Assembly (NCBI GenBank): GCA_013286145.1
Contig: JABDGH010000007.1
Coordinates: forward strand, 1-64,000
DNA from: Verrucomicrobiota bacterium
Lineage (GTDB): Bacteria > Verrucomicrobiota > Verrucomicrobiia > Methylacidiphilales > UBA1321
Length of the DNA stretch: 64,000 nt
Direction: 5' to 3'
Below the pieces are notes generated by a model. That model ran no database searches. It worked only from the letters and a program-made list of their open reading frames with translations, and was not told the origin of the DNA. The position numbers and the translations under genes are program-made. The first letter of the stretch is position 1; every line of letters starts with the position of its first letter. Below are positions 1 to 64,000 of this stretch, piece after piece.

Positions 1-658
1 AAACAAATTCACGGTTCGGAATATCCAGCGAGGCGAGTGATTCACGCATCTCCGGAGTAAGGCTGAAAAGACGAACCGGATCGATCATATCGGGCACGAC
101 ATGCGGTGACACCGGCGGTTTGAGATGCGTCTTAAGCTCATCAGCCCGAAGTTTCGAGATGGCCACATAAGTCACTTCAGGTGAACTGGTCCGCATGAGG
201 TTCCATGGCGGCTGAGTGGGATTGGGCAGTGTGTAATCGGAATTGGTGGCCACCATGTCATGCGTCCACGCCACCATTTTATGACGGGGGGCCAGGTCGT
301 GAAGCGCCCGGGTGAGCGCAAGGTTGAAATGCATGGTGAAAATATTGTGAACGAAGGTCACATCCACTCCGTCCAGGGCAGCGTCCAGGGCTTCCACCAA
401 AATCGATCGGTATTTACTGAAATTCTGGTCTGCCTGTCCGCGTTCCAGGACGGAACGGACACTCACATTCAATTCGTAATCAGGCGCCAGTTCCGGCACC
501 ACCAGGAATCCATAATTCTCGCCCGTATCGAGACCCGTGCCGGCAAGAACCTTTACCTGATGCCCGGCGCGCAGCAACATATTGGCCTGATCGCGAACGA
601 TATGTTCGACCCCGCCCGCTTCCGGCCAAAAGGAATAGTGGAGCAGCGCGATCTTCAT
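1..658 (-). CDS. Glycosyltransferase, GT4-like, N-terminal part (truncated by window edge)
   Basis: An open frame runs from an ATG at 658 off the left edge, giving about 219 residues. It begins MKIALLHYSFWPEAGGVEHI, the usual start of the donor-side Rossmann fold of GT-B retaining glycosyltransferases (short beta strand, then a Gly-Gly-Val-Glu loop). Further on it reads VTFVHNIFTMHFN and VTYVAISKLRADEL, which fit the linker leading to the second domain. The nucleotide-sugar-binding C-terminal half lies outside the window, so donor and acceptor cannot be judged. It is divergent from plsY, with a 115-bp gap between the two starts. Confidence 0.85.
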   Translation of the reverse strand, partial: MKIALLHYSFWPEAGGVEHIVRDQANMLLRAGHQVKVLAGTGLDTGENYGFLVVPELAPDYELNVSVRSVLERGQADQNFSKYRSILVEALDAALDGVDVTFVHNIFTMHFNLALTRALHDLAPRHKMVAWTHDMVATNSDYTLPNPTQPPWNLMRTSSPEVTYVAISKLRADELKTHLKPPVSPHVVPDMIDPVRLFSLTPEMRESLASLDIPNREFV

Positions 659-703
659 GAAGGACAAACCATAGACCGGACTATGCAGGCTAAAAACATT
701 TTT

Positions 704-731
704 TTGAGGCGGTTTTTGTCGATTTTATCGG
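704..731 (+). promoter_or_regulatory. Possible sigma-70 promoter for plsY-gpsA
   Basis: TTGAGG at 704-709 and TATCGG at 726-731 are separated by 16 bp and lie about 40 bp before the plsY ATG. Only the general resemblance to the consensus supports this. Confidence 0.25.
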
Positions 732-773
732 AATCTGCTTGCCCCCACGCCGCAGCCTCGTATTGAACACCAC

Positions 774-1412
774 ATGACACCGAATGTTTTGCCATGGCTT
801 TGGCCGGTGCTTTTTTACCTGATCGGCTCCATTCCGACCGGATATCTCCTGGGTCGATCACGCGGCATCGACATCCGGCAGCATGGCAGCGGTAATATTG
901 GAGCGACTAATGTGGGTCGGGTCATGGGGCGTAACTGGGGATTTTTCGCCTTTGGCTGCGATTTCCTAAAAGGCTTCCTGCCGCTCTATCTCTTGCGAAG
1001 TTTCGCTTTCCCTGAAAACGGGGCATGGACCGTTTCATTGCTGTTGGTACTGTGCGGCATGGCTGTCATTCTCGGTCATAATTATACGCCGTGGCTTGGG
1101 TTTAAAGGCGGAAAAGGAATTGCCACCTCGGCGGGGATGCTGGGAGCGCTTTTACCTTGGGTGCTGGTCGTCGCTCTTTCGCTTTGGATCATTGCGGTAC
1201 TTACCTGCCGCATCGTTTCCATTGCATCACTGCTGGCTTCGGCCTCCCTGCCCCTGGCAACAGCCTGGTTTTATCCGCAACAATGGGTTTACTTTGGCTT
1301 GGCCACGCTTGCCGCCACGCTTGCCACCTGGCGTCACCGATCCAATATTCAACGACTCCTGGCGGGAACTGAACCCCGCCTCGGCTCTTCATCTTCAAAA
1401 AAAAAGCAGCGC
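774..1412 (+). CDS. plsY: Glycerol-3-phosphate acyltransferase PlsY (no stop codon before gpsA)
   Basis: PlsY is an inner-membrane enzyme that moves the acyl group from acyl-phosphate to glycerol-3-phosphate, the first step of phospholipid synthesis. The family motifs are clear: GSIPTGYLLGR near residue 15, GSGNIGATNVGR near 38, and GHNYTPWLGFKGGKGIATS around 103-121, with hydrophobic membrane spans between them. The frame continues without a stop into gpsA through a nine-A run at 1397-1405. One extra A there would give KKKSSA and then a TGA at 1414-1416, overlapping the gpsA ATG as ATGA, which is the normal arrangement. The fusion is therefore probably a one-base artefact or a slippage site. 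Confidence 0.93.
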
Positions 1413-2301
1413 ATGAACATCATTATTTTAGGACATGGAGCATGGGGCCGCGCCATCGGCCAGGTTACGGAACGCCTGGGGCATCGGGTGACCTTCGTCT
1501 CCCATTCGGACAAACAATGGCCCCCAACCAAACCCGATTACATCCTGCTCGCGCTGCCCGTGCAGCATGTGCGGGAAACCCTGGAGCATTTTTCTCCACC
1601 GGGAGTACCTGTGCTGAGCCTGAGCAAGGGTCTCGAAATCGCGAGCGGACAGCGTGTCAGCCAGATCATCACGGAAGTATGGGGCGAATCGCGAGTGGCC
1701 GCGCTCTCCGGTCCCACGTTTGCTTCCGAGATCGCTGCGGGTCTTCCTGCCACCTGCACCATCGCGGCACAAAGCGATGATCTAGCCAAGGAATTCCAGG
1801 CCATCCTTCATCAGCCAAGCTTTCGCACCTATCGCACCTCCGACTTGATCGGCGTGGAATTAGGCGGTGCCTTAAAAAATATTTATGCCATCGCGGGGGG
1901 GAACCTGCCACGGGCTCAAGCTTGGACAAAATTCGCTCGCCGGCTTGATCACCCGCTGCTTGTCCGAAATGACACGCATTGGTGTCCATGCGGGCGCAAA
2001 AGCCGAGACGTTCGCCGGATTAAGCGGGCTGGGTGACCTGATGCTGACGGCCACCAGTGAACAAAGCCGTAATTTTCGTTTCGGGGCGTTGCTTGCGCAG
2101 GGGCTTTCCGTCGAACAAATTTTGCCCAAGCTGAACGGCGTCTGCGAGGGATTTCCAACCACCCTTTCCGTTCATCTTAACAATAACATCCCCGCCGATT
2201 CCAAACCGATCGTGACCCAGCTTCATGCCGTGCTTTATCAAGGTGTGCCCCCCATCGAAGCGGTGAAGAACCTGCTTGGCCGCGCGGCAAGGGATGAATG
2301 A
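1413..2301 (+). CDS. gpsA: Glycerol-3-phosphate dehydrogenase [NAD(P)+] GpsA, frameshifted as read
   Basis: GpsA reduces dihydroxyacetone phosphate to the glycerol-3-phosphate that PlsY acylates, so the gene pair makes biochemical sense. The N-terminal part begins MNIIILGHGAWGRAIG (NAD-binding glycine loop) and contains SLSKGLE, ALSGPTFASEIAAG and GVELGGALKNIYAIAGG. The rest of the protein is in another frame: HGLKLGQNSLAGLITR, ETFAGLSGLGDL, VCEGFPTTLSVH. The join falls at a seven-G run (1895-1901). Removing one G restores IAGGTCHGLKLGQ and gives about 295 residues, slightly short for the family. With conserved sequence on both sides, a sequencing or assembly error is likelier than real decay. 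Confidence 0.9.
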
Positions 2302-2381
2302 TTTTTTGACGGAATTACGGAATTAACGGAATTTTTGAAAGTAGTGAGGCATTTAATCTCGTTGGGGCTAATTCCGTCAAA
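2300..2381. repeat. Dispersed GACGGAATTACGGAATTAACGG repeat with an inverted arm, between convergent genes
   Basis: The segment 2300-2332 recurs almost exactly at 44554-44586. Here 2305-2317 (TTTGACGGAATTA) is matched by its exact reverse complement at 2369-2381, which overlaps the stop codon of the convergent symporter gene. The 13-bp stem between the convergent gpsA and symporter genes could end transcription in both directions, though there is no classical U-run. Confidence 0.6.
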
Positions 2382-4023
2382 CTTTCTTCCGCTTGAAACA
2401 AGCCGCCACCGCATAGGTGATGATCGTCCCGAACATGACGCGCCAGGGGAACTCGATCTGCACCAGCCAGTCGGGCGCGGTCACGTAGCCCTTGTCGATT
2501 TGAAGCAAGCCGTGCTGCGCTAACTGGATGATCGTCGAACCGATGTCGGCGCTATGTCCACGCACCGCATTAATCAAATCCCATGGCAAGCCGCTCAGGA
2601 TGGCGACACCGATAAAACCCGCCAGCATGGCGATCAGGTTTCCCCGCTCTGTCCCACGATTTTTCGTCGTGAGACCAAGGAGAAAAATGCCGAGCAGTGA
2701 GCCGTAGGTGTAACCAAAAATACCCAGCACCACTGGAATAATCCGCGCATGGGGTGAATAGACCACCACCGCCGCCGTGATCGTTCCAATCGCGGCCAAG
2801 AGCAGCGCAAACACCACCGTGCTCCATCGTACGGCGCTAACAATCTGGCGCTGATCGGCGTCCCGGCCAAAATAGGGCACCCAGAAATCCTGCGTGAAAC
2901 TCGTCGCCAATGCATTGAGCGCCGTACTGAGCGATCCCATGGCCGTCGCCAGTACGCCCGCCACGAGCAGCCCCCTCGCACCGGGAGGAAGTTGATGAAG
3001 GATGTAGTAGGCGAAAACTTCTGGATTCTTGGTCGGCAGATTCGGATCGGGATGCAGTTGATAGAAGACGGCAAGCAGGATGCCGATGAAAAGAAAACCG
3101 AGCGCAATCGGCACATCGGCAACACCGGAAAGAATCAACGCCAACCGGCTTTTATGATGATTCTTCGCCGTCAACATCCGCTGAACCATGTCCTGGTCCG
3201 TTCCATGCGTTGCCATCGTGGTAAAGACGGAACCGAGCAACGCCGCCCAAATGGTGTATTCGCTCCCCAGGATTCCCCAGGCATTGGTGAGAATGCCTTT
3301 CGAGGAATCGATGCCTGAGTCGAAAACTTGAAGATCGTGCGGCTGAGTCAGAATGCCGTGCGCCCCTGCCCATCCACCCACACCGAACCAGAGAGAGACT
3401 ATCGCGTAAATGACCGAACCGCCCATCACCGTCGCCTGGATTAGATCGGTCCAGACAACAGCGCGGATACCGCCCGCCGCCGTGTAAACTGTGGTGAGGG
3501 CGGTGACCAGAAGAACCGCCCCGCCATAAATCCAGATCATTTGCTCGTTGGTCGCCGCGACGCCGTGAACCATTTCATAGCCAAGCACCACCACCACCGC
3601 CGCAACGTAAAGCCTCGTTCCACTGGCCAGGAGACGTGTAACCAGAAATACCGCAGAAGCGGCATTCTTCGTTGCAACTCCAAAACGAAGCTGGAGGAAC
3701 TCGTAAATCGAAACGACGTTATTGTCATAAAAAGGACGAATGAACAAATAGGCCACGATGATGCGGGCGATGATCGTGCCGATGGCCAATTGCGCGTAGG
3801 TGAAATTCCGAAGGTGGTAACCCTCGCCCGGTGTTCCCAGAAAAGTCGCGGCGCTTAACTCTGCGGCCACAATTGACGCCAGGACGGCCCACCAGGGTAA
3901 TTGCCGACTGCCCACGCTGAATTCGCGCATGTTTTGGCCGCGACGACGCGACGAGGCCAGCCCCACCCCGATAACAAGGGCAAAGTAAGCAAAAATTGCA
4001 AAGGCGTCCCAGAAATAACCCAT
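2377..4023 (-). CDS. Sodium:solute symporter (SSS family)
   Basis: A 548-residue integral membrane protein with about 13 hydrophobic spans and the SSS fold signature. The first span is followed by a basic loop and GSRQLPWWAVLASIVAAELSA with the strongly conserved ATFLGTPGEGY, then VSIYEFLQLRFG, the usual motif after span 2. Such proteins couple sodium entry to uptake of sugars, amino acids, sialic acid or similar solutes; the substrate cannot be told from sequence alone. The length is normal for the family. The gene is convergent with gpsA and divergent from the TonB-like gene, and I see no sugar-catabolic partner next to it. Confidence 0.9.
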   Translation of the reverse strand: MGYFWDAFAIFAYFALVIGVGLASSRRRGQNMREFSVGSRQLPWWAVLASIVAAELSAATFLGTPGEGYHLRNFTYAQLAIGTIIARIIVAYLFIRPFYDNNVVSIYEFLQLRFGVATKNAASAVFLVTRLLASGTRLYVAAVVVVLGYEMVHGVAATNEQMIWIYGGAVLLVTALTTVYTAAGGIRAVVWTDLIQATVMGGSVIYAIVSLWFGVGGWAGAHGILTQPHDLQVFDSGIDSSKGILTNAWGILGSEYTIWAALLGSVFTTMATHGTDQDMVQRMLTAKNHHKSRLALILSGVADVPIALGFLFIGILLAVFYQLHPDPNLPTKNPEVFAYYILHQLPPGARGLLVAGVLATAMGSLSTALNALATSFTQDFWVPYFGRDADQRQIVSAVRWSTVVFALLLAAIGTITAAVVVYSPHARIIPVVLGIFGYTYGSLLGIFLLGLTTKNRGTERGNLIAMLAGFIGVAILSGLPWDLINAVRGHSADIGSTIIQLAQHGLLQIDKGYVTAPDWLVQIEFPWRVMFGTIITYAVAACFKRKKV

Positions 4024-4102
4024 ACCCCTAGGTTAATAAACGGTAATGAAGCCGACGCAAAAGGAATTCCGATTTTTTTAAATTATTTGCTACAGTAACC
4101 GG

Positions 4103-5167
4103 ATGCCCGAACAGGATAACGAATCGACTGGTAAGCTTTGGCTGACCATCTTTGTCCTGCTTTCACTGCTCGTGCACATCGTCACGATCCTGGCAATTAT
4201 CGTGATTTCCGCGCACATGCCGGTTCCCAGGGTCGATCCAGTCTCGCAAGCCAGCCCGGAGGTAGCTCTCACTCTTTTGCCTCCGCCGCCTCAGCCTCCC
4301 AAACCCTCGGTCTTTCTGCCGACTACTGCGGATACCGCCAAAAATTTTAATCCGAAGACACCGATTGAATCGGAGCATAACACTCAGCTCTCATCCCCTA
4401 CCCAGACTGCCCGCGCACCCGATTCCGTAATGCCCGATTTGGACGGGAAGCAAAATCATACCCCGGATATGCGCGACACACATTACGTCCCCGCCACGCA
4501 AGATCCTCAAGTCGCATCTGTCCAACCCGCATCCAAACCGAGTAAACCTCAACCAAAGCCCACGCCCAAACCAGCCCCATCCACTGCCAAAATACCCGAG
4601 CCTGCCCCAACCAAGACTCCCTCCCAACAAGTTGTAAAGAATACCGTCGATCCCCTGAGTGGGCTTCCACTCCTGCCACCCATTGTTGCCGCAACTTTAG
4701 AGCCACAAACACCGGAAACCCAAATCCGGCAAGTGCAGGATAAAACCGCAGCCCGGCCACCTCCGAGTTTTGAAGCCAATAAATCGGACGTCGCAGGCTC
4801 ACAAGGCGTATTGGGTAATGCGAGCCCTGCCGCCAACGCCACCGAGTTTGGACGTTACAAGGCAAAGGTCTATCGCGCGGTCGGATCGCGCTGGTACGCG
4901 AAGGTCGGTCAAAGTTTTCAAGTTCTTCCCGTGGGCACCGTCCACATTCAATTCACCATCAATGCCGATGGCACCGTGGACACCAAAGTATTGGAAGGCG
5001 ATAATAGCACCCTCCAAATGTTGCTCTCGATCAGCCTGAATTCGATTACGGAAGCGGCTCCCTTCGATCCCTTCACCGATTCCCTCCGCAAGGAAATCGC
5101 CAAGAGCCAGGGCAATGACGGCTCCAGCTACACCGACGATTTCACCTTCAGTATCTACGGCGGTTAA
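4103..5167 (+). CDS. TonB-like envelope protein (one N-terminal membrane span, proline-rich linker)
   Basis: A 354-residue protein with one membrane span at about residues 11-35 (LWLTIFVLLSLLVHIVTILA), then a long linker rich in Pro, Lys, Thr and Gln (about residues 50-230), then a globular C-terminus. The last 120 residues include GRYKAKVYRAVGSRWY and VGTVHIQFTINADGTVDTKV, which resemble the TonB/TolA C-terminal fold that links inner-membrane energy to outer-membrane receptors. No exbB/exbD or receptor gene lies beside it, so a TonB/TolA-like role is inferred only from architecture. It is followed by a small zinc-ribbon gene. Confidence 0.7.
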   Translation: MPEQDNESTGKLWLTIFVLLSLLVHIVTILAIIVISAHMPVPRVDPVSQASPEVALTLLPPPPQPPKPSVFLPTTADTAKNFNPKTPIESEHNTQLSSPTQTARAPDSVMPDLDGKQNHTPDMRDTHYVPATQDPQVASVQPASKPSKPQPKPTPKPAPSTAKIPEPAPTKTPSQQVVKNTVDPLSGLPLLPPIVAATLEPQTPETQIRQVQDKTAARPPPSFEANKSDVAGSQGVLGNASPAANATEFGRYKAKVYRAVGSRWYAKVGQSFQVLPVGTVHIQFTINADGTVDTKVLEGDNSTLQMLLSISLNSITEAAPFDPFTDSLRKEIAKSQGNDGSSYTDDFTFSIYGG

Positions 5168-5341
5168 GTCACGATTGCCAGGGATTCTTCCACTGGCAGA
5201 TAAACTTGAGCAAGGGTGGCCGACCGTAAGTCAAATTGTTCACAGGAATTTTATTTCGGATGTTTTTTATCTTATTTGCGAATATATGCTCAAGCAATTC
5301 CTCGACAAAACGTCTCGTTGAACGGCTAAATCAACAAAGTC

Positions 5342-5575
5342 ATGTCGAACAACGAATCCCTCGCCGCCCGCGCTCAACGCGCCGCACAAATTGCGCAGAA
5401 GCCCGAACTCTACAAAGTTTGCGAAGGCTGTGAATCCATCGTGGTGCGCGATGCGGCGACCTGCCCGAATTGCCACGGCTATCGTTTTGATACCGAGAGT
5501 GAGCGGGTTCGTTCCCAGGCGGAAATTTTGGGGAAACGACTCCCCACCTCCATCCCTCCCAGCGAATTGCATTAG
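5342..5575 (+). CDS. Small zinc-ribbon protein, function unknown
   Basis: A 77-residue protein with one CxxC-x(9-12)-CxxC pair: KVCEGCESIVVRDAATCPNC at about residues 27-46, the pattern of a single treble-clef or rubredoxin-like zinc knuckle. The N-terminus is Ala/Arg-rich and helical, and the C-terminus is short and charged. It may bind nucleic acid or a protein partner, but nothing here says which. It ends just before the obg operon on the opposite strand. Confidence 0.65.
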   Translation: MSNNESLAARAQRAAQIAQKPELYKVCEGCESIVVRDAATCPNCHGYRFDTESERVRSQAEILGKRLPTSIPPSELH

Positions 5576-5585
5576 CGCTCTGCAA

Positions 5586-6654
5586 CTAGACTGAAGCGAG
5601 TTCTTTTTTGAGCAGACTTTTGAACTGCTCAATATCTTTGTCGCTGTCTCCGGCAATAGGAATGACCTTGCGTTTCACGCGCTTCTCGAAAGCTTTCAGG
5701 TTTACCGCCGCTTCGGGCAGATCCATTTTGTTGGCAATGATATGATAGGGACGCTCGGCCAGTTCCTTCTGGTAAAGACTGATCTCCTTGCGCAATTGGG
5801 TGAAATCATCACGTGGATCGCGGCCTTCCGACCCCGCCATGTCGATGACGAAAAGCAAAACGCGACACCGCTCGATATGGCGCAAAAATTCGTGCCCCAG
5901 TCCGATGCCCTCGTGCGCACCCTCGATCAAACCCGGAATGTCCGCGACCGTGACGCGCGCGAAATCGGGATATTCGACGACTCCGATGATTGGTTCCAGC
6001 GTTGTGAAGGGATAAGGAGCGATCTTGGGATGGGCGTGGGAGATGCGGGGAGAGAAGCGTCGATTTTCCTGCATTTGGATAACCAACGAGTCCGGCATCG
6101 GCAATCGATTTAAGTTCGAGCTGGAACTGGCCACGCTCGCCTTCCTCGCCCTCCTCGTAACGACGCGGAGCCTGGTTGGTCGATGATTTGAAATTCATGT
6201 TGCCGCGACCGCCCCGGCCACCGGCGCAGAGAACAAATTTATCATCCGGTTTGACCAGGTCGGCCACTGGTTCGAGTATCGTCAGATCCGCTGGCACGGC
6301 AGCAAGATCGTCGAGCGCACGCTGGCCCTCTTCAACGGGTGTGCGGATGATTTCATCGGGGATACGGCTTACGACGGTTCCGGGCGGAACTGTGATGATG
6401 CAATCGAGGCCCGAGCGTCCCGACATCTGTTTCTTGCCGCCGTTCTGTCCATTCTTGGCGAACTGGTGCGGCGCGTATCTGTACCGGATCAGATTATTGA
6501 CGTGAGGATCGACGACGATGACGACGCTGCCGCCGCGCCCTCCGTTGCCGCCGTCGGGGCCACCGTCGGGCATGTTCTTTTCGCGCAGGAAACTGCAGGC
6601 GCCGGGACCGCCGTTACCAGCTCGCGCGACAATGCGGACGCGGTCAACAAACAT
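5586..6654 (-). CDS. obg: GTPase Obg/CgtA, frameshifted as read
   Basis: Obg is a ribosome-associated GTPase needed for 50S assembly and stress control. The first 190 residues carry the glycine-rich Obg fold ([36 protein letters not shown]) and the P-loop [15 protein letters not shown]. The G domain then resumes in another frame: [19 protein letters not shown], the G3 motif [20 protein letters not shown] and the G4 motif NKMD. The break is a CCCC run on the coding strand (GGGG at 6047-6050). Dropping one C restores [15 protein letters not shown], exactly as in the family, and gives about 355 residues. It lies downstream of rpmA and rplU, the classic rplU-rpmA-obg order. Sequence error is likely, as the gene is essential in most bacteria. 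Confidence 0.92.
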
Positions 6655-6713
6655 AGGTCAATTAAAGCTAATTGCGAAGCTAACGCAATTAGCGAAAGGA
6701 AAACGAAAAAGCC

Positions 6714-6962
6714 TTAAGCCTTTTCGAGAACGTGCACCTTGCGGTTGAGGCGGTCGAATTTGACGACACCATCCGTCAACGCGAAGAGCGTGTGGTCGCG
6801 GCCGATGCCGACATTGGTTCCGGGGCGAAACCGGGTTCCGCGCTGGCGAACGAGGATGTTGCCTGCGATTACCCCTTCGCTGCCGAATTTTTTCACGCCG
6901 AGGCGTTTGCTGATGCTATCGCGTCCGTTGCGTACGCTGCCTTGACCTTTTTTATGCGCCAT
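6714..6962 (-). CDS. rpmA: 50S ribosomal protein L27
   Basis: An 82-residue protein beginning [20 protein letters not shown], with [20 protein letters not shown] and [20 protein letters not shown], the unmistakable L27 sequence. The N-terminal tail of L27 reaches the peptidyl-transferase centre. There is no Firmicutes-type cleavable leader before the conserved start. It sits 12 bp after rplU and 59 bp before obg in one operon. Confidence 0.98.
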
Positions 6963-6974
6963 AGTCTTTTCCGG

Positions 6975-7292
6975 TTAAATCTTGATCTTGCCGACTTTTA
7001 CGCGGCTCAGTTTTTGACGATGCCCAACCGTGCGATGATAACCTTCGCGGCGGCGGTACTTGTAGGCGATGACCTTTTTGGCCTTCACCTCTTCGACCAG
7101 TTCCAAGCCGACCGTGGCGCCGCTCAGGAGCGGATTGCCCACCGAAAATTTATCGCCGTTGCCGACGAGCAGCACGTCCGAAATCGTGATCTTCTTCTCG
7201 CCCTCGGCGGGAAAGTCGACCAGTTCGATATCGAGGGTTTCTCCCTCGGTTACTTTGTATTGTTTTCCACCTGAACGAATGACCGCAAACAT
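6975..7292 (-). CDS. rplU: 50S ribosomal protein L21
   Basis: A 105-residue protein with the L21 pattern: MFAVIRSGGKQYKVTEGE at the start, then VLLVGNGDKFSVGNPLLSGA and the basic C-terminus KYRRREGYHRTVGHRQ. L21 binds 23S rRNA domain I and L20. The start is supported by a strong Shine-Dalgarno, AAAGGAG, seven bases before the ATG. First gene of the rplU-rpmA-obg operon; its leader runs to about 7376. Confidence 0.98.
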   Translation of the reverse strand: MFAVIRSGGKQYKVTEGETLDIELVDFPAEGEKKITISDVLLVGNGDKFSVGNPLLSGATVGLELVEEVKAKKVIAYKYRRREGYHRTVGHRQKLSRVKVGKIKI

Positions 7293-7376
7293 GAATAGCT
7301 CCTTTAATTTAGCGAGCCGTTCAGCATGCCCGATACAAAAGGCGGCGCAAGCATAAATTTAACTGTCGGTGTTAAA

Positions 7377-7721
7377 TTAAAATTCGAGGCTGAAGAGCTT
7401 GATGCCGCCCGCATCACGATGGGCTGCGCGGCCACTTTCATGCTGCAAGTCCTGGCGCGTGGAAGGAGCAGCGAGATATTTTTCGCCGATGCCGTACTCG
7501 GCGGAAGCCGTGGGGGAGATCATCACGGGGCCATTTTTGCCACCGTCCACAAATACGCCACCAAGCTTCGGCTTGAGGACGACGTTGGGATTCGGGAAAC
7601 CCTTCGAGCTCGCGGGGCCGATGCCCGGCTGACTTGGAGCCCTGAAACCAGTGATGTCCTGCGCCGTGGCAAAACCCGCAGATAGCACAAGAATCGCCAG
7701 CAAATTGGTTAACGTCTTCAT
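7377..7721 (-). CDS. Hypothetical secreted protein
   Basis: A 114-residue ORFan with a convincing signal peptide, MKTLTNLLAILVLSAGFATA, cut after AQ. The mature part is rich in Gly, Pro and Ala (GFRAPSQPGIGPASSKGFP, then NVVLKPKLGGVFVDGGKNGP) and has no motif I recognise. It lies 84 bp upstream of rplU in the same direction, so it may share transcripts with the ribosomal operon. A periplasmic or outer-membrane structural role is possible but unsupported. Confidence 0.55.
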   Translation of the reverse strand: MKTLTNLLAILVLSAGFATAQDITGFRAPSQPGIGPASSKGFPNPNVVLKPKLGGVFVDGGKNGPVMISPTASAEYGIGEKYLAAPSTRQDLQHESGRAAHRDAGGIKLFSLEF

Positions 7722-7840
7722 ACTCGTAGAGTAGTCCTTTACGAGGCAGGGTCAACCTCTTATGGAGTCAAGCTGGCGACAGTTTGTGGTGCGCCAGGCA
7801 ACCGAGAAGCTCCATTTCTCTGCGAGTAAATCAAAATCAT

Positions 7841-7948
7841 TCCGTCATCCTGAGCTTGTCGAAGGATCAGCTTCCAAAAAGCGCACACTTCACCCTACAG
7901 ATGTAGGCTTACCGAGGGCTGATCCTTCGACAAGCTCAGGATGACGGA
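7841..7948. repeat. Palindromic intergenic repeat, 108-bp family (copy 1)
   Basis: A 31-bp perfect inverted repeat: 7841-7871 (TCCGTCATCCTGAGCTTGTC...) against 7918-7948. The 46-bp centre is also conserved in the copies at 11227 and 58402. It lies within the 303-bp gap between the secreted ORFan and leuS, and supplies the end of the small frame at 7890-8009. Translated, the arms give the HPELVEG peptide often seen in over-annotated genomes. Confidence 0.9.
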
Positions 7949-8009
7949 GGGAAAAGTGCTTCACCTGTGAGCTGCTCCCCTTCTGCTTTTTTCTGGATCG
8001 TTTTGCCAT
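7890..8009 (-). pseudogene. Relic of the 5' end of a membrane-TPR (MAKRS) gene
   Basis: A 39-codon frame begins MAKRSRKKQKGSSS. Its first 24 nt, starting at the ATG, are identical to the start of the paralogue at 29211-31310 (MAKRSRKKKALD). After about 20 codons it runs into the left part of the palindromic repeat at 7841-7948 (LRHPELVEG) and stops. It starts 15 nt after the leuS stop, with GAGGTGG placed as a Shine-Dalgarno, so it may even be translated. Everything after the N-terminus of the family is missing. I read it as a broken copy cut short by, or rearranged with, the repeat. Confidence 0.6.
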
Positions 8010-8024
8010 GAACCACCTCTACAG

Positions 8025-10538
8025 TTAGCCGACAACAAAATTGATGAGTTTGTCGGGAACAACGATGACTTTCCTGATGGTCTTGCCCGCAGTCCATTCG
8101 GCGAAGGCGGGCAACGCGCGGGCGGCGGCTTCAATAACTTCTTTCGAGGAACCGGCGGCAACGGTAACGTGGCCACGCACCTTGCCATTGACCTGAAAGA
8201 CAATCTCCGACTCGCTTTGCACGAGATATTTTGGATCGGCCTGGGGCCACGGCTCGTAGGCGAGCGTTTTGTCGTGGCCCAACTGATGCCAAAGTTCCTC
8301 AGCCATGTGGGGGGCAAACGGAGCAAGAAGCAGGAGGAGCGTTTCAATAGCGGCACGCGGACGGACGGGCTCCTTGGTCAAGTCGTTGACGAGAACCATG
8401 AGCGCGGAAATCGCGGTATTGAACTGGAGCTTTTCGATGTCCTCGGTGACTTTCCGAATCCCGGCGTGAAGACCGCGCAGAAGTTCGAGAGAGGGCGCGG
8501 CATCGGTGACCTTCGCAGGCGCGAAAAGCCATTCGCCCTCCTGGTTCTCCTCCATGACGAGTCGCCAGATGCGACCCAGGAACCGGTAAACACCCTCGAT
8601 GCCGGTGGTGGACCAGGGCTTCATCTGTTCGAGTGGGCCGAGGAACATTTCAAAGAGGCGCAATGAATCGGCGCCATACTCGGTGACGACGTCGTCGGGG
8701 TTGATGACATTGCCCCACGACTTGGACATCTTGCGATTATCCTCGCCGAGGATCATGCCCTGGTTGACCAGCTTGTGAAACGGTTCGGACGTGGAAACGA
8801 CGCCGATGTCGAAGAGCACCTTGTGCCAGAAGCGGGCGTAGAGCAGATGCAGCACGGCGTGCTCCGCGCCGCCGATGTAGAGATCGACGCCTTTTTCCCC
8901 CATCCAGTATTTCTCGACGGCGGGATCAATAAGCGCGTGCTCATTTTTCGGATCGCAATAGCGGAGGTAGTACCAGCATGACCCGGCCCACTGCGGCATG
9001 GTATTGGTCTCGCGGATGCGGCCATCGGGAAGCTTGAGCCAGTCCTTTGCCTTGGCCAGCGGCGCATTGCCTTCTGGGCTGGGCTGGTAATCGGTAAGCT
9101 CGGGCAAGGTGAGCGGCAAATCATTTTCGGAGATGACGTCGTGTTGGTCACCGTTCCAAATGACGGGGAAAGGCTCGCCCCAGTAGCGTTGACGGGAGAA
9201 GAGCCAGTCGCGGAGCTTGTACTGGATGCGGCGTGTGCCGAGTTTCTTTTCCTCGAGCCAATCGATCATTTTGGCCTTCGCCTCGGCGGTGGGGAGGCCG
9301 TCGAGAAAGCCGGAGTTGATGGCATGTCCTTCACCTGTGAACGGAGCCGAATCAGCTTCCCGAAGTCCCGCAGCGGAATGGAGTGATTCAACAACTTCAA
9401 TGATCGGAAGATTATACTTAATTGCAAATTCGTGATCGCGTTCGTCATGCGCAGGAACAGCCATGATCGCGCCAGTGCCGTAACCCATGAGAACGTAGTC
9501 GGCGATCCAGATCGGAATTTTCTCGCTGTTAACCGGGTTGATCGCATACGCGCCGGTGAAGACGCCCGACTTGCTCTTGGCGAGGTCGGTGCGCTCGAGA
9601 TCGCTCTTGTTGGCGACTTCGGCTTTGTATTTCTGAACCGCATCGCGCTGTTCGGACGTGGTGATTTTCTCGACGAAAGGATGCTCCGGTGAAAGCACCA
9701 TATAAGTCGCGCCGAAGAGGGTATCGGGGCGGGTGGTGAAGACGGTGATGGTATCGGCTATGCCCGCCGACGAGCCGTCGGCGGCTACCTCGGAGGATGC
9801 TACCTTGAACTGAACTTCCGCGCCTTCGCTGCGACCGATCCAGTTGCGCTGCATTTCCTTGAGCGATTCGGGCCAGTCGAGTTGGTCAAGATCGGCGAGC
9901 AGGCGTTCCGCATAGGCGGTGATTTTGAGCATCCATTGGCGTAACGGGCGGCGCTCGACCGGATGATTTCCGCGCTCGGAGCGTGGGCCTTCCAGCGTGG
10001 GCAAGACTTCTTCGTTGGCCAAAACCGTTCCGAGGGCAGGACAATACCAGACCGGCGCGTGAGAAACGTAAGCGAGGCCTTTCTTGTAGAGCTGGATGAA
10101 AATCCACTGCGTCCACTTGTAGTAGGCGGGATCAGTGGTGTTGATTTCGCGTGACCAGTCGTAGGAAAAACCGAGCGCCTGAATCTGGCGGCGGAAGGTG
10201 GCGATGTTTTTCTCGGTCGTGTCGCGCGGATGGGTGCCGGTCTGGACGGCGTATTGCTCGGCAGGCAGGCCAAAGGCGTCCCAGCCCATGGGATGAAGCA
10301 CGTTGAACCCGCGCATACGGCGACAACGCGAAGTGATGTCGGTCGCGATCCAACCCTCGGGATGGCCGACATGCAGTCCCGCGCCGGATGGATAGGGAAA
10401 CATGTCGAGGGCGTAGTACTTCGGCTTTTCGCTGCCGGGTTCGCCGGGATTAGCGGCGCGGAACGTGCTATTCTCGATCCAATGTTGCTGCCAGGTCGGC
10501 TCGAAAACGGCAAAAGGAAATTGTTTGCGTACTTGCAT
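8025..10538 (-). CDS. leuS: Leucyl-tRNA synthetase
   Basis: A class I synthetase that charges tRNA-Leu. I start it at [20 protein letters not shown] (10538): the frame is open to 10616, but the extra 26 residues are not family-like. The HIGH motif appears as HVGH (residues 56-59) within [18 protein letters not shown], and KMSKS is near residue 602 ([12 protein letters not shown]). Between them lies the CP1 editing domain with [17 protein letters not shown]. The C-terminal anticodon-binding region and the family-typical end ([11 protein letters not shown], then LINFVVG) are present. The length, 837 residues, is normal. It is divergent from rdgB, with only 36 bp between the starts. Confidence 0.97.
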
Positions 10539-10574
10539 GGTTGAAACTTCCCAGTTAACTACACCGACTTCACT

Positions 10575-11186
10575 ATGGAAAGGAAAACGCTCTGCATCGC
10601 CACCCGCAACAAACACAAGGTGGAGGAGATGGCTCCCGTCCTCACCCCGTTTTGGGAGGTGAAATCGTCAGCCGATTATCCCGAAGTGGAGGAGATCGAG
10701 GAAACCGGCGACACCTTTTTGGCCAACGCGACACTGAAGGCGGTGAGGACTTCGCAGTTCATTTCCGATTATGTCCTGGCTGATGATTCGGGACTGGAGG
10801 CTGATGCGCTCAATGGCGCACCGGGCGTTTTTTCGGCGCGATACGGCGGAATCCCCTCCTCGACGGAAAAAAATAACGCGAAGTTGTTGCAGGAATTGAC
10901 CCGCGTTAATGCGATGACGGCACAGCAACGCGCAGCGCGTTACCGGTGTGTCCTGGTGCTGGCAAAGGAGGGCGAGGTGCTGGCGACTTTTGAAGGCGTT
11001 TGCGAGGGGACGATTGGCGTAGCGCCCAAGGGCACCCATGGGTTCGGCTACGATCCGCTGTTTGTCCCGCAAGGCTATGCGCGGACGTTTGGGCAACTGA
11101 CAGACAAGACGAAGAACACGCTGAGTCATCGCGGACTGGCGCTGAAAAAATTCGTGGCGTGGTGTAAAGAGAATCCGTTGGGCTGA
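10575..11186 (+). CDS. rdgB: Non-canonical purine NTP pyrophosphatase (RdgB/HAM1)
   Basis: Cleans the nucleotide pool by hydrolysing dITP, ITP and XTP to monophosphates. Diagnostic motifs: [13 protein letters not shown] at the N-terminus (substrate-binding T/S-x-N-x-x-K), [20 protein letters not shown] with the metal-binding acidic pair, and [20 protein letters not shown] near residue 156. Length 203 residues is typical. The protein is complete; the next feature downstream is a palindromic repeat that may end the transcript. Confidence 0.96.
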
Positions 11187-11226
11187 GCTTAGCAGAATTT
11201 ACGTATAAAATTCGCCATTGGTTGTC

Positions 11227-11330
11227 CGTCATCCTGAGCTTGTCGAAGGATCAGCTTCCGGAAGACGTACACTTCACCCTGTAAATGCCTACGTGTCGGG
11301 GGCTGATCCTTCGACAAGCTCAGGATGACG
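11227..11330. repeat. Palindromic intergenic repeat, 108-bp family (copy 2)
   Basis: A 29-bp perfect inverted repeat, 11227-11255 against 11302-11330, with the same arm sequence as copy 1. The centre (ACTTCACCCT...) also matches copy 1. It fills the gap between the convergent rdgB and rph genes. Confidence 0.9.
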
Positions 11331-11335
11331 TAGCG

Positions 11336-12088
11336 TTATTTATCCAACGCCGCTTTTTGGAGCGAGGTGAGTTTCTTGATGCCTTTCGTGGCAAGGGCGA
11401 GAAGCGCGGAAAATTCCTTTGGAGAAAAGGTGCTTTCCTCACCACTGGCCTGGACTTCGATGAACTGGCCGCGAGCGGTCATGACGACGTTCATGTCGGT
11501 CTCGGCGTCCTTGTCCTCGACGTAATCGAGATCGAGCAGGGGGCGGCCTTCGACGATGCCGACGCTGATGGCGGCGAATGGGGTCTTGATCGGCGATTTT
11601 CCGGTATTGGGAAGCAGTCCTTTTTCGCGGAGGCTGCGAACAGCAAGTTCGAGCGCGACATAGGTGCCCGTGATGGCCGTCGTGCGCGTTCCGCCATCGG
11701 CGGCAAGGACGTCGCAATCGATGCAGATGGTGCGCGGCCCGAGAGCCTGAAGATCAACCGCCGCGCGGACACTGCGTCCGATGAGACGCTGAATTTCCGT
11801 ACTGCGCCCGTCGATGCGGCCCTTGGTGATGTCGCGCGGTTTGCGGCCCAGGGTTGAGTAGGGAAGCATCGAATACTCGGCGGTAATCCAGCCGCCGGGA
11901 ACCTGCTGCTCTTTCATCCAACGCGGGACACTTTCTTCAATCGTCACGGCGCAGATGACCTGGGTGCGGCCACACCTGGCGAGGACCGACCCGGCGGCGT
12001 GGGGAGCGATCCCGGGCTGAAAAGTGATGGGGCGGAGTTGGTCGGGGCGGCGACCATCGTGACGGGGGGTTTTGGCGGAGAGGGTCAT
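11336..12088 (-). CDS. rph: Ribonuclease PH
   Basis: Phosphorolytic 3'-5' exonuclease that trims tRNA and rRNA ends. It begins MTLSAKTPRHDGRRPDQLRP and contains GSVLARCGRTQVICAVT, PRDITKGRIDGRSTEIQRLI (phosphate- and RNA-binding arginines), CDVLAADGGTRTTAITG and DLDYVEDKDAETDMNVVM (metal-binding acidic residues), all hallmarks of RNase PH. Length 250 is usual. Its ATG overlaps the rbfA stop by four bases, so the two are translationally coupled; both act in RNA maturation. Confidence 0.97.
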   Translation of the reverse strand: MTLSAKTPRHDGRRPDQLRPITFQPGIAPHAAGSVLARCGRTQVICAVTIEESVPRWMKEQQVPGGWITAEYSMLPYSTLGRKPRDITKGRIDGRSTEIQRLIGRSVRAAVDLQALGPRTICIDCDVLAADGGTRTTAITGTYVALELAVRSLREKGLLPNTGKSPIKTPFAAISVGIVEGRPLLDLDYVEDKDAETDMNVVMTARGQFIEVQASGEESTFSPKEFSALLALATKGIKKLTSLQKAALDK

Positions 12089-12459
12089 TCGGGCTGGTCT
12101 TCCTGGGGATGTTTTTCTTTTTCGAGTTCGAGCTTGGTGAGAATTTCCATGACACGGTCGCCGCGTTCAATCGCGTTATCGAAGCGGAAGATGAGTTGCG
12201 GTGTAAACTTCAAGCCGAGTCGGCGGCCAATGCGGCTCTGCCATTCCTTGCGATTGCGAAGGAGAATGGCGAGGGCTTTTTCCTGGTCCAGTTCAGGGTG
12301 GAGCGTGCTGACATAAATATAAGCCTGGCGCATATCGGGCGGAAGTTCGACCGAGGCAATGGTGATGAGCATCCCCTCGAGATCGAGGGACTGGCTCATG
12401 CAGGCGGCAAGTTCCTTGCGAAGAACTTCAGCGACGCGGATGGTACGACGGGTTGGCAT
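12085..12459 (-). CDS. rbfA: Ribosome-binding factor A
   Basis: RbfA binds the 30S subunit and helps mature the 5' end of 16S rRNA. The start MPTRRTIRVAEVLRKELAAC is chosen because RbfA proteins begin at this helix; the frame is open upstream to 12552 but that part is not family-like. The KH-like core follows: GMLITIASVELPPDMRQAYI, then RIGRRLGLKFTPQLIFRFDN with the conserved basic and FRFD ending. The C-terminal 20 residues are charged (KLELEKEKHPQED). Length is 124 residues, normal. Couples to rph through an ATGA overlap. Confidence 0.94.
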   Translation of the reverse strand: MPTRRTIRVAEVLRKELAACMSQSLDLEGMLITIASVELPPDMRQAYIYVSTLHPELDQEKALAILLRNRKEWQSRIGRRLGLKFTPQLIFRFDNAIERGDRVMEILTKLELEKEKHPQEDQPE

Positions 12460-12575
12460 GTGAATAATGTCAACGAAACTGCCCCCGGATGCAATCTTGT
12501 CTGCGAATCCCGGCCATACGAGCAACGGAGTTTTCCTTGCGCCGAATGTCAAGGTGCCGCTTAATGACCGTTCCT

Positions 12576-13727
12576 ATGAATCGGTATTTAAGACCCGTCC
12601 TGCTGATAACCTGCGCCACCCTGACCTTGATTGGCTGCGGCAGCAAGGAAACCAAGGAAGCCCTGCAAAAGGCCTCCGCGCTTGAAGATCAAAAGCAATA
12701 TCAGGATGCCAATGATGTCCTGATCGATGCCTTGCGGACGCGGGAAGCCAAGATCAGCGCGAACCTCGGCACGCCGAATGATCGAAAAGAGATGGAGGCG
12801 CTGACTAAAAAAGTGCAGTCCGATTCCGAGATTTTGAAGATGGAGCGCGCGCAAATCCCGATCTATCTCTCCATGGAGCCTCAACGCGCCGATCTCGCCT
12901 CGGCGGTTTACACGGACATTCTGGTGGGCAGTCCCGGCGAATCCCTGGTTTTCGACACGTTACAGAGCAAGGATCCGAAGATGCGCAGCGGGGCGGCACG
13001 CATCCTGGGATTGACGGGAAAAACCGATGCGCTCGACCCGTTGATCCAGACCACCAAAGACAGTGATCAAGATGTGCGCCGTGCCGCAGTGGCAGCCCTG
13101 GGTTCAATCAAGGATCCCAAGGCAGTCCCCCCGTTGATCGACGCCTTGAAGGATTCGTACTGGTTCGTCCGTTCGGAAGCGGCCAATGCCTTGGGTCGGC
13201 AAAAAGATGCGCGCGCGATCAAACCCTTGCTCGATGTCGTAACCGATTCAGACAGCACGGTGGAGAATTCTGCCGAAAATTCCCTTGTGTTGCTTGCGTC
13301 GATTCCGGGAACTCCCGCCGATGAGTTTGCCCTGCATCTCAATGATACGAATCCCAAGCTTGCCACCATTTCGGGAGCCTGCCTGGCCATCCTCAAGGAT
13401 CCCCGGGCCATCCCGGTTTTGTTGAAATTGGCCGACTCCAACAATCCTCAAATGCGCCTGCATGCGGTCAAGTCGCTCGGCGACATGGGTAATCCAATGG
13501 TTCTTCCCAAGTTGCGCCAGACTCTTAAAGATCCGGATGGCAATGTCCGGGGCTGGAGCATCATCGCGCTGGGCAAGTTGAGAGACCAGGCTTCCGTGCC
13601 AGACTTAAAGGCGATTGAGGCTGATGCCAAAGAATCGCCCGACATTCGGGCAGCAGCGACGGCTTCGCTACAGTATATCACCGGACAAGCGAACGCGGCT
13701 ACTTCCCCTGCGCCCAACCATCCCTGA
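12576..13727 (+). CDS. HEAT-repeat lipoprotein
   Basis: About 383 residues. The N-terminus MNRYLRPVLLITCATLTLIG is a lipoprotein signal with the lipobox L-I-G-C, so it is probably anchored in an envelope membrane. An upstream ATG at 12564 is also possible. The first 110 residues look helical and charged. From about residue 130 there are six or seven HEAT-like units of about 31 residues, for example RSGAARILGLTGKTDALDPL, RRAAVAALGSIKDPKAVPPL and RSEAANALGRQKDARAIKPL. Such proteins usually serve as binding scaffolds. Divergent from rbfA. Confidence 0.75.
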   Translation: MNRYLRPVLLITCATLTLIGCGSKETKEALQKASALEDQKQYQDANDVLIDALRTREAKISANLGTPNDRKEMEALTKKVQSDSEILKMERAQIPIYLSMEPQRADLASAVYTDILVGSPGESLVFDTLQSKDPKMRSGAARILGLTGKTDALDPLIQTTKDSDQDVRRAAVAALGSIKDPKAVPPLIDALKDSYWFVRSEAANALGRQKDARAIKPLLDVVTDSDSTVENSAENSLVLLASIPGTPADEFALHLNDTNPKLATISGACLAILKDPRAIPVLLKLADSNNPQMRLHAVKSLGDMGNPMVLPKLRQTLKDPDGNVRGWSIIALGKLRDQASVPDLKAIEADAKESPDIRAAATASLQYITGQANAATSPAPNHP

Positions 13728-13733
13728 CTTGGA

Positions 13734-13952
13734 TCAGGATGCCGGGTTGCCGCCCTGTTGATGAGCGGCAATCATGTCATCGAGAATGCGGCGAAACTCT
13801 TCCAAGCCCGGAGCGGGTATGACAATGGAATCACGCCGCCCATTGGCATCCTCAGTGATACGCAAAAAACGACCTCGTGGGTTTTCGCGCAAATCAAAAA
13901 TAAAATTCTTACGCTCCACCGCGATATTTTCACTTTTCAATACAGAATCCAT
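13734..13952 (-). CDS. PUR-alpha-like small nucleic-acid-binding protein
   Basis: A 72-residue protein whose core, AVERKNFIFDLRENPRGRFL followed by RITEDANGRRDSIVIPAPGLEEF, has the beta-beta-beta-beta-alpha pattern of a single PUR repeat, as in the bacterial PUR family (for example the Borrelia regulator BpuR). Members bind single-stranded DNA or RNA as dimers. The assignment rests on the NPRGRFLRI and PxxGLEEF motifs. It is convergent with the HEAT lipoprotein gene; the short 3' gap leaves little room for a terminator. Confidence 0.7.
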   Translation of the reverse strand: MDSVLKSENIAVERKNFIFDLRENPRGRFLRITEDANGRRDSIVIPAPGLEEFRRILDDMIAAHQQGGNPAS

Positions 13953-14036
13953 CCTTAAACCTCTGGTTAAGTTTCTTAAGGCAAACTAATCGACCCTCGG
14001 AGCCTGTCAAACGACCTCACTTTTATTTTTTAATTT

Positions 14037-14990
14037 ATGAAAACAATCCCTCTCGGTCCCACCGATCTTCAAGTCACCCGGCTCTCCTACGGCGCCATGC
14101 GCATTTCCGGAAGTTGGGACAAGGAAAAAGTTGATGAGGCAGCCATCGAACGCGGCATCCGCTCGCTCGAAAGCGCCGTGGAAGCTGGTTACACGTTCAT
14201 CGACCACGCCGATATTTATGGCGATACCACATGCGAAATGATTCATGGCCGCGCGCTTGACCGGCATCCCGAGTGGCGTGACCGGCTGGTCGTTGCGACC
14301 AAGTGCGGCATCCGGTGGGAAGATGAACCGAAGGGCGCGCCGCAACGCTATGATTTCAGCGGTGATTATATCCGGCAATGCATTGACGGATCGCTGCAGC
14401 GTTTGAAGCTGGAACGGATCGACCTTTATCAATTGCACCGGCCCGACTGGCTGGCCGATCCCGAGGATATTGCGGCGGCCTTGATCGACATCCAAAAGGC
14501 GGGCAAGGTGCGTTACTTCGGGGTGAGCAATTTCAGGCCGTCCCTGGTCAACGCACTGCAAAAGGCCGTCCCCTTCCCCCTCGTTTCCAACCAGGTCGAG
14601 ATTCATCTTTTGCGATTGGCGACTTTCGAGGACGGTACGCTCGATCAATGTCTCGAAAAAAAGATGACGCCCATGGCGTGGTCGCCGCTTGCGGGCGGAC
14701 GCCTGGCGGCGGCGTTCAACGACAAAGCCGATCTCCCCGCCGACGAGGCTACCGCAGCAATCGTCCAGCGACTGCGCCCGGTTTTGGCCGACATCGCCCA
14801 GGCTTACAGCGTCACGCCGCTGGCTATCGTCCTGGCATGGCTGATGCGTCATCCCAGCGGAATCATTCCGATCATCGGCACGACTCGTCCCGAGGCGATC
14901 AAGGAAGCGGCCAAAGCCGATACGATCACATTGGATCGGGAAAGCTGGTACCGGATTCTCGTCGCAACACGCGGGCAGAGATTGCCGTAA
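14037..14990 (+). CDS. Aldo/keto reductase (YdhF-like)
   Basis: A 317-residue (alpha/beta)8-barrel NADPH-dependent oxidoreductase. Conserved features: MKTIPLGPTDLQVTRLSYGA at the start; the catalytic Asp-Tyr region FIDHADIYGDTTCEMIHGRA; the Lys in VVATKCGIR; RIDLYQLHRPDW (catalytic His); VRYFGVSNFRPSLVNAL; and the cofactor loop PIIGTTRPEAIKEA. It is closest in pattern to E. coli YdhF-type reductases. The substrate is unknown and there is no pathway context nearby. Confidence 0.9.
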   Translation: MKTIPLGPTDLQVTRLSYGAMRISGSWDKEKVDEAAIERGIRSLESAVEAGYTFIDHADIYGDTTCEMIHGRALDRHPEWRDRLVVATKCGIRWEDEPKGAPQRYDFSGDYIRQCIDGSLQRLKLERIDLYQLHRPDWLADPEDIAAALIDIQKAGKVRYFGVSNFRPSLVNALQKAVPFPLVSNQVEIHLLRLATFEDGTLDQCLEKKMTPMAWSPLAGGRLAAAFNDKADLPADEATAAIVQRLRPVLADIAQAYSVTPLAIVLAWLMRHPSGIIPIIGTTRPEAIKEAAKADTITLDRESWYRILVATRGQRLP

Positions 14991-15102
14991 GATACCAGAG
15001 CCTGTTCACGCTAAATGTACTGAAAAAAGAAAAGTGAAGACATGTCTGTTCCCCTTTTCCTGTCCCCGGCAAAAGTTTTGAATGTTGATGATTATTGAGC
15101 CT

Positions 15103-15459
15103 ATGAAAAATTCACGTATTTGCGTTACGCTCAGCGATCCTTGGGATCTTGGGGAATCATTGAACTGGAGACCATTTTCCGGTGATTTAGTGAAAATAAA
15201 TTTAGATGATCGAGGCGGCCAGGCATTGGTTAAATTTGATCAACCTCTTTTTTATCGAGGCGTATCCTATCAATATTCGGTGGCAGTTCCTCGGCATGAG
15301 GGAAGTAGCCTTAATACACTTCAAGAAGGAGGAAAGGTTTTTTGCTCATTTATAGGAGTGTCCGTTGAGCATGCTCAATCGCCTAATGCTCTATCAACAG
15401 AGCATTGGCGCGGAGGATTATCATTCATCGGAGACATTGAAAATGAGGCCAATGCTTAG
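15103..15459 (+). CDS. Hypothetical protein (ORFan, AT-rich)
   Basis: About 118 residues starting MKNSRICVTLSDPWDLGESL; the frame is open to an earlier ATG at 15082. No signal peptide or known motif. Phrases such as RPFSGDLVKINLDDRGGQ and DQPLFYRGVSYQYSVAVPRH suggest a mainly beta protein, possibly an immunity-type or standalone accessory domain. It is visibly more AT-rich than its neighbours and uses codons rare in them (TTA, ATA, AGA), which suggests acquisition from elsewhere. It sits just before a repeat-rich block. Confidence 0.55.
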   Translation: MKNSRICVTLSDPWDLGESLNWRPFSGDLVKINLDDRGGQALVKFDQPLFYRGVSYQYSVAVPRHEGSSLNTLQEGGKVFCSFIGVSVEHAQSPNALSTEHWRGGLSFIGDIENEANA

Positions 15460-15497
15460 GGAAAAAGGGGACAGGTACAATTAACGATTTTCTTCTT

Positions 15498-15632
15498 GTT
15501 CCCAAGTTGTACTTGGGAACATTCCCTGCTCCCGCGAAATCTCATTTCGCGCCGATCCCCTCTGGCATGAAGGCGTCGAAATCGGCAATGAAATGACCCC
15601 AGCCTGTGCGTTCCCAAGTGCAACTTGGGAAC
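15498..15632. repeat. Triple-hairpin repeat (GTTCCCAAGT family)
   Basis: Two outer palindromes, GTTCCCAAGT-TGT-ACTTGGGAAC at 15498-15520 and GTTCCCAAGT-GCA-ACTTGGGAAC at 15610-15632, flank a central CGCGAAAT-CTC-ATTTCGCG hairpin at 15533-15551. All arms are perfect. Single copy in this window. Confidence 0.8.
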
Positions 15633-15657
15633 GAGGGGAAACAAGGGGAAAAAACCT

Positions 15658-15799
15658 GTCATCCCGAGCTTGTCGAGGGATCAGACGCGTTTCCATGTAC
15701 TCCAAAGACTGGAGAATCACGAAAAGTTAACAAAATTTAAGCCGTTCAACGTATCGATTATCGTTTACGTGTCTGATCCCTCGACAAGCTCGGGATGAC
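15658..15799. repeat. Palindromic intergenic repeat, 140-bp family (copy 1)
   Basis: Arms of about 33 bp: GTCATCCCGAGCTTGTCGAG... at 15658-15690 and its near-exact complement ending at 15799, around an AT-rich centre of about 75 bp. Sister copies lie at 51918 and 62388. Together with the triple hairpin this fills the 500-bp gap before rpoD. Confidence 0.9.
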
Positions 15800-15892
15800 G
15801 GGTTGCGTAAGCTTCAGCCGTTGACTCGCCGCCGCTCGGGATGACAGCTTGATTTAGGCCAGAGGATATTTCTAATAAGTTTAAAGAACTGC

Positions 15893-15925
15893 TTGACCCG
15901 AGGCATTCTCTGTAGGATGCTGTAG
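15893..15925 (+). promoter_or_regulatory. Possible rpoD promoter
   Basis: TTGACC at 15893-15898 is a good -35 hexamer. The only -10 candidates are weak (GATGCT at a 17-bp spacing, or TAGGAT at 14). It lies about 60 bp before the rpoD ATG. The -35 is identical to that proposed for nrdJ. Confidence 0.35.
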
Positions 15926-15959
15926 AGTTCTTCGTCCTCCACCGTTCCCCTATTGCCTT

Positions 15960-17858
<1,899 letters not shown>

Positions 17859-18079
17859 GCCGGAGCAAGGAGCTCTACATTTCCCATGTCTGGCTCGGAA
17901 ATCACTGACACGGCCTCCATGCCCAATCGCATGGGGGTATGGACGTGCTATCTTCGATTTAAATAGATGCAGCAGAGGCTAAATCTCTGCTCAACTCGCT
18001 CTATCTATAGCCATCTACTCCACCATAACATCTCCTTCGAAAGGAATTTGATCGTTCTCTATTCCAGTTAGATATTCTT
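17859..18079. other. Intergenic region with two hairpins after rpoD
   Basis: A nine-pair stem (one G-T) is formed by CCTCCATGC-CCAATC-GCATGGGGG around 17914-17937, and a smaller AGCAGAG-GCTAAAT-CTCTGCT hairpin lies at 17971-17991. Neither is followed by a T-run, so termination is possible but not typical. I see no gene here. Confidence 0.35.
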
Positions 18080-18619
18080 TTACGTTTTCGCTGCTGTGGG
18101 AGAACTATTATTAACTATGGAGATATTTTTTTTGAATCCTTCAGGATCAGCATACCTAAGCACCAAGAAAGCACCGAGCCGGTATTGCCTTAGGTTTTTC
18201 GAATTCAGACAATAGTTTAATAATGCTGTTTTTGCTGAAGGAATTGCCAGGATGATGGTAAAGACTGGGAAGGTTCTTTTAGCTTTATCCAATCCCATGG
18301 GATGAAGCGGTGTCACAAAAAACCCATCTCCCGTAGTCGCATAGCCCAGATAAGGTATCAATAGTTCAACATCCATGGGATCAGCCGATTTAGGATCTGC
18401 ACCGAGACGCAGAATCGCCGCCATCTGGTCATTAAACGTCTTTTTTCTCTTCAAATTCTCGGGGCTTTTAACAACAGAATCCGCGAACATGTAATATCGA
18501 TTTGGCGGTGTTGTTCTCAACACCTCTCTCGCCTGTTCAAGCGTAAGAACCGAGTCCACTGCTTGAACTCCTAAGAGTGGGCAGGCTAACATTAGATAAA
18601 GGACTAGTTTCTTAATCAT
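18080..18619 (-). CDS. Hypothetical secreted protein (AT-rich ORFan)
   Basis: A 179-residue protein with a signal peptide, MIKKLVLYLMLACPLLGVQA, cleaved near AVD. The mature part starts SVLTLEQAREVLRTTPPNRY and is mixed alpha/beta, with LLIPYLGYATTGDGFFVTPL and a Leu-rich region near the C-terminus. There is no lipobox at the expected cleavage site: the Cys at residue 13 sits inside the hydrophobic core. I recognise no family. The gene is more AT-rich than its surroundings and lies next to a repeat cluster, so transfer is plausible. Confidence 0.6.
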   Translation of the reverse strand: MIKKLVLYLMLACPLLGVQAVDSVLTLEQAREVLRTTPPNRYYMFADSVVKSPENLKRKKTFNDQMAAILRLGADPKSADPMDVELLIPYLGYATTGDGFFVTPLHPMGLDKAKRTFPVFTIILAIPSAKTALLNYCLNSKNLRQYRLGAFLVLRYADPEGFKKNISIVNNSSPTAAKT

Positions 18620-18715
18620 TTTTAGTCGTTGCTCCAGCTAAGCCCAACCAACCTGATCAAGGCTGGTCTCACGCATGCCTAGACCTTAAGGGTTACTAAA
18701 ATAAGTTACAACTAT

Positions 18716-18889
18716 CAGAAAAACCCCCGCTTGTCGCTCATGCGAAAAAATAAAAGCCCTTACGAACCAATAAGTCTTTTGTTACCTTTTTAACCTAGTC
18801 CAAGTTCGAGCCATATCCCTCGACTCCAGTTCGGGTTGACGCTGCGCTCAAACAGATTTTGCGGCTCACTTCCGCTCGGGATGACGGGT
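18716..18889. repeat. Partial copy of the 293-bp composite repeat (right part only)
   Basis: This segment matches 19034-19209 closely (CCGCTTGTCGCTCATGCG, CCATATCCCTCGACT, TTCCGCTCGGGATGACGGG) but lacks the left arm present at 18913. It makes a direct duplication with the full copy 24 bp downstream. Confidence 0.75.
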
Positions 18890-18912
18890 AGAAAGCCCCG
18901 CAAAATCAATCC

Positions 18913-19205
18913 GTCATCCTGAGCGGAGCCGAGACGAAATGTATAGGTCGAGGGGCAAAGTTTACCCGAGACGGAGTCGAAGGACATGGCTTGATAAACC
19001 CAACGTGAAAATGACGTCACAAAATTTCCAAGCACCAGAAGGAATTCCCGCTTGTCGCTCATGCGAAAAACAAAAGCTCTTACGGGGCATCAAGTCTTTT
19101 GCTAACTCTCAAACTTAGCCCAAGTTCGAGCCATATCCCTCGACTTCAGTTCGGGTTGACGTTGCGTTCAAACAGGCTTTACGGCTCACTTCCGCTCGGG
19201 ATGAC
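18913..19205. repeat. Composite repeat element of about 293 bp (copy 1)
   Basis: Bounded by GTCATCCTGAGCGGAG on the left and its diverged complement CTTCCGCTCGGGATGAC on the right, so it has short terminal inverted repeats. A copy of nearly equal length (294 bp) and the same internal order lies at 46853-47146. It contains no meaningful coding frame. Confidence 0.75.
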
Positions 19206-19230
19206 GGGTAGAAAGCCCGGGGCATTTCGG

Positions 19231-19295
19231 AGGTAGCCGTCGACCGCCGGGCGACGGTGCGGAAAATTCCCGCGCTCGGCGATCGCGGGCTACCC
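19231..19295. repeat. GGTAGCC hairpin repeat
   Basis: Starts AGGTAGCCGTCG and ends CGATCGCGGGCTACCC, imperfect inverted ends. Related to a better-preserved copy at 29125-29204 and a half copy at 58348. Confidence 0.55.
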
Positions 19296-19297
19296 AA

Positions 19298-19511
19298 TTA
19301 CACCCAAGAGATCAAAGCGTATCCAAGATATTGTGCAAAATTGTGCTTGCGGCTTTATTATACGCATGTATATTCGCGCATTATTTCACGATCTCTTCCC
19401 CTGGCTTTTTTCGTCTCTCCTCTCATGGCCCTCTTCGCTCAAAAATATTTGCACAAAAATCACCTGTTTTTCGCATTTTTCATTGACCACCCTAACCACA
19501 ATCAGTAGTAG
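19298..19511. other. AT-rich region upstream of nrdJ
   Basis: About 200 bp of low-GC sequence with several ATG-containing but uninformative frames. I looked for the cobalamin-riboswitch B12 box that often precedes B12-dependent enzymes and did not see one. Confidence 0.4.
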
Positions 19512-19539
19512 TTGACCCCGCGACATGCTACCTTATACG
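19512..19539 (+). promoter_or_regulatory. Likely sigma-70 promoter of nrdJ
   Basis: TTGACC at 19512-19517 and TATACG at 19534-19539, 16-bp spacer, about 60 bp before the nrdJ ATG. A small CTACC-TTATA-CGGTAG hairpin overlaps the -10 and could be an operator. Confidence 0.45.
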
Positions 19540-19599
19540 GTAGAGATCGGCTACTGGATAGCAGTCGCACCAAGCCATTCCTGACCTCCTAATTGCCCT

Positions 19600-22671
<3,072 letters not shown>

Positions 22672-22692
22672 GCTAGACTGCGATTCGCACTT

Positions 22693-22732
22693 AAAGCCCC
22701 CTTCACTGAACGGTGAAGGGGGCTTTTTGTTT
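22693..22732 (+). terminator. Rho-independent terminator of nrdJ
   Basis: A perfect 14-bp stem (AAAGCCCCCTTCAC / GTGAAGGGGGCTTT) with a TGAACG loop, followed by TTGTTTTT. It is 22 bp after the nrdJ stop. Confidence 0.92.
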
Positions 22733-22831
22733 TTGCCTGCTTTGGCCCTCCATCATCTTTGGCAAACTCCCTGACAAATTTTTTACAATTTCGCCATTGC
22801 TGTGTCCTACCTAAATCTCCCAGACTCCTCC

Positions 22832-24601
22832 ATGCGGTTTTTCCCGATGGCTGGCTGGATGGGGGTTGCGCTTGCGGTGATCGGATCGTGCTTTCTTTAC
22901 GCCCAAGCTACTCCCGATTCCAAATGGCAGGAACTTCGCGGTAAGCAACCTCCCGCGCTTCATCTCAAGCTGACCCTGCCTAAAACAGAATTTTTTCAGG
23001 GCGAACAAATCGACGCGACGCTCGATTATTCCAACGATGACCCCAAGATCTCCTGTCTTGTAGGGAGTTATTATGGCACTCTTGATGAGCCGCCTGCGAT
23101 TTTTCATGCGTTGGACGAAAAAGGCAATGCCGCGCCCGATCCGCTTAAGTGGTACCACCCTTTATTTCCTCCTCTTTTCGACTGGGCACGCATTTTGCAT
23201 GATTTGACCAAAGGCCCTTATACCCTGACTCTGCCGGTGAATGACACGGTACGCTTCGATCAGCCGGGCGTTTACGTTCTCTATGCTGAATCAGCCTCCC
23301 TAGTCTCCCAGAAGATCACAATCACGATCACTTCATTGAGTGCCGATAAGGAAAAACAAATTATCACCGGGGTGCTTCAAAAAATTGGCGCAGATGGTTC
23401 TTCCGCTCGGAAAGAAATCTCGGAACTGGGTTACCTCCAAACTCCAGCCGCACGCGCCGCCTTGATCAGCCTGCTGGATCCGAGCCGCCATGCACCCTTG
23501 GACTGGGTAAAAGAAGGGCTTTTTGCCGCACCCGATCCAACTGTGGAAGCCGCCCAGATTCTGGCCGAAGTCCAGGCGGAAAAATTGAATATGGACGAAC
23601 ATGGAGTGAAACTATATGGGGAACTCAAATTGTTCCATGTTTTAGCCGTAGAAGATCGCGGCGAGGTTGAGCGCGTGGCCAGGCAGGAAGTGATCGATGC
23701 CACAAAAGACCTGTGGATGGCTTTTGAGGAAAGTAGGGGCAAAAATCGAGGCGACCCTGATTCAGATGGGGGCAAGGCTCGTGCCGCCCTGGCCGCACAT
23801 CAATTGAAGTTGCCCGCCAATCACGTCAAGGAATTGATGGATAACTGGGACAAATGGGGTAGCTCCGATTTCCTTCCCTTGGTTCGACGTGAAGCCGGGC
23901 CGCCAACCAATAATATCAATGCCTTGATCGCCCTGGTCGGAATCAAGCCCGACGAAGCACGGCCCAGGATCATCGAGGAGTTTCAGCGTCCAAATTCGCG
24001 GTTTTGGGAAGACAATTATCCCGCGTCCACTTTCCTGCCCTCCGTTCAACCGATGCCGCTTCCTCAATTCGATTCGCTTTTCAGATCGAAACTCCGGGAA
24101 GGAAAGTTACCCGCTTCCATCATCATTTCGGTCATCGGATGTTTTGGATCTCCCGTGCTGCTGCCGGATGTTTTGGATTTTTATCGAAAAAATGGGAGCA
24201 CTTGGAACGACACGATCAAGGCGGGATTATTTCTTTACTGGCTTCGGTGCGATCCCAAGTCAGCCATCCCTGCCCTTGAGCAGGAAATTCAGACACACGC
24301 AAACGGCGATGGATGGGATCTTCTCGGTCCCTTCAATTACCTCCCATGGACGGATGATGAATTGCCCATCGCACTATGGGCATTGAAGGGTTCCGATCCA
24401 AATCTGGCTTATGGCGGGATCGTCTTGGTACTGGCGCATGGGGATGAAATGTCCCTTGATCCAGCCATTTCGACGCTTGAGCGCCTTGGTCCCGGATCGG
24501 ATACCACTCACTATGTGCGCCAATTTTTGAAAAGCACCCGATGGCATTACACCGACGAGCAACGAAAACGCCTGGAAACCCTGGCGGGCGGTTCGCACTG
24601 A
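22832..24601 (+). CDS. Hypothetical exported protein with HEAT-like C-terminus
   Basis: About 589 residues from the ATG at 22832; a GTG at 22802 is also possible. The N-terminus MRFFPMAGWMGVALAVIGSC looks like a signal peptide, cut near YAQA. Residues 30-180 look like a beta-sandwich domain (LHLKLTLPKTEFFQGEQIDA, then VNDTVRFDQPGVYVLYAESA), of the kind seen in intracellular-proteinase-inhibitor-like or Ig-like modules. The remainder is helical with weak HEAT-like units (ISELGYLQTPAARAALISLL). No enzyme motif found. It stands alone between nrdJ and a convergent membrane gene. Confidence 0.6.
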   Translation: MRFFPMAGWMGVALAVIGSCFLYAQATPDSKWQELRGKQPPALHLKLTLPKTEFFQGEQIDATLDYSNDDPKISCLVGSYYGTLDEPPAIFHALDEKGNAAPDPLKWYHPLFPPLFDWARILHDLTKGPYTLTLPVNDTVRFDQPGVYVLYAESASLVSQKITITITSLSADKEKQIITGVLQKIGADGSSARKEISELGYLQTPAARAALISLLDPSRHAPLDWVKEGLFAAPDPTVEAAQILAEVQAEKLNMDEHGVKLYGELKLFHVLAVEDRGEVERVARQEVIDATKDLWMAFEESRGKNRGDPDSDGGKARAALAAHQLKLPANHVKELMDNWDKWGSSDFLPLVRREAGPPTNNINALIALVGIKPDEARPRIIEEFQRPNSRFWEDNYPASTFLPSVQPMPLPQFDSLFRSKLREGKLPASIIISVIGCFGSPVLLPDVLDFYRKNGSTWNDTIKAGLFLYWLRCDPKSAIPALEQEIQTHANGDGWDLLGPFNYLPWTDDELPIALWALKGSDPNLAYGGIVLVLAHGDEMSLDPAISTLERLGPGSDTTHYVRQFLKSTRWHYTDEQRKRLETLAGGSH

Positions 24602-24701
24602 ACATGAATTTTTCGCTTGGTGGCGGACGTAAAATGATTTCCGCTTGAGAGTCTAAGACTAAGCTCAATTGAGAAATGGCATAACCCGTCAACTCCGCTG
24701 C

Positions 24702-26294
24702 TCAACGGCAATCGTAAACGACCGTATCCGCGTTTTGAAAGACGATGGGTAAATCGAGATGCTGACTTGTCCGCGTGACCCAATAGGAAGCATCGTATTT
24801 TCGGGCCACGGATCGCACCTGATCAGTGGTGCGCGAATAATATCCCCTGCTCAAATCGTCCATCAGTTGTTGAAATTTATTGAAGGGGGCGGGACCACAT
24901 TCGTCCTGAAGCCGGTAGGCCCATTCGTAGAGAAGTTGATCACGCGTGGGGACATTCTTGATCGTAACCACAATTGCGCGCTCAGCCTTCAAATTAAAAT
25001 CCTGGTCCATGGGTTCCACAAAGAAAATCGCATCCTGCGACGTATGTGATTTAATCCATGCATAGATCGGTTCTTCTTTCTCCGACATCTGATGGTGCGC
25101 GGCAATCACAAAGCGGGCAGAGACCACGCAGAGAGCAATGGCAAGAACCGCGTAAGCGGCGCTGTGCCACCGTCCCCACCTGGGCCAAACATAGACAGCA
25201 GCCAGCCGCGCAAGTATCAGCAAAAGCCCGAATGGCACCATCGAGCTTCCCAGGCGAAACCAGTAATATTTCAGCAGATGCCCGTTGTGATCAAAGCAGG
25301 CGATGATCAAGCCTGCTCCAAAAATCAACATGGCCCCGACAAGAAACCTGCTCAAACGGGAAAGCTTCTCCTCCTGCGAAATCCAGCGCTTCCCGAATCC
25401 CAGCCAGCCGAACAAAATGAGAACTCCAAAGTAAAAGGGGAGCCAGAAAGATGCCTCGGGCCATTCCCACGGGCTAAGGTGATGAGGGTGCCGGGCGAAA
25501 ACGTAAATGTAGGAAGCTTCCGGCAATCCGGGATGCGCCAGCTGTCCATGCCGCATATTATCCAGCAAATTGGAAATAATCGCAAAGAGGCCGAAGGAAG
25601 CGGCTGGCAGGTACCAGCACAAACTTTTCAACACCTCCGGCAGGCGCACTTTTCCCTGAATCAGATCGACTAATTGCACAAATAGCCACGCCAGGAACGC
25701 CCATGCGCCGACGAGAACATGAAACGAGGTGGCCAGCCCCATGAAAAACGCGCTTTCAGACCGCCTATCCCGCATCAGGGACGACAGGGCGAGAAAAACA
25801 AATCCGTAGGCCGGAACCTTCGACTCAATCGTAAAAAAATACCATTCCCCTGCCACAAAGTTTTGATGAAATCCGTAGAGAAATGCCAGGAACATGCTGA
25901 CCGTCCAAAAGAGCGGCAGACGCAGATCGCAAACAATCCGGGCAAGGCCGTACGCCATCAAGGCCCACCCACAGGGACGCAAGACAAAGGCCAGTAGGTG
26001 CAAATCGACAAACCGCGCAGCGATTCCCGACAGGCTATCGAACAGAAGCCGCGAGTCGGGCGGCAGGTTGAGATACCAATCGCGAGGCAACCAGGAAGGC
26101 GTCGCCCACTGCTTGATCTCGCAAAGAATGCTGCCGGTAACGGCGTAGAACAAATAGGCCAGGATCATCACGACCCAAAGAACGAGCGCGACGGGAAGAA
26201 CCCTGCCTTCCATGGCATCAATGTGGCCTAAAAACCAACCGCGGGCATTCATTCCCTTGGCCAGACTTTCTTTACCGGCTTGTTTGCCATCCAT
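24702..26294 (-). CDS. Polytopic membrane protein, GT-C-like, unknown role
   Basis: A 530-residue protein with about 10-12 membrane spans, starting near residue 35 (LPVALVLWVVMILAYLFYAV), and a soluble C-terminal tail of about 110 residues (from HHQMSEKEEPIYAWIKSHTS) that ends in VVYDCR. An extracytoplasmic loop carries FARHPHHLSPWEWPEASFWL, a conserved-looking His-rich stretch. The overall plan, many spans plus a small periplasmic domain, is that of GT-C glycosyltransferases and uncharacterised relatives. The assignment is architectural only. It is convergent with the exported protein at 22832. Confidence 0.6.
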   Translation of the reverse strand: MDGKQAGKESLAKGMNARGWFLGHIDAMEGRVLPVALVLWVVMILAYLFYAVTGSILCEIKQWATPSWLPRDWYLNLPPDSRLLFDSLSGIAARFVDLHLLAFVLRPCGWALMAYGLARIVCDLRLPLFWTVSMFLAFLYGFHQNFVAGEWYFFTIESKVPAYGFVFLALSSLMRDRRSESAFFMGLATSFHVLVGAWAFLAWLFVQLVDLIQGKVRLPEVLKSLCWYLPAASFGLFAIISNLLDNMRHGQLAHPGLPEASYIYVFARHPHHLSPWEWPEASFWLPFYFGVLILFGWLGFGKRWISQEEKLSRLSRFLVGAMLIFGAGLIIACFDHNGHLLKYYWFRLGSSMVPFGLLLILARLAAVYVWPRWGRWHSAAYAVLAIALCVVSARFVIAAHHQMSEKEEPIYAWIKSHTSQDAIFFVEPMDQDFNLKAERAIVVTIKNVPTRDQLLYEWAYRLQDECGPAPFNKFQQLMDDLSRGYYSRTTDQVRSVARKYDASYWVTRTSQHLDLPIVFQNADTVVYDCR

Positions 26295-26395
26295 GTTCCA
26301 AGTCTTACAATACCGTGTATTTTAAACAATCCCCTTAAAGAATTTGCGCATTTTTCGCTTGGTCGTTCGTCAAAAATAGGTTCCGCTTAATAGCT

Positions 26396-27295
26396 ATGCC
26401 GACTTCACGCTTCATTGGTCATCTCGGCTTTACTGCCCTTGTCATCGCCATGCTTGGTATTTTTACCTCCACCTCGCGCAGCGCACCCGTCCATCCGGTG
26501 ATCGCACTGTTCACCGACTACGGCTGGGAAGACCCTTATGTGGCGCAACTCAAGGGCGCGATTTTGACCATCGATCCGAACGCGCGTCTCGTTGATCTCA
26601 CCCACACGGTGACGCCCTTCAACGTGGCCGAGGGAGCTTATCTTCTCGATCAGTCGTCCGAGGAATTTCCCGCCGGAACCATTTTTGTCGCGGTGGTCGA
26701 TCCGCAAGTTGGCACGGAACGCGATCCGATTTTGGTCGAGACCGGCAAGGGGAAATTCTACGTCGGTCCCGATAACGGCCTTCTTACCAACGTCATTGAC
26801 CGCGAAGGCTTCAGCAAGGCTTGGAAACTCGACAAGCCCGCCTATTTCCGTTCCGGTGCCACCTCTCATACTTTCCATGGTCGCGATATTTTCGGGCCCG
26901 TGGCGGCGCATCTTGCTGCGGGCACTGACCCCGATAAACTTGGCACACCTCTTTCCTCCAAGTTGATGACCCTGCTTCCGGTCAAGGATCCTTCGCTGGC
27001 TGGCGGGGTTATTTCCGTCCAGGTCATGCATATCGACCGCTACGGCAACGTGGTCCTGAATCTGCGTGCCACCAACGACCTGGCACCAAAATTAAAGGAG
27101 GGGAACCTGGTTAAAATCTCGGTTGGAAAAGAAAACTATTCCGGGCCGCTGGTGAAGACTTACGGCGATATTGAAAAAGGCCGGCTGATCCTGCTCTATA
27201 GCAGCGGCGGGCTGCTAGAAATCGCGAAGAACCAGGGATCAGCCGCAAAGGAATTGAATGTCCAGCCCGGTACCGTCATCTTTTTAAGACCGTGA
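26396..27295 (+). CDS. DUF62-family SAM hydrolase-like protein with a signal peptide
   Basis: A 299-residue protein. After a probable signal sequence (FTALVIAMLGIFTSTSRSAP) it shows the family motifs: VIALFTDYGWEDPYVAQLKG, DLTHTVTPFNVAEGAYLLDQ, VAVVDPQVGTERDPI and FYVGPDNGLLTNV, then a C-terminal beta domain. Family members hydrolyse S-adenosylmethionine to adenosine and methionine, or halogenate it in the actinomycete fluorinase. Export would be odd for a SAM enzyme and suggests another adenosyl or nucleotide substrate. The usual Gly of VVDPGVGT is Gln here. It overlaps manA by four bases (GTGA). Confidence 0.85.
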   Translation: MPTSRFIGHLGFTALVIAMLGIFTSTSRSAPVHPVIALFTDYGWEDPYVAQLKGAILTIDPNARLVDLTHTVTPFNVAEGAYLLDQSSEEFPAGTIFVAVVDPQVGTERDPILVETGKGKFYVGPDNGLLTNVIDREGFSKAWKLDKPAYFRSGATSHTFHGRDIFGPVAAHLAAGTDPDKLGTPLSSKLMTLLPVKDPSLAGGVISVQVMHIDRYGNVVLNLRATNDLAPKLKEGNLVKISVGKENYSGPLVKTYGDIEKGRLILLYSSGGLLEIAKNQGSAAKELNVQPGTVIFLRP

Positions 27296-28236
27296 ACGCT
27301 TATTTTTTTAAACCGATTTATCAGGAACGTATCTGGGGCGGCCACAACCTGAAGAGTCTCTTTAACCGCACTCTGCCGGAAGGGAAAAAAATCGGCGAGA
27401 GCTGGGAAGTGGTCGACCGTCCCGAGGCATGCAGCGATGTTCTTTCCGGGCCGGGCGCAAAAACGGAAGGCCGATATAATCTGCACACGCTCTGGCTGGA
27501 AAAACGCATTGAGGTTTTCGGCACCCGTGCGCCCGATCTGGCCCGGTTCCCCATCCTGATCAAACTGCTTGATGCCCAGGACAAGCTCAGCGTCCAGGTA
27601 CATCCCCAGCCGGGCCAGGGTGGCGAACCGAAAACGGAGATGTGGTATTTTCTCGAGACCACGCCCGAGGCAAAAATTTATGTCGGCCTAAAAAAAGGCG
27701 TCAACCGGGAAAAGTTTGAGAAAGCCATCGGCACACCCGATCTGCCCAACCTTCTCCACAATCTCCATCCCCAGCAAAGCGATGTGATGTTTCTACCCAG
27801 CGGGCGCGTCCATGCCATCGGAGCCGGAAGCGTTATTCTCGAAATCCAGCAAAATTCCGACACGACCTATCGCGTGGATGATTGGGGCCGCGTGGATGAA
27901 CACGGAAAATCCCGGGCGCTCCATCGCGAGGAGGCGCTCGCCTCGATCCGGTTCAACGATCACGAACCGCAATTTGTGCAGCCTCACGGTGAACGCGTCC
28001 TGCAATGCCCCCACTTTACCGTGGAGCGGGCCTTCATCTATCCGGGGGAATATCGTGTCTGGACCAGCGACCAAACCAGTTTCCAGTACCATTTTCTTGC
28101 CCAGGGCGAACTCAAGATCGATGACCATACCTTCAAACGAGGCGACAGTTGGCTCGTACCCGCCAGCGAAGAAAGTTATAACCTCGAACCGCTCGGCGAA
28201 GGCGCGGAACTGATCACGGTTCAGTGGGGACGTTAG
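27292..28236 (+). CDS. manA: Mannose-6-phosphate isomerase, type I
   Basis: Interconverts mannose-6-phosphate and fructose-6-phosphate with a zinc ion. The 314-residue protein has the cupin motifs of the short type I form: YQERIWGGHNLKSLFNRTLP, RFPILIKLLDAQDKLSVQVH (zinc His region), GEPKTEMWYFLETTPEAKIY and PSGRVHAIGAGSVILEIQQN. The start is a GTG at 27292 overlapping the stop of the preceding gene, so translation is probably coupled. It could feed mannose units into polysaccharide or glycoprotein synthesis. No GDP-mannose genes are nearby. Confidence 0.93.
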   Translation: MNAYFFKPIYQERIWGGHNLKSLFNRTLPEGKKIGESWEVVDRPEACSDVLSGPGAKTEGRYNLHTLWLEKRIEVFGTRAPDLARFPILIKLLDAQDKLSVQVHPQPGQGGEPKTEMWYFLETTPEAKIYVGLKKGVNREKFEKAIGTPDLPNLLHNLHPQQSDVMFLPSGRVHAIGAGSVILEIQQNSDTTYRVDDWGRVDEHGKSRALHREEALASIRFNDHEPQFVQPHGERVLQCPHFTVERAFIYPGEYRVWTSDQTSFQYHFLAQGELKIDDHTFKRGDSWLVPASEESYNLEPLGEGAELITVQWGR

Positions 28237-28312
28237 TGCAGGAAGCAGTTTACACGATGCCAACAGATTGTTAAATTAGACCAACCCAATTCAACCTTTA
28301 CTGGAGACCCTT

Positions 28313-29086
28313 ATGCTAACTACGCGCCGTCAAGCCATCAAAACCCTCGCTGCCGCCACCCTGGGAACGTCTCTCGCACAATTTTCCACCCAGGCGGCAG
28401 ACACAAATTCGAGCGTGCTCGTCATGCCCGGAGCCACCCCCGCCGCGCCCGAGCCACCGCCAACGGGACCTTATACAATGCCGCCCTTGCCTTATGGCTA
28501 TGGAGGATTGGAGCCCATGATCGACGCCCAAACCGTGGAGCTTCACTACACCAAGCACCACGCCGCGTATGTCGCCAAGTTGAATGAAGCGGTGGCCAAG
28601 GTGCCTTCCCTGGCCAAAAAGACCAACCTGGAAGAGATGCTTAAAAATCTTTCCGCTGTGCCGGAATCCATCCGCACCGCCGTGCGTAACAACGGGGGAG
28701 GCCACTACAATCATTCGCTTATGTGGCAAACATTTTCACCCCACGGCGGCGGCTTTCCGCCAGGCGATCTGACCATGCCCATTTGTAACACCTTCGTCAG
28801 TTTTGAAAAATTCAGGGATGAATGTGTCACGGCCGCCAACGGTCTTTTCGGTAGCGGATGGGTCTGGCTCGTCCTCGATCACGCCAAGAAGCTCTCCGTC
28901 ATGACCACCCCCAATCAGGACAGCCCGCTTTCCGTTGGGAAATACCCGCTCTTCGGCATCGATGTGTGGGAACATGCCTATTACCTCAAGTATCATAATG
29001 TCCGCTCCGATTACATCTCCGCTCTATGGAATGTTGTGGATTGGGTGGTCGTTACGAAACGGTATGGCCTGGCAATGCAGGCTTAG
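28313..29086 (+). CDS. Superoxide dismutase (Fe/Mn family), Tat-exported
   Basis: A 257-residue protein with a twin-arginine leader (MLTTRRQAIKTLAAATLGTS, ending near AQFSTQAAD) and a Pro-rich spacer. The Fe/Mn-SOD fold follows: LPYGYGGLEPMIDAQTVELH, then HYTKHHAAYV (first ligand His), GGGHYNHSLMWQTFSP (second His), and GIDVWEHAYYLKYHNVRSDY (Asp and His ligands). All four ligands are present. Choice of Fe or Mn cannot be fixed by eye. Tat export of a folded, metal-loaded SOD implies defence against external or periplasmic superoxide. Confidence 0.93.
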   Translation: MLTTRRQAIKTLAAATLGTSLAQFSTQAADTNSSVLVMPGATPAAPEPPPTGPYTMPPLPYGYGGLEPMIDAQTVELHYTKHHAAYVAKLNEAVAKVPSLAKKTNLEEMLKNLSAVPESIRTAVRNNGGGHYNHSLMWQTFSPHGGGFPPGDLTMPICNTFVSFEKFRDECVTAANGLFGSGWVWLVLDHAKKLSVMTTPNQDSPLSVGKYPLFGIDVWEHAYYLKYHNVRSDYISALWNVVDWVVVTKRYGLAMQA

Positions 29087-29124
29087 GAATACTTCCCAAG
29101 TCGCAAGCAAAGCAGGGTTTTCAA

Positions 29125-29204
29125 GGTAGCCGTCGCTGTCCCTGCGACGGTGAATTGTGAAGTTGTATTCTTTTCCGACCGTCGCTGGGACAGCGATGGC
29201 TACC
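29125..29204. repeat. GGTAGCC hairpin repeat (best-preserved copy)
   Basis: 26-bp arms, 29125-29150 and 29179-29204, with only two mismatches: GGTAGCCGTCGCTGTCCCTG... against its complement. It lies between the convergent sodA-type gene and the TPR array and may act as a two-way terminator. Confidence 0.8.
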
Positions 29205-29210
29205 CACCGT

Positions 29211-31310
29211 TTATTTCTGATTTTTCTTTTGCCCGAGCATGGCTTCCGCTCTCGCTAGATTTTTTTGCGCATCGATATAATCGGGCTTCCGTCGAATGGC
29301 TTCCTGAAATTTGGCCACTGCCTCGTTCACCTGCCCTTTTTGTATCAGGGCAATGCCCAAACTATTGTAAGCCTCGATACAATTAGGATCGATTTCCAAG
29401 GTCTTTTGGTACTGGGCAATCGCCTCATCCACCTGCCCTTTTTTAAAAAGAGCAATGCCCAGGTTGTGGCGGGGTTCGGCGCTGTTGGGATTGATTTCCA
29501 GGGCCTTTTGGTAATGGCTTATCGCTTCGTCCATCTGCCCTTTTTGGGAAAGAGTCAGGCCAAGATTGTTATGGGCTTCAGCCATGTTGGGGTTGATGGC
29601 CAAGGCCATTTGGTATTGGGCAATCGCGTCGTCCCTCTCTCCTTTTTGCGCAAGGATATTGCCCAGGTTGCTGTGAGCGTCGGCCGCATTCGGGTTGATG
29701 GCCAGTGCCTTTTGAAACTGAACGATGGCTTCGTCCATTTCTCCTTTTTTACAAAAAATAGCGCCAAGGTTGTTGTGGACTTCGGCCAGGTTGGGATCGC
29801 TTTCCAGGGCCTTTTGGAACTGGATGATCGACTCGTCTATTTCCCCTTTTTGGACAAGGGCAATGCCGAGGTTGCTTCGTGCCCGGGCAAAGTTGGGGTC
29901 GATTTTCACAGCCCTTTGGTAGTGGACAATCGCCTCGTCCACTTCACCTCTTTGGGCAAGGACATTGCCAACGCCGTTGTGAGCTATCGAGGATTGAGGA
30001 CTGACTTGCAGCGTGTCAGCCCAAAGAGAAGGGTCGCCGGCGAAAACATCTTCGCGAGTCAGCGTAAGAAAAGTCAGGGGCAACATCGCGCCGAATAAAG
30101 GCACCACGGCCATCCAGAATCCCCGGTTCGATTTCGATGCCATCAGAAGCAAGGCCAGCAGTTGCATCGCCACTCCGGCCAGTGGCAGATAGTAAAAGCG
30201 GTCAGCCAAGGGACGATTGAGAGGGATAAAGTTGGAAACAGTCGCCAACCCCAGCCAATAAATCGCAACCCCAAGAGCGCCCATTCGACTTCTGTAAGCC
30301 AGCCAGCCTTGCAGCGAAACCACCACGGCAAGAATCGCCAGTGCCAGTGGCGTCGAAGGCCATTCGATATCCGCCCACGTATAATCAGCCGAGAATTGTA
30401 CCGGCCAAAGCAATTTGGCCATCATGAAAACCCATATACGAGGTTGAACCCAAAAAACCTGGAAGAATGATCCGCCAAGATAGCCCAGGGAAACCTGCCC
30501 CTGCGGAGCCAAAAGAAATCGTGCCGCCAGAAAAGCCACCGTCACTGCCATCGCTGCACCTATAAACAAAAACCATGGCCCTTTTGCTTCCCGGCGACGA
30601 AATAAAAACCAATAGACGATGAGCAGTGCCACTGTCGTGACGCCCGATTCCTTTGAAGCCACGGCAGCGAAGGCGCAAAGGGAGCCGACACTTCCGACGA
30701 TCATCACAGATCGGAAATTCTCCGGACGAAAGGCCATCGCCGCAAGCAAGGCTAATAAAGTAAAGACCGTCACCAGCAGGCTTGAGCTGTAACTTATTTC
30801 AGCGACCGACTCCACGGCGATAGGATGCAGGGCAAAAACCAAAGTGACCACCGCCGCCGCGAGTTGAACCTTTAGAACGCCGTTTTTGTTCAGGCCCGTT
30901 AGCTCCGTTGCAATCAATCGGCACAACACTATGTACAACAGCGCCACATTCGCCGCATGGAGCAGATTGCTGCATAAATGATACCCGAACGGTTCTTTGC
31001 CACTGACGACAGCGATGAGCATCAGATAAAGCATTTGTCCCGGCCGGGCACCGAGCGTGAGATTCATGCTCAATACTTTTAACGAGAGAACGGCTGAGAT
31101 GTTGGAAAAGGAGGTGATAAAACCTTCCTCAATAATTTCGATACGCGCGTCGTAAACAAAATCGGATTTGAGTGAGGGCCAATAAACCGCAAAGGCCACC
31201 GCCGCCAGCAAAAGGGCCACCCAGGCGCTCCAAGGCGGTATTTTCGTGCTCGGCGCAAGCGACGAGACGTTGGGATCCAACGCTTTCTTTTTTCTGGATC
31301 GTTTTGCCAT
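29211..31310 (-). CDS. Membrane-TPR protein, paralogue A (TMTC-like architecture, 7 TPRs)
   Basis: 699 residues. A basic N-terminus (MAKRSRKKKALD) precedes about 10-12 membrane spans (residues 30-430). Loops carry FVYDARIEIIEEGFITSFSN, LHPIAVESVAEISYSSSLLV and KESGVTT, in the same order and form as the D/E-rich, HP..E.V and KEQG motifs of TMTC-type O-mannosyltransferases and other GT-C proteins. The tail has seven 34-residue TPR units (for example NLGIALVQKGEIDESIIQFQ). It could be a glycosyltransferase or a scaffold at the membrane; no activity is proven. Head of the last unit in a four-gene tandem array, with the conserved leader at 31326-31360. Confidence 0.85.
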   Translation of the reverse strand: MAKRSRKKKALDPNVSSLAPSTKIPPWSAWVALLLAAVAFAVYWPSLKSDFVYDARIEIIEEGFITSFSNISAVLSLKVLSMNLTLGARPGQMLYLMLIAVVSGKEPFGYHLCSNLLHAANVALLYIVLCRLIATELTGLNKNGVLKVQLAAAVVTLVFALHPIAVESVAEISYSSSLLVTVFTLLALLAAMAFRPENFRSVMIVGSVGSLCAFAAVASKESGVTTVALLIVYWFLFRRREAKGPWFLFIGAAMAVTVAFLAARFLLAPQGQVSLGYLGGSFFQVFWVQPRIWVFMMAKLLWPVQFSADYTWADIEWPSTPLALAILAVVVSLQGWLAYRSRMGALGVAIYWLGLATVSNFIPLNRPLADRFYYLPLAGVAMQLLALLLMASKSNRGFWMAVVPLFGAMLPLTFLTLTREDVFAGDPSLWADTLQVSPQSSIAHNGVGNVLAQRGEVDEAIVHYQRAVKIDPNFARARSNLGIALVQKGEIDESIIQFQKALESDPNLAEVHNNLGAIFCKKGEMDEAIVQFQKALAINPNAADAHSNLGNILAQKGERDDAIAQYQMALAINPNMAEAHNNLGLTLSQKGQMDEAISHYQKALEINPNSAEPRHNLGIALFKKGQVDEAIAQYQKTLEIDPNCIEAYNSLGIALIQKGQVNEAVAKFQEAIRRKPDYIDAQKNLARAEAMLGQKKNQK

Positions 31311-31325
31311 GCGGTCTCGATCTCT

Positions 31326-31360
31326 AGGATGAACACTTTTGAGCTTCCTAAAAGTAGATT
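31326..31360 (-). promoter_or_regulatory. Conserved 35-nt leader box upstream of paralogue A
   Basis: In coding sense it runs AATCTACTTTTAGGAAGCTC followed by AAAAGTGTTCATCCT. It ends 15 nt before the ATG. The same box stands before paralogues B, C and E. It contains a CTTyTAGGAAG near-palindrome and no Shine-Dalgarno. Confidence 0.65.
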
Positions 31361-31387
31361 ATGTATTGCACCCTGCCTGCAAAGGGA

Positions 31388-33271
31388 TCATTTGGGGGCA
31401 ACTTTTTGCTGTGCCCTGAGTAGATTTTTTTGCGCGTTGAGATCGTTAGGATTGGATCTTAAGACTTCCTGAAATTGAGAAATCGCCTCGTCCACTTCCC
31501 CTTTTTGAAAAAATATATTGCCGAGATTGTTACGGGCGTCGGCATTATTTGAGTCGATTGCCAGGGCTTTTTGAAACTCGGACATCGCCTCGTCCATTTG
31601 CCCTTTTTGCGCAAAAAGAGTGCCGAGGTTGCTGTGAGTCTCAGCCAAATTAGGATCGATTTCCAGGGCTTTTTGAAACTGGGTTATCGCCTCGTCCACT
31701 TGTCCTTTTTGTGCAAGGGCAATGCCGAGATTATTGTAAAATCGGGCAATGTGAGGATTGATATCCAGAGCCTTTTGAAACTGAATCACCGCCTCATCCA
31801 CCTGCCTTTTCTGCATAAAAGCCAAGCCAAGGTTACTGTGGACTTCGGCAATATCCGGGCGAATTTCCAATGCTTTTTGGTAATGGGTTATTGCTTCATC
31901 CACCTGGCCCTTTTGCATAAGAGCCAAACCAAAACCATGATGGGCTGTCTCGGAAAGAGGACTGACTTGCAGCGTGTCAGTCCACAGAACGAAGTCGTTG
32001 GCGAAAACAGCTTCGCGGGTCACGGTGAGAAAAGTCAAAGGCAGGAGCGCAACGAAGCAGGGTATGACCGCGACTAAAAATACTCGTTGCGATTTTAAGG
32101 TCATGAGGAGCAGGGCCAGTAATTGCATCGTCACTCCCGCCAGAGGCATATAATAAAAGCGGTCGGCCAGCGGATGGTAGAGCGGGATGAAATTGGAAAC
32201 CGTCGTCAATCCCAGCCAGAAGGTCGCAACTCCCAGCGCACCGATTCGACTCTTCCACGCCAGCCACCCTTGCAGCAAAATCACCACGGCAAGAATCGTC
32301 AACGCAACGGAGGTCGAAATTCCGCTCGCATTTTCCAGCGTGTAATCGACCGAGAATTGTGTCGGCCAAAATAATTTGCCCATCATAAAAACCCACAACC
32401 GGGGCTGGATCAGGAAGACCTGCGAAAACGATCCGCCCAGGTAGCTCAAGGGTTCCTGGCCGGGAGGAGCCATAACGAATCGCGCCGCCAAAAAGGCTAC
32501 CGTCACTGCCAGTGCGGAACCCAAAAACAGAAGCCACGGCAACTTCGTTTCTTTGCGTCGAAATAAAAACCAGTAGGCAGTAAGCAGCAGCGCCGTCGTA
32601 ACGCCTGATTCTTTCGAGGTCACCGCGGCGAACGCACAAAAAACACCTAAGCTTCCCATCCGTATCGCGGATTGAAAATGCTCCGGGCGAAAGGCGGTCG
32701 CCGCGAGCAACGCCAGCAGCGTGAAGAAGGTCACCAGCAGACTCGAACTGAAACTAATCTCGGCGACAGACTCCACCGCGATCGGGTGCAGGGCGAAAAT
32801 CAGAGTAACCGCCGCCATCGCGAGTTGGACTTTCAAAACATCGCTTTTGCCCAGGCCCGTTAGCTCCGTTGCAATTAAACGGCGTAACAACACAAACAAA
32901 AGCGCGACGTTTGCCGCGTGGAGCAGATTGCTGCTCAAGTGATACCCGAATGGCTCCTTGCCCCAGATCGCGGCGTTGAGCATGAGATAAAGCATCTGCC
33001 CAGGACGAGCCCCGAGAGTGAGATTCATGCCCAATACTTTTAACGAGAGAACGTCAGGCAGGTTGGAGAGAGACGTGATAAAGCCTTCATCGATTATTTC
33101 TATGTTTGCGTCATAAACAAACCCCGATCCAAGCGATGGCCAGTAAACCAAAAATGTCACCGCAGCCAGCAGAAGCGGTATCCAAGCCCTCAAAAGCAGC
33201 ACTTGAAAATTGAGCGCACGCGATGAGACGCTATGCTCGATCTCCTTCGTTTTTCTGGATCGTTTAGCCAT
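31388..33271 (-). CDS. Membrane-TPR protein, paralogue B (5 TPRs)
   Basis: 627 residues, closely similar to paralogue A over the membrane half (FVYDANIEIIDEGFITSLSN, LHPIAVESVAEISFSSSLLV, YWFLFRRKETKLPW) and starting MAKRSRKTKEIEHSVSSRA. The tail has five TPR units (NLGLAFMQKRQVDEAVIQFQ and so on) and ends LLRAQQKVAPK. The 77-bp gap to paralogue A is almost entirely the leader box of A, so the duplicated unit is leader plus gene. The role is as uncertain as for A. Confidence 0.85.
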   Translation of the reverse strand: MAKRSRKTKEIEHSVSSRALNFQVLLLRAWIPLLLAAVTFLVYWPSLGSGFVYDANIEIIDEGFITSLSNLPDVLSLKVLGMNLTLGARPGQMLYLMLNAAIWGKEPFGYHLSSNLLHAANVALLFVLLRRLIATELTGLGKSDVLKVQLAMAAVTLIFALHPIAVESVAEISFSSSLLVTFFTLLALLAATAFRPEHFQSAIRMGSLGVFCAFAAVTSKESGVTTALLLTAYWFLFRRKETKLPWLLFLGSALAVTVAFLAARFVMAPPGQEPLSYLGGSFSQVFLIQPRLWVFMMGKLFWPTQFSVDYTLENASGISTSVALTILAVVILLQGWLAWKSRIGALGVATFWLGLTTVSNFIPLYHPLADRFYYMPLAGVTMQLLALLLMTLKSQRVFLVAVIPCFVALLPLTFLTVTREAVFANDFVLWTDTLQVSPLSETAHHGFGLALMQKGQVDEAITHYQKALEIRPDIAEVHSNLGLAFMQKRQVDEAVIQFQKALDINPHIARFYNNLGIALAQKGQVDEAITQFQKALEIDPNLAETHSNLGTLFAQKGQMDEAMSEFQKALAIDSNNADARNNLGNIFFQKGEVDEAISQFQEVLRSNPNDLNAQKNLLRAQQKVAPK

Positions 33272-33285
33272 GCCTCTTGGTTGCC

Positions 33286-33320
33286 AGAATGAACACTTTT
33301 GAGTTTCCTAGAAGCAGATT
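33286..33320 (-). promoter_or_regulatory. Conserved leader box upstream of paralogue B
   Basis: Same 35-nt box, in coding sense AATCTGCTTCTAGGAAACTC then AAAAGTGTTCATTCT, 14 nt before the ATG. After it comes AACCAAGAGG, shared with paralogue D. Confidence 0.65.
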
Positions 33321-33342
33321 TCGTCCGGTCTTGAAAAGCCAT

Positions 33343-35244
33343 TCATTTATGGGCTCCATGAGCTATTATAGCCTGCACGTTGGGCAGATTATTTTTCGCA
33401 TCCTGATTGTCGGGATCCAGTTGTAAGACTGCCTGGAACTCAACCAGCGCCTTTTCCATCTCTCCTTTGCCAAAAAAAACGAGGCCGAGATCGTAGTGAG
33501 CCAAAGTCAGGTTGGGATTAATTTCCAGGGCTTTTTGGTATTGGGCTGATGCATCGTCCAATTGTCCTTTATTGAAATAAATATTGCCAAGATTGACATG
33601 CGCCTCGATATGGCCGGGATTAATTTCCAGTGTCTTTATGTACTGGGACATCGCCTCGTCCACCTGCCCTTTCTGAAAAAGAGCAATCCCGAGATTATAG
33701 TGAGGAGTGGCCATTTTCGGAGCTATCTTCAAGGCTTGTTGATATTGAGAAATCGCTTCGTCCACCCGCCCTTTTTGAAAAAGGGCAAGACCAAGGTTGT
33801 TGCGAGCGTCAGCCATGTCGGGATTGATTTTCAGGGCTTTTTGAAACTGATCCATCGCTTCGTCGATCTGCGCTTTTTCGGCAAAGTAAGCGCCAAGATT
33901 GTAGTGGCCTATTGAGGAGAGAGGACTGACTTGCAGCGTCTCTGTCCATAGAGAAAAATCGCTGAAAAAGACATCTTCGCGAGCCAGGGTAAGAAGAGTT
34001 AAGGGCGGGAGCGCGCAAAGGAAGAGTATCATCGCCATCCAAAATCCCCGGCTCGATTGTAATGTCATGAGAAGCAACGCCAGGAGTTGCATCACCACCC
34101 CCGCCAGCGGCAAATAATAAAAGCGATCAGCCACGGGACAATAGAGCGGGACGAAATTGGAAACGGGCGCAAGTCCCAACCAATAGATAACCACGCCCAG
34201 AGCGCCTATCCGACTTTTGCAAGCCAGCCACACTTGCAGCAAAATCACCGCGACAAGAATCGCCAGTGAAAGAGGCAGTGAGAATCCAATCGAATCAAGT
34301 GGCGTATAATCAGCTGAGAGTTGCGTCGGCCAAAATAATTTACCCATCATGAAAACCCATAAACGAGGCTGGGTCAAAAAGACCTGGGGAAACGATCCGC
34401 CAAGATAACTCAATGGGGCCTGATCGGGCGGAGCAGGCGGAGCCAAAAGAAATCGAGCCGCCAAAAAGACTGCCGTCACTATCCCTGTGGCACCTAAAAA
34501 TAAAAACCACGGCAATTTCGCTTCCCGACGGCGAAATAAAAACCAGTAAGCAAGGAGTAGCGTCACCGTCATAACGCCCGATTCCTTGCAAGTCACCGAG
34601 GCAAAAGCGCAAAGCGTGCCGACACCTCCGATCATCATCGCGGATCGAAAATTCTCCGGACGAAAGTAGGTCGCCGCCAGTAGCGCCAGCAGCGTGAAGA
34701 ATGTCACCAGGAGGCTCGAGCTGTAACTTACCTCGGCGACCGATTCCACCGCGACGGGATGCAGGGCGAAAATTAAAACGACAACCGCCATCACGAGTTG
34801 AACCTTCAAAATGCCATTTCTGGTCAGTCCTGTTATTTCGGTTGCGATCAAGCGGCGTAACAATGCGAACAACAGCACGACATTCGACGCATGGAGAAGA
34901 TTGCTGCTCAAGTGATATCCGAATGGTTCTTTGCCCCAAATCGCCGCGTTAAGCATCAGGTAAAGCATCTGTCCCGGACGAGTTCCGAGCATCAGATTCA
35001 TGCCCAGCACTTTTAGCGAAAGAACGGCGGGCAGGTTGGAAAGGGAAGTGATGAATCCTTCATGGAGAATTTCCCTGCGCGCGTCGTAAACAAAATCGGA
35101 TTTGAGCGAAGGCCAGTAAACTAAAGAAGCGACCACTGCCAGCAGCAGGGCCATCCAGACACTCAACGGCGGAGCCTTGAAGCTGGACGCAGAGGGCAGA
35201 GTCTTGTTATCGAGCAACCTCTTTTTTCCGGATCGTTTTGCCAT
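33343..35244 (-). CDS. Membrane-TPR protein, paralogue C (5 TPRs)
   Basis: 633 residues beginning MAKRSGKKRLLDNKTLPSAS. The membrane half matches the other paralogues (FVYDARREILHEGFITSLSN, LHPVAVESVAEVSYSSSLLV) but has an insert, APPAPPDQAPLSYLGG, in one loop. The tail has five TPR units, more diverged than in A and B (for example NLGAYFAEKAQIDEAMDQFQ), and ends in IAHGAHK. Its own leader lies at 35260-35294. The TPR tail differs enough from B that partner choice may differ. Confidence 0.85.
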   Translation of the reverse strand: MAKRSGKKRLLDNKTLPSASSFKAPPLSVWMALLLAVVASLVYWPSLKSDFVYDARREILHEGFITSLSNLPAVLSLKVLGMNLMLGTRPGQMLYLMLNAAIWGKEPFGYHLSSNLLHASNVVLLFALLRRLIATEITGLTRNGILKVQLVMAVVVLIFALHPVAVESVAEVSYSSSLLVTFFTLLALLAATYFRPENFRSAMMIGGVGTLCAFASVTCKESGVMTVTLLLAYWFLFRRREAKLPWFLFLGATGIVTAVFLAARFLLAPPAPPDQAPLSYLGGSFPQVFLTQPRLWVFMMGKLFWPTQLSADYTPLDSIGFSLPLSLAILVAVILLQVWLACKSRIGALGVVIYWLGLAPVSNFVPLYCPVADRFYYLPLAGVVMQLLALLLMTLQSSRGFWMAMILFLCALPPLTLLTLAREDVFFSDFSLWTETLQVSPLSSIGHYNLGAYFAEKAQIDEAMDQFQKALKINPDMADARNNLGLALFQKGRVDEAISQYQQALKIAPKMATPHYNLGIALFQKGQVDEAMSQYIKTLEINPGHIEAHVNLGNIYFNKGQLDDASAQYQKALEINPNLTLAHYDLGLVFFGKGEMEKALVEFQAVLQLDPDNQDAKNNLPNVQAIIAHGAHK

Positions 35245-35259
35245 GCGGTCTTGATCCCT

Positions 35260-35294
35260 AGGATGAACACTTTTGAGCTTCCTAGAAGTAGATT
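35260..35294 (-). promoter_or_regulatory. Conserved leader box upstream of paralogue C
   Basis: In coding sense AATCTACTTCTAGGAAGCTC then AAAAGTGTTCATCCT, 15 nt before the ATG. Nearly identical to the box of paralogue A. Confidence 0.65.
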
Positions 35295-35341
35295 TTACCG
35301 GGATGACACCCTCGCCTCGCCCGCAAAGAATCCGGGCAGGA

Positions 35342-36886
35342 TTATTTTGGGAGTTGCCTGGCTAGGTCAGGCCTCAGTCGCTCGACTTCCTGAAACTCCT
35401 TCATCCCCTTCTCCACCTCTCCTTTTGTCATAAGAACATAACCGAGGTTATTATGGGCCTCGGCATAATCGGGATTAATTTTCAGGGCCTTGCGGTACTC
35501 GGCAATCGCCTCGTCCAACTTCCCTTGTTTATCCAAAGTGTTACCAAGATTGTAGTGAGCTATCGGGGAGAAAGGACTGACCTGAACCGTGTCGGTCCAA
35601 AGCGAAAATTCGTTGGCGAAAACTGCTTCACGAGTCAGGGTGAGAAAGATGAGAGGCAGAATTACACCCAGCAAAGGCGCCACCCCCATCCAATATCCCC
35701 AGCGGGAATTCAATGTCATGAGGAATAAGGCCAGCAGTTGCATCGCAACCCCCACCATGGGCAAATAATAAAAACGATCCGCGACGGGACAGTAAAGTGG
35801 AACGAGATTGGAAACGGTCGCCAACCCCAGCCAATAAACGGCGACTCCAAGCGCTCCCAGTCGGCTTTTCCAAGACAGCCAACCCTGCAGCGAAAACACC
35901 ACGGTCAAAATTATCAGCGAGAAGAGCGTCGAAAGCCCCTTCATGTCCTCTTGCGCATAATCAGCCGAGAGATGCACAGGCCAAAGTAATTGGCCCATCA
36001 TGAAAACCCATAAACAAGGTTGGATCAAAAAGACATTCGAGAACGATCCGCCAAGATAACCCAAAGGGTCGCCGCCGGAGGGAGCCATGCTGAATCGAGC
36101 GGCCAGAAAGGCTGCGGTCACCATCATGGCGACACCCAAAAATAAAAACCAGGGCAACTTTGCCTCCTGACGGCGAAACAAGAACCAGTAAACCCCGAGG
36201 AGAAACGGCGTGGCAATTCCTGATTCCTTGCACGTTACCGAGGCGAAGACGCAAACCGTGCCGACGCCCCCCATTATCATCGTCATTCTAAAATTCTCCG
36301 GACGAAAAGCCATCGCCGCGAGCAACGCCAGCAAAGTAAAGAGCGTCACCAGAAGGCTCGAGCTGTAACTCACCTCGGATACGGATTCCACCGCGATGGG
36401 ATGCAGGGCAAAAAGTAGCGTGACCGCCGCCAGCGCCAATTGAATTTTTAAAGTGTGACTTTTGTACAAACCCGCCATTTCCGTGGCGATCAGACGATTG
36501 AGAACCACATACATCAGCGCGACATTCGCCGCATGGAGCAAGTTGCTGCACAAGTGATAGCCGAGCGCGTGTTTGCCACTAACAGCGGCGATAAGCATCA
36601 GGTAGAGCAACTGCCCCGGACGAGCACCAAGCATCAGCTTCATGCCCAATACTTTCAACGTAAGAACAGCGGGAAGATTGGAAAGAGAAGTGACAAAGCC
36701 TTCCCTGATAATTTCGATATGTGCGTCGTAAACCAGATCGGATTTGAGCGAGGGCCAGTAGATTAAAAAAGTCACCACGGCCAGCAGGAGGGACACCCAG
36801 ACATTCAAAAACGGTATTTGAAAGCTGGGCGCAGGCGACGGAATGTTGTTATCCAACGCCTTCTTTTTTTTAGATCGTTTAGCCAT
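35342..36886 (-). CDS. Membrane-TPR protein, paralogue D (2 TPRs, short tail)
   Basis: 514 residues beginning MAKRSKKKKALDNNIPSPAP. The membrane half is complete (LVYDAHIEIIREGFVTSLSN, LHPIAVESVSEVSYSSSLLV, YWFLFRRQEAKLPW), but the tail has only two TPR units (NLGNTLDKQGKLDEAIAEYR and NNLGYVLMTKGEVEKGMKEF) before ending at ARQLPK. This is the array member nearest the release-factor/CDF pair and probably the first to be transcribed. Only the final part of the leader box (TTCATCCT, 15 nt before the ATG) survives; the rest has been replaced by the upstream gene's 3' flank. Confidence 0.85.
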   Translation of the reverse strand: MAKRSKKKKALDNNIPSPAPSFQIPFLNVWVSLLLAVVTFLIYWPSLKSDLVYDAHIEIIREGFVTSLSNLPAVLTLKVLGMKLMLGARPGQLLYLMLIAAVSGKHALGYHLCSNLLHAANVALMYVVLNRLIATEMAGLYKSHTLKIQLALAAVTLLFALHPIAVESVSEVSYSSSLLVTLFTLLALLAAMAFRPENFRMTMIMGGVGTVCVFASVTCKESGIATPFLLGVYWFLFRRQEAKLPWFLFLGVAMMVTAAFLAARFSMAPSGGDPLGYLGGSFSNVFLIQPCLWVFMMGQLLWPVHLSADYAQEDMKGLSTLFSLIILTVVFSLQGWLSWKSRLGALGVAVYWLGLATVSNLVPLYCPVADRFYYLPMVGVAMQLLALFLMTLNSRWGYWMGVAPLLGVILPLIFLTLTREAVFANEFSLWTDTVQVSPFSPIAHYNLGNTLDKQGKLDEAIAEYRKALKINPDYAEAHNNLGYVLMTKGEVEKGMKEFQEVERLRPDLARQLPK

Positions 36887-36919
36887 GTGCCCTTGGTTGT
36901 CAGGATGAATTTTTTCCGC

Positions 36920-37321
36920 TCAATCTTCGGCAGCTACATCGCGTCGCGTACTTTTCTTTTTTGCGCGCACACGCTTCAGGTCTCGCAGGCGCGCCTTGAG
37001 CCAGCCCGGGCGGGGCGCGTTTCGTCTCCGTTTTAATTCCCGCGCCGCACGACGTTGCTGCGCCTCATCATCACAAGCGCGTTGTAATTGCGTCGCCAAT
37101 AATTTCCATGCCGCGAGCCGATTCGACGACTGCGTGCGATGTTCCTGCATTTTTATGAGGATATTTCGCGGGGCGTAACGCAATTGCACACAGGTCGCCA
37201 CCTTGTTCACGTTCTGCCCGCCCGCTCCGCCAGAATGGATGAATGTCTCCTCCACCCGCGTCGGATCGCAACCCAGCGCGACAAGATGTGCGCGAATGTA
37301 ATCAGGAGGAAATGCGCTCAT
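36920..37321 (-). CDS. Release-factor-domain protein with GGQ motif (ArfB/C12orf65-like)
   Basis: 133 residues. The catalytic loop of class I release factors is intact: HSGGAGGQNVNKVATCVQLR, with GGQ at about residues 33-35, followed by the RF-type EHRTQSSNRLAAWKLLATQL. Codon-recognition domains are absent. The C-terminus is basic (RRRNAPRPGWLKARLRDLKR), as in rescue factors that enter the mRNA channel of stalled ribosomes. Rescue of stalled ribosomes is the likely role. Its ATG overlaps the stop of the upstream CDF gene by four bases. Confidence 0.85.
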   Translation of the reverse strand: MSAFPPDYIRAHLVALGCDPTRVEETFIHSGGAGGQNVNKVATCVQLRYAPRNILIKMQEHRTQSSNRLAAWKLLATQLQRACDDEAQQRRAARELKRRRNAPRPGWLKARLRDLKRVRAKKKSTRRDVAAED

Positions 37322-38283
37322 GTCGTCCCGCCAATCCGGGGCCGATGAGGACGCAAATCTCTCGTTGGGTCGTACGGCTCCACATGCACCATCACATCGA
37401 GCACCTGCGGCAGGTCATGCTGAATTTTATCTTTTATTTCATGCGCCAGTCGATGCCCCTCCTGCACGGAAATATCCGGATCGACCTCCGCATGTAAATC
37501 GACCATGAGCCGCATACCCAGTTTGCGCACCCAGACTTTGTCGATGCCTTTGATCCCCGGGCAACCACGGCTGATCTCACATATATATGCCATCAGCTCG
37601 GGATCGACCGAGCCTTCCATCAGTTCGTGGAGCGGAGAACTCAGCAGCCAAAGTCCGGTGCCGACCAGCCACAAACTCGCAAGCATCGCCGCCCAGCTAT
37701 CGGCATGGCTCCACGACGGCCCGCCCACCCACGCGATGATGATGCCCGCAAGCGCGGCAACGGAAGTCACCACATCGCTGCGTTGATGCCACGCATCGGC
37801 AATCACGGCCAGGCTCCCGATTTGTTTTCCCCGTGTGCGCATCCAGTGAAACATCCATTCCTTCACCAGGATCACCGGGACGAGGACGAGCAAGGTCAGT
37901 GGATTGGGCGAACGGCGTGACACGCCCAGCGAGATCATGGCGTGCCAGAAAATCAAACCGCCCACAAGCACGAGCACCAGCGCCGTGATCGCCGAGGCCA
38001 GTGTCTCCGCCCGGCCATGCCCGGCAGGATGCACTTTGTCCGCAGGCTCGGCGGCGATCCTCAAGCCGTAGAGGGTGACGCAGGAACCCATGACATCGGA
38101 AAACGATTCGCAGGCATCTGCAACCAGCGCGTAGGAATGACCCAGCAGCCCCGCCGCGAGTTTCGCGCCACCCAGCGCGCTATTGATCAGAATCCCCCGC
38201 AATGCCGAACCTTGTCCCGTGCGCAGGCTGCGCTCCGGGTTCATGCGCGCAGCCTCGAGCGCCTCGGAACTTGAAGTTGGCAT
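37318..38283 (-). CDS. Cation diffusion facilitator (metal/H+ antiporter)
   Basis: About 321 residues from the ATG at 38283; a TTG at 38304 would add seven. Six membrane spans are expected and the transport-site residues are visible in HSYALVADACESFSDVMGSC (span 2) and VIADAWHQRSDVVTSVAALA (span 5, HxxxD). The C-terminal cytoplasmic domain has the ferredoxin-like fold with LGMRLMVDLHAEVDPDISVQ and ends near MVHVEPYDP. CDF proteins export zinc, iron or manganese; the exact ion is not clear. Translationally coupled to the release-factor-like gene. Confidence 0.92.
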   Translation of the reverse strand: MPTSSSEALEAARMNPERSLRTGQGSALRGILINSALGGAKLAAGLLGHSYALVADACESFSDVMGSCVTLYGLRIAAEPADKVHPAGHGRAETLASAITALVLVLVGGLIFWHAMISLGVSRRSPNPLTLLVLVPVILVKEWMFHWMRTRGKQIGSLAVIADAWHQRSDVVTSVAALAGIIIAWVGGPSWSHADSWAAMLASLWLVGTGLWLLSSPLHELMEGSVDPELMAYICEISRGCPGIKGIDKVWVRKLGMRLMVDLHAEVDPDISVQEGHRLAHEIKDKIQHDLPQVLDVMVHVEPYDPTRDLRPHRPRIGGTT

Positions 38284-38416
38284 CGCAAAGTATGCGAACC
38301 TCAACCCGAGATTGGCAAGGCTAACACTGCTGGCGGTGTCTTAATTTGGGGAATTATATACCTAATCACCCTGGAAGTGTCAGGAGCTTGGAAGAACTTC
38401 ATTGCTCATCGTACTT

Positions 38417-38435
38417 GATGGGGTGAATACCCCAT
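38417..38435. other. Small hairpin in the CDF upstream region
   Basis: ATGGGGT-GAAT-ACCCCAT, a seven-bp perfect stem in a gap of about 650 bp that otherwise holds one doubtful frame and one repeat. Confidence 0.3.
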
Positions 38436-38507
38436 TGGAGCCATTCAACCATGGGCTAGGTTCGCCAATTGCTGATCCGACTACATTGTGGAAGCCAGCC
38501 AAAACCC

Positions 38508-38675
38508 GTGACCGAAATAGAACGCCTGACAAAAGAACTAGCTGAGGCAAAAGCCAACAATAACCACCTGCAACTTCAGCTTGATAATGTCACTTTGCTT
38601 TATAGGCGAGTGCTGACCGAGGAAGGGAAGCTCCCTAAACCCTCAGAGGGAAGCGACCGTCCGATTTCAAACTGA
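38508..38675 (+). CDS. Doubtful short coiled-coil ORF
   Basis: 55 residues from a GTG at 38508 (open to 38469). TEIERLTKELAEAKANNNHL has heptad spacing, and the whole looks like a short coiled coil, faintly like the end of an IS3-type OrfA. There is no convincing ribosome-binding site and no transposase neighbour. It may be a gene remnant or chance. Confidence 0.25.
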   Translation: MTEIERLTKELAEAKANNNHLQLQLDNVTLLYRRVLTEEGKLPKPSEGSDRPISN

Positions 38676-38725
38676 TCACTACCAGATTTCCGGTGGGGTC
38701 CTAATTTGATTATTGCTGCCATGGC

Positions 38726-38857
38726 GTCATTCCGAGCGAAGCCGAGCCGAAAAGTGCTGACCAGGCAAGAGAGCTACCCGAGGCGAAATCGAGGAATCGG
38801 TTTGAAAAAATAAATTTGGGGAGCAAATACCGATTCCTCGACTTCGCTCGGAATGAC
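38726..38857. repeat. Palindromic intergenic repeat, GTCATTCCGAGCGAAG type
   Basis: Outer arms GTCATTCCGAGCGAAGCCGAG and the near complement ending at 38857, with a second internal pairing (CGAGGAATCGG against CCGATTCCTCG). The arm is a sequence variant of the other GTCAT... families. Confidence 0.8.
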
Positions 38858-38951
38858 AGTTTCACAGTTTCTGGCAAACTAAGCCGCTCCCCGCCCCTAA
38901 CATTGCCTATTTTGAGGACATGCCCTAGCATGAGATAAATCGGTACTTACC

Positions 38952-39896
38952 ATGCCCCTGACGCGTCGCGATTTTGTCCGTACTCTTTTTGTGGCCTCTC
39001 AAACGGCCGTGGTTGCTCGGCTTATGTCCGGCCAGCTTCATGCGGGCGAACTTCCTGCCGACGCGCTTAACTTCGCCATCATCGGCGACTGGGGGCGACA
39101 CGGACGCCCCGATCAAGTCCAGGTTGCCCAGCAAATGGCCCTCGCCTGTAAAAATGCCAAGGCGGCCTTCGTCATCTCCGTCGGCGATAACTTCTACGAG
39201 AACGGCGTCACCTCGCTCGATGACAAGCAGTGGCAGCAATCTTTTGAGAAAGTATATGACGCGGCCTCACTTCAAGTCCCCTGGTACGTCATCCTTGGCA
39301 ATCACGATTATCGCGGCAACAGCGACGTCCAGCTTGAGTATGGCAAGACCCACCCGCGTTGGATCATGCCCGCTCGGTACTACTCGCAAGTTCATCCGGT
39401 CGATGCCTCGACCCGCATGGAATGTTTCTATATCGATACTTCTCCCATGATCCAGGAGCATCGACACGAGGCCGACATGAGCGCGGTTCTCACGCAGGAT
39501 GTCGATCTCCAGCTTCAATGGCTGGAAAAATCACTGGCTGCCTCGCAAGCCCAGTGGAAATTCGTCATCGGCCATCATCCCATCTATTCATCGGGACTGA
39601 CCCACGGCAACCAGGAAGACATGATCAAGCTGATCCTTCCCATCCTCCAGAAACACAAGGTGCAGGCCTATTTCTGTGGCCACGACCACGATCTCGAACA
39701 CTTGAAAGTCGGTGACCTCAATCTTTTTGTATCGGGTGCGGGATCTGAATATCGTGCGGTCAAGACTCCGTCACAAACCCCGTTCAGTCGCGCCTGCTCG
39801 GGATTTGCCATGGCGTCCGTGCAATCGAAGCAAATGCAAATTCGCATGATCGATAACCTCGGGAAGCTCCTCTACACCACGACCGTATTAGCGTGA
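38952..39896 (+). CDS. Tat-exported metallophosphoesterase (purple-acid-phosphatase-like)
   Basis: 314 residues with a twin-arginine leader, MPLTRRDFVRTLFVASQTAV. The calcineurin-like core is complete: FAIIGDWGRHGRPDQ, VISVGDNFYENGV, PWYVILGNHDYRGN, IGHHPIYSSG and YFCGHDHDLEHL, supplying the metal-binding Asp, Asn and His residues. The GDNFYENGV signature with a Tyr fits the ACP5/tartrate-resistant acid phosphatase type. Probably releases phosphate from organic esters in the periplasm. Its 3' end overlaps the next gene by nine bp, tail to tail. Confidence 0.88.
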   Translation: MPLTRRDFVRTLFVASQTAVVARLMSGQLHAGELPADALNFAIIGDWGRHGRPDQVQVAQQMALACKNAKAAFVISVGDNFYENGVTSLDDKQWQQSFEKVYDAASLQVPWYVILGNHDYRGNSDVQLEYGKTHPRWIMPARYYSQVHPVDASTRMECFYIDTSPMIQEHRHEADMSAVLTQDVDLQLQWLEKSLAASQAQWKFVIGHHPIYSSGLTHGNQEDMIKLILPILQKHKVQAYFCGHDHDLEHLKVGDLNLFVSGAGSEYRAVKTPSQTPFSRACSGFAMASVQSKQMQIRMIDNLGKLLYTTTVLA

Positions 39897-40511
39897 TGGC
39901 GGACTCTGGACGTCACCAAGGCTTGCCGAAAGAACTTCCAGTTCCTTTCGACGCACTTCGAGATTTTTTCGCACAGCAAACTGGTTTAACTGGTAAATCC
40001 CCCAGAAAACCAAAGCGACAAACAGGACGGAAATCAGCAAGTCCATTACCGCCCGATAGCTGAAATGTCCTCCATGCCAAGTTCTATATGACATTGAAAT
40101 GGCTGTGGCCACTATGAACGGCAGTAAATACCACCAGAAGACATTTTTCAGCAGCCAGATTTGGTGATTGATCTGAACCAATGAAGCCTCAATACAACCC
40201 TTGAGCGAATCATTGGAGACCGGGCGTTTTTTTAGCTGAAGTACGCGATCCACCAACATGAATGTCCCAACTCCCATGCATGCAAAAACACTCAGATAGT
40301 CAGTCCAAGCATGATGCTTCCATCCATGATATGCAAAATACAAGGCCAGTAAAAAAGCCAGTCCCACTTCCCGTACATCGCGCCAAAAAATCGTCACCCA
40401 GAACTGTCGTTGATTCCGCCGCACCTCTTTCAGCAGCATCTCTGCGTTGATGGTGACTTGGGCCGAAGTCTTCTGTGACTGCCACGCTTTTTGCAAGTCT
40501 TCAAAGTCCAT
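39888..40511 (-). CDS. Membrane protein paired with ECF sigma factor
   Basis: 207 residues starting MDFEDLQKAWQSQKTSAQVT, the typical opening of proteins encoded behind ECF sigma genes. The N-terminal 50 residues are cytoplasmic. Four hydrophobic spans follow (for example VGLAFLLALYFAYH and LISVLFVALVFWGIYQL). No zinc-binding anti-sigma HxxxCxxC motif is seen. By position it is a candidate regulator or target of the sigma factor, with which it overlaps by 11 bp. Confidence 0.65.
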   Translation of the reverse strand: MDFEDLQKAWQSQKTSAQVTINAEMLLKEVRRNQRQFWVTIFWRDVREVGLAFLLALYFAYHGWKHHAWTDYLSVFACMGVGTFMLVDRVLQLKKRPVSNDSLKGCIEASLVQINHQIWLLKNVFWWYLLPFIVATAISMSYRTWHGGHFSYRAVMDLLISVLFVALVFWGIYQLNQFAVRKNLEVRRKELEVLSASLGDVQSPPSR

Positions 40512-41025
40512 CGGTAGCTCCTTTCAATTGATCTGCCAGTTGCTTGCGAATCCGGCTTAGTTTCACGCCAATATAATTTTCCGAAATACCGAGCACCTCG
40601 GCCATCTCCTGATAACTCAGTCCATCGAGGTGCATCAGCGCCAAAGAAATGTCCACCTTTGGCAATTGACGGATCGCGGCATATAGCCGTTCGACAATTT
40701 CCTGCTCTTGCAATGAATCCACATGGCTCGGCTGCATCTGGGGCGATTCGTCAAACTTCAAGAACGTCTCATGTCCCTCCCGTCGTCGCCGTTCACCACG
40801 CCGCCACGCAAGCATCGTGTTGAAAGCCACCCGATAAATCCAAGTTGTTTCTTTTGCTTCTTGTCGGAAGGCCGGAATCGACGACCAAATTTGGAGAAGT
40901 ATCTCCTGAAGCAAGTCGTCCTGATCTTGCGGTGTCGCCGTACACCCTCGCACCACTTTTAACATCAACCCAAGATGCTCATTGAACCATCGTCGGAAGA
41001 TCGCTTCTTGTTCTTGGGTGGTCAT
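40501..41025 (-). CDS. ECF-type RNA polymerase sigma factor
   Basis: About 174 residues from MTTQEQEAIFRRWFNEHLGL; an earlier ATG at 41040 is possible. Sigma-2 region: PQDQDDLLQEILLQIWSSIP, with WIYRVAFNTMLAWRR. Sigma-4 region: LSYQEMAEVLGISENYIGVK, ending in RIRKQLADQL. There is no region 1 or 3, the ECF pattern. It would direct RNA polymerase to a small stress or envelope regulon. Cotranscribed with the downstream membrane protein. The 130-bp upstream gap is shared with rpsO on the other strand. Confidence 0.9.
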   Translation of the reverse strand: MTTQEQEAIFRRWFNEHLGLMLKVVRGCTATPQDQDDLLQEILLQIWSSIPAFRQEAKETTWIYRVAFNTMLAWRRGERRRREGHETFLKFDESPQMQPSHVDSLQEQEIVERLYAAIRQLPKVDISLALMHLDGLSYQEMAEVLGISENYIGVKLSRIRKQLADQLKGATDGL

Positions 41026-41179
41026 GGAAAGAGTCTGCACTTGATTAAATAGTGACCGTACAGTGTCTTTCCTTACAAAGAATATGAACTGTTAATTCCA
41101 TCAAAAATTCTCCTCCCTGATAATTCCTATAAATTTACTTGCTCCCTGTGGCGACTCTGCTTTAATCGACCCTCACCTT

Positions 41180-41443
41180 ATGGAAGCAGCGCTGAAAACG
41201 GAATATACCAAGGAGTTCAAATTGCATGAGAAGGACACCGGCTCGGCCGATGTCCAGATCGCGCTCCTTACCCATCGTATCAATGACCTCACCAAGCACT
41301 TGCAACGGTTCACTAAGGACCATAGCTCGCGCCGGGGTCTCCTCATGATGGTTGCCCAGCGTAAAAAACTTCAGGATTACCTGAAACATTCCGATAGCGC
41401 CCGCTACGATAAGGTCATCCAAAAACTAAATCTGCGTAAGTAG
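41180..41443 (+). CDS. rpsO: 30S ribosomal protein S15
   Basis: 87 residues, nearly canonical: [20 protein letters not shown] with [19 protein letters not shown] and [21 protein letters not shown]15 binds 16S rRNA helices 20-22 and orders the central domain. It lies just before pnp, the conserved rpsO-pnp order, in which S15 and PNPase expression is often linked. Confidence 0.98.
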
Positions 41444-41616
41444 TCTCCGCACCGCGAAAGGCCTTTCCGCCTGGCGGACAAGGTTATCCGGAAAACTTCA
41501 GAGTACAATTAACCTCATCGCCCCGTTCAGTTGGCCGTTCGGCGGTTGGGTTCATTGTCCTCTGCGTTTTCTTTTCCGGTTGGATGCCTGCATGCGCATC
41601 AACTCGAAAGAATAAC

Positions 41617-43776
41617 ATGTCCACCCCTACCACGGTGTCGGCTCCGTTTGGCGCCCACCCTATTATCATTGAAACCGGCAAGCTCGCCAAGCTGGCCGAT
41701 GGCGCCGTTACCGTCCGCTATGGCGATACCCTCGTCATCGTCACCGCCGTCTCCGCGACCAAAATCAAGGAAGGCCAGGATTTCTTCCCCCTGACCGTCG
41801 AATACCGCGAACGCGCGGCGGCCGTCGGCAAGATCCCCGGCGGTTACTTCAAGCGCGAAGGCCGTCCCTCGGAAAAGGAAATTCTCACCTGCCGCATGAC
41901 GGATCGCCCGCTGCGTCCTCTTTTCCCCAAGGGTTACCTCTACGACACGCAGATCATCACCACGCTCCTTTCCGCCGATGGCGAAAATGATCCTGATATC
42001 CTCAGCATCAACGGCGCTTCCGCCGCGCTATTGGTTTCCGATATTCCCTTCGGCGGCCCGATAGGCGCTGTCCGCGTCGGACGCATCGATGGCAAATTCG
42101 TCACGCAACCCACCCATGCCCAGATGGCGCTCAGCGACCTCGACCTCGTCTATGTCGGCTCGGAAACCGAGATCATCATGATCGAAGGCTCCGCGCAGGA
42201 ACTGCCCGAGGAGGAATTCAAGGCCGCACTCGTCTATGCGCAGAAGGAAGTGCAGATCGTCATCGGTCTCCAGAAGGATCTCGCCGCCAAGACCGCCAAG
42301 AAAAAACGCACGCTGCCTCTCTATGTGGTCAAGCCCGAGTTGGTTGATCTCGCCTACGGAATGGTCTCCACCCGCATCGAAGACGCCATCTACCGCCCCA
42401 GCAAGGTTGAGCGTTACGGCGCAGTCGGCGCACTCAAGGACGAAGTCGCCGTGGCCATCAAAGCCAAGTATCCCGAAGCGACCTCCTTCGACATCAGTTC
42501 CGCCTTCGACCAGGTTCAGATCAAGGCCTTCCGCGCCGCGATTCTCGACAAGCAGAAGCGCAGCGACGGACGTGCCGCCAAGGAGATTCGTCCCCTTTCC
42601 GGCGAAGTCGGCCTCCTCCCCCGCTCGCACGGTTCCTCCCTCTTCGCCCGTGGCGAAACCCAGGCGCTCTGCCTGGCCACCCTCGCCCCCAGCGACGAAG
42701 CCCAGGATCTCGATGGTTATACCGGCGGTGAAATCACCAAGCGTTTCATCCTCCATTACAACTTCCCTCCATTTTCGGTGGGCGAAACCGGTCGCGTGGG
42801 CGGCTTGAATCGTCGCGAAATCGGCCACGGCGCGCTCGCGGAGCGTTCGCTGCTCGCCGTTATTCCCGATGAGAACGACTTCCCCTACGCCATTCGCGTC
42901 TCCTCCGAAGTCATGGAATCGAACGGTTCCACCTCGATGGCCTCGGTCTGCGGCGGCTGCCTCTCCCTCATGGACGCAGGCGTGCCGATCCACACCCCGG
43001 TCGCCGGCATCTCCGTCGGTCTCGTCACCGACTACGACGATAATGACAACCTGAAGCGTTATCTCCTCCTCGACGATATTCTCGGTTCCGAGGATCACTA
43101 CGGCGACATGGATTTCAAGTTGTGCGGAACAAAGACGGGCGTCACCGGCTTCCAGCTCGATCTCAAGCTGGCTGGCATCCCTCTTCACCTCATGAACGAA
43201 GCCATCGACCAGGCGAAGAAATCGCGCACCGCGATTCTCGAATTCATGCAGACCGTCATCGACGCGCCTCGCGGTGAACTTTCGCAGTTCGCCCCGCGCA
43301 TCGAGACGATCCAGATCAATCCCGAAAAGATCGGTCTCGTGATCGGCCCCGGCGGCAAGAACATCAAGAGCATCGTGGCCGAGACCGGCGCCGAAATTAA
43401 CATCGAGGACGATGGTCGCGTGAAAATCTACTCTTCCAATGGCGACGCCATGCAACGGGCCAAGGAAATCATCCTCGGCATGGTGGGCGACATCGAAGTC
43501 GGCAAGATTTATCGGGGCCGTGTGGTGACAATCAAGGACTTCGGCGCATTCGTCGAGGTGCTCCCCGGCAAGGACGGCCTGGTTCATATTTCCGAATGGT
43601 CCGACACCCGCATCAACCGCATGGACGACGCCGCGAAAGTTGGCGACGAAGTGTGGGTGAAATGCGTCGGCCAGGACGACAAGGGTCGCTCCAAGCTCAG
43701 CCGCAAGGCCGCGATGAAGGAACGCGCCGCCGCTGGTCTTGAAACCCCCGCTGCCGCTCCCGTCAAAACCGCTTAA
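41617..43776 (+). CDS. pnp: Polyribonucleotide nucleotidyltransferase (PNPase)
   Basis: About 719 residues from MSTPTTVSAPFGAHPIIIET; the frame is open from an ATG at 41584. PNPase degrades RNA from the 3' end with phosphate. Two RNase PH domains are visible: FFPLTVEYRERAAAVGKIPG with FKREGRPSEKEILTCRMTDR (first), and KRSDGRAAKEIRPLSGEVG with SLFARGETQALC and RREIGHGALAERSLLAVIP (second). A KH domain (KIGLVIGPGGKNIKSIV) and an S1 domain (GKIYRGRVVTIKDFGAFVEV) end the protein. The rpsO-pnp gap contains the palindromes GAAAGGCCTTTC and CCGCCTGGCGG. Confidence 0.98.
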   Translation: MSTPTTVSAPFGAHPIIIETGKLAKLADGAVTVRYGDTLVIVTAVSATKIKEGQDFFPLTVEYRERAAAVGKIPGGYFKREGRPSEKEILTCRMTDRPLRPLFPKGYLYDTQIITTLLSADGENDPDILSINGASAALLVSDIPFGGPIGAVRVGRIDGKFVTQPTHAQMALSDLDLVYVGSETEIIMIEGSAQELPEEEFKAALVYAQKEVQIVIGLQKDLAAKTAKKKRTLPLYVVKPELVDLAYGMVSTRIEDAIYRPSKVERYGAVGALKDEVAVAIKAKYPEATSFDISSAFDQVQIKAFRAAILDKQKRSDGRAAKEIRPLSGEVGLLPRSHGSSLFARGETQALCLATLAPSDEAQDLDGYTGGEITKRFILHYNFPPFSVGETGRVGGLNRREIGHGALAERSLLAVIPDENDFPYAIRVSSEVMESNGSTSMASVCGGCLSLMDAGVPIHTPVAGISVGLVTDYDDNDNLKRYLLLDDILGSEDHYGDMDFKLCGTKTGVTGFQLDLKLAGIPLHLMNEAIDQAKKSRTAILEFMQTVIDAPRGELSQFAPRIETIQINPEKIGLVIGPGGKNIKSIVAETGAEINIEDDGRVKIYSSNGDAMQRAKEIILGMVGDIEVGKIYRGRVVTIKDFGAFVEVLPGKDGLVHISEWSDTRINRMDDAAKVGDEVWVKCVGQDDKGRSKLSRKAAMKERAAAGLETPAAAPVKTA

Positions 43777-43810
43777 ACCCGTCATCTCAACTCCAAACCA
43801 AGGAAAATAT

Positions 43811-44290
43811 ATGTCACTTAAAATTGGAACCAAAGCCCCTGATTTCACCCTCAAGACCAAAACCGCGCAGGGACTGGAAGATGTCAAACTCAGCGACAAC
43901 TTCGGCAAAAAGAACACGGTTTTGCTCTTCTTCCCACTCGCCTTCACCGGCGTTTGCACCCAGGAACTATGCGACGTTTCCGGGGGCATCTCCGCCTACG
44001 AAAGCCTCAATGCCGTTGTTTATGGCATCAGCGTGGACAGCCCGTTCGCGCAGGAAGCCTGGGCGCAGAAGGAAAAGATCACCATCAAGCTCCTGAGCGA
44101 TCTGAACAAGACCGTGACCAAGGCTTACGGGGTTCTTTTTCCGGCTTTGGCCGGAATCGGCGATACCTCCGCGCGCGCCGCTGTGGTGATCGACAAGGAA
44201 GGCACCATTGTTTATGAGGAACAGACTGCCACGCCAAAGGATTTACCCAATTTCAATGCGGTAAAAGAAGCGCTGTCGAAACTGAAATAA
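43811..44290 (+). CDS. Peroxiredoxin (AhpE/TSA-like)
   Basis: 159 residues from MSLKIGTKAPDFTLKTKTAQ. Thioredoxin fold with the peroxidatic Cys in FPLAFTGVCTQELCDVSGGI (TxxCT-type site). A second Cys five residues later could serve as a resolving residue. It ends in FNAVKEALSKLK. Removes hydrogen or organic peroxides using thiol electrons. The gene starts 34 bp after pnp with GGAAAATAT before the ATG. Confidence 0.9.
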   Translation: MSLKIGTKAPDFTLKTKTAQGLEDVKLSDNFGKKNTVLLFFPLAFTGVCTQELCDVSGGISAYESLNAVVYGISVDSPFAQEAWAQKEKITIKLLSDLNKTVTKAYGVLFPALAGIGDTSARAAVVIDKEGTIVYEEQTATPKDLPNFNAVKEALSKLK

Positions 44291-44315
44291 TCATTATTCC
44301 AACCAGGATAAACTT

Positions 44316-44546
44316 ATGAGCATCAGCACCGATATTTCCCAGCCTGCCGAGGATTTGAAGACCCAGGCCAAGGCGACCGTCCGCAAGGTCAGCGAGCAGA
44401 TCACCGAGCAGGCCAACTACCTGCGCGATGCCACCGCCACCGCCCGCTACAACACCGAGGACTTCATCCAGAATAACCCCTGGCAGTCGGTGGCGATTGC
44501 TGCGGGCATCGGATTCCTCGTTGGGGTCATCGTCACGCGACGCTAG
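44316..44546 (+). CDS. DUF883-family protein (ElaB/YqjD-like)
   Basis: 76 residues: a charged amphipathic helix (PAEDLKTQAKATVRKVSEQI, with RDATATARYNTEDFIQNNPW) followed by one C-terminal membrane anchor, VAIAAGIGFLVGVIVTRR. This is the architecture of ElaB/YqjD, inner-membrane tail-anchored proteins that bind stationary-phase ribosomes in E. coli. It lies 26 bp after the peroxiredoxin, so they are probably cotranscribed. Confidence 0.85.
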   Translation: MSISTDISQPAEDLKTQAKATVRKVSEQITEQANYLRDATATARYNTEDFIQNNPWQSVAIAAGIGFLVGVIVTRR

Positions 44547-44553
44547 TAGTCAC

Positions 44554-44586
44554 TGATTTTTGACGGAATTACGGAATTAACGGAAT
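44554..44586. repeat. Second copy of the GACGGAATTACGGAATTAACGG repeat
   Basis: The same 33-nt sequence as at 2300-2332, apart from one T in the T-run. No inverted arm is found next to this copy. Confidence 0.75.
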
Positions 44587-44600
44587 GAGTTTGATTGGGT

Positions 44601-44625
44601 GGCCCGGACTACTTCGTTGTCCGGG
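44601..44625. terminator. Hairpin between DUF883 and lpxA genes
   Basis: GCCCGGAC at 44601-44608 pairs perfectly with GTCCGGGC at 44618-44625, followed by GCGCGCAGCGCGC. It lies between convergent genes, so it may terminate transcription in both directions. Confidence 0.45.
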
Positions 44626-44660
44626 CGCGCGCAGCGCGCAGGAGGCAGCTCAATGCTGTG

Positions 44661-45467
44661 CTACACCGCTCCCGCCAACGGCTCGGGACGAATGACGCCG
44701 CGCTGGGTGGTGCGGAAGAACTCGGTCAGGACTTTGACGTGCTGGTGGGAAGCATCCCCGGAAGTCTCGATTTTCTCGACTGCCTGGGAAAAGTTGAGCG
44801 TCTTGTCGGCGAGGATGCGGTAGGCACGACGCAACGCTTTGATGTCATCTTGCGAAAACCCGCGTCGTTCCAGCCCGACGTGATTCACGCCGCGTAAATT
44901 CGCCGGGTTGCCATCGACAATCAGGTAGGGCGGCACGTCCTGCACGATCTTGGCACAGCCGCCGATGATCGAATGCGCCCCGACGCGACAGAACTGATGC
45001 ACGGCGCTCAGGCCGCTAATGATCGCATAATCACCCACCACGACATGACCCGCCAAGGTGGCGTTGTTGGAAAAGATGGTGTTGTTCCCCACGACGCAGT
45101 TGTGCGCGATGTGCGAATAGGCGAGGAAAAGATTCCCGTTGCCGATGATCGTTTTTTCACCCACGCCCGTGCCGCGATGGACGGTGGAAAATTCGCGGAA
45201 AGTATTGCCCTCGCCGATTTCGAGGTGGGTCGGTTCGCCCTGGTACTTCAAGTCCTGCGTCTTAAAACCGATGGCCGCATAGGGAAAGAATTCGTTGCGC
45301 GGCCCGATTTTGCTCGGGCCTTCAATCGTGGCGTGATGCCCGACACGGCAACCATCTCCTAATTCCACCCCGGCACCGATCACGGCATAAGGCCCAACCT
45401 GCACGGCAACGCCGAACGTGGCTTTCGGGTCAACGATGGCGGTGGGATGAATAAGCGATTCCGTCAT
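44661..45467 (-). CDS. lpxA: UDP-N-acetylglucosamine acyltransferase LpxA
   Basis: First enzyme of lipid A synthesis. 268 residues from MTESLIHPTAIVDPKATFGV. The left-handed beta-helix hexapeptide repeats are clear (VGPYAVIGAGVELGDGCRVG, ATLAGHVVVGDYAIISGLSA), as is the catalytic His region YSHIAHNCVVG. The C-terminal helical domain has KALRRAYRILADKTLN. It lies 17 bp after lpxC/fabZ in a common operon. Confidence 0.97.
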   Translation of the reverse strand: MTESLIHPTAIVDPKATFGVAVQVGPYAVIGAGVELGDGCRVGHHATIEGPSKIGPRNEFFPYAAIGFKTQDLKYQGEPTHLEIGEGNTFREFSTVHRGTGVGEKTIIGNGNLFLAYSHIAHNCVVGNNTIFSNNATLAGHVVVGDYAIISGLSAVHQFCRVGAHSIIGGCAKIVQDVPPYLIVDGNPANLRGVNHVGLERRGFSQDDIKALRRAYRILADKTLNFSQAVEKIETSGDASHQHVKVLTEFFRTTQRGVIRPEPLAGAV

Positions 45468-45484
45468 GACTATTGCTATAAATT

Positions 45485-46801
45485 CTAAGGATCGACGAGG
45501 CCGAACATCAATTCGCCTTCCGAAACGATATCGTTTTTCACCCGGCAAAGGCACGAGGCCTTGGCGATTTTCCCGCGCGCCTTGGTCAATTCAACCTCGA
45601 TAATCAGCGTGTCGCCCGGCAAGACCGGCTTGCGGAATTTCACTTTGTCCGCGCTCATAAAATAACCGAGCTTCCCGCCACCGCTGAAAGTGCGGCACAT
45701 GAGAAGACTCGCGACCTGGGCCATCGCCTCGACCTGAAGCACGCCCGGCATGACCGGATGCCCCGGGAAATGACCGGGGAAGAAAGGTTCGTTCATCGTC
45801 ACCGCTTTTTGGCCAACGGCCTTGGTCTCACCTTCAAACGAGAGAATCCGATCGACGAGCAGAAAAGGATAGCGATGCGGCAGGATTTTCATGATGTCCT
45901 GGGTATCCATCCCGCCCTCGCCGGTGGGAACATACTCCATGGGCAGGCGTTGCGACTGCCGCTGCTTGTATTGCTTGTAAATTTCGCGCGCCAGTTCGAC
46001 GTTGAGTGCGTGGCTCGGTTTGACGGCGTAAATATGGGCCTTCAATCGACAAGGAAAAAGGCTCAAGTCGCCGATGATATCGAGGATCTTGTGCCGGACA
46101 AATTCGTCCTCATAACGAAGCGGTTCGCGCGAAAGAATCGCGTCGCCGCGAATCACCACCGCATTTTCCAGGCTACCCCCCTTGATGAGCCCCTTCTCCA
46201 TCAGGGGTTGAACTTCCTCGTAAAAAACAAAGGTGCGGGCCAGCGCGATCTCCTTCGCGTAGTTGCCGGTCTCAGGATTCCAGGTGCGATATTGCGTGTG
46301 TTTACCGATATGATTGGCATTCGTGCAACTGATCTCAAAGCGATCCGAGGGCCATGCGATGATATAGCCGCCGTCGCGACTGGTCACACGCACCGGCTCG
46401 TGCAGTTCGTATTCGGCCACGGTCGCATCGAGTTCCTGCTTGCCGGCTTTGTCGAGCATTTCAATAAAGTGCTTGCTGCTGCCGTCGCCGATCGGTGGTT
46501 CGTTGGCGTCGATCTCAATCAGGGCATTATCGATTCCGCAACCGCGCAACGCGGAGAGCAGATGCTCGACGGTATGAATCTTCACGCTGCCCTCGCCGAG
46601 GGTTGTCGCGCGCTCGACCTGCTTCACATTATCGATATGCGCGGCGACGGTCGGTTCGTCGGCTAGGTCGATGCGCTTGAAAACGTAGCCCGTGTTCGCC
46701 GCCGCCGGTTTGACGGTAAGCGTGACATCGGAACCGGTATGTAATGCGGAGCCTTTGACCGACTGGGGTTCGCGCACTGTGGTTTGCTTGAGACTGGCCA
46801 T
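45485..46801 (-). CDS. lpxC/fabZ: LpxC-FabZ bifunctional protein
   Basis: 438 residues. The N-terminal part (about 1-285) is LpxC, the zinc deacetylase committing to lipid A: KIHTVEHLLSALRGCGIDNA (zinc His), FIEMLDKAGKQELD, ARTFVFYEEVQPLMEKGLIK and FVRHKILDIIGDLSLF. The C-terminal part (from about 290) is FabZ, the (3R)-hydroxyacyl-ACP dehydratase: ILPHRYPFLLVDRILSFEGE, MNEPFFPGHFPGHPVMPGVL and EAMAQVASLLMCRTFSG. Both parts look complete and both are in one frame. Such fusions occur in Bacteroidota and some other phyla. FabZ supplies the competing fatty-acid branch, so the fusion could balance the two pathways. Confidence 0.97.
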   Translation of the reverse strand: MASLKQTTVREPQSVKGSALHTGSDVTLTVKPAAANTGYVFKRIDLADEPTVAAHIDNVKQVERATTLGEGSVKIHTVEHLLSALRGCGIDNALIEIDANEPPIGDGSSKHFIEMLDKAGKQELDATVAEYELHEPVRVTSRDGGYIIAWPSDRFEISCTNANHIGKHTQYRTWNPETGNYAKEIALARTFVFYEEVQPLMEKGLIKGGSLENAVVIRGDAILSREPLRYEDEFVRHKILDIIGDLSLFPCRLKAHIYAVKPSHALNVELAREIYKQYKQRQSQRLPMEYVPTGEGGMDTQDIMKILPHRYPFLLVDRILSFEGETKAVGQKAVTMNEPFFPGHFPGHPVMPGVLQVEAMAQVASLLMCRTFSGGGKLGYFMSADKVKFRKPVLPGDTLIIEVELTKARGKIAKASCLCRVKNDIVSEGELMFGLVDP

Positions 46802-46852
46802 AGGGGATGTAACCGTTTTTGCGCGGGATTGGCAACCTTCTGTAAACGCCTT

Positions 46853-47146
46853 GTCATCCTGAGCGAAGCCGAGCCGTTGAGTTTTGGACTGGCTTGAGGC
46901 TTACTCGAGGCGAAGTCGAAGGACCTTGCTGTCTTAAACGAGAAGTGCGAGTGGCTTCACAAGATTTGAAGCCCCAGAAATATATCTCGCTTGTCACTTC
47001 AGGCGAAAAAGCGAGATCCACTGCGGGTTAACCAATCTACTGGCGTATTTCACGTCCATCGTGAATTCAGGCCATATCCCTCGACTGCGGTTCGGGCTAA
47101 CAATGCGCTCAAACACACTTAGCGACTCACCTCCGCTCGGGATGAC
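46853..47146. repeat. Composite repeat element of about 293 bp (copy 2)
   Basis: Starts GTCATCCTGAGCGAAGCCGAG, ends CCTCCGCTCGGGATGAC. The inner landmarks (CGCTTGTC, CCATATCCCTCGACTGCGG, GCGCTCAAACA) occur in the same order as in the copy at 18913. It fills most of the 374-bp gap between lpxC/fabZ and the GlcF-like gene. Confidence 0.75.
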
Positions 47147-47175
47147 AGCTTGAAAGAGAATCATTACTGCCGTCC

Positions 47176-48468
47176 CTACCGACGATAAGCCCGTGCGAGC
47201 AAAGTAACCGGATGCACGACTTCGACTGGCGTGCCGCGAGCCGCCAGGCCATTCTGGATTTGGAGCAGGCAACCCGGATTGCCCGCAGCCACAATGGTCG
47301 CACCCGTTGTTGCGATATGATCCAATTTGCGCTGTAAAAGTTTGTCGGCCATCTCGGGCTGGATGAGATTGTAAATGCCAGCGCTGCCACAGCACCACAT
47401 CGACTCGGGAAGCGGCACGACATCAAGTCCCGGTATTTTTGCCAACAGTTCGCGTGGCTGGGCCGTGATTTTTTGCCCGTGGCAAAGATGACATGCGTCG
47501 TGATATGTCACGCGACTATTCGCGGCAGATTTTTCGGGCACCCGAATGCCGATCTCGACGAGCCATTCGCTGATATCCTTCACCTTTTCCGACCATTGCC
47601 GCGCTTTTGCCGCGTAGCGCGGGTCGTCGTGGAGCAGGCGATCAAAATGCTTGAGATGCGAACCGCAACCGGCGGCATTCGTGATTATCGCATCGAGTCG
47701 ATCCAGGTCGAAATAATCGAGGAGCCGCCGTGCGTAATCTTTCGCCGTCTCATATTTACCGTTGTGGGCGTGAAGCGAACCACAACAGCCCTGCTGCGGT
47801 GGCGTGATCACCACGCAACCATTGGCGCGTAGAACATCCGCCGTGTCTCGGTTCACATCGCTGTAGGCCAAGTCCTGCACACAGCCCGTAAGCAACCCGA
47901 CCCGGTAACTGGCTTCCCCCTCGGCAGGCTCCTCGGGCGCGATGAGATCGGGTGAGAAATGACGTCGGATCGTCGGCGTCTTGGCTTCCATCACCCGCAA
48001 CGATTTTGGCAGGAGTCTCAATAATCCTGAGCCTCGCACCAATTTTTGCAGTCCGATGCCTTGATAAAACCAAAGCAACCGTCCCATCAAACGGAGACGC
48101 CATTGCTTATAAAGAACCACATCGAGCAGAACCCAGCGCAGGAGACGACGTGGCGGTGATGACAAAGCCTGGCTACGCTCCGCCTCGGCGCGCGCCATCT
48201 CGAAAAGCTGGGTGTAATCGACTCCCGCTGGACACGCCGTTTCGCAAGCGAGGCACCCGAGGCAAAAATACATTTCATCCGCAAAAGCTTTTTTGGCTTC
48301 GAGCTGGCCATCCGCAATCGCCCGCATAAGCGCGATACGCCCGCGCGGGCTGTTTCTCTCGATCTTAGTTTCAACGTAGGTGGGGCAGGTGGGCAGACAC
48401 ATCCCGCAATGCATGCATTGCTGCACCACGGAGTAATCGAGATCCTTGAGATAGCTCACTGCAACCAA
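47176..48468 (-). CDS. glcF: Glycolate oxidase iron-sulfur subunit-like protein
   Basis: 430 residues. Two 4Fe-4S motifs near the N-terminus, CMHCGMCLPTCP and CLGCLACETACP, are followed by two Cys-rich CCG domains (VVITPPQQGCCGSLHAHNGK with ITNAAGCGSHLKHF, and YHDACHLCHGQKITAQPREL with PESMWCCGSAGIYNLI). This is the GlcF/heterodisulfide-reductase-subunit pattern that relays electrons from a flavin 2-hydroxyacid oxidase. No glcD or glcE is nearby, so the flavoprotein partner must be elsewhere. The start is a TTG at 48468 or a GTG at 48459. Confidence 0.85.
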   Translation of the reverse strand: MVAVSYLKDLDYSVVQQCMHCGMCLPTCPTYVETKIERNSPRGRIALMRAIADGQLEAKKAFADEMYFCLGCLACETACPAGVDYTQLFEMARAEAERSQALSSPPRRLLRWVLLDVVLYKQWRLRLMGRLLWFYQGIGLQKLVRGSGLLRLLPKSLRVMEAKTPTIRRHFSPDLIAPEEPAEGEASYRVGLLTGCVQDLAYSDVNRDTADVLRANGCVVITPPQQGCCGSLHAHNGKYETAKDYARRLLDYFDLDRLDAIITNAAGCGSHLKHFDRLLHDDPRYAAKARQWSEKVKDISEWLVEIGIRVPEKSAANSRVTYHDACHLCHGQKITAQPRELLAKIPGLDVVPLPESMWCCGSAGIYNLIQPEMADKLLQRKLDHIATTGATIVAAGNPGCLLQIQNGLAARGTPVEVVHPVTLLARAYRR

Positions 48469-48515
48469 AATGGCATTTGACCCGCGCGATACAAGAATCT
48501 ATCTCATCCTATCTC

Positions 48516-48974
48516 ATGAACCAACCTGCCGTCGGCACCGCTGCACCCTCTTTTTCCGCTCCCGATCAGTCGGGTAAAACCGTCTCGCTTTCCGATTTCA
48601 AGGGCAAGACGGTGATCCTCTATTTTTATCCGAAGGACGACACGCCGGGCTGCACGGTGGAAGCCTGCTCCTTTCGCGACGAACAAACCGTTTTCAAGAA
48701 AAAGGGAGCCGTGATCATTGGCGTCAGCCCGGATAACGCCAAGGCGCACACAAAATTTATCGAAAAGTTTACGCTGCCCTTCACCCTTCTCTCCGATGCC
48801 GATCATAAGATCGCCGAGGCTTATGGCGTCTGGGTCGAGAAAAGCATGTATGGCCGAAAATATATGGGAATGGAACGGAGCACGTTCGTCATTGATTCGA
48901 CAGGAAAATTGAAGGCCATTTACCGCAAGGTGAAGCCCGCCGAGCACGTTGCCGAGGTCCTGGCACGGCTTTAA
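48516..48974 (+). CDS. bcp: Thiol peroxidase, BCP/PrxQ type
   Basis: 152 residues from MNQPAVGTAAPSFSAPDQSG. The motif YFYPKDDTPGCTVEACSFRD gives the peroxidatic Cys with a resolving Cys five residues on, typical of the atypical 2-Cys PrxQ/BCP class. Then comes VIIGVSPDNAKAHTKFIEKF and RSTFVIDSTGKLKAIYRKV. Reduces peroxides with thioredoxin. Divergent from the GlcF-like gene. Confidence 0.95.
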   Translation: MNQPAVGTAAPSFSAPDQSGKTVSLSDFKGKTVILYFYPKDDTPGCTVEACSFRDEQTVFKKKGAVIIGVSPDNAKAHTKFIEKFTLPFTLLSDADHKIAEAYGVWVEKSMYGRKYMGMERSTFVIDSTGKLKAIYRKVKPAEHVAEVLARL

Positions 48975-49050
48975 TTGGTCATCCCGGCAAAATCAGTGTC
49001 GAAAACCATTGACGCATCTCGATATGTGGATGTAAGTCCTTGAGAGGAAA

Positions 49051-49980
49051 ATGTCATATCGCGCGCTCTGGCAGACTCTGCACGACCCCACCCGCCTGCG
49101 CATTCTTGCGTTGTTGGAGGAGGAAGAGCTTTCCGTCGCGGAGTTGCAGGAAATCCTGCATCTCGGCCAGTCGCGAATTTCGACCCACCTGGCCCATCTC
49201 CGGCGCGTGGGGCTGGTTCAGCCACGCCGCGAAGGTAAACGCACTTACTACTCGCTCGTAAAAAAATTAACGAAGGAGTCGCGCCAAATTCTCGAATCGG
49301 CATTGCTGACCCTCACCGAAGTGCCGGGAGCCAAGGCCGATTCCGCCGGGTTGAAACTTGCGCTCGAAAAACGACGCACCGCCGCACGTGATTACTTCAA
49401 CCGCGTCGCCGGCCGCCTCGGCAAAAGTTTTTGCCCGGGCCGTACCTGGACTGAGATTGGGCCCCTGCTCGCGCAATTAATCCCGCGCGTTGTTGTGGCG
49501 GACCTTGGTGCAGGAGAAGGCTGGCTTTCTCAACTGCTCGCCCGTCGTGCGGAAAAAGTAATCGCCGTCGATAACTCACCCAAGATGATCGCCTTTGGCC
49601 GGGCGGAATCGAAAAAAAAGAACATCCCCAATCTCGAATACCGGCTCGGCGACCTGGCCGATCCCCCGATCCCGCCCCGTAGCGTCGATATCGTTATTCT
49701 CAGCCAGGCGCTGCATCACACCGCCAATCCCCAGCAAGCCGTCGCCGCTGCCGCAAAACTTCTGCGCAAGGGCGGACGCCTCGTGGTGCTCGATCTCAAC
49801 CAGCATCATTTTGACCAGGCCCGCGAGCTTTACGGCGATTACTGGCTTGGCTTCAGCGAGTCCGACCTGCACGAATGGCTAACCGCTGCGGGTTTGCAGC
49901 AGATCGAAGTACAGCTTCTCACCCCCGAGGCCGAATCGCCTCATTTCCAGCCCACTTTGGCCAGCGGCGTGGCGGCGTAA
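49051..49980 (+). CDS. ArsR-type HTH fused to SAM methyltransferase
   Basis: 309 residues. Residues 1-75 are a winged helix of ArsR/SmtB type (LWQTLHDPTRLRILALLEEE, LSVAELQEILHLGQSRISTH, LRRVGLVQPRREGKRTYYSL). Residues 140-300 form a class I methyltransferase (VVADLGAGEGWLSQLLARRA, VIAVDNSPKMIAFGRAESKK, VILSQALHHTANPQQAVAAA). A SAM-binding module on the repressor suggests sensing of SAM/SAH or methyl transfer. GAGAGGAAA precedes the ATG. No metal-resistance gene is adjacent. Confidence 0.88.
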   Translation: MSYRALWQTLHDPTRLRILALLEEEELSVAELQEILHLGQSRISTHLAHLRRVGLVQPRREGKRTYYSLVKKLTKESRQILESALLTLTEVPGAKADSAGLKLALEKRRTAARDYFNRVAGRLGKSFCPGRTWTEIGPLLAQLIPRVVVADLGAGEGWLSQLLARRAEKVIAVDNSPKMIAFGRAESKKKNIPNLEYRLGDLADPPIPPRSVDIVILSQALHHTANPQQAVAAAAKLLRKGGRLVVLDLNQHHFDQARELYGDYWLGFSESDLHEWLTAAGLQQIEVQLLTPEAESPHFQPTLASGVAA

Positions 49981-50002
49981 ATCGAGACACGAACGAGAGG
50001 GT

Positions 50003-51778
50003 TCATTTCGCACCTCCCCTGGCTTCAATCATGGCCTTCATTTTAGCCAGGTTGTTTCGCGCGTTGATTGAATTGGGATTCAGCCGCACAGCCTCCTGGA
50101 ATTGGAAAATCGCGGCGTCCACTTCCCCTTTTTGATAAAGGAGAACGCCGAGGCCGTTGTGGGCTTCGACATAGTTGGGTTTGATTTCCAGCGCTTTTTG
50201 ATACTCGGCCATCGCTTCCTCCATTTGGCCCCTCTGAAAAAAACAATTGCCCAGGCTGTTGTGGGCCTCGGCGTAGTTGGGGTTGATTTCCAGCGCCTTT
50301 TGGAACTGCTCCTTCGCATCGTACACCTCTCCCTTCTGAAACAGGGCAATGCCGAAGTCATTGCGCGCGTGCTCATCATTTGGACTGATTTCCTGGGCTT
50401 TTTGATATTCGGCGATGGCCTCGTCCAGCCGTCCTCTTTGGAAGAAAGCCATGCCAAGACTGTTATGAGCTACCGAGGAACGAGGACTTACTTGAATCGT
50501 GTCGGTCCAAAGAGAGAGATCATTGGCGAAAACTTTTTCACGGGTCAGGGTGAGAAAAGCCAAAGGCAGGAGGACTCCTGCACAGGGTGCCATCGCCAAC
50601 CAAAATCCCCGGTTCGATCTCAGCAGCAGGAGAAGCAAGGCCAGCAGTTGCATCGCAACTCCCAGCAGGGATAAATAATAAAAACGGTCAGCCAGCGGAC
50701 GGTTGAGCGGGATGAAATTGGAAACGGTCACGAGCCCCAGCCAATAAATGGCAACGCCCAAAGCACCCACCCGACTTTTGCAAGCCAGACAGATTTGAAG
50801 CAAAACCACCACGATCAGAATCACCAGCGCGAGGGCCGTCGATATCCTGTTCACATTCTCTATCGTGTAATCAGCCGAGAGGTGCGTTGGCCAGAGCAGT
50901 TTGCCCATCATGAAAACCCATAAACGCGGCTGGATCAAAAAGACCCGGAAGAACGATCCCCCGAGATAGTGCAAATGAACCTGACCTGATGGAGCCAAAA
51001 GAAACCGTGCCGCCAGGAAAACAACCGTCACTGCCGTTGCGGCACCCAAAAACAAAAACCACGGTCTTTTTTCTTCCCGACGTCGAAATAGGAACCAGTA
51101 GATGACTAGGAGAAGTGGCGTGGCAATTCCCGATTCCTTGCACGTCACCGAGGCAAAGGCGCAAAACGCAGCGACGCTTCCGATTGTGATCGCTGAACGC
51201 TTATCCTTGGGATCAAAAGTTATCGCCGCTAAAAACGCCACCAAGGTGAAAAACGTCACCAAAAGGCTCGAGCTATAACTTATTTCAGCAACCGACTCCA
51301 CCGCGATGGGATGCAGCGCAAAAATCAGCGTGACCGCCGCCATCGCCATTTGGACTTTCAGGATGCTGCTTTTGCCCAGGCCTGTTATTTCCGTTGCGAT
51401 CAAGCGGCATAACAACACATACAATAGAGCGACGTTTACCGCATGGAGCAGATTACTGCATAAATGATAGCCAAGCGCGTGCTTACCGCAGATGGCGGCG
51501 ATCAGCATCAAATAGAGCATCTCTCCCGGACGAGACCCGAGGATGAGATTCATTCCCAATACTTTCAGCGAGAGAACCGCCGGTAGATTGGACAGGGACG
51601 TGATAAATCCTTCATCAATGATTTCCAGGCGGGCGTCATAAACAAAGCCCGATTTGAGCGACGGCCAATAGGCCATAAAAGCAACCACTGCCAGCACGAG
51701 AGCCACCCACGCATCCGAAGGCGACACTCGAAAAATCGATTTTAAAGGAGAATCTTGCGGATCGCGGGCGGGCGTCAT
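50003..51778 (-). CDS. Membrane-TPR protein, paralogue E (4 TPRs), outside the array
   Basis: 591 residues. The membrane half is strongly similar to paralogues A-D (FVYDARLEIIDEGFITSLSN, LHPIAVESVAEISYSSSLLV, YWFLFRRREEKRPW), but the N-terminus is different (MTPARDPQDSPLKSIFRVSP instead of MAKRS). Four TPR units form the tail (for example NSLGNCFFQRGQMEEAMAEY). It keeps the full leader box at 51794-51828. It has been moved or duplicated about 13 kb from the array, next to rpsT. Confidence 0.85.
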   Translation of the reverse strand: MTPARDPQDSPLKSIFRVSPSDAWVALVLAVVAFMAYWPSLKSGFVYDARLEIIDEGFITSLSNLPAVLSLKVLGMNLILGSRPGEMLYLMLIAAICGKHALGYHLCSNLLHAVNVALLYVLLCRLIATEITGLGKSSILKVQMAMAAVTLIFALHPIAVESVAEISYSSSLLVTFFTLVAFLAAITFDPKDKRSAITIGSVAAFCAFASVTCKESGIATPLLLVIYWFLFRRREEKRPWFLFLGAATAVTVVFLAARFLLAPSGQVHLHYLGGSFFRVFLIQPRLWVFMMGKLLWPTHLSADYTIENVNRISTALALVILIVVVLLQICLACKSRVGALGVAIYWLGLVTVSNFIPLNRPLADRFYYLSLLGVAMQLLALLLLLLRSNRGFWLAMAPCAGVLLPLAFLTLTREKVFANDLSLWTDTIQVSPRSSVAHNSLGMAFFQRGRLDEAIAEYQKAQEISPNDEHARNDFGIALFQKGEVYDAKEQFQKALEINPNYAEAHNSLGNCFFQRGQMEEAMAEYQKALEIKPNYVEAHNGLGVLLYQKGEVDAAIFQFQEAVRLNPNSINARNNLAKMKAMIEARGGAK

Positions 51779-51793
51779 GGAATCTTGCCTGCT

Positions 51794-51828
51794 AGGATGA
51801 ACACTTTTGATCTTCCTAGAAGCAGATT
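51794..51828 (-). promoter_or_regulatory. Conserved leader box upstream of paralogue E
   Basis: In coding sense AATCTGCTTCTAGGAAGATC then AAAAGTGTTCATCCT, 15 nt before the ATG, although the coding N-terminus has changed. This separation of leader and N-terminus argues for selection on the box itself. Confidence 0.65.
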
Positions 51829-51917
51829 TATTCTTTATTTCAGAGCCTGATCACGTTGTTCCCACGGGAAAACGCAAAAACTGCTCCAGCTCCTTTAGGA
51901 GCTTGTTGAAAAGGCCT

Positions 51918-52057
51918 GTCATCCCGAGCTTGTCGAGGGATCAGACACGTTTTATTTTCCTGAAAACCTGACAATTACAAAAAGACATTGCATTTCCAAT
52001 TGTCCAATTTATTGATCGTCCATAACGCGTCTGATCCCTCGACAAGCTCGGGATGAC
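51918..52057. repeat. Palindromic intergenic repeat, 140-bp family (copy 2)
   Basis: GTCATCCCGAGCTTGTCGAG... on the left and its complement ending at 52057. The centre shares TTGTCCAATTTATTGATCGTC with copy 3. It fills the gap of about 360 bp between paralogue E and rpsT. Confidence 0.9.
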
Positions 52058-52137
52058 GAGTTTTAAAAAGCCTTTTCAGCAAACTCTTAATAAACCCGCG
52101 TTGACATCCCTTTAACTTTCAGCCAGTTTCGCGGGCT

Positions 52138-52407
52138 ATGGCTAATACTCGTTCCGCCGCCAAACAGGCTCGCGCCGCGCTCCGTCGCCGCGCTCTTAAT
52201 CGCTCTCAGCTCAGCACCGTGCGTACTTCTGAAAAGAAAATCCGCTCCCTGGTCAAAGCCGGTAATACGGACGAAGCCTCCAAGCTTCTCTCCAAGTTTC
52301 ACTCGCAAATTGATCGTGCCGCCAAGAAGGGTGTCGTCCACAAGAACACCGCATCGCGTCACAAACAGCGCGTCGCCGCCCTTCTAAAGCCCGCCAAAAA
52401 AGCCTAA
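52138..52407 (+). CDS. rpsT: 30S ribosomal protein S20
   Basis: 89 residues: MANTRSAAKQARAALRRRAL at the start, then RTSEKKIRSLVKAGNTDEAS and AAKKGVVHKNTASRHKQRVA, the S20 family end. Binds 16S rRNA early in 30S assembly. Monocistronic between a repeat and lptD. Confidence 0.96.
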   Translation: MANTRSAAKQARAALRRRALNRSQLSTVRTSEKKIRSLVKAGNTDEASKLLSKFHSQIDRAAKKGVVHKNTASRHKQRVAALLKPAKKA

Positions 52408-52504
52408 GCGCGGCCATCAAGCCCAAAAGTGCTCCCCGGCTCAATTGCCGTACGCAGCACTTTCTTATTGGCACACTTAGGCGGCACTGCTACCACTTTG
52501 TCAC

Positions 52505-54889
52505 TTGAGGACATTGCGTCTTACCCCACTTTTTACAGTCTTTTGTGTAATCTGCACAATAGGTGGACTGCCTTTACCGGCCCAGGACGCCCCTACTGTC
52601 TCGACCACTCCTCCCACCAGTAGCGCTGCCGATGCTGCTGTCGTCATCACAGCAGATGGTCGCAACACCTACATGGGGCAGATCGCCACGGCTGACGACA
52701 ACGTGGTCATGCGCTCCAAGGGCGATGTTATTTATGCCGACCATGTCATCTATGACCGCTCGACCCGGATTCTCACGGCCACCGGCAATGTCCGCATCTT
52801 TAGTGGAGCTAAAGTTTATCGGGGCGACAGCATCACCTACAATCTCGACACCAAGGCGATCACCTCCGCTATCTTTTTTGGGGAAGAATACCCGAAGTTT
52901 GTCTCCGGCAAACAGGTCACCACGCCCGAGTTCAGCCATTACCGTTTAACCAACGCCACGTTCACCACCAACAATCGCGAAAAGCCAAGCTTCCACATGG
53001 AAGCAAGCACGGTGGAGTATCGCCCGAACAACGAGGTCGTGCTCAAGAATGTCGTGCTCTATGTCGGCGATGTCCCGATTTTCTATTTCCCGATTTTTGT
53101 TCAGTCCCTCACCGATAACCGACCGGCTTATCAATTGGAAATCGGCAACACCGGCCGCTTTGGTGGGTTCATCGACAACAAATACAATTGGGTCGCCGAT
53201 GACAAATTGCGCGGCTCGTTGATCTTCGATGCCCGCGAAAAGCGCGGTTATGCCAGCGGTCTCAACGTCCAATATTTCCCCAGCCAAAACAGTGACATCC
53301 TGCTTAAGACCTATTACGCGCAAGACAACCTCTACTCGAAAACCGACTCCGGCATCCCCAATGCACCGGCACACGGCAACATCAACGACGGGAGTGTCTA
53401 TGACGGCGTGCCCTACGACAATCGTTACCGGGTCGCCTACCAGCATCACCTCCAGTTCGGCCCCGATTTCTCCTCCATCGCCGACTTGAACCTTTGGAGC
53501 GATCCTTGGATCACCCGCGATTATTTTTCCGGCGAATACCAACAGGAAAATCAGCCCGCCAATTTTGTCAGTCTTAACCAGTACAACCCCAATTTCACCA
53601 TCTCCCTGCTGGCCAGCCCGCAGGTCAACCCGTTCTTTGAAACCGTCGAGCGACTGCCCGAGTTCATGGTCGAATCGAAACAGCAAAAGATTTTTGGCAC
53701 ACCCATCGAATATTCGAGTCAAAGCAGCGTCGTGAATTTTGAACGCCATTATGCGGACCTGAACTATTTCCGATCACCGGGCAATTACATCTACAACTCC
53801 TTCCCAGCCACGACAGCCTACGATTACTACCATCCCGGCAGCCAGGCCTACCGCTACAATACCGCCCAGATGAACAATTACAGCGCCTATCGCTACGACA
53901 GCTACCACGAGTTCACCTACCCGCATCAATACTTCAACTTCCTCTCCCTGACGCCGCGCGTGGGTGGCCGTTTCACCTACTACTCCGATGACAACCGGGA
54001 CATCACCGATACCGTCAACAACAACGGCCTCGCCAACGACAGGGTCAATAATCCCCGCGCCCGATTGGCGGGAGACATCGGGTTGGAAGGCGATTTCAAG
54101 ATTTCGCGCACCTGGCTCGATGTAAACGAACCCAGCCTGGGCATCAACGGCATCCGCCACGTGGTTGAACCGTTCTTTAACGCCCAGTACGCCCCTTCGC
54201 CCACGGTCACCCCGAATGAAATCCGCGGTTTCGACAACCGCCTCTATTCCACCCAGCTTCAACCCATTAATTGGACCGATTACAATTCGATTGATTCGAT
54301 CGACAAACAGGAGGTCGTTCGTTTCGGCGCGCGGAACAAGATTCAAACGAAACGCGATGGCATCAACTACGATCTGCTCGACTGGGACACGTATGCCGAT
54401 GCCGATTTCGATCACAACTTCAGCTCCTCAACCCCGAACAGCACGATGAGCAATCTCTTCAACGACATCCGTTTTAATCCGACCCCTCAATTTCAATTCC
54501 ACTCCTTCAACGCGCTCGATGTCAGTGGCGGCGGTTACAACGAAATGGATAACGATGTGACCTGGTCGCCCGATCCCTCCCTGCGCTTCACCGTGGGAGA
54601 TCATTACATCAATCACAGTGCTTTCTTTACCAACAGCAACAACATCGCGCTCGATCTCTTCTACCGGATGAACGAACACTGGCAGGTTGAAGGCCAGGAA
54701 CAGTTTGAGGCGGCAACCGGGCGGCTCCAGCTCCAGCAATACACGCTCTACCGCGATCTGGACGCCTGGCAACTCGCGGTAACCTACGCGGATAGCGAAA
54801 TTAATAATGGGCAAAGCGACCACGCCATCTATTTCTCCCTCACCCTCAAGGCCTTCCCGCAGTACGAACTGCACACCCCCCGGCTGTAA
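52505..54889 (+). CDS. lptD: LPS-assembly protein LptD (OstA-like)
   Basis: 794 residues; the start is a TTG (52505 or 52514; GAGG lies before the second). A signal peptide (LTPLFTVFCVICTIGGLPLP) is followed by an OstA/LptA-like domain (DNVVMRSKGDVIYADHVIYD, ILTATGNVRIFSGAKVYRGD), then a long beta-barrel region rich in aromatic and Asn residues with many alternating strands. LptD passes LPS to the outer leaflet with LptE. No ORF for LptE is obvious nearby. The four Cys used for disulfides in E. coli are not evident. Confidence 0.85.
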   Translation: MRTLRLTPLFTVFCVICTIGGLPLPAQDAPTVSTTPPTSSAADAAVVITADGRNTYMGQIATADDNVVMRSKGDVIYADHVIYDRSTRILTATGNVRIFSGAKVYRGDSITYNLDTKAITSAIFFGEEYPKFVSGKQVTTPEFSHYRLTNATFTTNNREKPSFHMEASTVEYRPNNEVVLKNVVLYVGDVPIFYFPIFVQSLTDNRPAYQLEIGNTGRFGGFIDNKYNWVADDKLRGSLIFDAREKRGYASGLNVQYFPSQNSDILLKTYYAQDNLYSKTDSGIPNAPAHGNINDGSVYDGVPYDNRYRVAYQHHLQFGPDFSSIADLNLWSDPWITRDYFSGEYQQENQPANFVSLNQYNPNFTISLLASPQVNPFFETVERLPEFMVESKQQKIFGTPIEYSSQSSVVNFERHYADLNYFRSPGNYIYNSFPATTAYDYYHPGSQAYRYNTAQMNNYSAYRYDSYHEFTYPHQYFNFLSLTPRVGGRFTYYSDDNRDITDTVNNNGLANDRVNNPRARLAGDIGLEGDFKISRTWLDVNEPSLGINGIRHVVEPFFNAQYAPSPTVTPNEIRGFDNRLYSTQLQPINWTDYNSIDSIDKQEVVRFGARNKIQTKRDGINYDLLDWDTYADADFDHNFSSSTPNSTMSNLFNDIRFNPTPQFQFHSFNALDVSGGGYNEMDNDVTWSPDPSLRFTVGDHYINHSAFFTNSNNIALDLFYRMNEHWQVEGQEQFEAATGRLQLQQYTLYRDLDAWQLAVTYADSEINNGQSDHAIYFSLTLKAFPQYELHTPRL

Positions 54890-54937
54890 CTGGGTCTTGC
54901 CGAGTCCCCCCGGCCTCGGCACACTATCCATCCCTTT

Positions 54938-56224
54938 ATGAACCTTGCCATTATCGGATCAGGCTATGTTGGACTGGTCACCGGTGCCTGTTTTGCAGAA
55001 GTAGGCCACCGCGTGATCTGCGTGGATAACGACCTTAAAAAAGTCCATCAGCTTCAGGATGGACACATCCCCATTTACGAACCGGGACTCGAAGAGCTGG
55101 TCAAAAAGAATGTGGCTGCCGGACGACTCTCCTTCACCGCTGCGATCGGCGAAGCCGTTGATGTCTCCAAGGTAATCTTCATTGCCGTGCCCACGCCGCC
55201 CCAGCCGGATGGCAGCGTTGACCTGAGCTTCGTCGAGGGTGTCGCCCGCGAGATCGCCGTGCACATCAAGGAATACCGGATCGTCGTCGATAAAAGCACC
55301 GTGCCCGTCAAGACCGGGGAAAAGGTCGCCCAGACGATCCAGCGCTACAATCCCGGTGCGCCCATTGATGTGGTGAGCAACCCCGAATTCCTGCGCGAAG
55401 GTTCCGCGGTCGAGGATCTCATGAAACCGGATCGCATTGTCATCGGCGTCTCCTCAGATCGGGCCGTGGGTCCAATGAAGGAAATTTACGCACCCTTCAA
55501 GGCCCCCATTCTGGTCACCGATCTCAACTCCGCAGAATTGATCAAGCATGCCTCCAACAGTTTCCTTGCGCTCAAAATTTCCTACATCAATGCCGTCGCC
55601 GCCATTTGCGAGGCTTCCGGTGCCAATGTTGAGCGTGTGGCCGAAGGCATGGGAGCGGACAAACGCATCGGTCGCGCCTTTTTAAATACGGGTATCGGTT
55701 ACGGCGGCTCGTGTTTCCCGAAGGACCTCTCCGCTTTCATCCGCATCTCCGAGGAACTTGGTTACAATTTCCGCCTGTTGAAGGAAGTCGAGGCGATCAA
55801 TCACGATCAAAAGGAACGCTTCCTCAAAAAGATTCGCGAATCGCTGTGGGTTCTTCGTCACAAGAAAATCGGCGTGCTCGGCCTCGCCTTCAAGGGCAAC
55901 ACCGATGACGTGCGCAGCAGCGTCGCCATCAGCATTGTCCAGCAACTAATCTCCGAGGGCGCTGAGGTTCGCGCCTACGACCCCCAGGCCATGGAAAAAG
56001 CCCACCCCCTGGTGCCCGAGGCAAAAATGGTCACCACTCCCGAGGAAGTCGCCGACGGGGCCGATGCCCTCCTCCTTCTCACCGAATGGAACGAATTCAA
56101 GTCCCTCCCCTGGCTTGCCCTCAAGAAGCGCATGTTAAGCCCGCTGCTCTTTGACGGACGCAATCTTCTCGACCCGGACGAAATCCGCGCACTGGGCTTC
56201 ACCTACACCAGTATCGGGCGCTGA
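54938..56224 (+). CDS. ugd: UDP-glucose 6-dehydrogenase
   Basis: Oxidises UDP-glucose to UDP-glucuronate, a precursor of acidic polysaccharides. 428 residues: NAD-binding MNLAIIGSGYVGLVTGACFA; PTPPQPDGSVDLSFVEGVAR; STVPVKTGEK; NPEFLREGSAVEDLMKPDRI; and the active-site region GIGYGGSCFPKDLSAFIRIS with the catalytic Cys. The C-terminal domain has IGVLGLAFKGNTDDVRSSVA. Preceded by lptD and followed by purA; it may share a transcript with lptD. Confidence 0.96.
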   Translation: MNLAIIGSGYVGLVTGACFAEVGHRVICVDNDLKKVHQLQDGHIPIYEPGLEELVKKNVAAGRLSFTAAIGEAVDVSKVIFIAVPTPPQPDGSVDLSFVEGVAREIAVHIKEYRIVVDKSTVPVKTGEKVAQTIQRYNPGAPIDVVSNPEFLREGSAVEDLMKPDRIVIGVSSDRAVGPMKEIYAPFKAPILVTDLNSAELIKHASNSFLALKISYINAVAAICEASGANVERVAEGMGADKRIGRAFLNTGIGYGGSCFPKDLSAFIRISEELGYNFRLLKEVEAINHDQKERFLKKIRESLWVLRHKKIGVLGLAFKGNTDDVRSSVAISIVQQLISEGAEVRAYDPQAMEKAHPLVPEAKMVTTPEEVADGADALLLLTEWNEFKSLPWLALKKRMLSPLLFDGRNLLDPDEIRALGFTYTSIGR

Positions 56225-57520
<1,296 letters not shown>

Positions 57521-57534
57521 TCTTTAAAAAACCT

Positions 57535-57560
57535 TGTCATCCTGAGCTTGTCGAAGGATC
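57535..57560. repeat. Single arm of the 108-bp palindromic repeat
   Basis: GTCATCCTGAGCTTGTCGAAGGATC at 57535-57560, identical to the arms at 7841 and 11227 but with no opposite arm. A remnant, or an incomplete insertion. Confidence 0.75.
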
Positions 57561-57622
57561 TCTAACTATTCTTTTCCTGGTATCTTTTAAGTAAAAATAG
57601 TCGGAGATTCCCACAGCATAAA

Positions 57623-58348
57623 ATGAGTCCCACTCCCACTTATAAATTTGGCAAAATTCCCCGGCATGTCGCCATCATCATGGACGGCAATGGGCGCTGG
57701 GCCAAGGCCAAGAATATGATCCGCGTGCAGGGCCATCGCGCCGGGGCCGAATCGGTGCGGGATGTCGTCAAGGCCGCAGGCGAATTCGGCGTGAAGTACC
57801 TGACCCTGTATGCCTTCTCGGTCGAAAACTGGAAACGTCCCAAGAGCGAAATCAATACCCTGATGGGGCTGCTGGAAAATTTTCTCCGCGATGAATTGCC
57901 GGACATGATTAAAAATAACGTCAGGCTCCAGGCCATCGGACGCCTCTCCGACCTGCCCGAAAATGTGCGCGACCAATTGCATCAGTGCATTCAGGCCACT
58001 CGCCAGAACACCGGCCTAATTCTCATTCTCGCGCTCAGTTATAGCGGGCGCGTGGAAATCATCGAAGCGGTTCACTCGATCATCCGTGAAATCAAACTCG
58101 GCCATCTCGACAGCGCGCAAATCGACGAACAAGTCTTCAACCATCATCTCTACACGCGCTACTACCCCGATCCCGACCTCCTCATCCGCACCAGCGGTGA
58201 AATGCGCCTGAGCAATTTCCTCCTCTGGCAACTTTCCTACACGGAAATTTACATCACGCCCACGCTCTGGCCCGATTTCCGCCGCCACCACTTTGCCGAG
58301 GCGCTCATCGACTACGGCCAACGCCAGCGCCGTTTTGGCAGTCTCTGA
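57623..58348 (+). CDS. uppS: Isoprenyl transferase (undecaprenyl diphosphate synthase)
   Basis: Builds the lipid carrier for peptidoglycan and O-polymer synthesis from FPP and isopentenyl diphosphate. 241 residues: PRHVAIIMDGNGRWAKAKN (catalytic Asp), GHRAGAESVRDVVKAAGEFG, YLTLYAFSVENWKRPKSEIN and the late DLLIRTSGEMRLSNFLLWQL with YTEIYITPTLWPDF. The length is normal. Follows purA after about 100 bp. Confidence 0.97.
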   Translation: MSPTPTYKFGKIPRHVAIIMDGNGRWAKAKNMIRVQGHRAGAESVRDVVKAAGEFGVKYLTLYAFSVENWKRPKSEINTLMGLLENFLRDELPDMIKNNVRLQAIGRLSDLPENVRDQLHQCIQATRQNTGLILILALSYSGRVEIIEAVHSIIREIKLGHLDSAQIDEQVFNHHLYTRYYPDPDLLIRTSGEMRLSNFLLWQLSYTEIYITPTLWPDFRRHHFAEALIDYGQRQRRFGSL

Positions 58349-58509
58349 GGTAGCCGTCGCAGGCCCTGCGACGGTAAAGCTCGGAAGTGCCGCTTTAAGA
58401 TTCCGTCATCCTGAGCTTGTCGAAGGATCGGCTTCCAGAAAGCGTACGCTTTACCCTACAGGTATAGGCTTACCGGGGACTGATCCTTCGACAACCTCAG
58501 GATGACGGA
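58348..58509. repeat. Two joined repeats: half of a GGTAGCC repeat, then 108-bp palindrome copy 3
   Basis: AGGTAGCCGTCGCAGGCCCTGCGACGG at 58348-58375 matches one arm of the repeat at 29125. A full 108-bp palindrome, 58402-58509, follows with a single mismatch in its right arm. The palindrome centre matches copies 1 and 2. Confidence 0.8.
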
Positions 58510-58583
58510 ACGGCTGATTAGCACCCTAATGTAATCGCGTCGAGCTTGCCGTTAGTGGCTAACTTCATTTAGCGTCCTTTTCC

Positions 58584-60605
58584 ATGCTCTTGATTCGCGC
58601 ACTATTGTTGTGGTCGATCATATCGCTGCATGTCGTCGGCGGGGCAGTCGTATTCCGGCGTCTTTTCCCCCGGGAATCGCCGTGGTTCGGGTTCATCGTG
58701 CCGGGATTGACCCTGGTCCTGGTGATGAATTTCATCGAGCATCTTGTCGCCATTCCCTCACTTCTTTGGCTGTTGCCCTTCTCCACGCTGGGTTTTCTTT
58801 GGGCCTTGATTCATCCCAAAACGGATTGGAAAGGTCTCCGCCTGCCCACCTCCATTTTTCTTGGGGCATTCGCTTTCACCGTAGCCCAGCATTTATTAAA
58901 ACCCGACATTGTTGCCATGCGCGATGGCGTGGTGGATCTCTGCCTGATGTCGTGCTTTTGCGGAGGTGAAACGGTGCCTCCAACTTTCAATTGGAACCCG
59001 CCTTTTCATTTATCCCAATACTATGTCCTTGGACATTATGCCATATCAGTCCTCACCCGTCTCTTTGGCCTTGATATCGGTACTGGCTTTAACCTGAGCT
59101 CGGCGCTTCTTTCAGCTTTTGACTGCGTTATCGCGGCGGCAGCGGCCTGGGTCATCAGCCGAAAAAGGATTTGGATTACCATTCTGGCTGCCGTCCTGGT
59201 GGAATGCGCGGCCACTGGCGCAACGGCCTATCTCTGGCTTACGACGCAACATTTCGATCCCAATAGGGCCATGAATCTTTTGATGGGAAAAGATGCTCCA
59301 ACCACTTCCAACCCAATCTGGAAATGGCTTCAGCCCTCCATCTGGTATGACCGCCGGGAACTGATGGCACCGGGGACCTGGAGTTGGCTCGGCTCTTTTC
59401 ACTCGACGAGCGGCGGACAATTTCTCACCCTTTTTTCGGTCTGGTCCCTGGTGGAATTACTCCGACGCAGGGTATCGAACTGGCCATGGATTTGCCTGGG
59501 GGCTATTCCGTTGCTTTCGCTGGTGACTTCAACCTGGGCCGTGCCTCTCGAAGGGCTGCTGCTGCTCGGGGGTCTCTTTTGGGTCTGGTATTATAAATTG
59601 TCTCCAGAAAATTTTCGCTTCGTTGTTCTTGGACTCGTTTTTATCACCGTTTTACTGACTCCGATGCTCTTGGAGTTTTTGACCACGGCGGCCATTCTTC
59701 CCAGCGGGTGGACCGATGCGGATAGCCACACCCAGGTCATCGAATTCTTAATTTTATGGTGGCCGATCTATCTCCCCTGGTTCGCGCTCATCTTTTTTTG
59801 GCCAAAACTCCATCCGGCGGTCAAAACTATCATCATCGTTTTGCCCATCGCCTTCTTAAGCATGGAATTTTACACGGTGGGAGGCCGCCCCGATTATACC
59901 AGCAAGCTTTGGGGATATATCTATTGCATTGGCTGGAGCGCCCTGTTCCCTGCCCTAGCCATGCGCCGGGCCATCCTTCTCCGATGCCTGACCTGCCTTC
60001 TTCTTATTTCCAGCCTTTTTTCCTTTTTTGCCTGGTCGGAATACACCTGGCATACGAGGAAGGATCGGGATATTTTTCACTTGGAAGGCACCGGATCATT
60101 TCGCTGCGATCCGCTTCGAGGCCCTCTGCTATCTGCCCTTTCCCAGATGAAAGGGGAGACTGTCCTAACAGGGAAATCAAGCGACATGTATTGCGAGTCT
60201 CCCGCGCTGGCTGCCTTCACTGGTAATCGCACATATATCACCTGGAGTTATTTCTGCGATTCTGTCGCGGGTGCCAACACCTATGGAGAAGCCCAACAGC
60301 GCGAAAAAGAAGTCAACGAGATATACGACGGCAAGTGCAACAATCCCCTGCTATTTTTGCGCACCCACGCCATCGCCGCCATCGTGGTCTATCCGGGAGA
60401 CAACATCAGCACAGATGTCATTACTGCCTTGAAAAGGCAGCTTGCCCCCTATTATGAATATTCCGATTTTAGCGATGACAGCAATATCAACTCGGGGATT
60501 TTTATCTTTCATCCGGAAACCATGCTTTGGCCGACCGGGGTATTATCACCTCTCCCCTTCGATTTCACTTCACCCAGTCCCAACTCCACCGCCGGAAAAC
60601 CCTGA
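58584..60605 (+). CDS. Large polytopic membrane protein, GT-C/DUF2298-like
   Basis: 673 residues with about 13-15 hydrophobic spans and a soluble C-terminal region of about 150 residues (from TRKDRDIFHLEGTGSFRCDP). An extracytoplasmic loop between spans has MRDGVVDLCLMSCFCGGETV and PPTFNWNPPFHLSQYYVLGH, reminiscent of YYY-type DUF2298 proteins. The layout is like the smaller protein at 24702-26294. Its place near ugd and uppS fits envelope glycan assembly, but this is inference. Confidence 0.6.
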   Translation: MLLIRALLLWSIISLHVVGGAVVFRRLFPRESPWFGFIVPGLTLVLVMNFIEHLVAIPSLLWLLPFSTLGFLWALIHPKTDWKGLRLPTSIFLGAFAFTVAQHLLKPDIVAMRDGVVDLCLMSCFCGGETVPPTFNWNPPFHLSQYYVLGHYAISVLTRLFGLDIGTGFNLSSALLSAFDCVIAAAAAWVISRKRIWITILAAVLVECAATGATAYLWLTTQHFDPNRAMNLLMGKDAPTTSNPIWKWLQPSIWYDRRELMAPGTWSWLGSFHSTSGGQFLTLFSVWSLVELLRRRVSNWPWICLGAIPLLSLVTSTWAVPLEGLLLLGGLFWVWYYKLSPENFRFVVLGLVFITVLLTPMLLEFLTTAAILPSGWTDADSHTQVIEFLILWWPIYLPWFALIFFWPKLHPAVKTIIIVLPIAFLSMEFYTVGGRPDYTSKLWGYIYCIGWSALFPALAMRRAILLRCLTCLLLISSLFSFFAWSEYTWHTRKDRDIFHLEGTGSFRCDPLRGPLLSALSQMKGETVLTGKSSDMYCESPALAAFTGNRTYITWSYFCDSVAGANTYGEAQQREKEVNEIYDGKCNNPLLFLRTHAIAAIVVYPGDNISTDVITALKRQLAPYYEYSDFSDDSNINSGIFIFHPETMLWPTGVLSPLPFDFTSPSPNSTAGKP

Positions 60606-60665
60606 TTGCCGACTCTTAAAAAACGACGGCTTGGACTCATCTGTTTTTCTGCCATTTTAGGGAAT

Positions 60666-62378
60666 ATGCAGACCTCCCATTTCGCGCCGCGCCAATTTTT
60701 ACCTGAAACGATCGACCTGACCGACACGACCCAGCTCGCTCCCGTTTTCGATAAACTCCAGGCCAAGCTCGACGCAGTCGCGTCCGTCGCCGACCTCGAA
60801 GCGTGGCTGCGCAATCACAGCGAAGTCTGCGCCGCGCTCGCCGAGTCATCATCGCTCACCTACATCGCCATGACCTGCCAGACCGACGATCCCGAGCGCG
60901 AAAAGGCCTACATGCATATCGTCGAGGTAGTCGATCCGTGGCTCAAGCCGCGCCAGTTCGCCCTGATGCAAAAGCTCTCCCAATCCTCCGCGTTCAAGCA
61001 ATTGCCGCCATTCTATGAGGTCTTCCGCCGAAGTGTTGAAACGCAGGTGAGAATTTATCGCGAAGAAAACGTCGCCCGTGAAACCGAAATCGCAAAGCTC
61101 ACGCAACAATACCAGAAGATCAGCGGCAGCATGACCGTCCAATTCGACGGCCAGGAACAGACCCTTGCCCGCATGGCCCGCATTCAGGAGGAACCTGACC
61201 GTCCCCGGCGCGAAGCGGCCTGGAAAACGGTCGCAGATCGCCGCCTGAAGGAAACCGACAAGCTGGAGGAACTTTTCGACCAGCTTCTTGTCCTGCGCAA
61301 TGAAATCGCCTACGCCGCCGATTATTCCGATTTTCGCGCTTACACTTTCGCCAATTACGAGCGTTTCGATTACACACCGGAGGATTGCCTCCGCTTCCAC
61401 GATGCGGTGGAACATCACGTCGTGCCGCTGGTTCGCGAAATGCAGGAGGAACGCCGCCGCAAACTCGCCGTCGATAAGCTTCGTCCGTGGGATCTTGCCG
61501 TCGATCCCGATCAACGCCCCCCGTTGCATCCCTTCACCGCATCCTCGGAACTTTTGGAAAAATCTCACCAGATTTTCTCGAAACTTGATCCGCGCCTGGG
61601 CGATTACTACAATATCCTGCGCAAACAGGAGTTGGTCGATCTCGACAACCGCAAGGGCAAGGCTCCCGGCGGTTACCAGAGCACGCTCTCCGAATCGCGC
61701 GTCCCCTTTATCTTCATGAATGCGGTGGGCACTCATCGCGATGTCGAAACCATGCTGCACGAAGCGGGCCACGCCTTTCATGCTCTCGCCTCGCGTGAAC
61801 AGCCACTTCATGCCTATCGCGGTGCGCCGATTGAATTTTGCGAGGTGGCGTCGATGGGCATGGAACTCCTCGCCGCGCCCCATCTACGCGCTTTTTATTC
61901 TGCGGATGATGCCCGCCGTGCGCAACGCGATCACCTCGAGGGAATCATTAAATTCTTCCCCTGGATGGCAACCGTCGATGCGTTCCAACACTGGATCTAC
62001 ACCCATCCCGGCCACACCCGCGATGAACGCGCCCAATACTGGCTTTCGCTCATGGACCGTTTCGGCGGCATTGAAGATTATACCGGATTTGAAAAAGCCC
62101 GCGCCCATGTGTGGCACCGGCAACTCCACATTTTCGAGATTCCCTTCTACTACGTCGAATACGGCATCGCGCAGCTTGGCGCGCTGCAATTGTGGCAAGC
62201 CTCACGCCGTGATTTACCTTCAACGCTCGATCACTACCTGGCCGGACTAAGCCTCGGCGGCTCACGTCCCCTGCCCGAATTGTTCAAGACAAGCGGCCTC
62301 GCCTTCGACTTCACCGACAAAACCATCGCCCCCCTGATGCGCAACGTGAAGGAAGCGTTATTGGAACTGGCCTCATAA
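60666..62378 (+). CDS. M3-family oligoendopeptidase
   Basis: About 570 residues from MQTSHFAPRQFLPETIDLTD; a TTG at 60606 would add 20. A zinc metallopeptidase with the HExxH motif in ETMLHEAGHAFHALASREQP and the third ligand Glu about 25 residues on (IEFCEVASMGMELLAAPHLR). The long helical N-terminal half is typical of PepF/thimet-type enzymes, which cut short peptides in the cytoplasm. Also FFPWMATVDAFQHWIYTHPG near the C-terminus. Intact. Confidence 0.93.
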   Translation: MQTSHFAPRQFLPETIDLTDTTQLAPVFDKLQAKLDAVASVADLEAWLRNHSEVCAALAESSSLTYIAMTCQTDDPEREKAYMHIVEVVDPWLKPRQFALMQKLSQSSAFKQLPPFYEVFRRSVETQVRIYREENVARETEIAKLTQQYQKISGSMTVQFDGQEQTLARMARIQEEPDRPRREAAWKTVADRRLKETDKLEELFDQLLVLRNEIAYAADYSDFRAYTFANYERFDYTPEDCLRFHDAVEHHVVPLVREMQEERRRKLAVDKLRPWDLAVDPDQRPPLHPFTASSELLEKSHQIFSKLDPRLGDYYNILRKQELVDLDNRKGKAPGGYQSTLSESRVPFIFMNAVGTHRDVETMLHEAGHAFHALASREQPLHAYRGAPIEFCEVASMGMELLAAPHLRAFYSADDARRAQRDHLEGIIKFFPWMATVDAFQHWIYTHPGHTRDERAQYWLSLMDRFGGIEDYTGFEKARAHVWHRQLHIFEIPFYYVEYGIAQLGALQLWQASRRDLPSTLDHYLAGLSLGGSRPLPELFKTSGLAFDFTDKTIAPLMRNVKEALLELAS

Positions 62379-62387
62379 AAAAAGCCA

Positions 62388-62526
62388 GTCATCCCGAGCT
62401 TGTCGAGGGATCAGACGCATCCCTCTTACCCCAAAGTCAGGCGATCACAGAAAACCATCAAACTCAAATTGTCTAACTTATCGATCATCCCTCACGCGTC
62501 TGATCCCTCGACAAGCTCGGGATGAC
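62388..62526. repeat. Palindromic intergenic repeat, 140-bp family (copy 3)
   Basis: GTCATCCCGAGCTTGTCGAG... with its complement ending at 62526. The centre shares CTCAAATTGTCTAACTTATC-type sequence with the other copies. Starts nine bases after the M3 peptidase stop. Confidence 0.9.
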
Positions 62527-62662
62527 CGTGCGTTTGCTTATCGTTTGAAATTGGTATTACTATTTTGTCTTTAAACCGTTTTAGCGCATAATCTGAAAGA
62601 TTCTTTGATTATCTCGGGATGACCGGCTTAAAAATAACATGATATCCTTCGACAAGTTCAGG

Positions 62663-64000
62663 ATGACAAATTTTAAGAAAGTTGCTTTTGCAACAACGCT
62701 TGCAGTTGCGCTGTCGGCACTGATCACCCTCCCGCTGCGCGCCGAACCGTCCGGGGATGAAAAAAAGACGCTGAAAGCCGCGCAACAATCGTACAAGGAC
62801 GGCGCGTTTGATCTTTGTAATGACCGCATTACCGCCCTGCTGAAAAAATATCCGAAGAGCGAACTCCAGGCCGAGGCGGAACTGCTTCAGGCCCGCGCGC
62901 TTTATCAACTTGGTCGCAGTGATGCCGCGTTGGCTGCATTGAATCTTCCCATCGACCAGGTTCCCGAGAATTTACGCGCTGACACACTTTTCTGGCAGGC
63001 CGAGTCGCTCCTCGACCTGGGCAAATGGCCGGATGCCGAACAAAAATATCGTGCGCTTCTGGCGTTGAAAAATCCCGCCGATCACGCGGACGCGGCCAAT
63101 CTCGGCCTGGCCTGGACTCTCTTCAAGCAGGGAAAGGAAGCCGACGCGCAGACCCTCATTCAGGCCCTGGCCAAGGACAAGAGCAAGACGGCGGCAGGCC
63201 AGCAGGCGCAACTTCTCCAGGTAAAAATTCAACTGGCCAAAAAACAATTCAAGGAAGCCATTGTTACCCTTGAGGCTCTACTCGCCACCAAACCCGAAAC
63301 AAAACTTGCCTTCGAGGCCAATTATTGGCTCGGAGAAACCTACGCGCAAAACAATCAGCCCGATCAAGCCGTGCTCGCCTACCAGAAAATCACGGGCGAT
63401 CCCCATGCGTTCCCCAAGACACTGGTCGCCCAGGCTTACCTGGGGCTGGGTCGCGCCCAGCACGCGCTTAATGCCAGCGACCTGGCGGCAACGGCCTACG
63501 AACAGGCTTACACGCTCAGCGACAACGAAAACGAACGACTGATCGCTTTCCGGGCCTACCTTGAAAGCGCGCGCGCCGCGAACCAACTGCCGGAAGCAGT
63601 GGCCAAGCTCCAGGAATTTGCGAAAAAATCGGAGTCCTCGGCCCCGGCTGCGCTCTTCGCCATTGGCTCCGCTCTGGCTGCGGATAAAGCTGACGACAAG
63701 GCCATTGGTATTTTGGAGTCGCTTCTCGTTGCTTACAGCAAAAGCCCGTGGATTCCCGCCGCCAACGATCAACTCGGACAACTCTACGCCCGCACGGGTA
63801 AATTCAACCTCGCAATCAAGGCGCTGCAAAACTGCATCGACACCAGCACCGATCCCGATCTCGTCCGCACCGCCCACTTTCAATTGGGCAGCGTCCTTTA
63901 TCAGACCAAGGACTACGCCGGGGCCGCCGCCCAGTTCACCCAGGTTTCCGACGGCACAGACGCTTCCGCGGAAAATGCCGCTTATAATTTTCTTCTGACC
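62663..64000 (+). CDS. TPR-rich exported protein (truncated by window edge)
   Basis: An open frame runs from ATG 62663 (or 62639) off the right edge, over 440 residues. The N-terminus MTNFKKVAFATTLAVALSAL is a signal peptide, cut near LRAEP. The body is a chain of TPR-like helical pairs (AEAELLQARALYQLGRSDAA, EANYWLGETYAQNNQPDQAV, AHFQLGSVLYQTKDYAGAAA), as in YbgF/BamD-like periplasmic proteins. The region around the earlier ATG is itself half of a palindromic repeat arm (62641-62667), so the translation-start region is repeat-derived. Confidence 0.75.
   Translation, partial: MTNFKKVAFATTLAVALSALITLPLRAEPSGDEKKTLKAAQQSYKDGAFDLCNDRITALLKKYPKSELQAEAELLQARALYQLGRSDAALAALNLPIDQVPENLRADTLFWQAESLLDLGKWPDAEQKYRALLALKNPADHADAANLGLAWTLFKQGKEADAQTLIQALAKDKSKTAAGQQAQLLQVKIQLAKKQFKEAIVTLEALLATKPETKLAFEANYWLGETYAQNNQPDQAVLAYQKITGDPHAFPKTLVAQAYLGLGRAQHALNASDLAATAYEQAYTLSDNENERLIAFRAYLESARAANQLPEAVAKLQEFAKKSESSAPAALFAIGSALAADKADDKAIGILESLLVAYSKSPWIPAANDQLGQLYARTGKFNLAIKALQNCIDTSTDPDLVRTAHFQLGSVLYQTKDYAGAAAQFTQVSDGTDASAENAAYNFLLT

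Follow-up and report, generated by a model that had tools for sequence, protein, structure and literature searches.

A lineage-specific burst of TMTC-like GT-C/TPR proteins in an uncultured Methylacidiphilales bacterium

The array and the burst to which it belongs

Four genes that encode a membrane half followed by a tail of TPR units lie in tandem in the window (the whole stretch of 64,000 nucleotides that was analysed), and a fifth copy lies 13 kb away. The original prediction described four genes in one direction and the fifth copy, and all five open reading frames were present at the stated coordinates, on the minus strand. The motifs described for them (FVYDxR, HPIAVESVAE and KESGVT) were found with small variations, and the TPR counts were reproduced. 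The features are as follows; the TM assignments are predicted.

28313..29086, plus strand: Fe/Mn superoxide dismutase gene, at one border of the array site
29211..31310, minus strand: copy A, 11-TM GT-C half and 7 TPR units
31305..31367, minus strand: upstream element of A, the match extending into the ATG (65.4 bits, E 9e-19)
31388..33271, minus strand: copy B, GT-C half and 5 TPR units
33267..33325, minus strand: upstream element of B (59.8 bits)
33343..35244, minus strand: copy C, GT-C half and 5 TPR units
35239..35299, minus strand: upstream element of C (68.7 bits)
35342..36886, minus strand: copy D, GT-C half and 2 TPR units
36882..36915, minus strand: upstream element of D, partial and degenerate (17.7 bits, E 8e-4)
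36920..37321, minus strand: ArfB/release-factor-like gene (named from its sequence), at the opposite border; in relatives it adjoins the superoxide dismutase gene
50003..51778, minus strand: copy E, GT-C half and 4 TPR units, without the MAKRSRKKK N-terminus
51774..51835, minus strand: upstream element of E (60.8 bits)

The array is part of a larger family. The source genome is a metagenome-assembled genome (MAG) of an uncultured member of the Methylacidiphilales, 66% complete, in 103 contigs and with 0.14% contamination. A whole-genome search found at least 19 full-length copies, A to E among them, and one contig-edge fragment, so that a tandem four with a fifth copy nearby, although real, was too small a scope. 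Related genomes were searched as well: those of the same genus had 0-5 copies each, and nine other Verrucomicrobiota genomes that we sampled had one each. In two relatives (G004 and G005) the syntenic array site was present and the array was absent. The copies formed a single star-like group with weak support, were mostly 64-73% identical to each other, and had tails of 2 to 10 TPR units. Based on these results, we conclude that A to E are members of a lineage-specific burst of bacterial TMTC-like proteins.

The fragmentation of the MAG could suggest that the copies are functionless duplicates or the product of several strains binned together. We disfavour this reading and consider it very improbable: the median dN/dS was 0.19 (maximum 0.27, 153 pairs), indicating purifying selection, and the reading frame was intact in 18 of 19 copies. 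The identities between copies, the presence of the tandem copies on one contig and the low contamination also argue against it.

The tails differ more than the membrane halves. Among A to E the membrane halves (about 431-438 amino acids) were 68-73% identical and the tails 48-58%, so the predicted contrast between a constant half and a variable tail is real, but "nearly constant" was somewhat overstated. TPR positions 2, 5, 9, 12, 13, 33 and 34 were more variable than the others (p 0.001). We rejected diversification of the TPR groove by selection because the ligand-facing positions of homologues from other genomes were equally variable, indicating that this variability is generic. The proposal of interchangeable partner-binding tails was therefore not supported as worded: what varies is the number of repeats. 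Recent tandem duplication of TPR units was also rejected, the nearest match being in the same protein for only 8 of 101 units. A role in anti-phage defence was dropped, as the PADLOC matches were to generic TPR only.

Fold and active-site motifs of the membrane half

By structure prediction and comparison, the membrane half has a GT-C fold. We modelled copy D, folding the membrane half apart from the TPR tail because full-length Foldseek searches were swamped by TPR matches. The AF2 model had a pLDDT of 78.8 and a pTM of 0.84, and its best 23 Foldseek matches against the PDB were all GT-C enzymes or GT-C-fold subunits (probability 0.90-1.00), with modest E-values (best 8.8e-3) and TMq of at most 0.50. 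Pmt4 ranked first (probability 1.00, TMq 0.50), and the others included STT3/OST, ArnT, Pmt1-2, PIGU, PglB, ALG3 and Emb. These computational results bear out the GT-C fold that a likeness to TMTC proteins had implied. At the sequence level, a profile search of the PDB with the membrane alignment matched no chain, one homologue (L120) passed PMT_2, and the best score to Pfam PF08409 (TMTC_DUF1736), 19.5 bits for copy E, was below the cut-off of 27. There were 11 hydrophobic segments with K and R concentrated in the cytoplasmic loops, predicting 11 TM helices, a cytoplasmic N-terminus and a periplasmic TPR tail; the helices of the structural models are in line with this.

The likeness to known systems is partial. 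Animal TMTC1-4 are O-mannosyltransferases of cadherins (PMC7801869). As in those proteins, an N-terminal 11-TM GT-C half precedes a C-terminal TPR array that is predicted to be non-cytoplasmic, and the two share the first EL1 Asp, the RP after it, KE, the Asp of the EL4 DW/DY and the R..Y before TM10. The suggested TMTC-like architecture thus agrees in overall arrangement, predicted topology and several motifs. Unlike TMTC1-4, the proteins described here are bacterial, score below the DUF1736 cut-off, lack the second EL1 Asp, HKSY and the EL2 RxD, and number at least 19 paralogues, rather than four, with a shared 5' element. The GT-C fold, the EL1 catalytic Asp and the EL5 R..Y are also found in MtPMT (PMC12331936) and in yeast Pmt1-Pmt2 and Pmt4, but these have no TPR, and we saw no evident equivalent of the EL2 residue D176 of MtPMT in the copies. 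ArnT (5ezm/5f15, Foldseek ranks 7 and 11) has the fold, but has 13 TM helices, another periplasmic domain in place of TPR, and lipid A as acceptor.

Prokaryotic TMTC-like GT-C/TPR proteins have been noted before (PMC7801869), and are direct homologues. A single-sequence scan of genome contigs matched no homologue; an alignment-based scan found them in Planctomycetota and Verrucomicrobiota, roughly 32-40% identical and mostly with the KE, DY, DRY pattern. They retain RED, RKD or RAD in EL2, unlike the class I copies here.

We compared the motifs with those of the TMTC (PMC7801869, Table 4) and MtPMT (PMC12331936) studies. The EL1 Asp (D54, present in all class I rows), K220-E221 (EL3), D309 (EL4) and R371..Y374 (EL5) were invariant across all copies and genera. 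Of the TMTC motifs, M1 had A or G at its second position (DD to DA, removing the second EL1 acid), M2 (SHKSYRP) retained just RP, and M3 (RxD) was absent. The KE of M4 (KE(T/Q)xxT) was invariant, with Ser as the third residue and a final Thr that was not retained throughout; M5 (DW) had an invariant Asp and Tyr instead of Trp; and M7 (ERxxY) was present as an invariant DRxxY, a conservative change. The expectation of conserved acidic loop residues was thus borne out for D54, E221 and D309 and failed for the EL2 RxD and the second EL1 Asp.

Among the homologues checked, the change in EL2 was confined to this genus. Its Arg-x-acid was SSS or SSG in 18 of 19 copies and SSD in the other (C44b). 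No class I copy in the genus had the Arg, whereas every homologue checked outside the genus retained R-x-D/N/E, and the intermediates SSD and SSN occurred in G004, G007 and C44b. Mutagenesis of MtPMT covered D74, D176, R441 and Y444, and found the EL2 acid D176 to be essential; a second acidic residue in EL2 is conserved in most inverting GT-Cs (PMC12331936). The position lost here is probably the equivalent of D176, and its replacement by Ser or Gly means that catalysis may be lost.

A shared upstream element

An element of about 38 bp lies immediately 5' of the ATG in 15 of 19 copies. It was also found 5' of class II cousins (about 22% identical) in the source genome and two sister species. 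The genome had 17 strong matches, each directly upstream of a family gene; G006 had eight and G007 one, all upstream of class II genes. Between class I copies the core was 82.6% identical, while synonymous sites differed at 54% and the flank was 28% identical. A weak motif match at C1:130341 coincided with the start of an unrelated open reading frame on the other strand.

From its position and conservation, we infer that the element serves these genes as a common promoter or operator, although its possible -35/-10 boxes (CTTCTA-17-CATCCT) depart widely from the sigma70 consensus. RNAalifold suggested an RNA hairpin (CTAGGA/TCCTAG); its pair counts showed no covariation beyond shuffles, and we therefore treated the element as DNA and promoter-like. 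Alternatively, the element and first codons could mark the edge at which a gene cassette recombines or is mobilised as it spreads, instead of being a promoter. The sharp upstream edge at the poorly conserved flank, the occurrence of one element before genes of both classes, and the absence of the array from the syntenic site in two relatives fit this explanation, as do the 5'-polarised C1a/C1b mosaics, which were 83-95% identical in the initial ~500 coding nucleotides and then about 70-77%. However, the downstream flanks had no matching 3' boundary, and strong matches never occurred away from family genes. We regard a cassette boundary as unlikely; it would be compatible with either reading of the proteins below.

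What the proteins may do

We give about an even chance to the interpretation that these are lipid-linked-sugar transferases, or derivatives of them that bind the donor, that choose periplasmic acceptors by their TPR tails and are co-expressed through the promoter-like module. A cavity open to the periplasm would hold a metal ion and a sugar linked to polyprenyl phosphate, and each protein would pass this sugar to an acceptor bound by its TPR tail. The acceptor would probably be a protein that is exported or resides in the periplasm. The altered EL2 and EL1 would imply that either the sugar or the chemistry differs from that of canonical O-mannosylation. If the element is a common promoter or operator, the whole set would be expressed together, and one lipid-linked donor could thus serve many acceptor-specific enzymes.

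The loss of EL2 RxD and of the second EL1 acid could instead mean that these are pseudo-enzymes that kept the donor-phosphate and metal pocket, and serve as lipid-linked-sugar-binding scaffolds or receptors presenting periplasmic TPR platforms. The genus-wide loss of an Arg that outside homologues keep, the SSD/SSN intermediates and the maintenance of 2-TPR copies agree with this, but the residues that are invariant in all copies and genera exceed what a scaffold needs, and we consider it plausible though less than likely. Lipids or glycans are substrates of many characterised bacterial GT-Cs (ArnT, EmbB, PimE), a precedent for a further reading, in which these are GT-C enzymes whose acceptors are glycolipids or polysaccharides of the envelope instead of proteins, and whose TPRs tether them to assembly machinery. 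The window also contains LpxC-FabZ/LpxA, UGD, UppS and DUF2298 genes, but these are at least 8 kb from array A-D, and no glycan cluster was noticed beside other copies, whose surroundings were viewed unsystematically. We think this improbable.

In the open literature searched, we found no described function for bacterial TMTC-like proteins, and no description of such a paralogue expansion or upstream element. A broader proposal, which we put forward tentatively and hold to be rather unlikely as a whole, is that the at least 19 co-expressed proteins have an active site that does without the EL2 acid, which would mean a new chemistry or donor for a GT-C protein, and that each of them addresses different periplasmic acceptors via its tail. 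Both ancient classes of GT-C/TPR genes would have retained or passed around the common 5' promoter/N-terminus module, partly by gene conversion, so that the class expanded could differ between sister species while its control stayed alike.

With most copies under one apparent control element, compared with the few copies in relatives, this genome is a natural system for learning what TPR tails select. The stepwise loss within one family (RED to SSD/SSN to SSS) offers a direct test of whether the EL2 acid is dispensable in GT-C catalysis.

The array and its relatives

The five ORFs of the original prediction were at the expected positions, all on the minus strand, and their numbers of TPR units were as claimed (A, 7; B, 5; C, 5; D, 2; E, 4). 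The window contains:

26396-29086 (+), SAM hydroxide adenosyltransferase, phosphomannose isomerase (27292-28236) and superoxide dismutase (SOD) cluster
29211-36886 (-), copies A-D
39888-40511 (-), ORF without a Pfam match, adjacent to the next
40501-41040 (-), ECF sigma factor, about 4 kb from the array
44661-45554, LpxA, following the next
45485-46801 (-), LpxC-FabZ fusion
49051-49980 (+), ArsR-type HTH and SAM methyltransferase fusion, converging on copy E
50003-51778 (-), copy E
51890-52080, short repeat 'gtcatcccgagcttgtcgagggatcaga' upstream of E, with an inverted copy close by; a similar sequence is in locus L159 near 1895
52505-54889 (+), 794-aa ORF for which Pfam gave nothing at E 1e-5; at its start it overlaps, by proximity only, an S20-like ribosomal protein region that lies upstream of E
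57623-58348, undecaprenyl diphosphate synthase
58584-60605 (+), DUF2298 membrane protein adjoining the synthase

Over the membrane halves (about 431-438 aa), protein identity was 68-73% and DNA identity 71-76%, compared to 48-58% identity for the TPR tails. The predicted contrast between the halves was therefore real, although "nearly constant" puts it a little too strongly. The tail starts in the same phase in all five copies, and tails A, B, C and E share a similar C-terminal cap that is absent in D. Strong diversification of the tails is not favoured, as their TPR groove positions are no more variable than those of homologues from other genomes.

A genome search of the MAG (2.33 Mb, 103 contigs, 65.9% complete, 0.14% contaminated; the window is its contig C7) showed that this family, class I, is present there in 19 full-length copies and one fragment. 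The true number is probably higher, given the incompleteness.

Class I copies in the MAG by contig
Full-length: C1 (3), C2, C7 (5), C11, C13 (2), C22 (2), C34, C44 (2), C56, C62
Fragment: C92, at contig end

In one C44 copy (C44b, L052:1031-2347) the reading frame is broken within the first ~35 codons, and a later ATG could serve as start; its upstream element, membrane half and 3 TPRs are intact.

The search in related genomes gave 0-5 matches per genome in seven genomes of the same genus and 0-1 in four others of the family. In a survey of 388 Verrucomicrobiota genomes (E<=1e-40; up to four candidates scored per genome), nine others had one match apiece. The nearest named protein relatives (52-58% identity) were from Candidatus Methylacidiphilales and other Verrucomicrobia MAGs, one titled 'Bacteroidetes'.

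The 19 copies form one group (weak support, 84/54) within a genus clade supported at 100/100, and the tree is star-like (inner branches about 0.02-0.08, tips 0.09-0.32), which fits a burst in this lineage. A-D are not mutual nearest relatives, and several groupings are weakly supported. Two related genomes, G004 and G005, have the ArfB-like and SOD genes of the array's flanks about 0.3 and 1.2 kb from each other and lack an array in the gap, so array A-D either arose here within this lineage or disappeared from both relatives. The SAM hydroxide adenosyltransferase-phosphomannose isomerase-SOD cluster is kept in G005, and its first two genes are also adjacent in G003. Phosphomannose isomerase is not evidence for mannose, because it adjoins SOD in the array-less G005 too. 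Over 153 pairs, the median dN/dS was 0.19 (maximum 0.27), so purifying selection maintains the copies.

Fold and active site

Curated families gave the membrane half no identity (PF08409 scored at most 19.5 bits, in E, below the cut-off of 27), and NCBIfam matches were confined to the TPR part, where A exceeded the PilW cut-off, a generic TPR match. One homologue, L120, passed the PMT_2 cut-off. When the membrane half of D, as modelled by AF2 (pLDDT 78.8, pTM 0.84), was compared with the PDB, 23 GT-C proteins ranked ahead of any other fold, with modest E-values (best 8.8e-3). At the level of the model, this settles the fold as GT-C. The predicted 11-TM topology (11 hydrophobic segments; K+R density per residue 0.14-0.37 in cytoplasmic loops versus 0-0.14 outside) matches that of TMTC proteins (PMC7801869) and would place the TPR tail on the periplasmic side.

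We compared the active site with the TMTC motifs in Table 4 of PMC7801869. Invariant in class I are D54 (the first Asp of extracytoplasmic loop EL1), R89-P90, K220-E221, D309 and D370-R371..Y374. The conserved acidic residue that had been expected is thus present in EL1, but the second EL1 Asp is gone, replaced by A (by G in C1a); also lost are the HKSY of motif M2 and, in EL2, the RxD of M3. EL2 is SSS (17/19 in the MAG), SSG, SSD, ASS or SSN in the genus's class I proteins; the sole MAG copy retaining the Asp (SSD) is C44b. All homologues compared outside the genus (Planctomycetota, other Verrucomicrobiota, Elusimicrobiota, Sumerlaeota, Omnitrophota and others) have R-x-D/N/E, mostly RED, RKD or RAD. 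G011, from a different genus of the family, keeps RED; G006a belongs to this genus but falls among Planctomycetota in the tree, and carries RKD. The loss of the second EL1 Asp on its own goes back further: DA or DS together with RED occurs in many planctomycete homologues.

MtPMT, a bacterial protein O-mannosyltransferase, needs D74 in EL1, D176 in EL2 and R441/Y444 in EL5 (PMC12331936); we infer that the lost EL2 acid corresponds to D176. The site for donor phosphate and metal therefore seems unaltered, whereas the part modelled as sugar-facing is rebuilt. This combination speaks for either a changed sugar or chemistry, to which we give an even chance, or a donor-binding non-enzyme, which we rate as less likely.

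More distant GT-C/TPR cousins, class II, show DD or DDD in EL1 and ELKN in EL2. Their identity to class I is just 22%, but the homology is clear (hhalign 99.9%, E 5.6e-35). The sister species G006 has expanded class II instead of class I (about 15 or more loci, L130-L148, with DD/DDD in EL1 and an ELKN-like EL2).

A shared 5' element

An element of about AATCTRCTTYTAGGAARMTCAAAAGTGTTCATYCTRG, not noted in the original prediction, precedes A, B, C and E, ending about 13-16 nt before the ATG. A sequence-only model found 17 strong sites in the MAG (E 1e-19 to 4e-14), all directly upstream of family-gene starts: 15 class I and two class II genes (dC31, dC62a). Remnants precede D, C22a and the C92 fragment. 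Eight class II genes in G006 and one in G007 also carry it. Core identity was 82.6% between class I copies and 79.4% between classes; by comparison, the 60 bp immediately preceding the element are 28% identical, and the coding part has a synonymous difference of 54%. The element can be read as CTTCTA-17-CATCCT, which would have sigma70 geometry and a 5' UTR of about 9 nt; it does not look like an ECF promoter of the GGAAC/GTC type.

In the pairs C1a/C1b, C13a/C13b and C11/C62, similarity is highest at the 5' end, which suggests gene conversion there. For C1a/C1b it is 83-95% along the initial ~500 nt of the coding sequence and about 70-77% beyond.

Proposed working

Class I is homologous to TMTC/PMT-type GT-Cs and would work like them, but because it fails on four of the TMTC features tested, we call it TMTC-like rather than TMTC. 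In the open literature that we searched, the copy-number burst, the series of EL2 losses and the cross-class 5' element are undescribed. One lipid-linked sugar donor would serve many co-expressed transferases, and each class I protein would recruit its own periplasmic acceptors through its tail of 2-10 TPR units.
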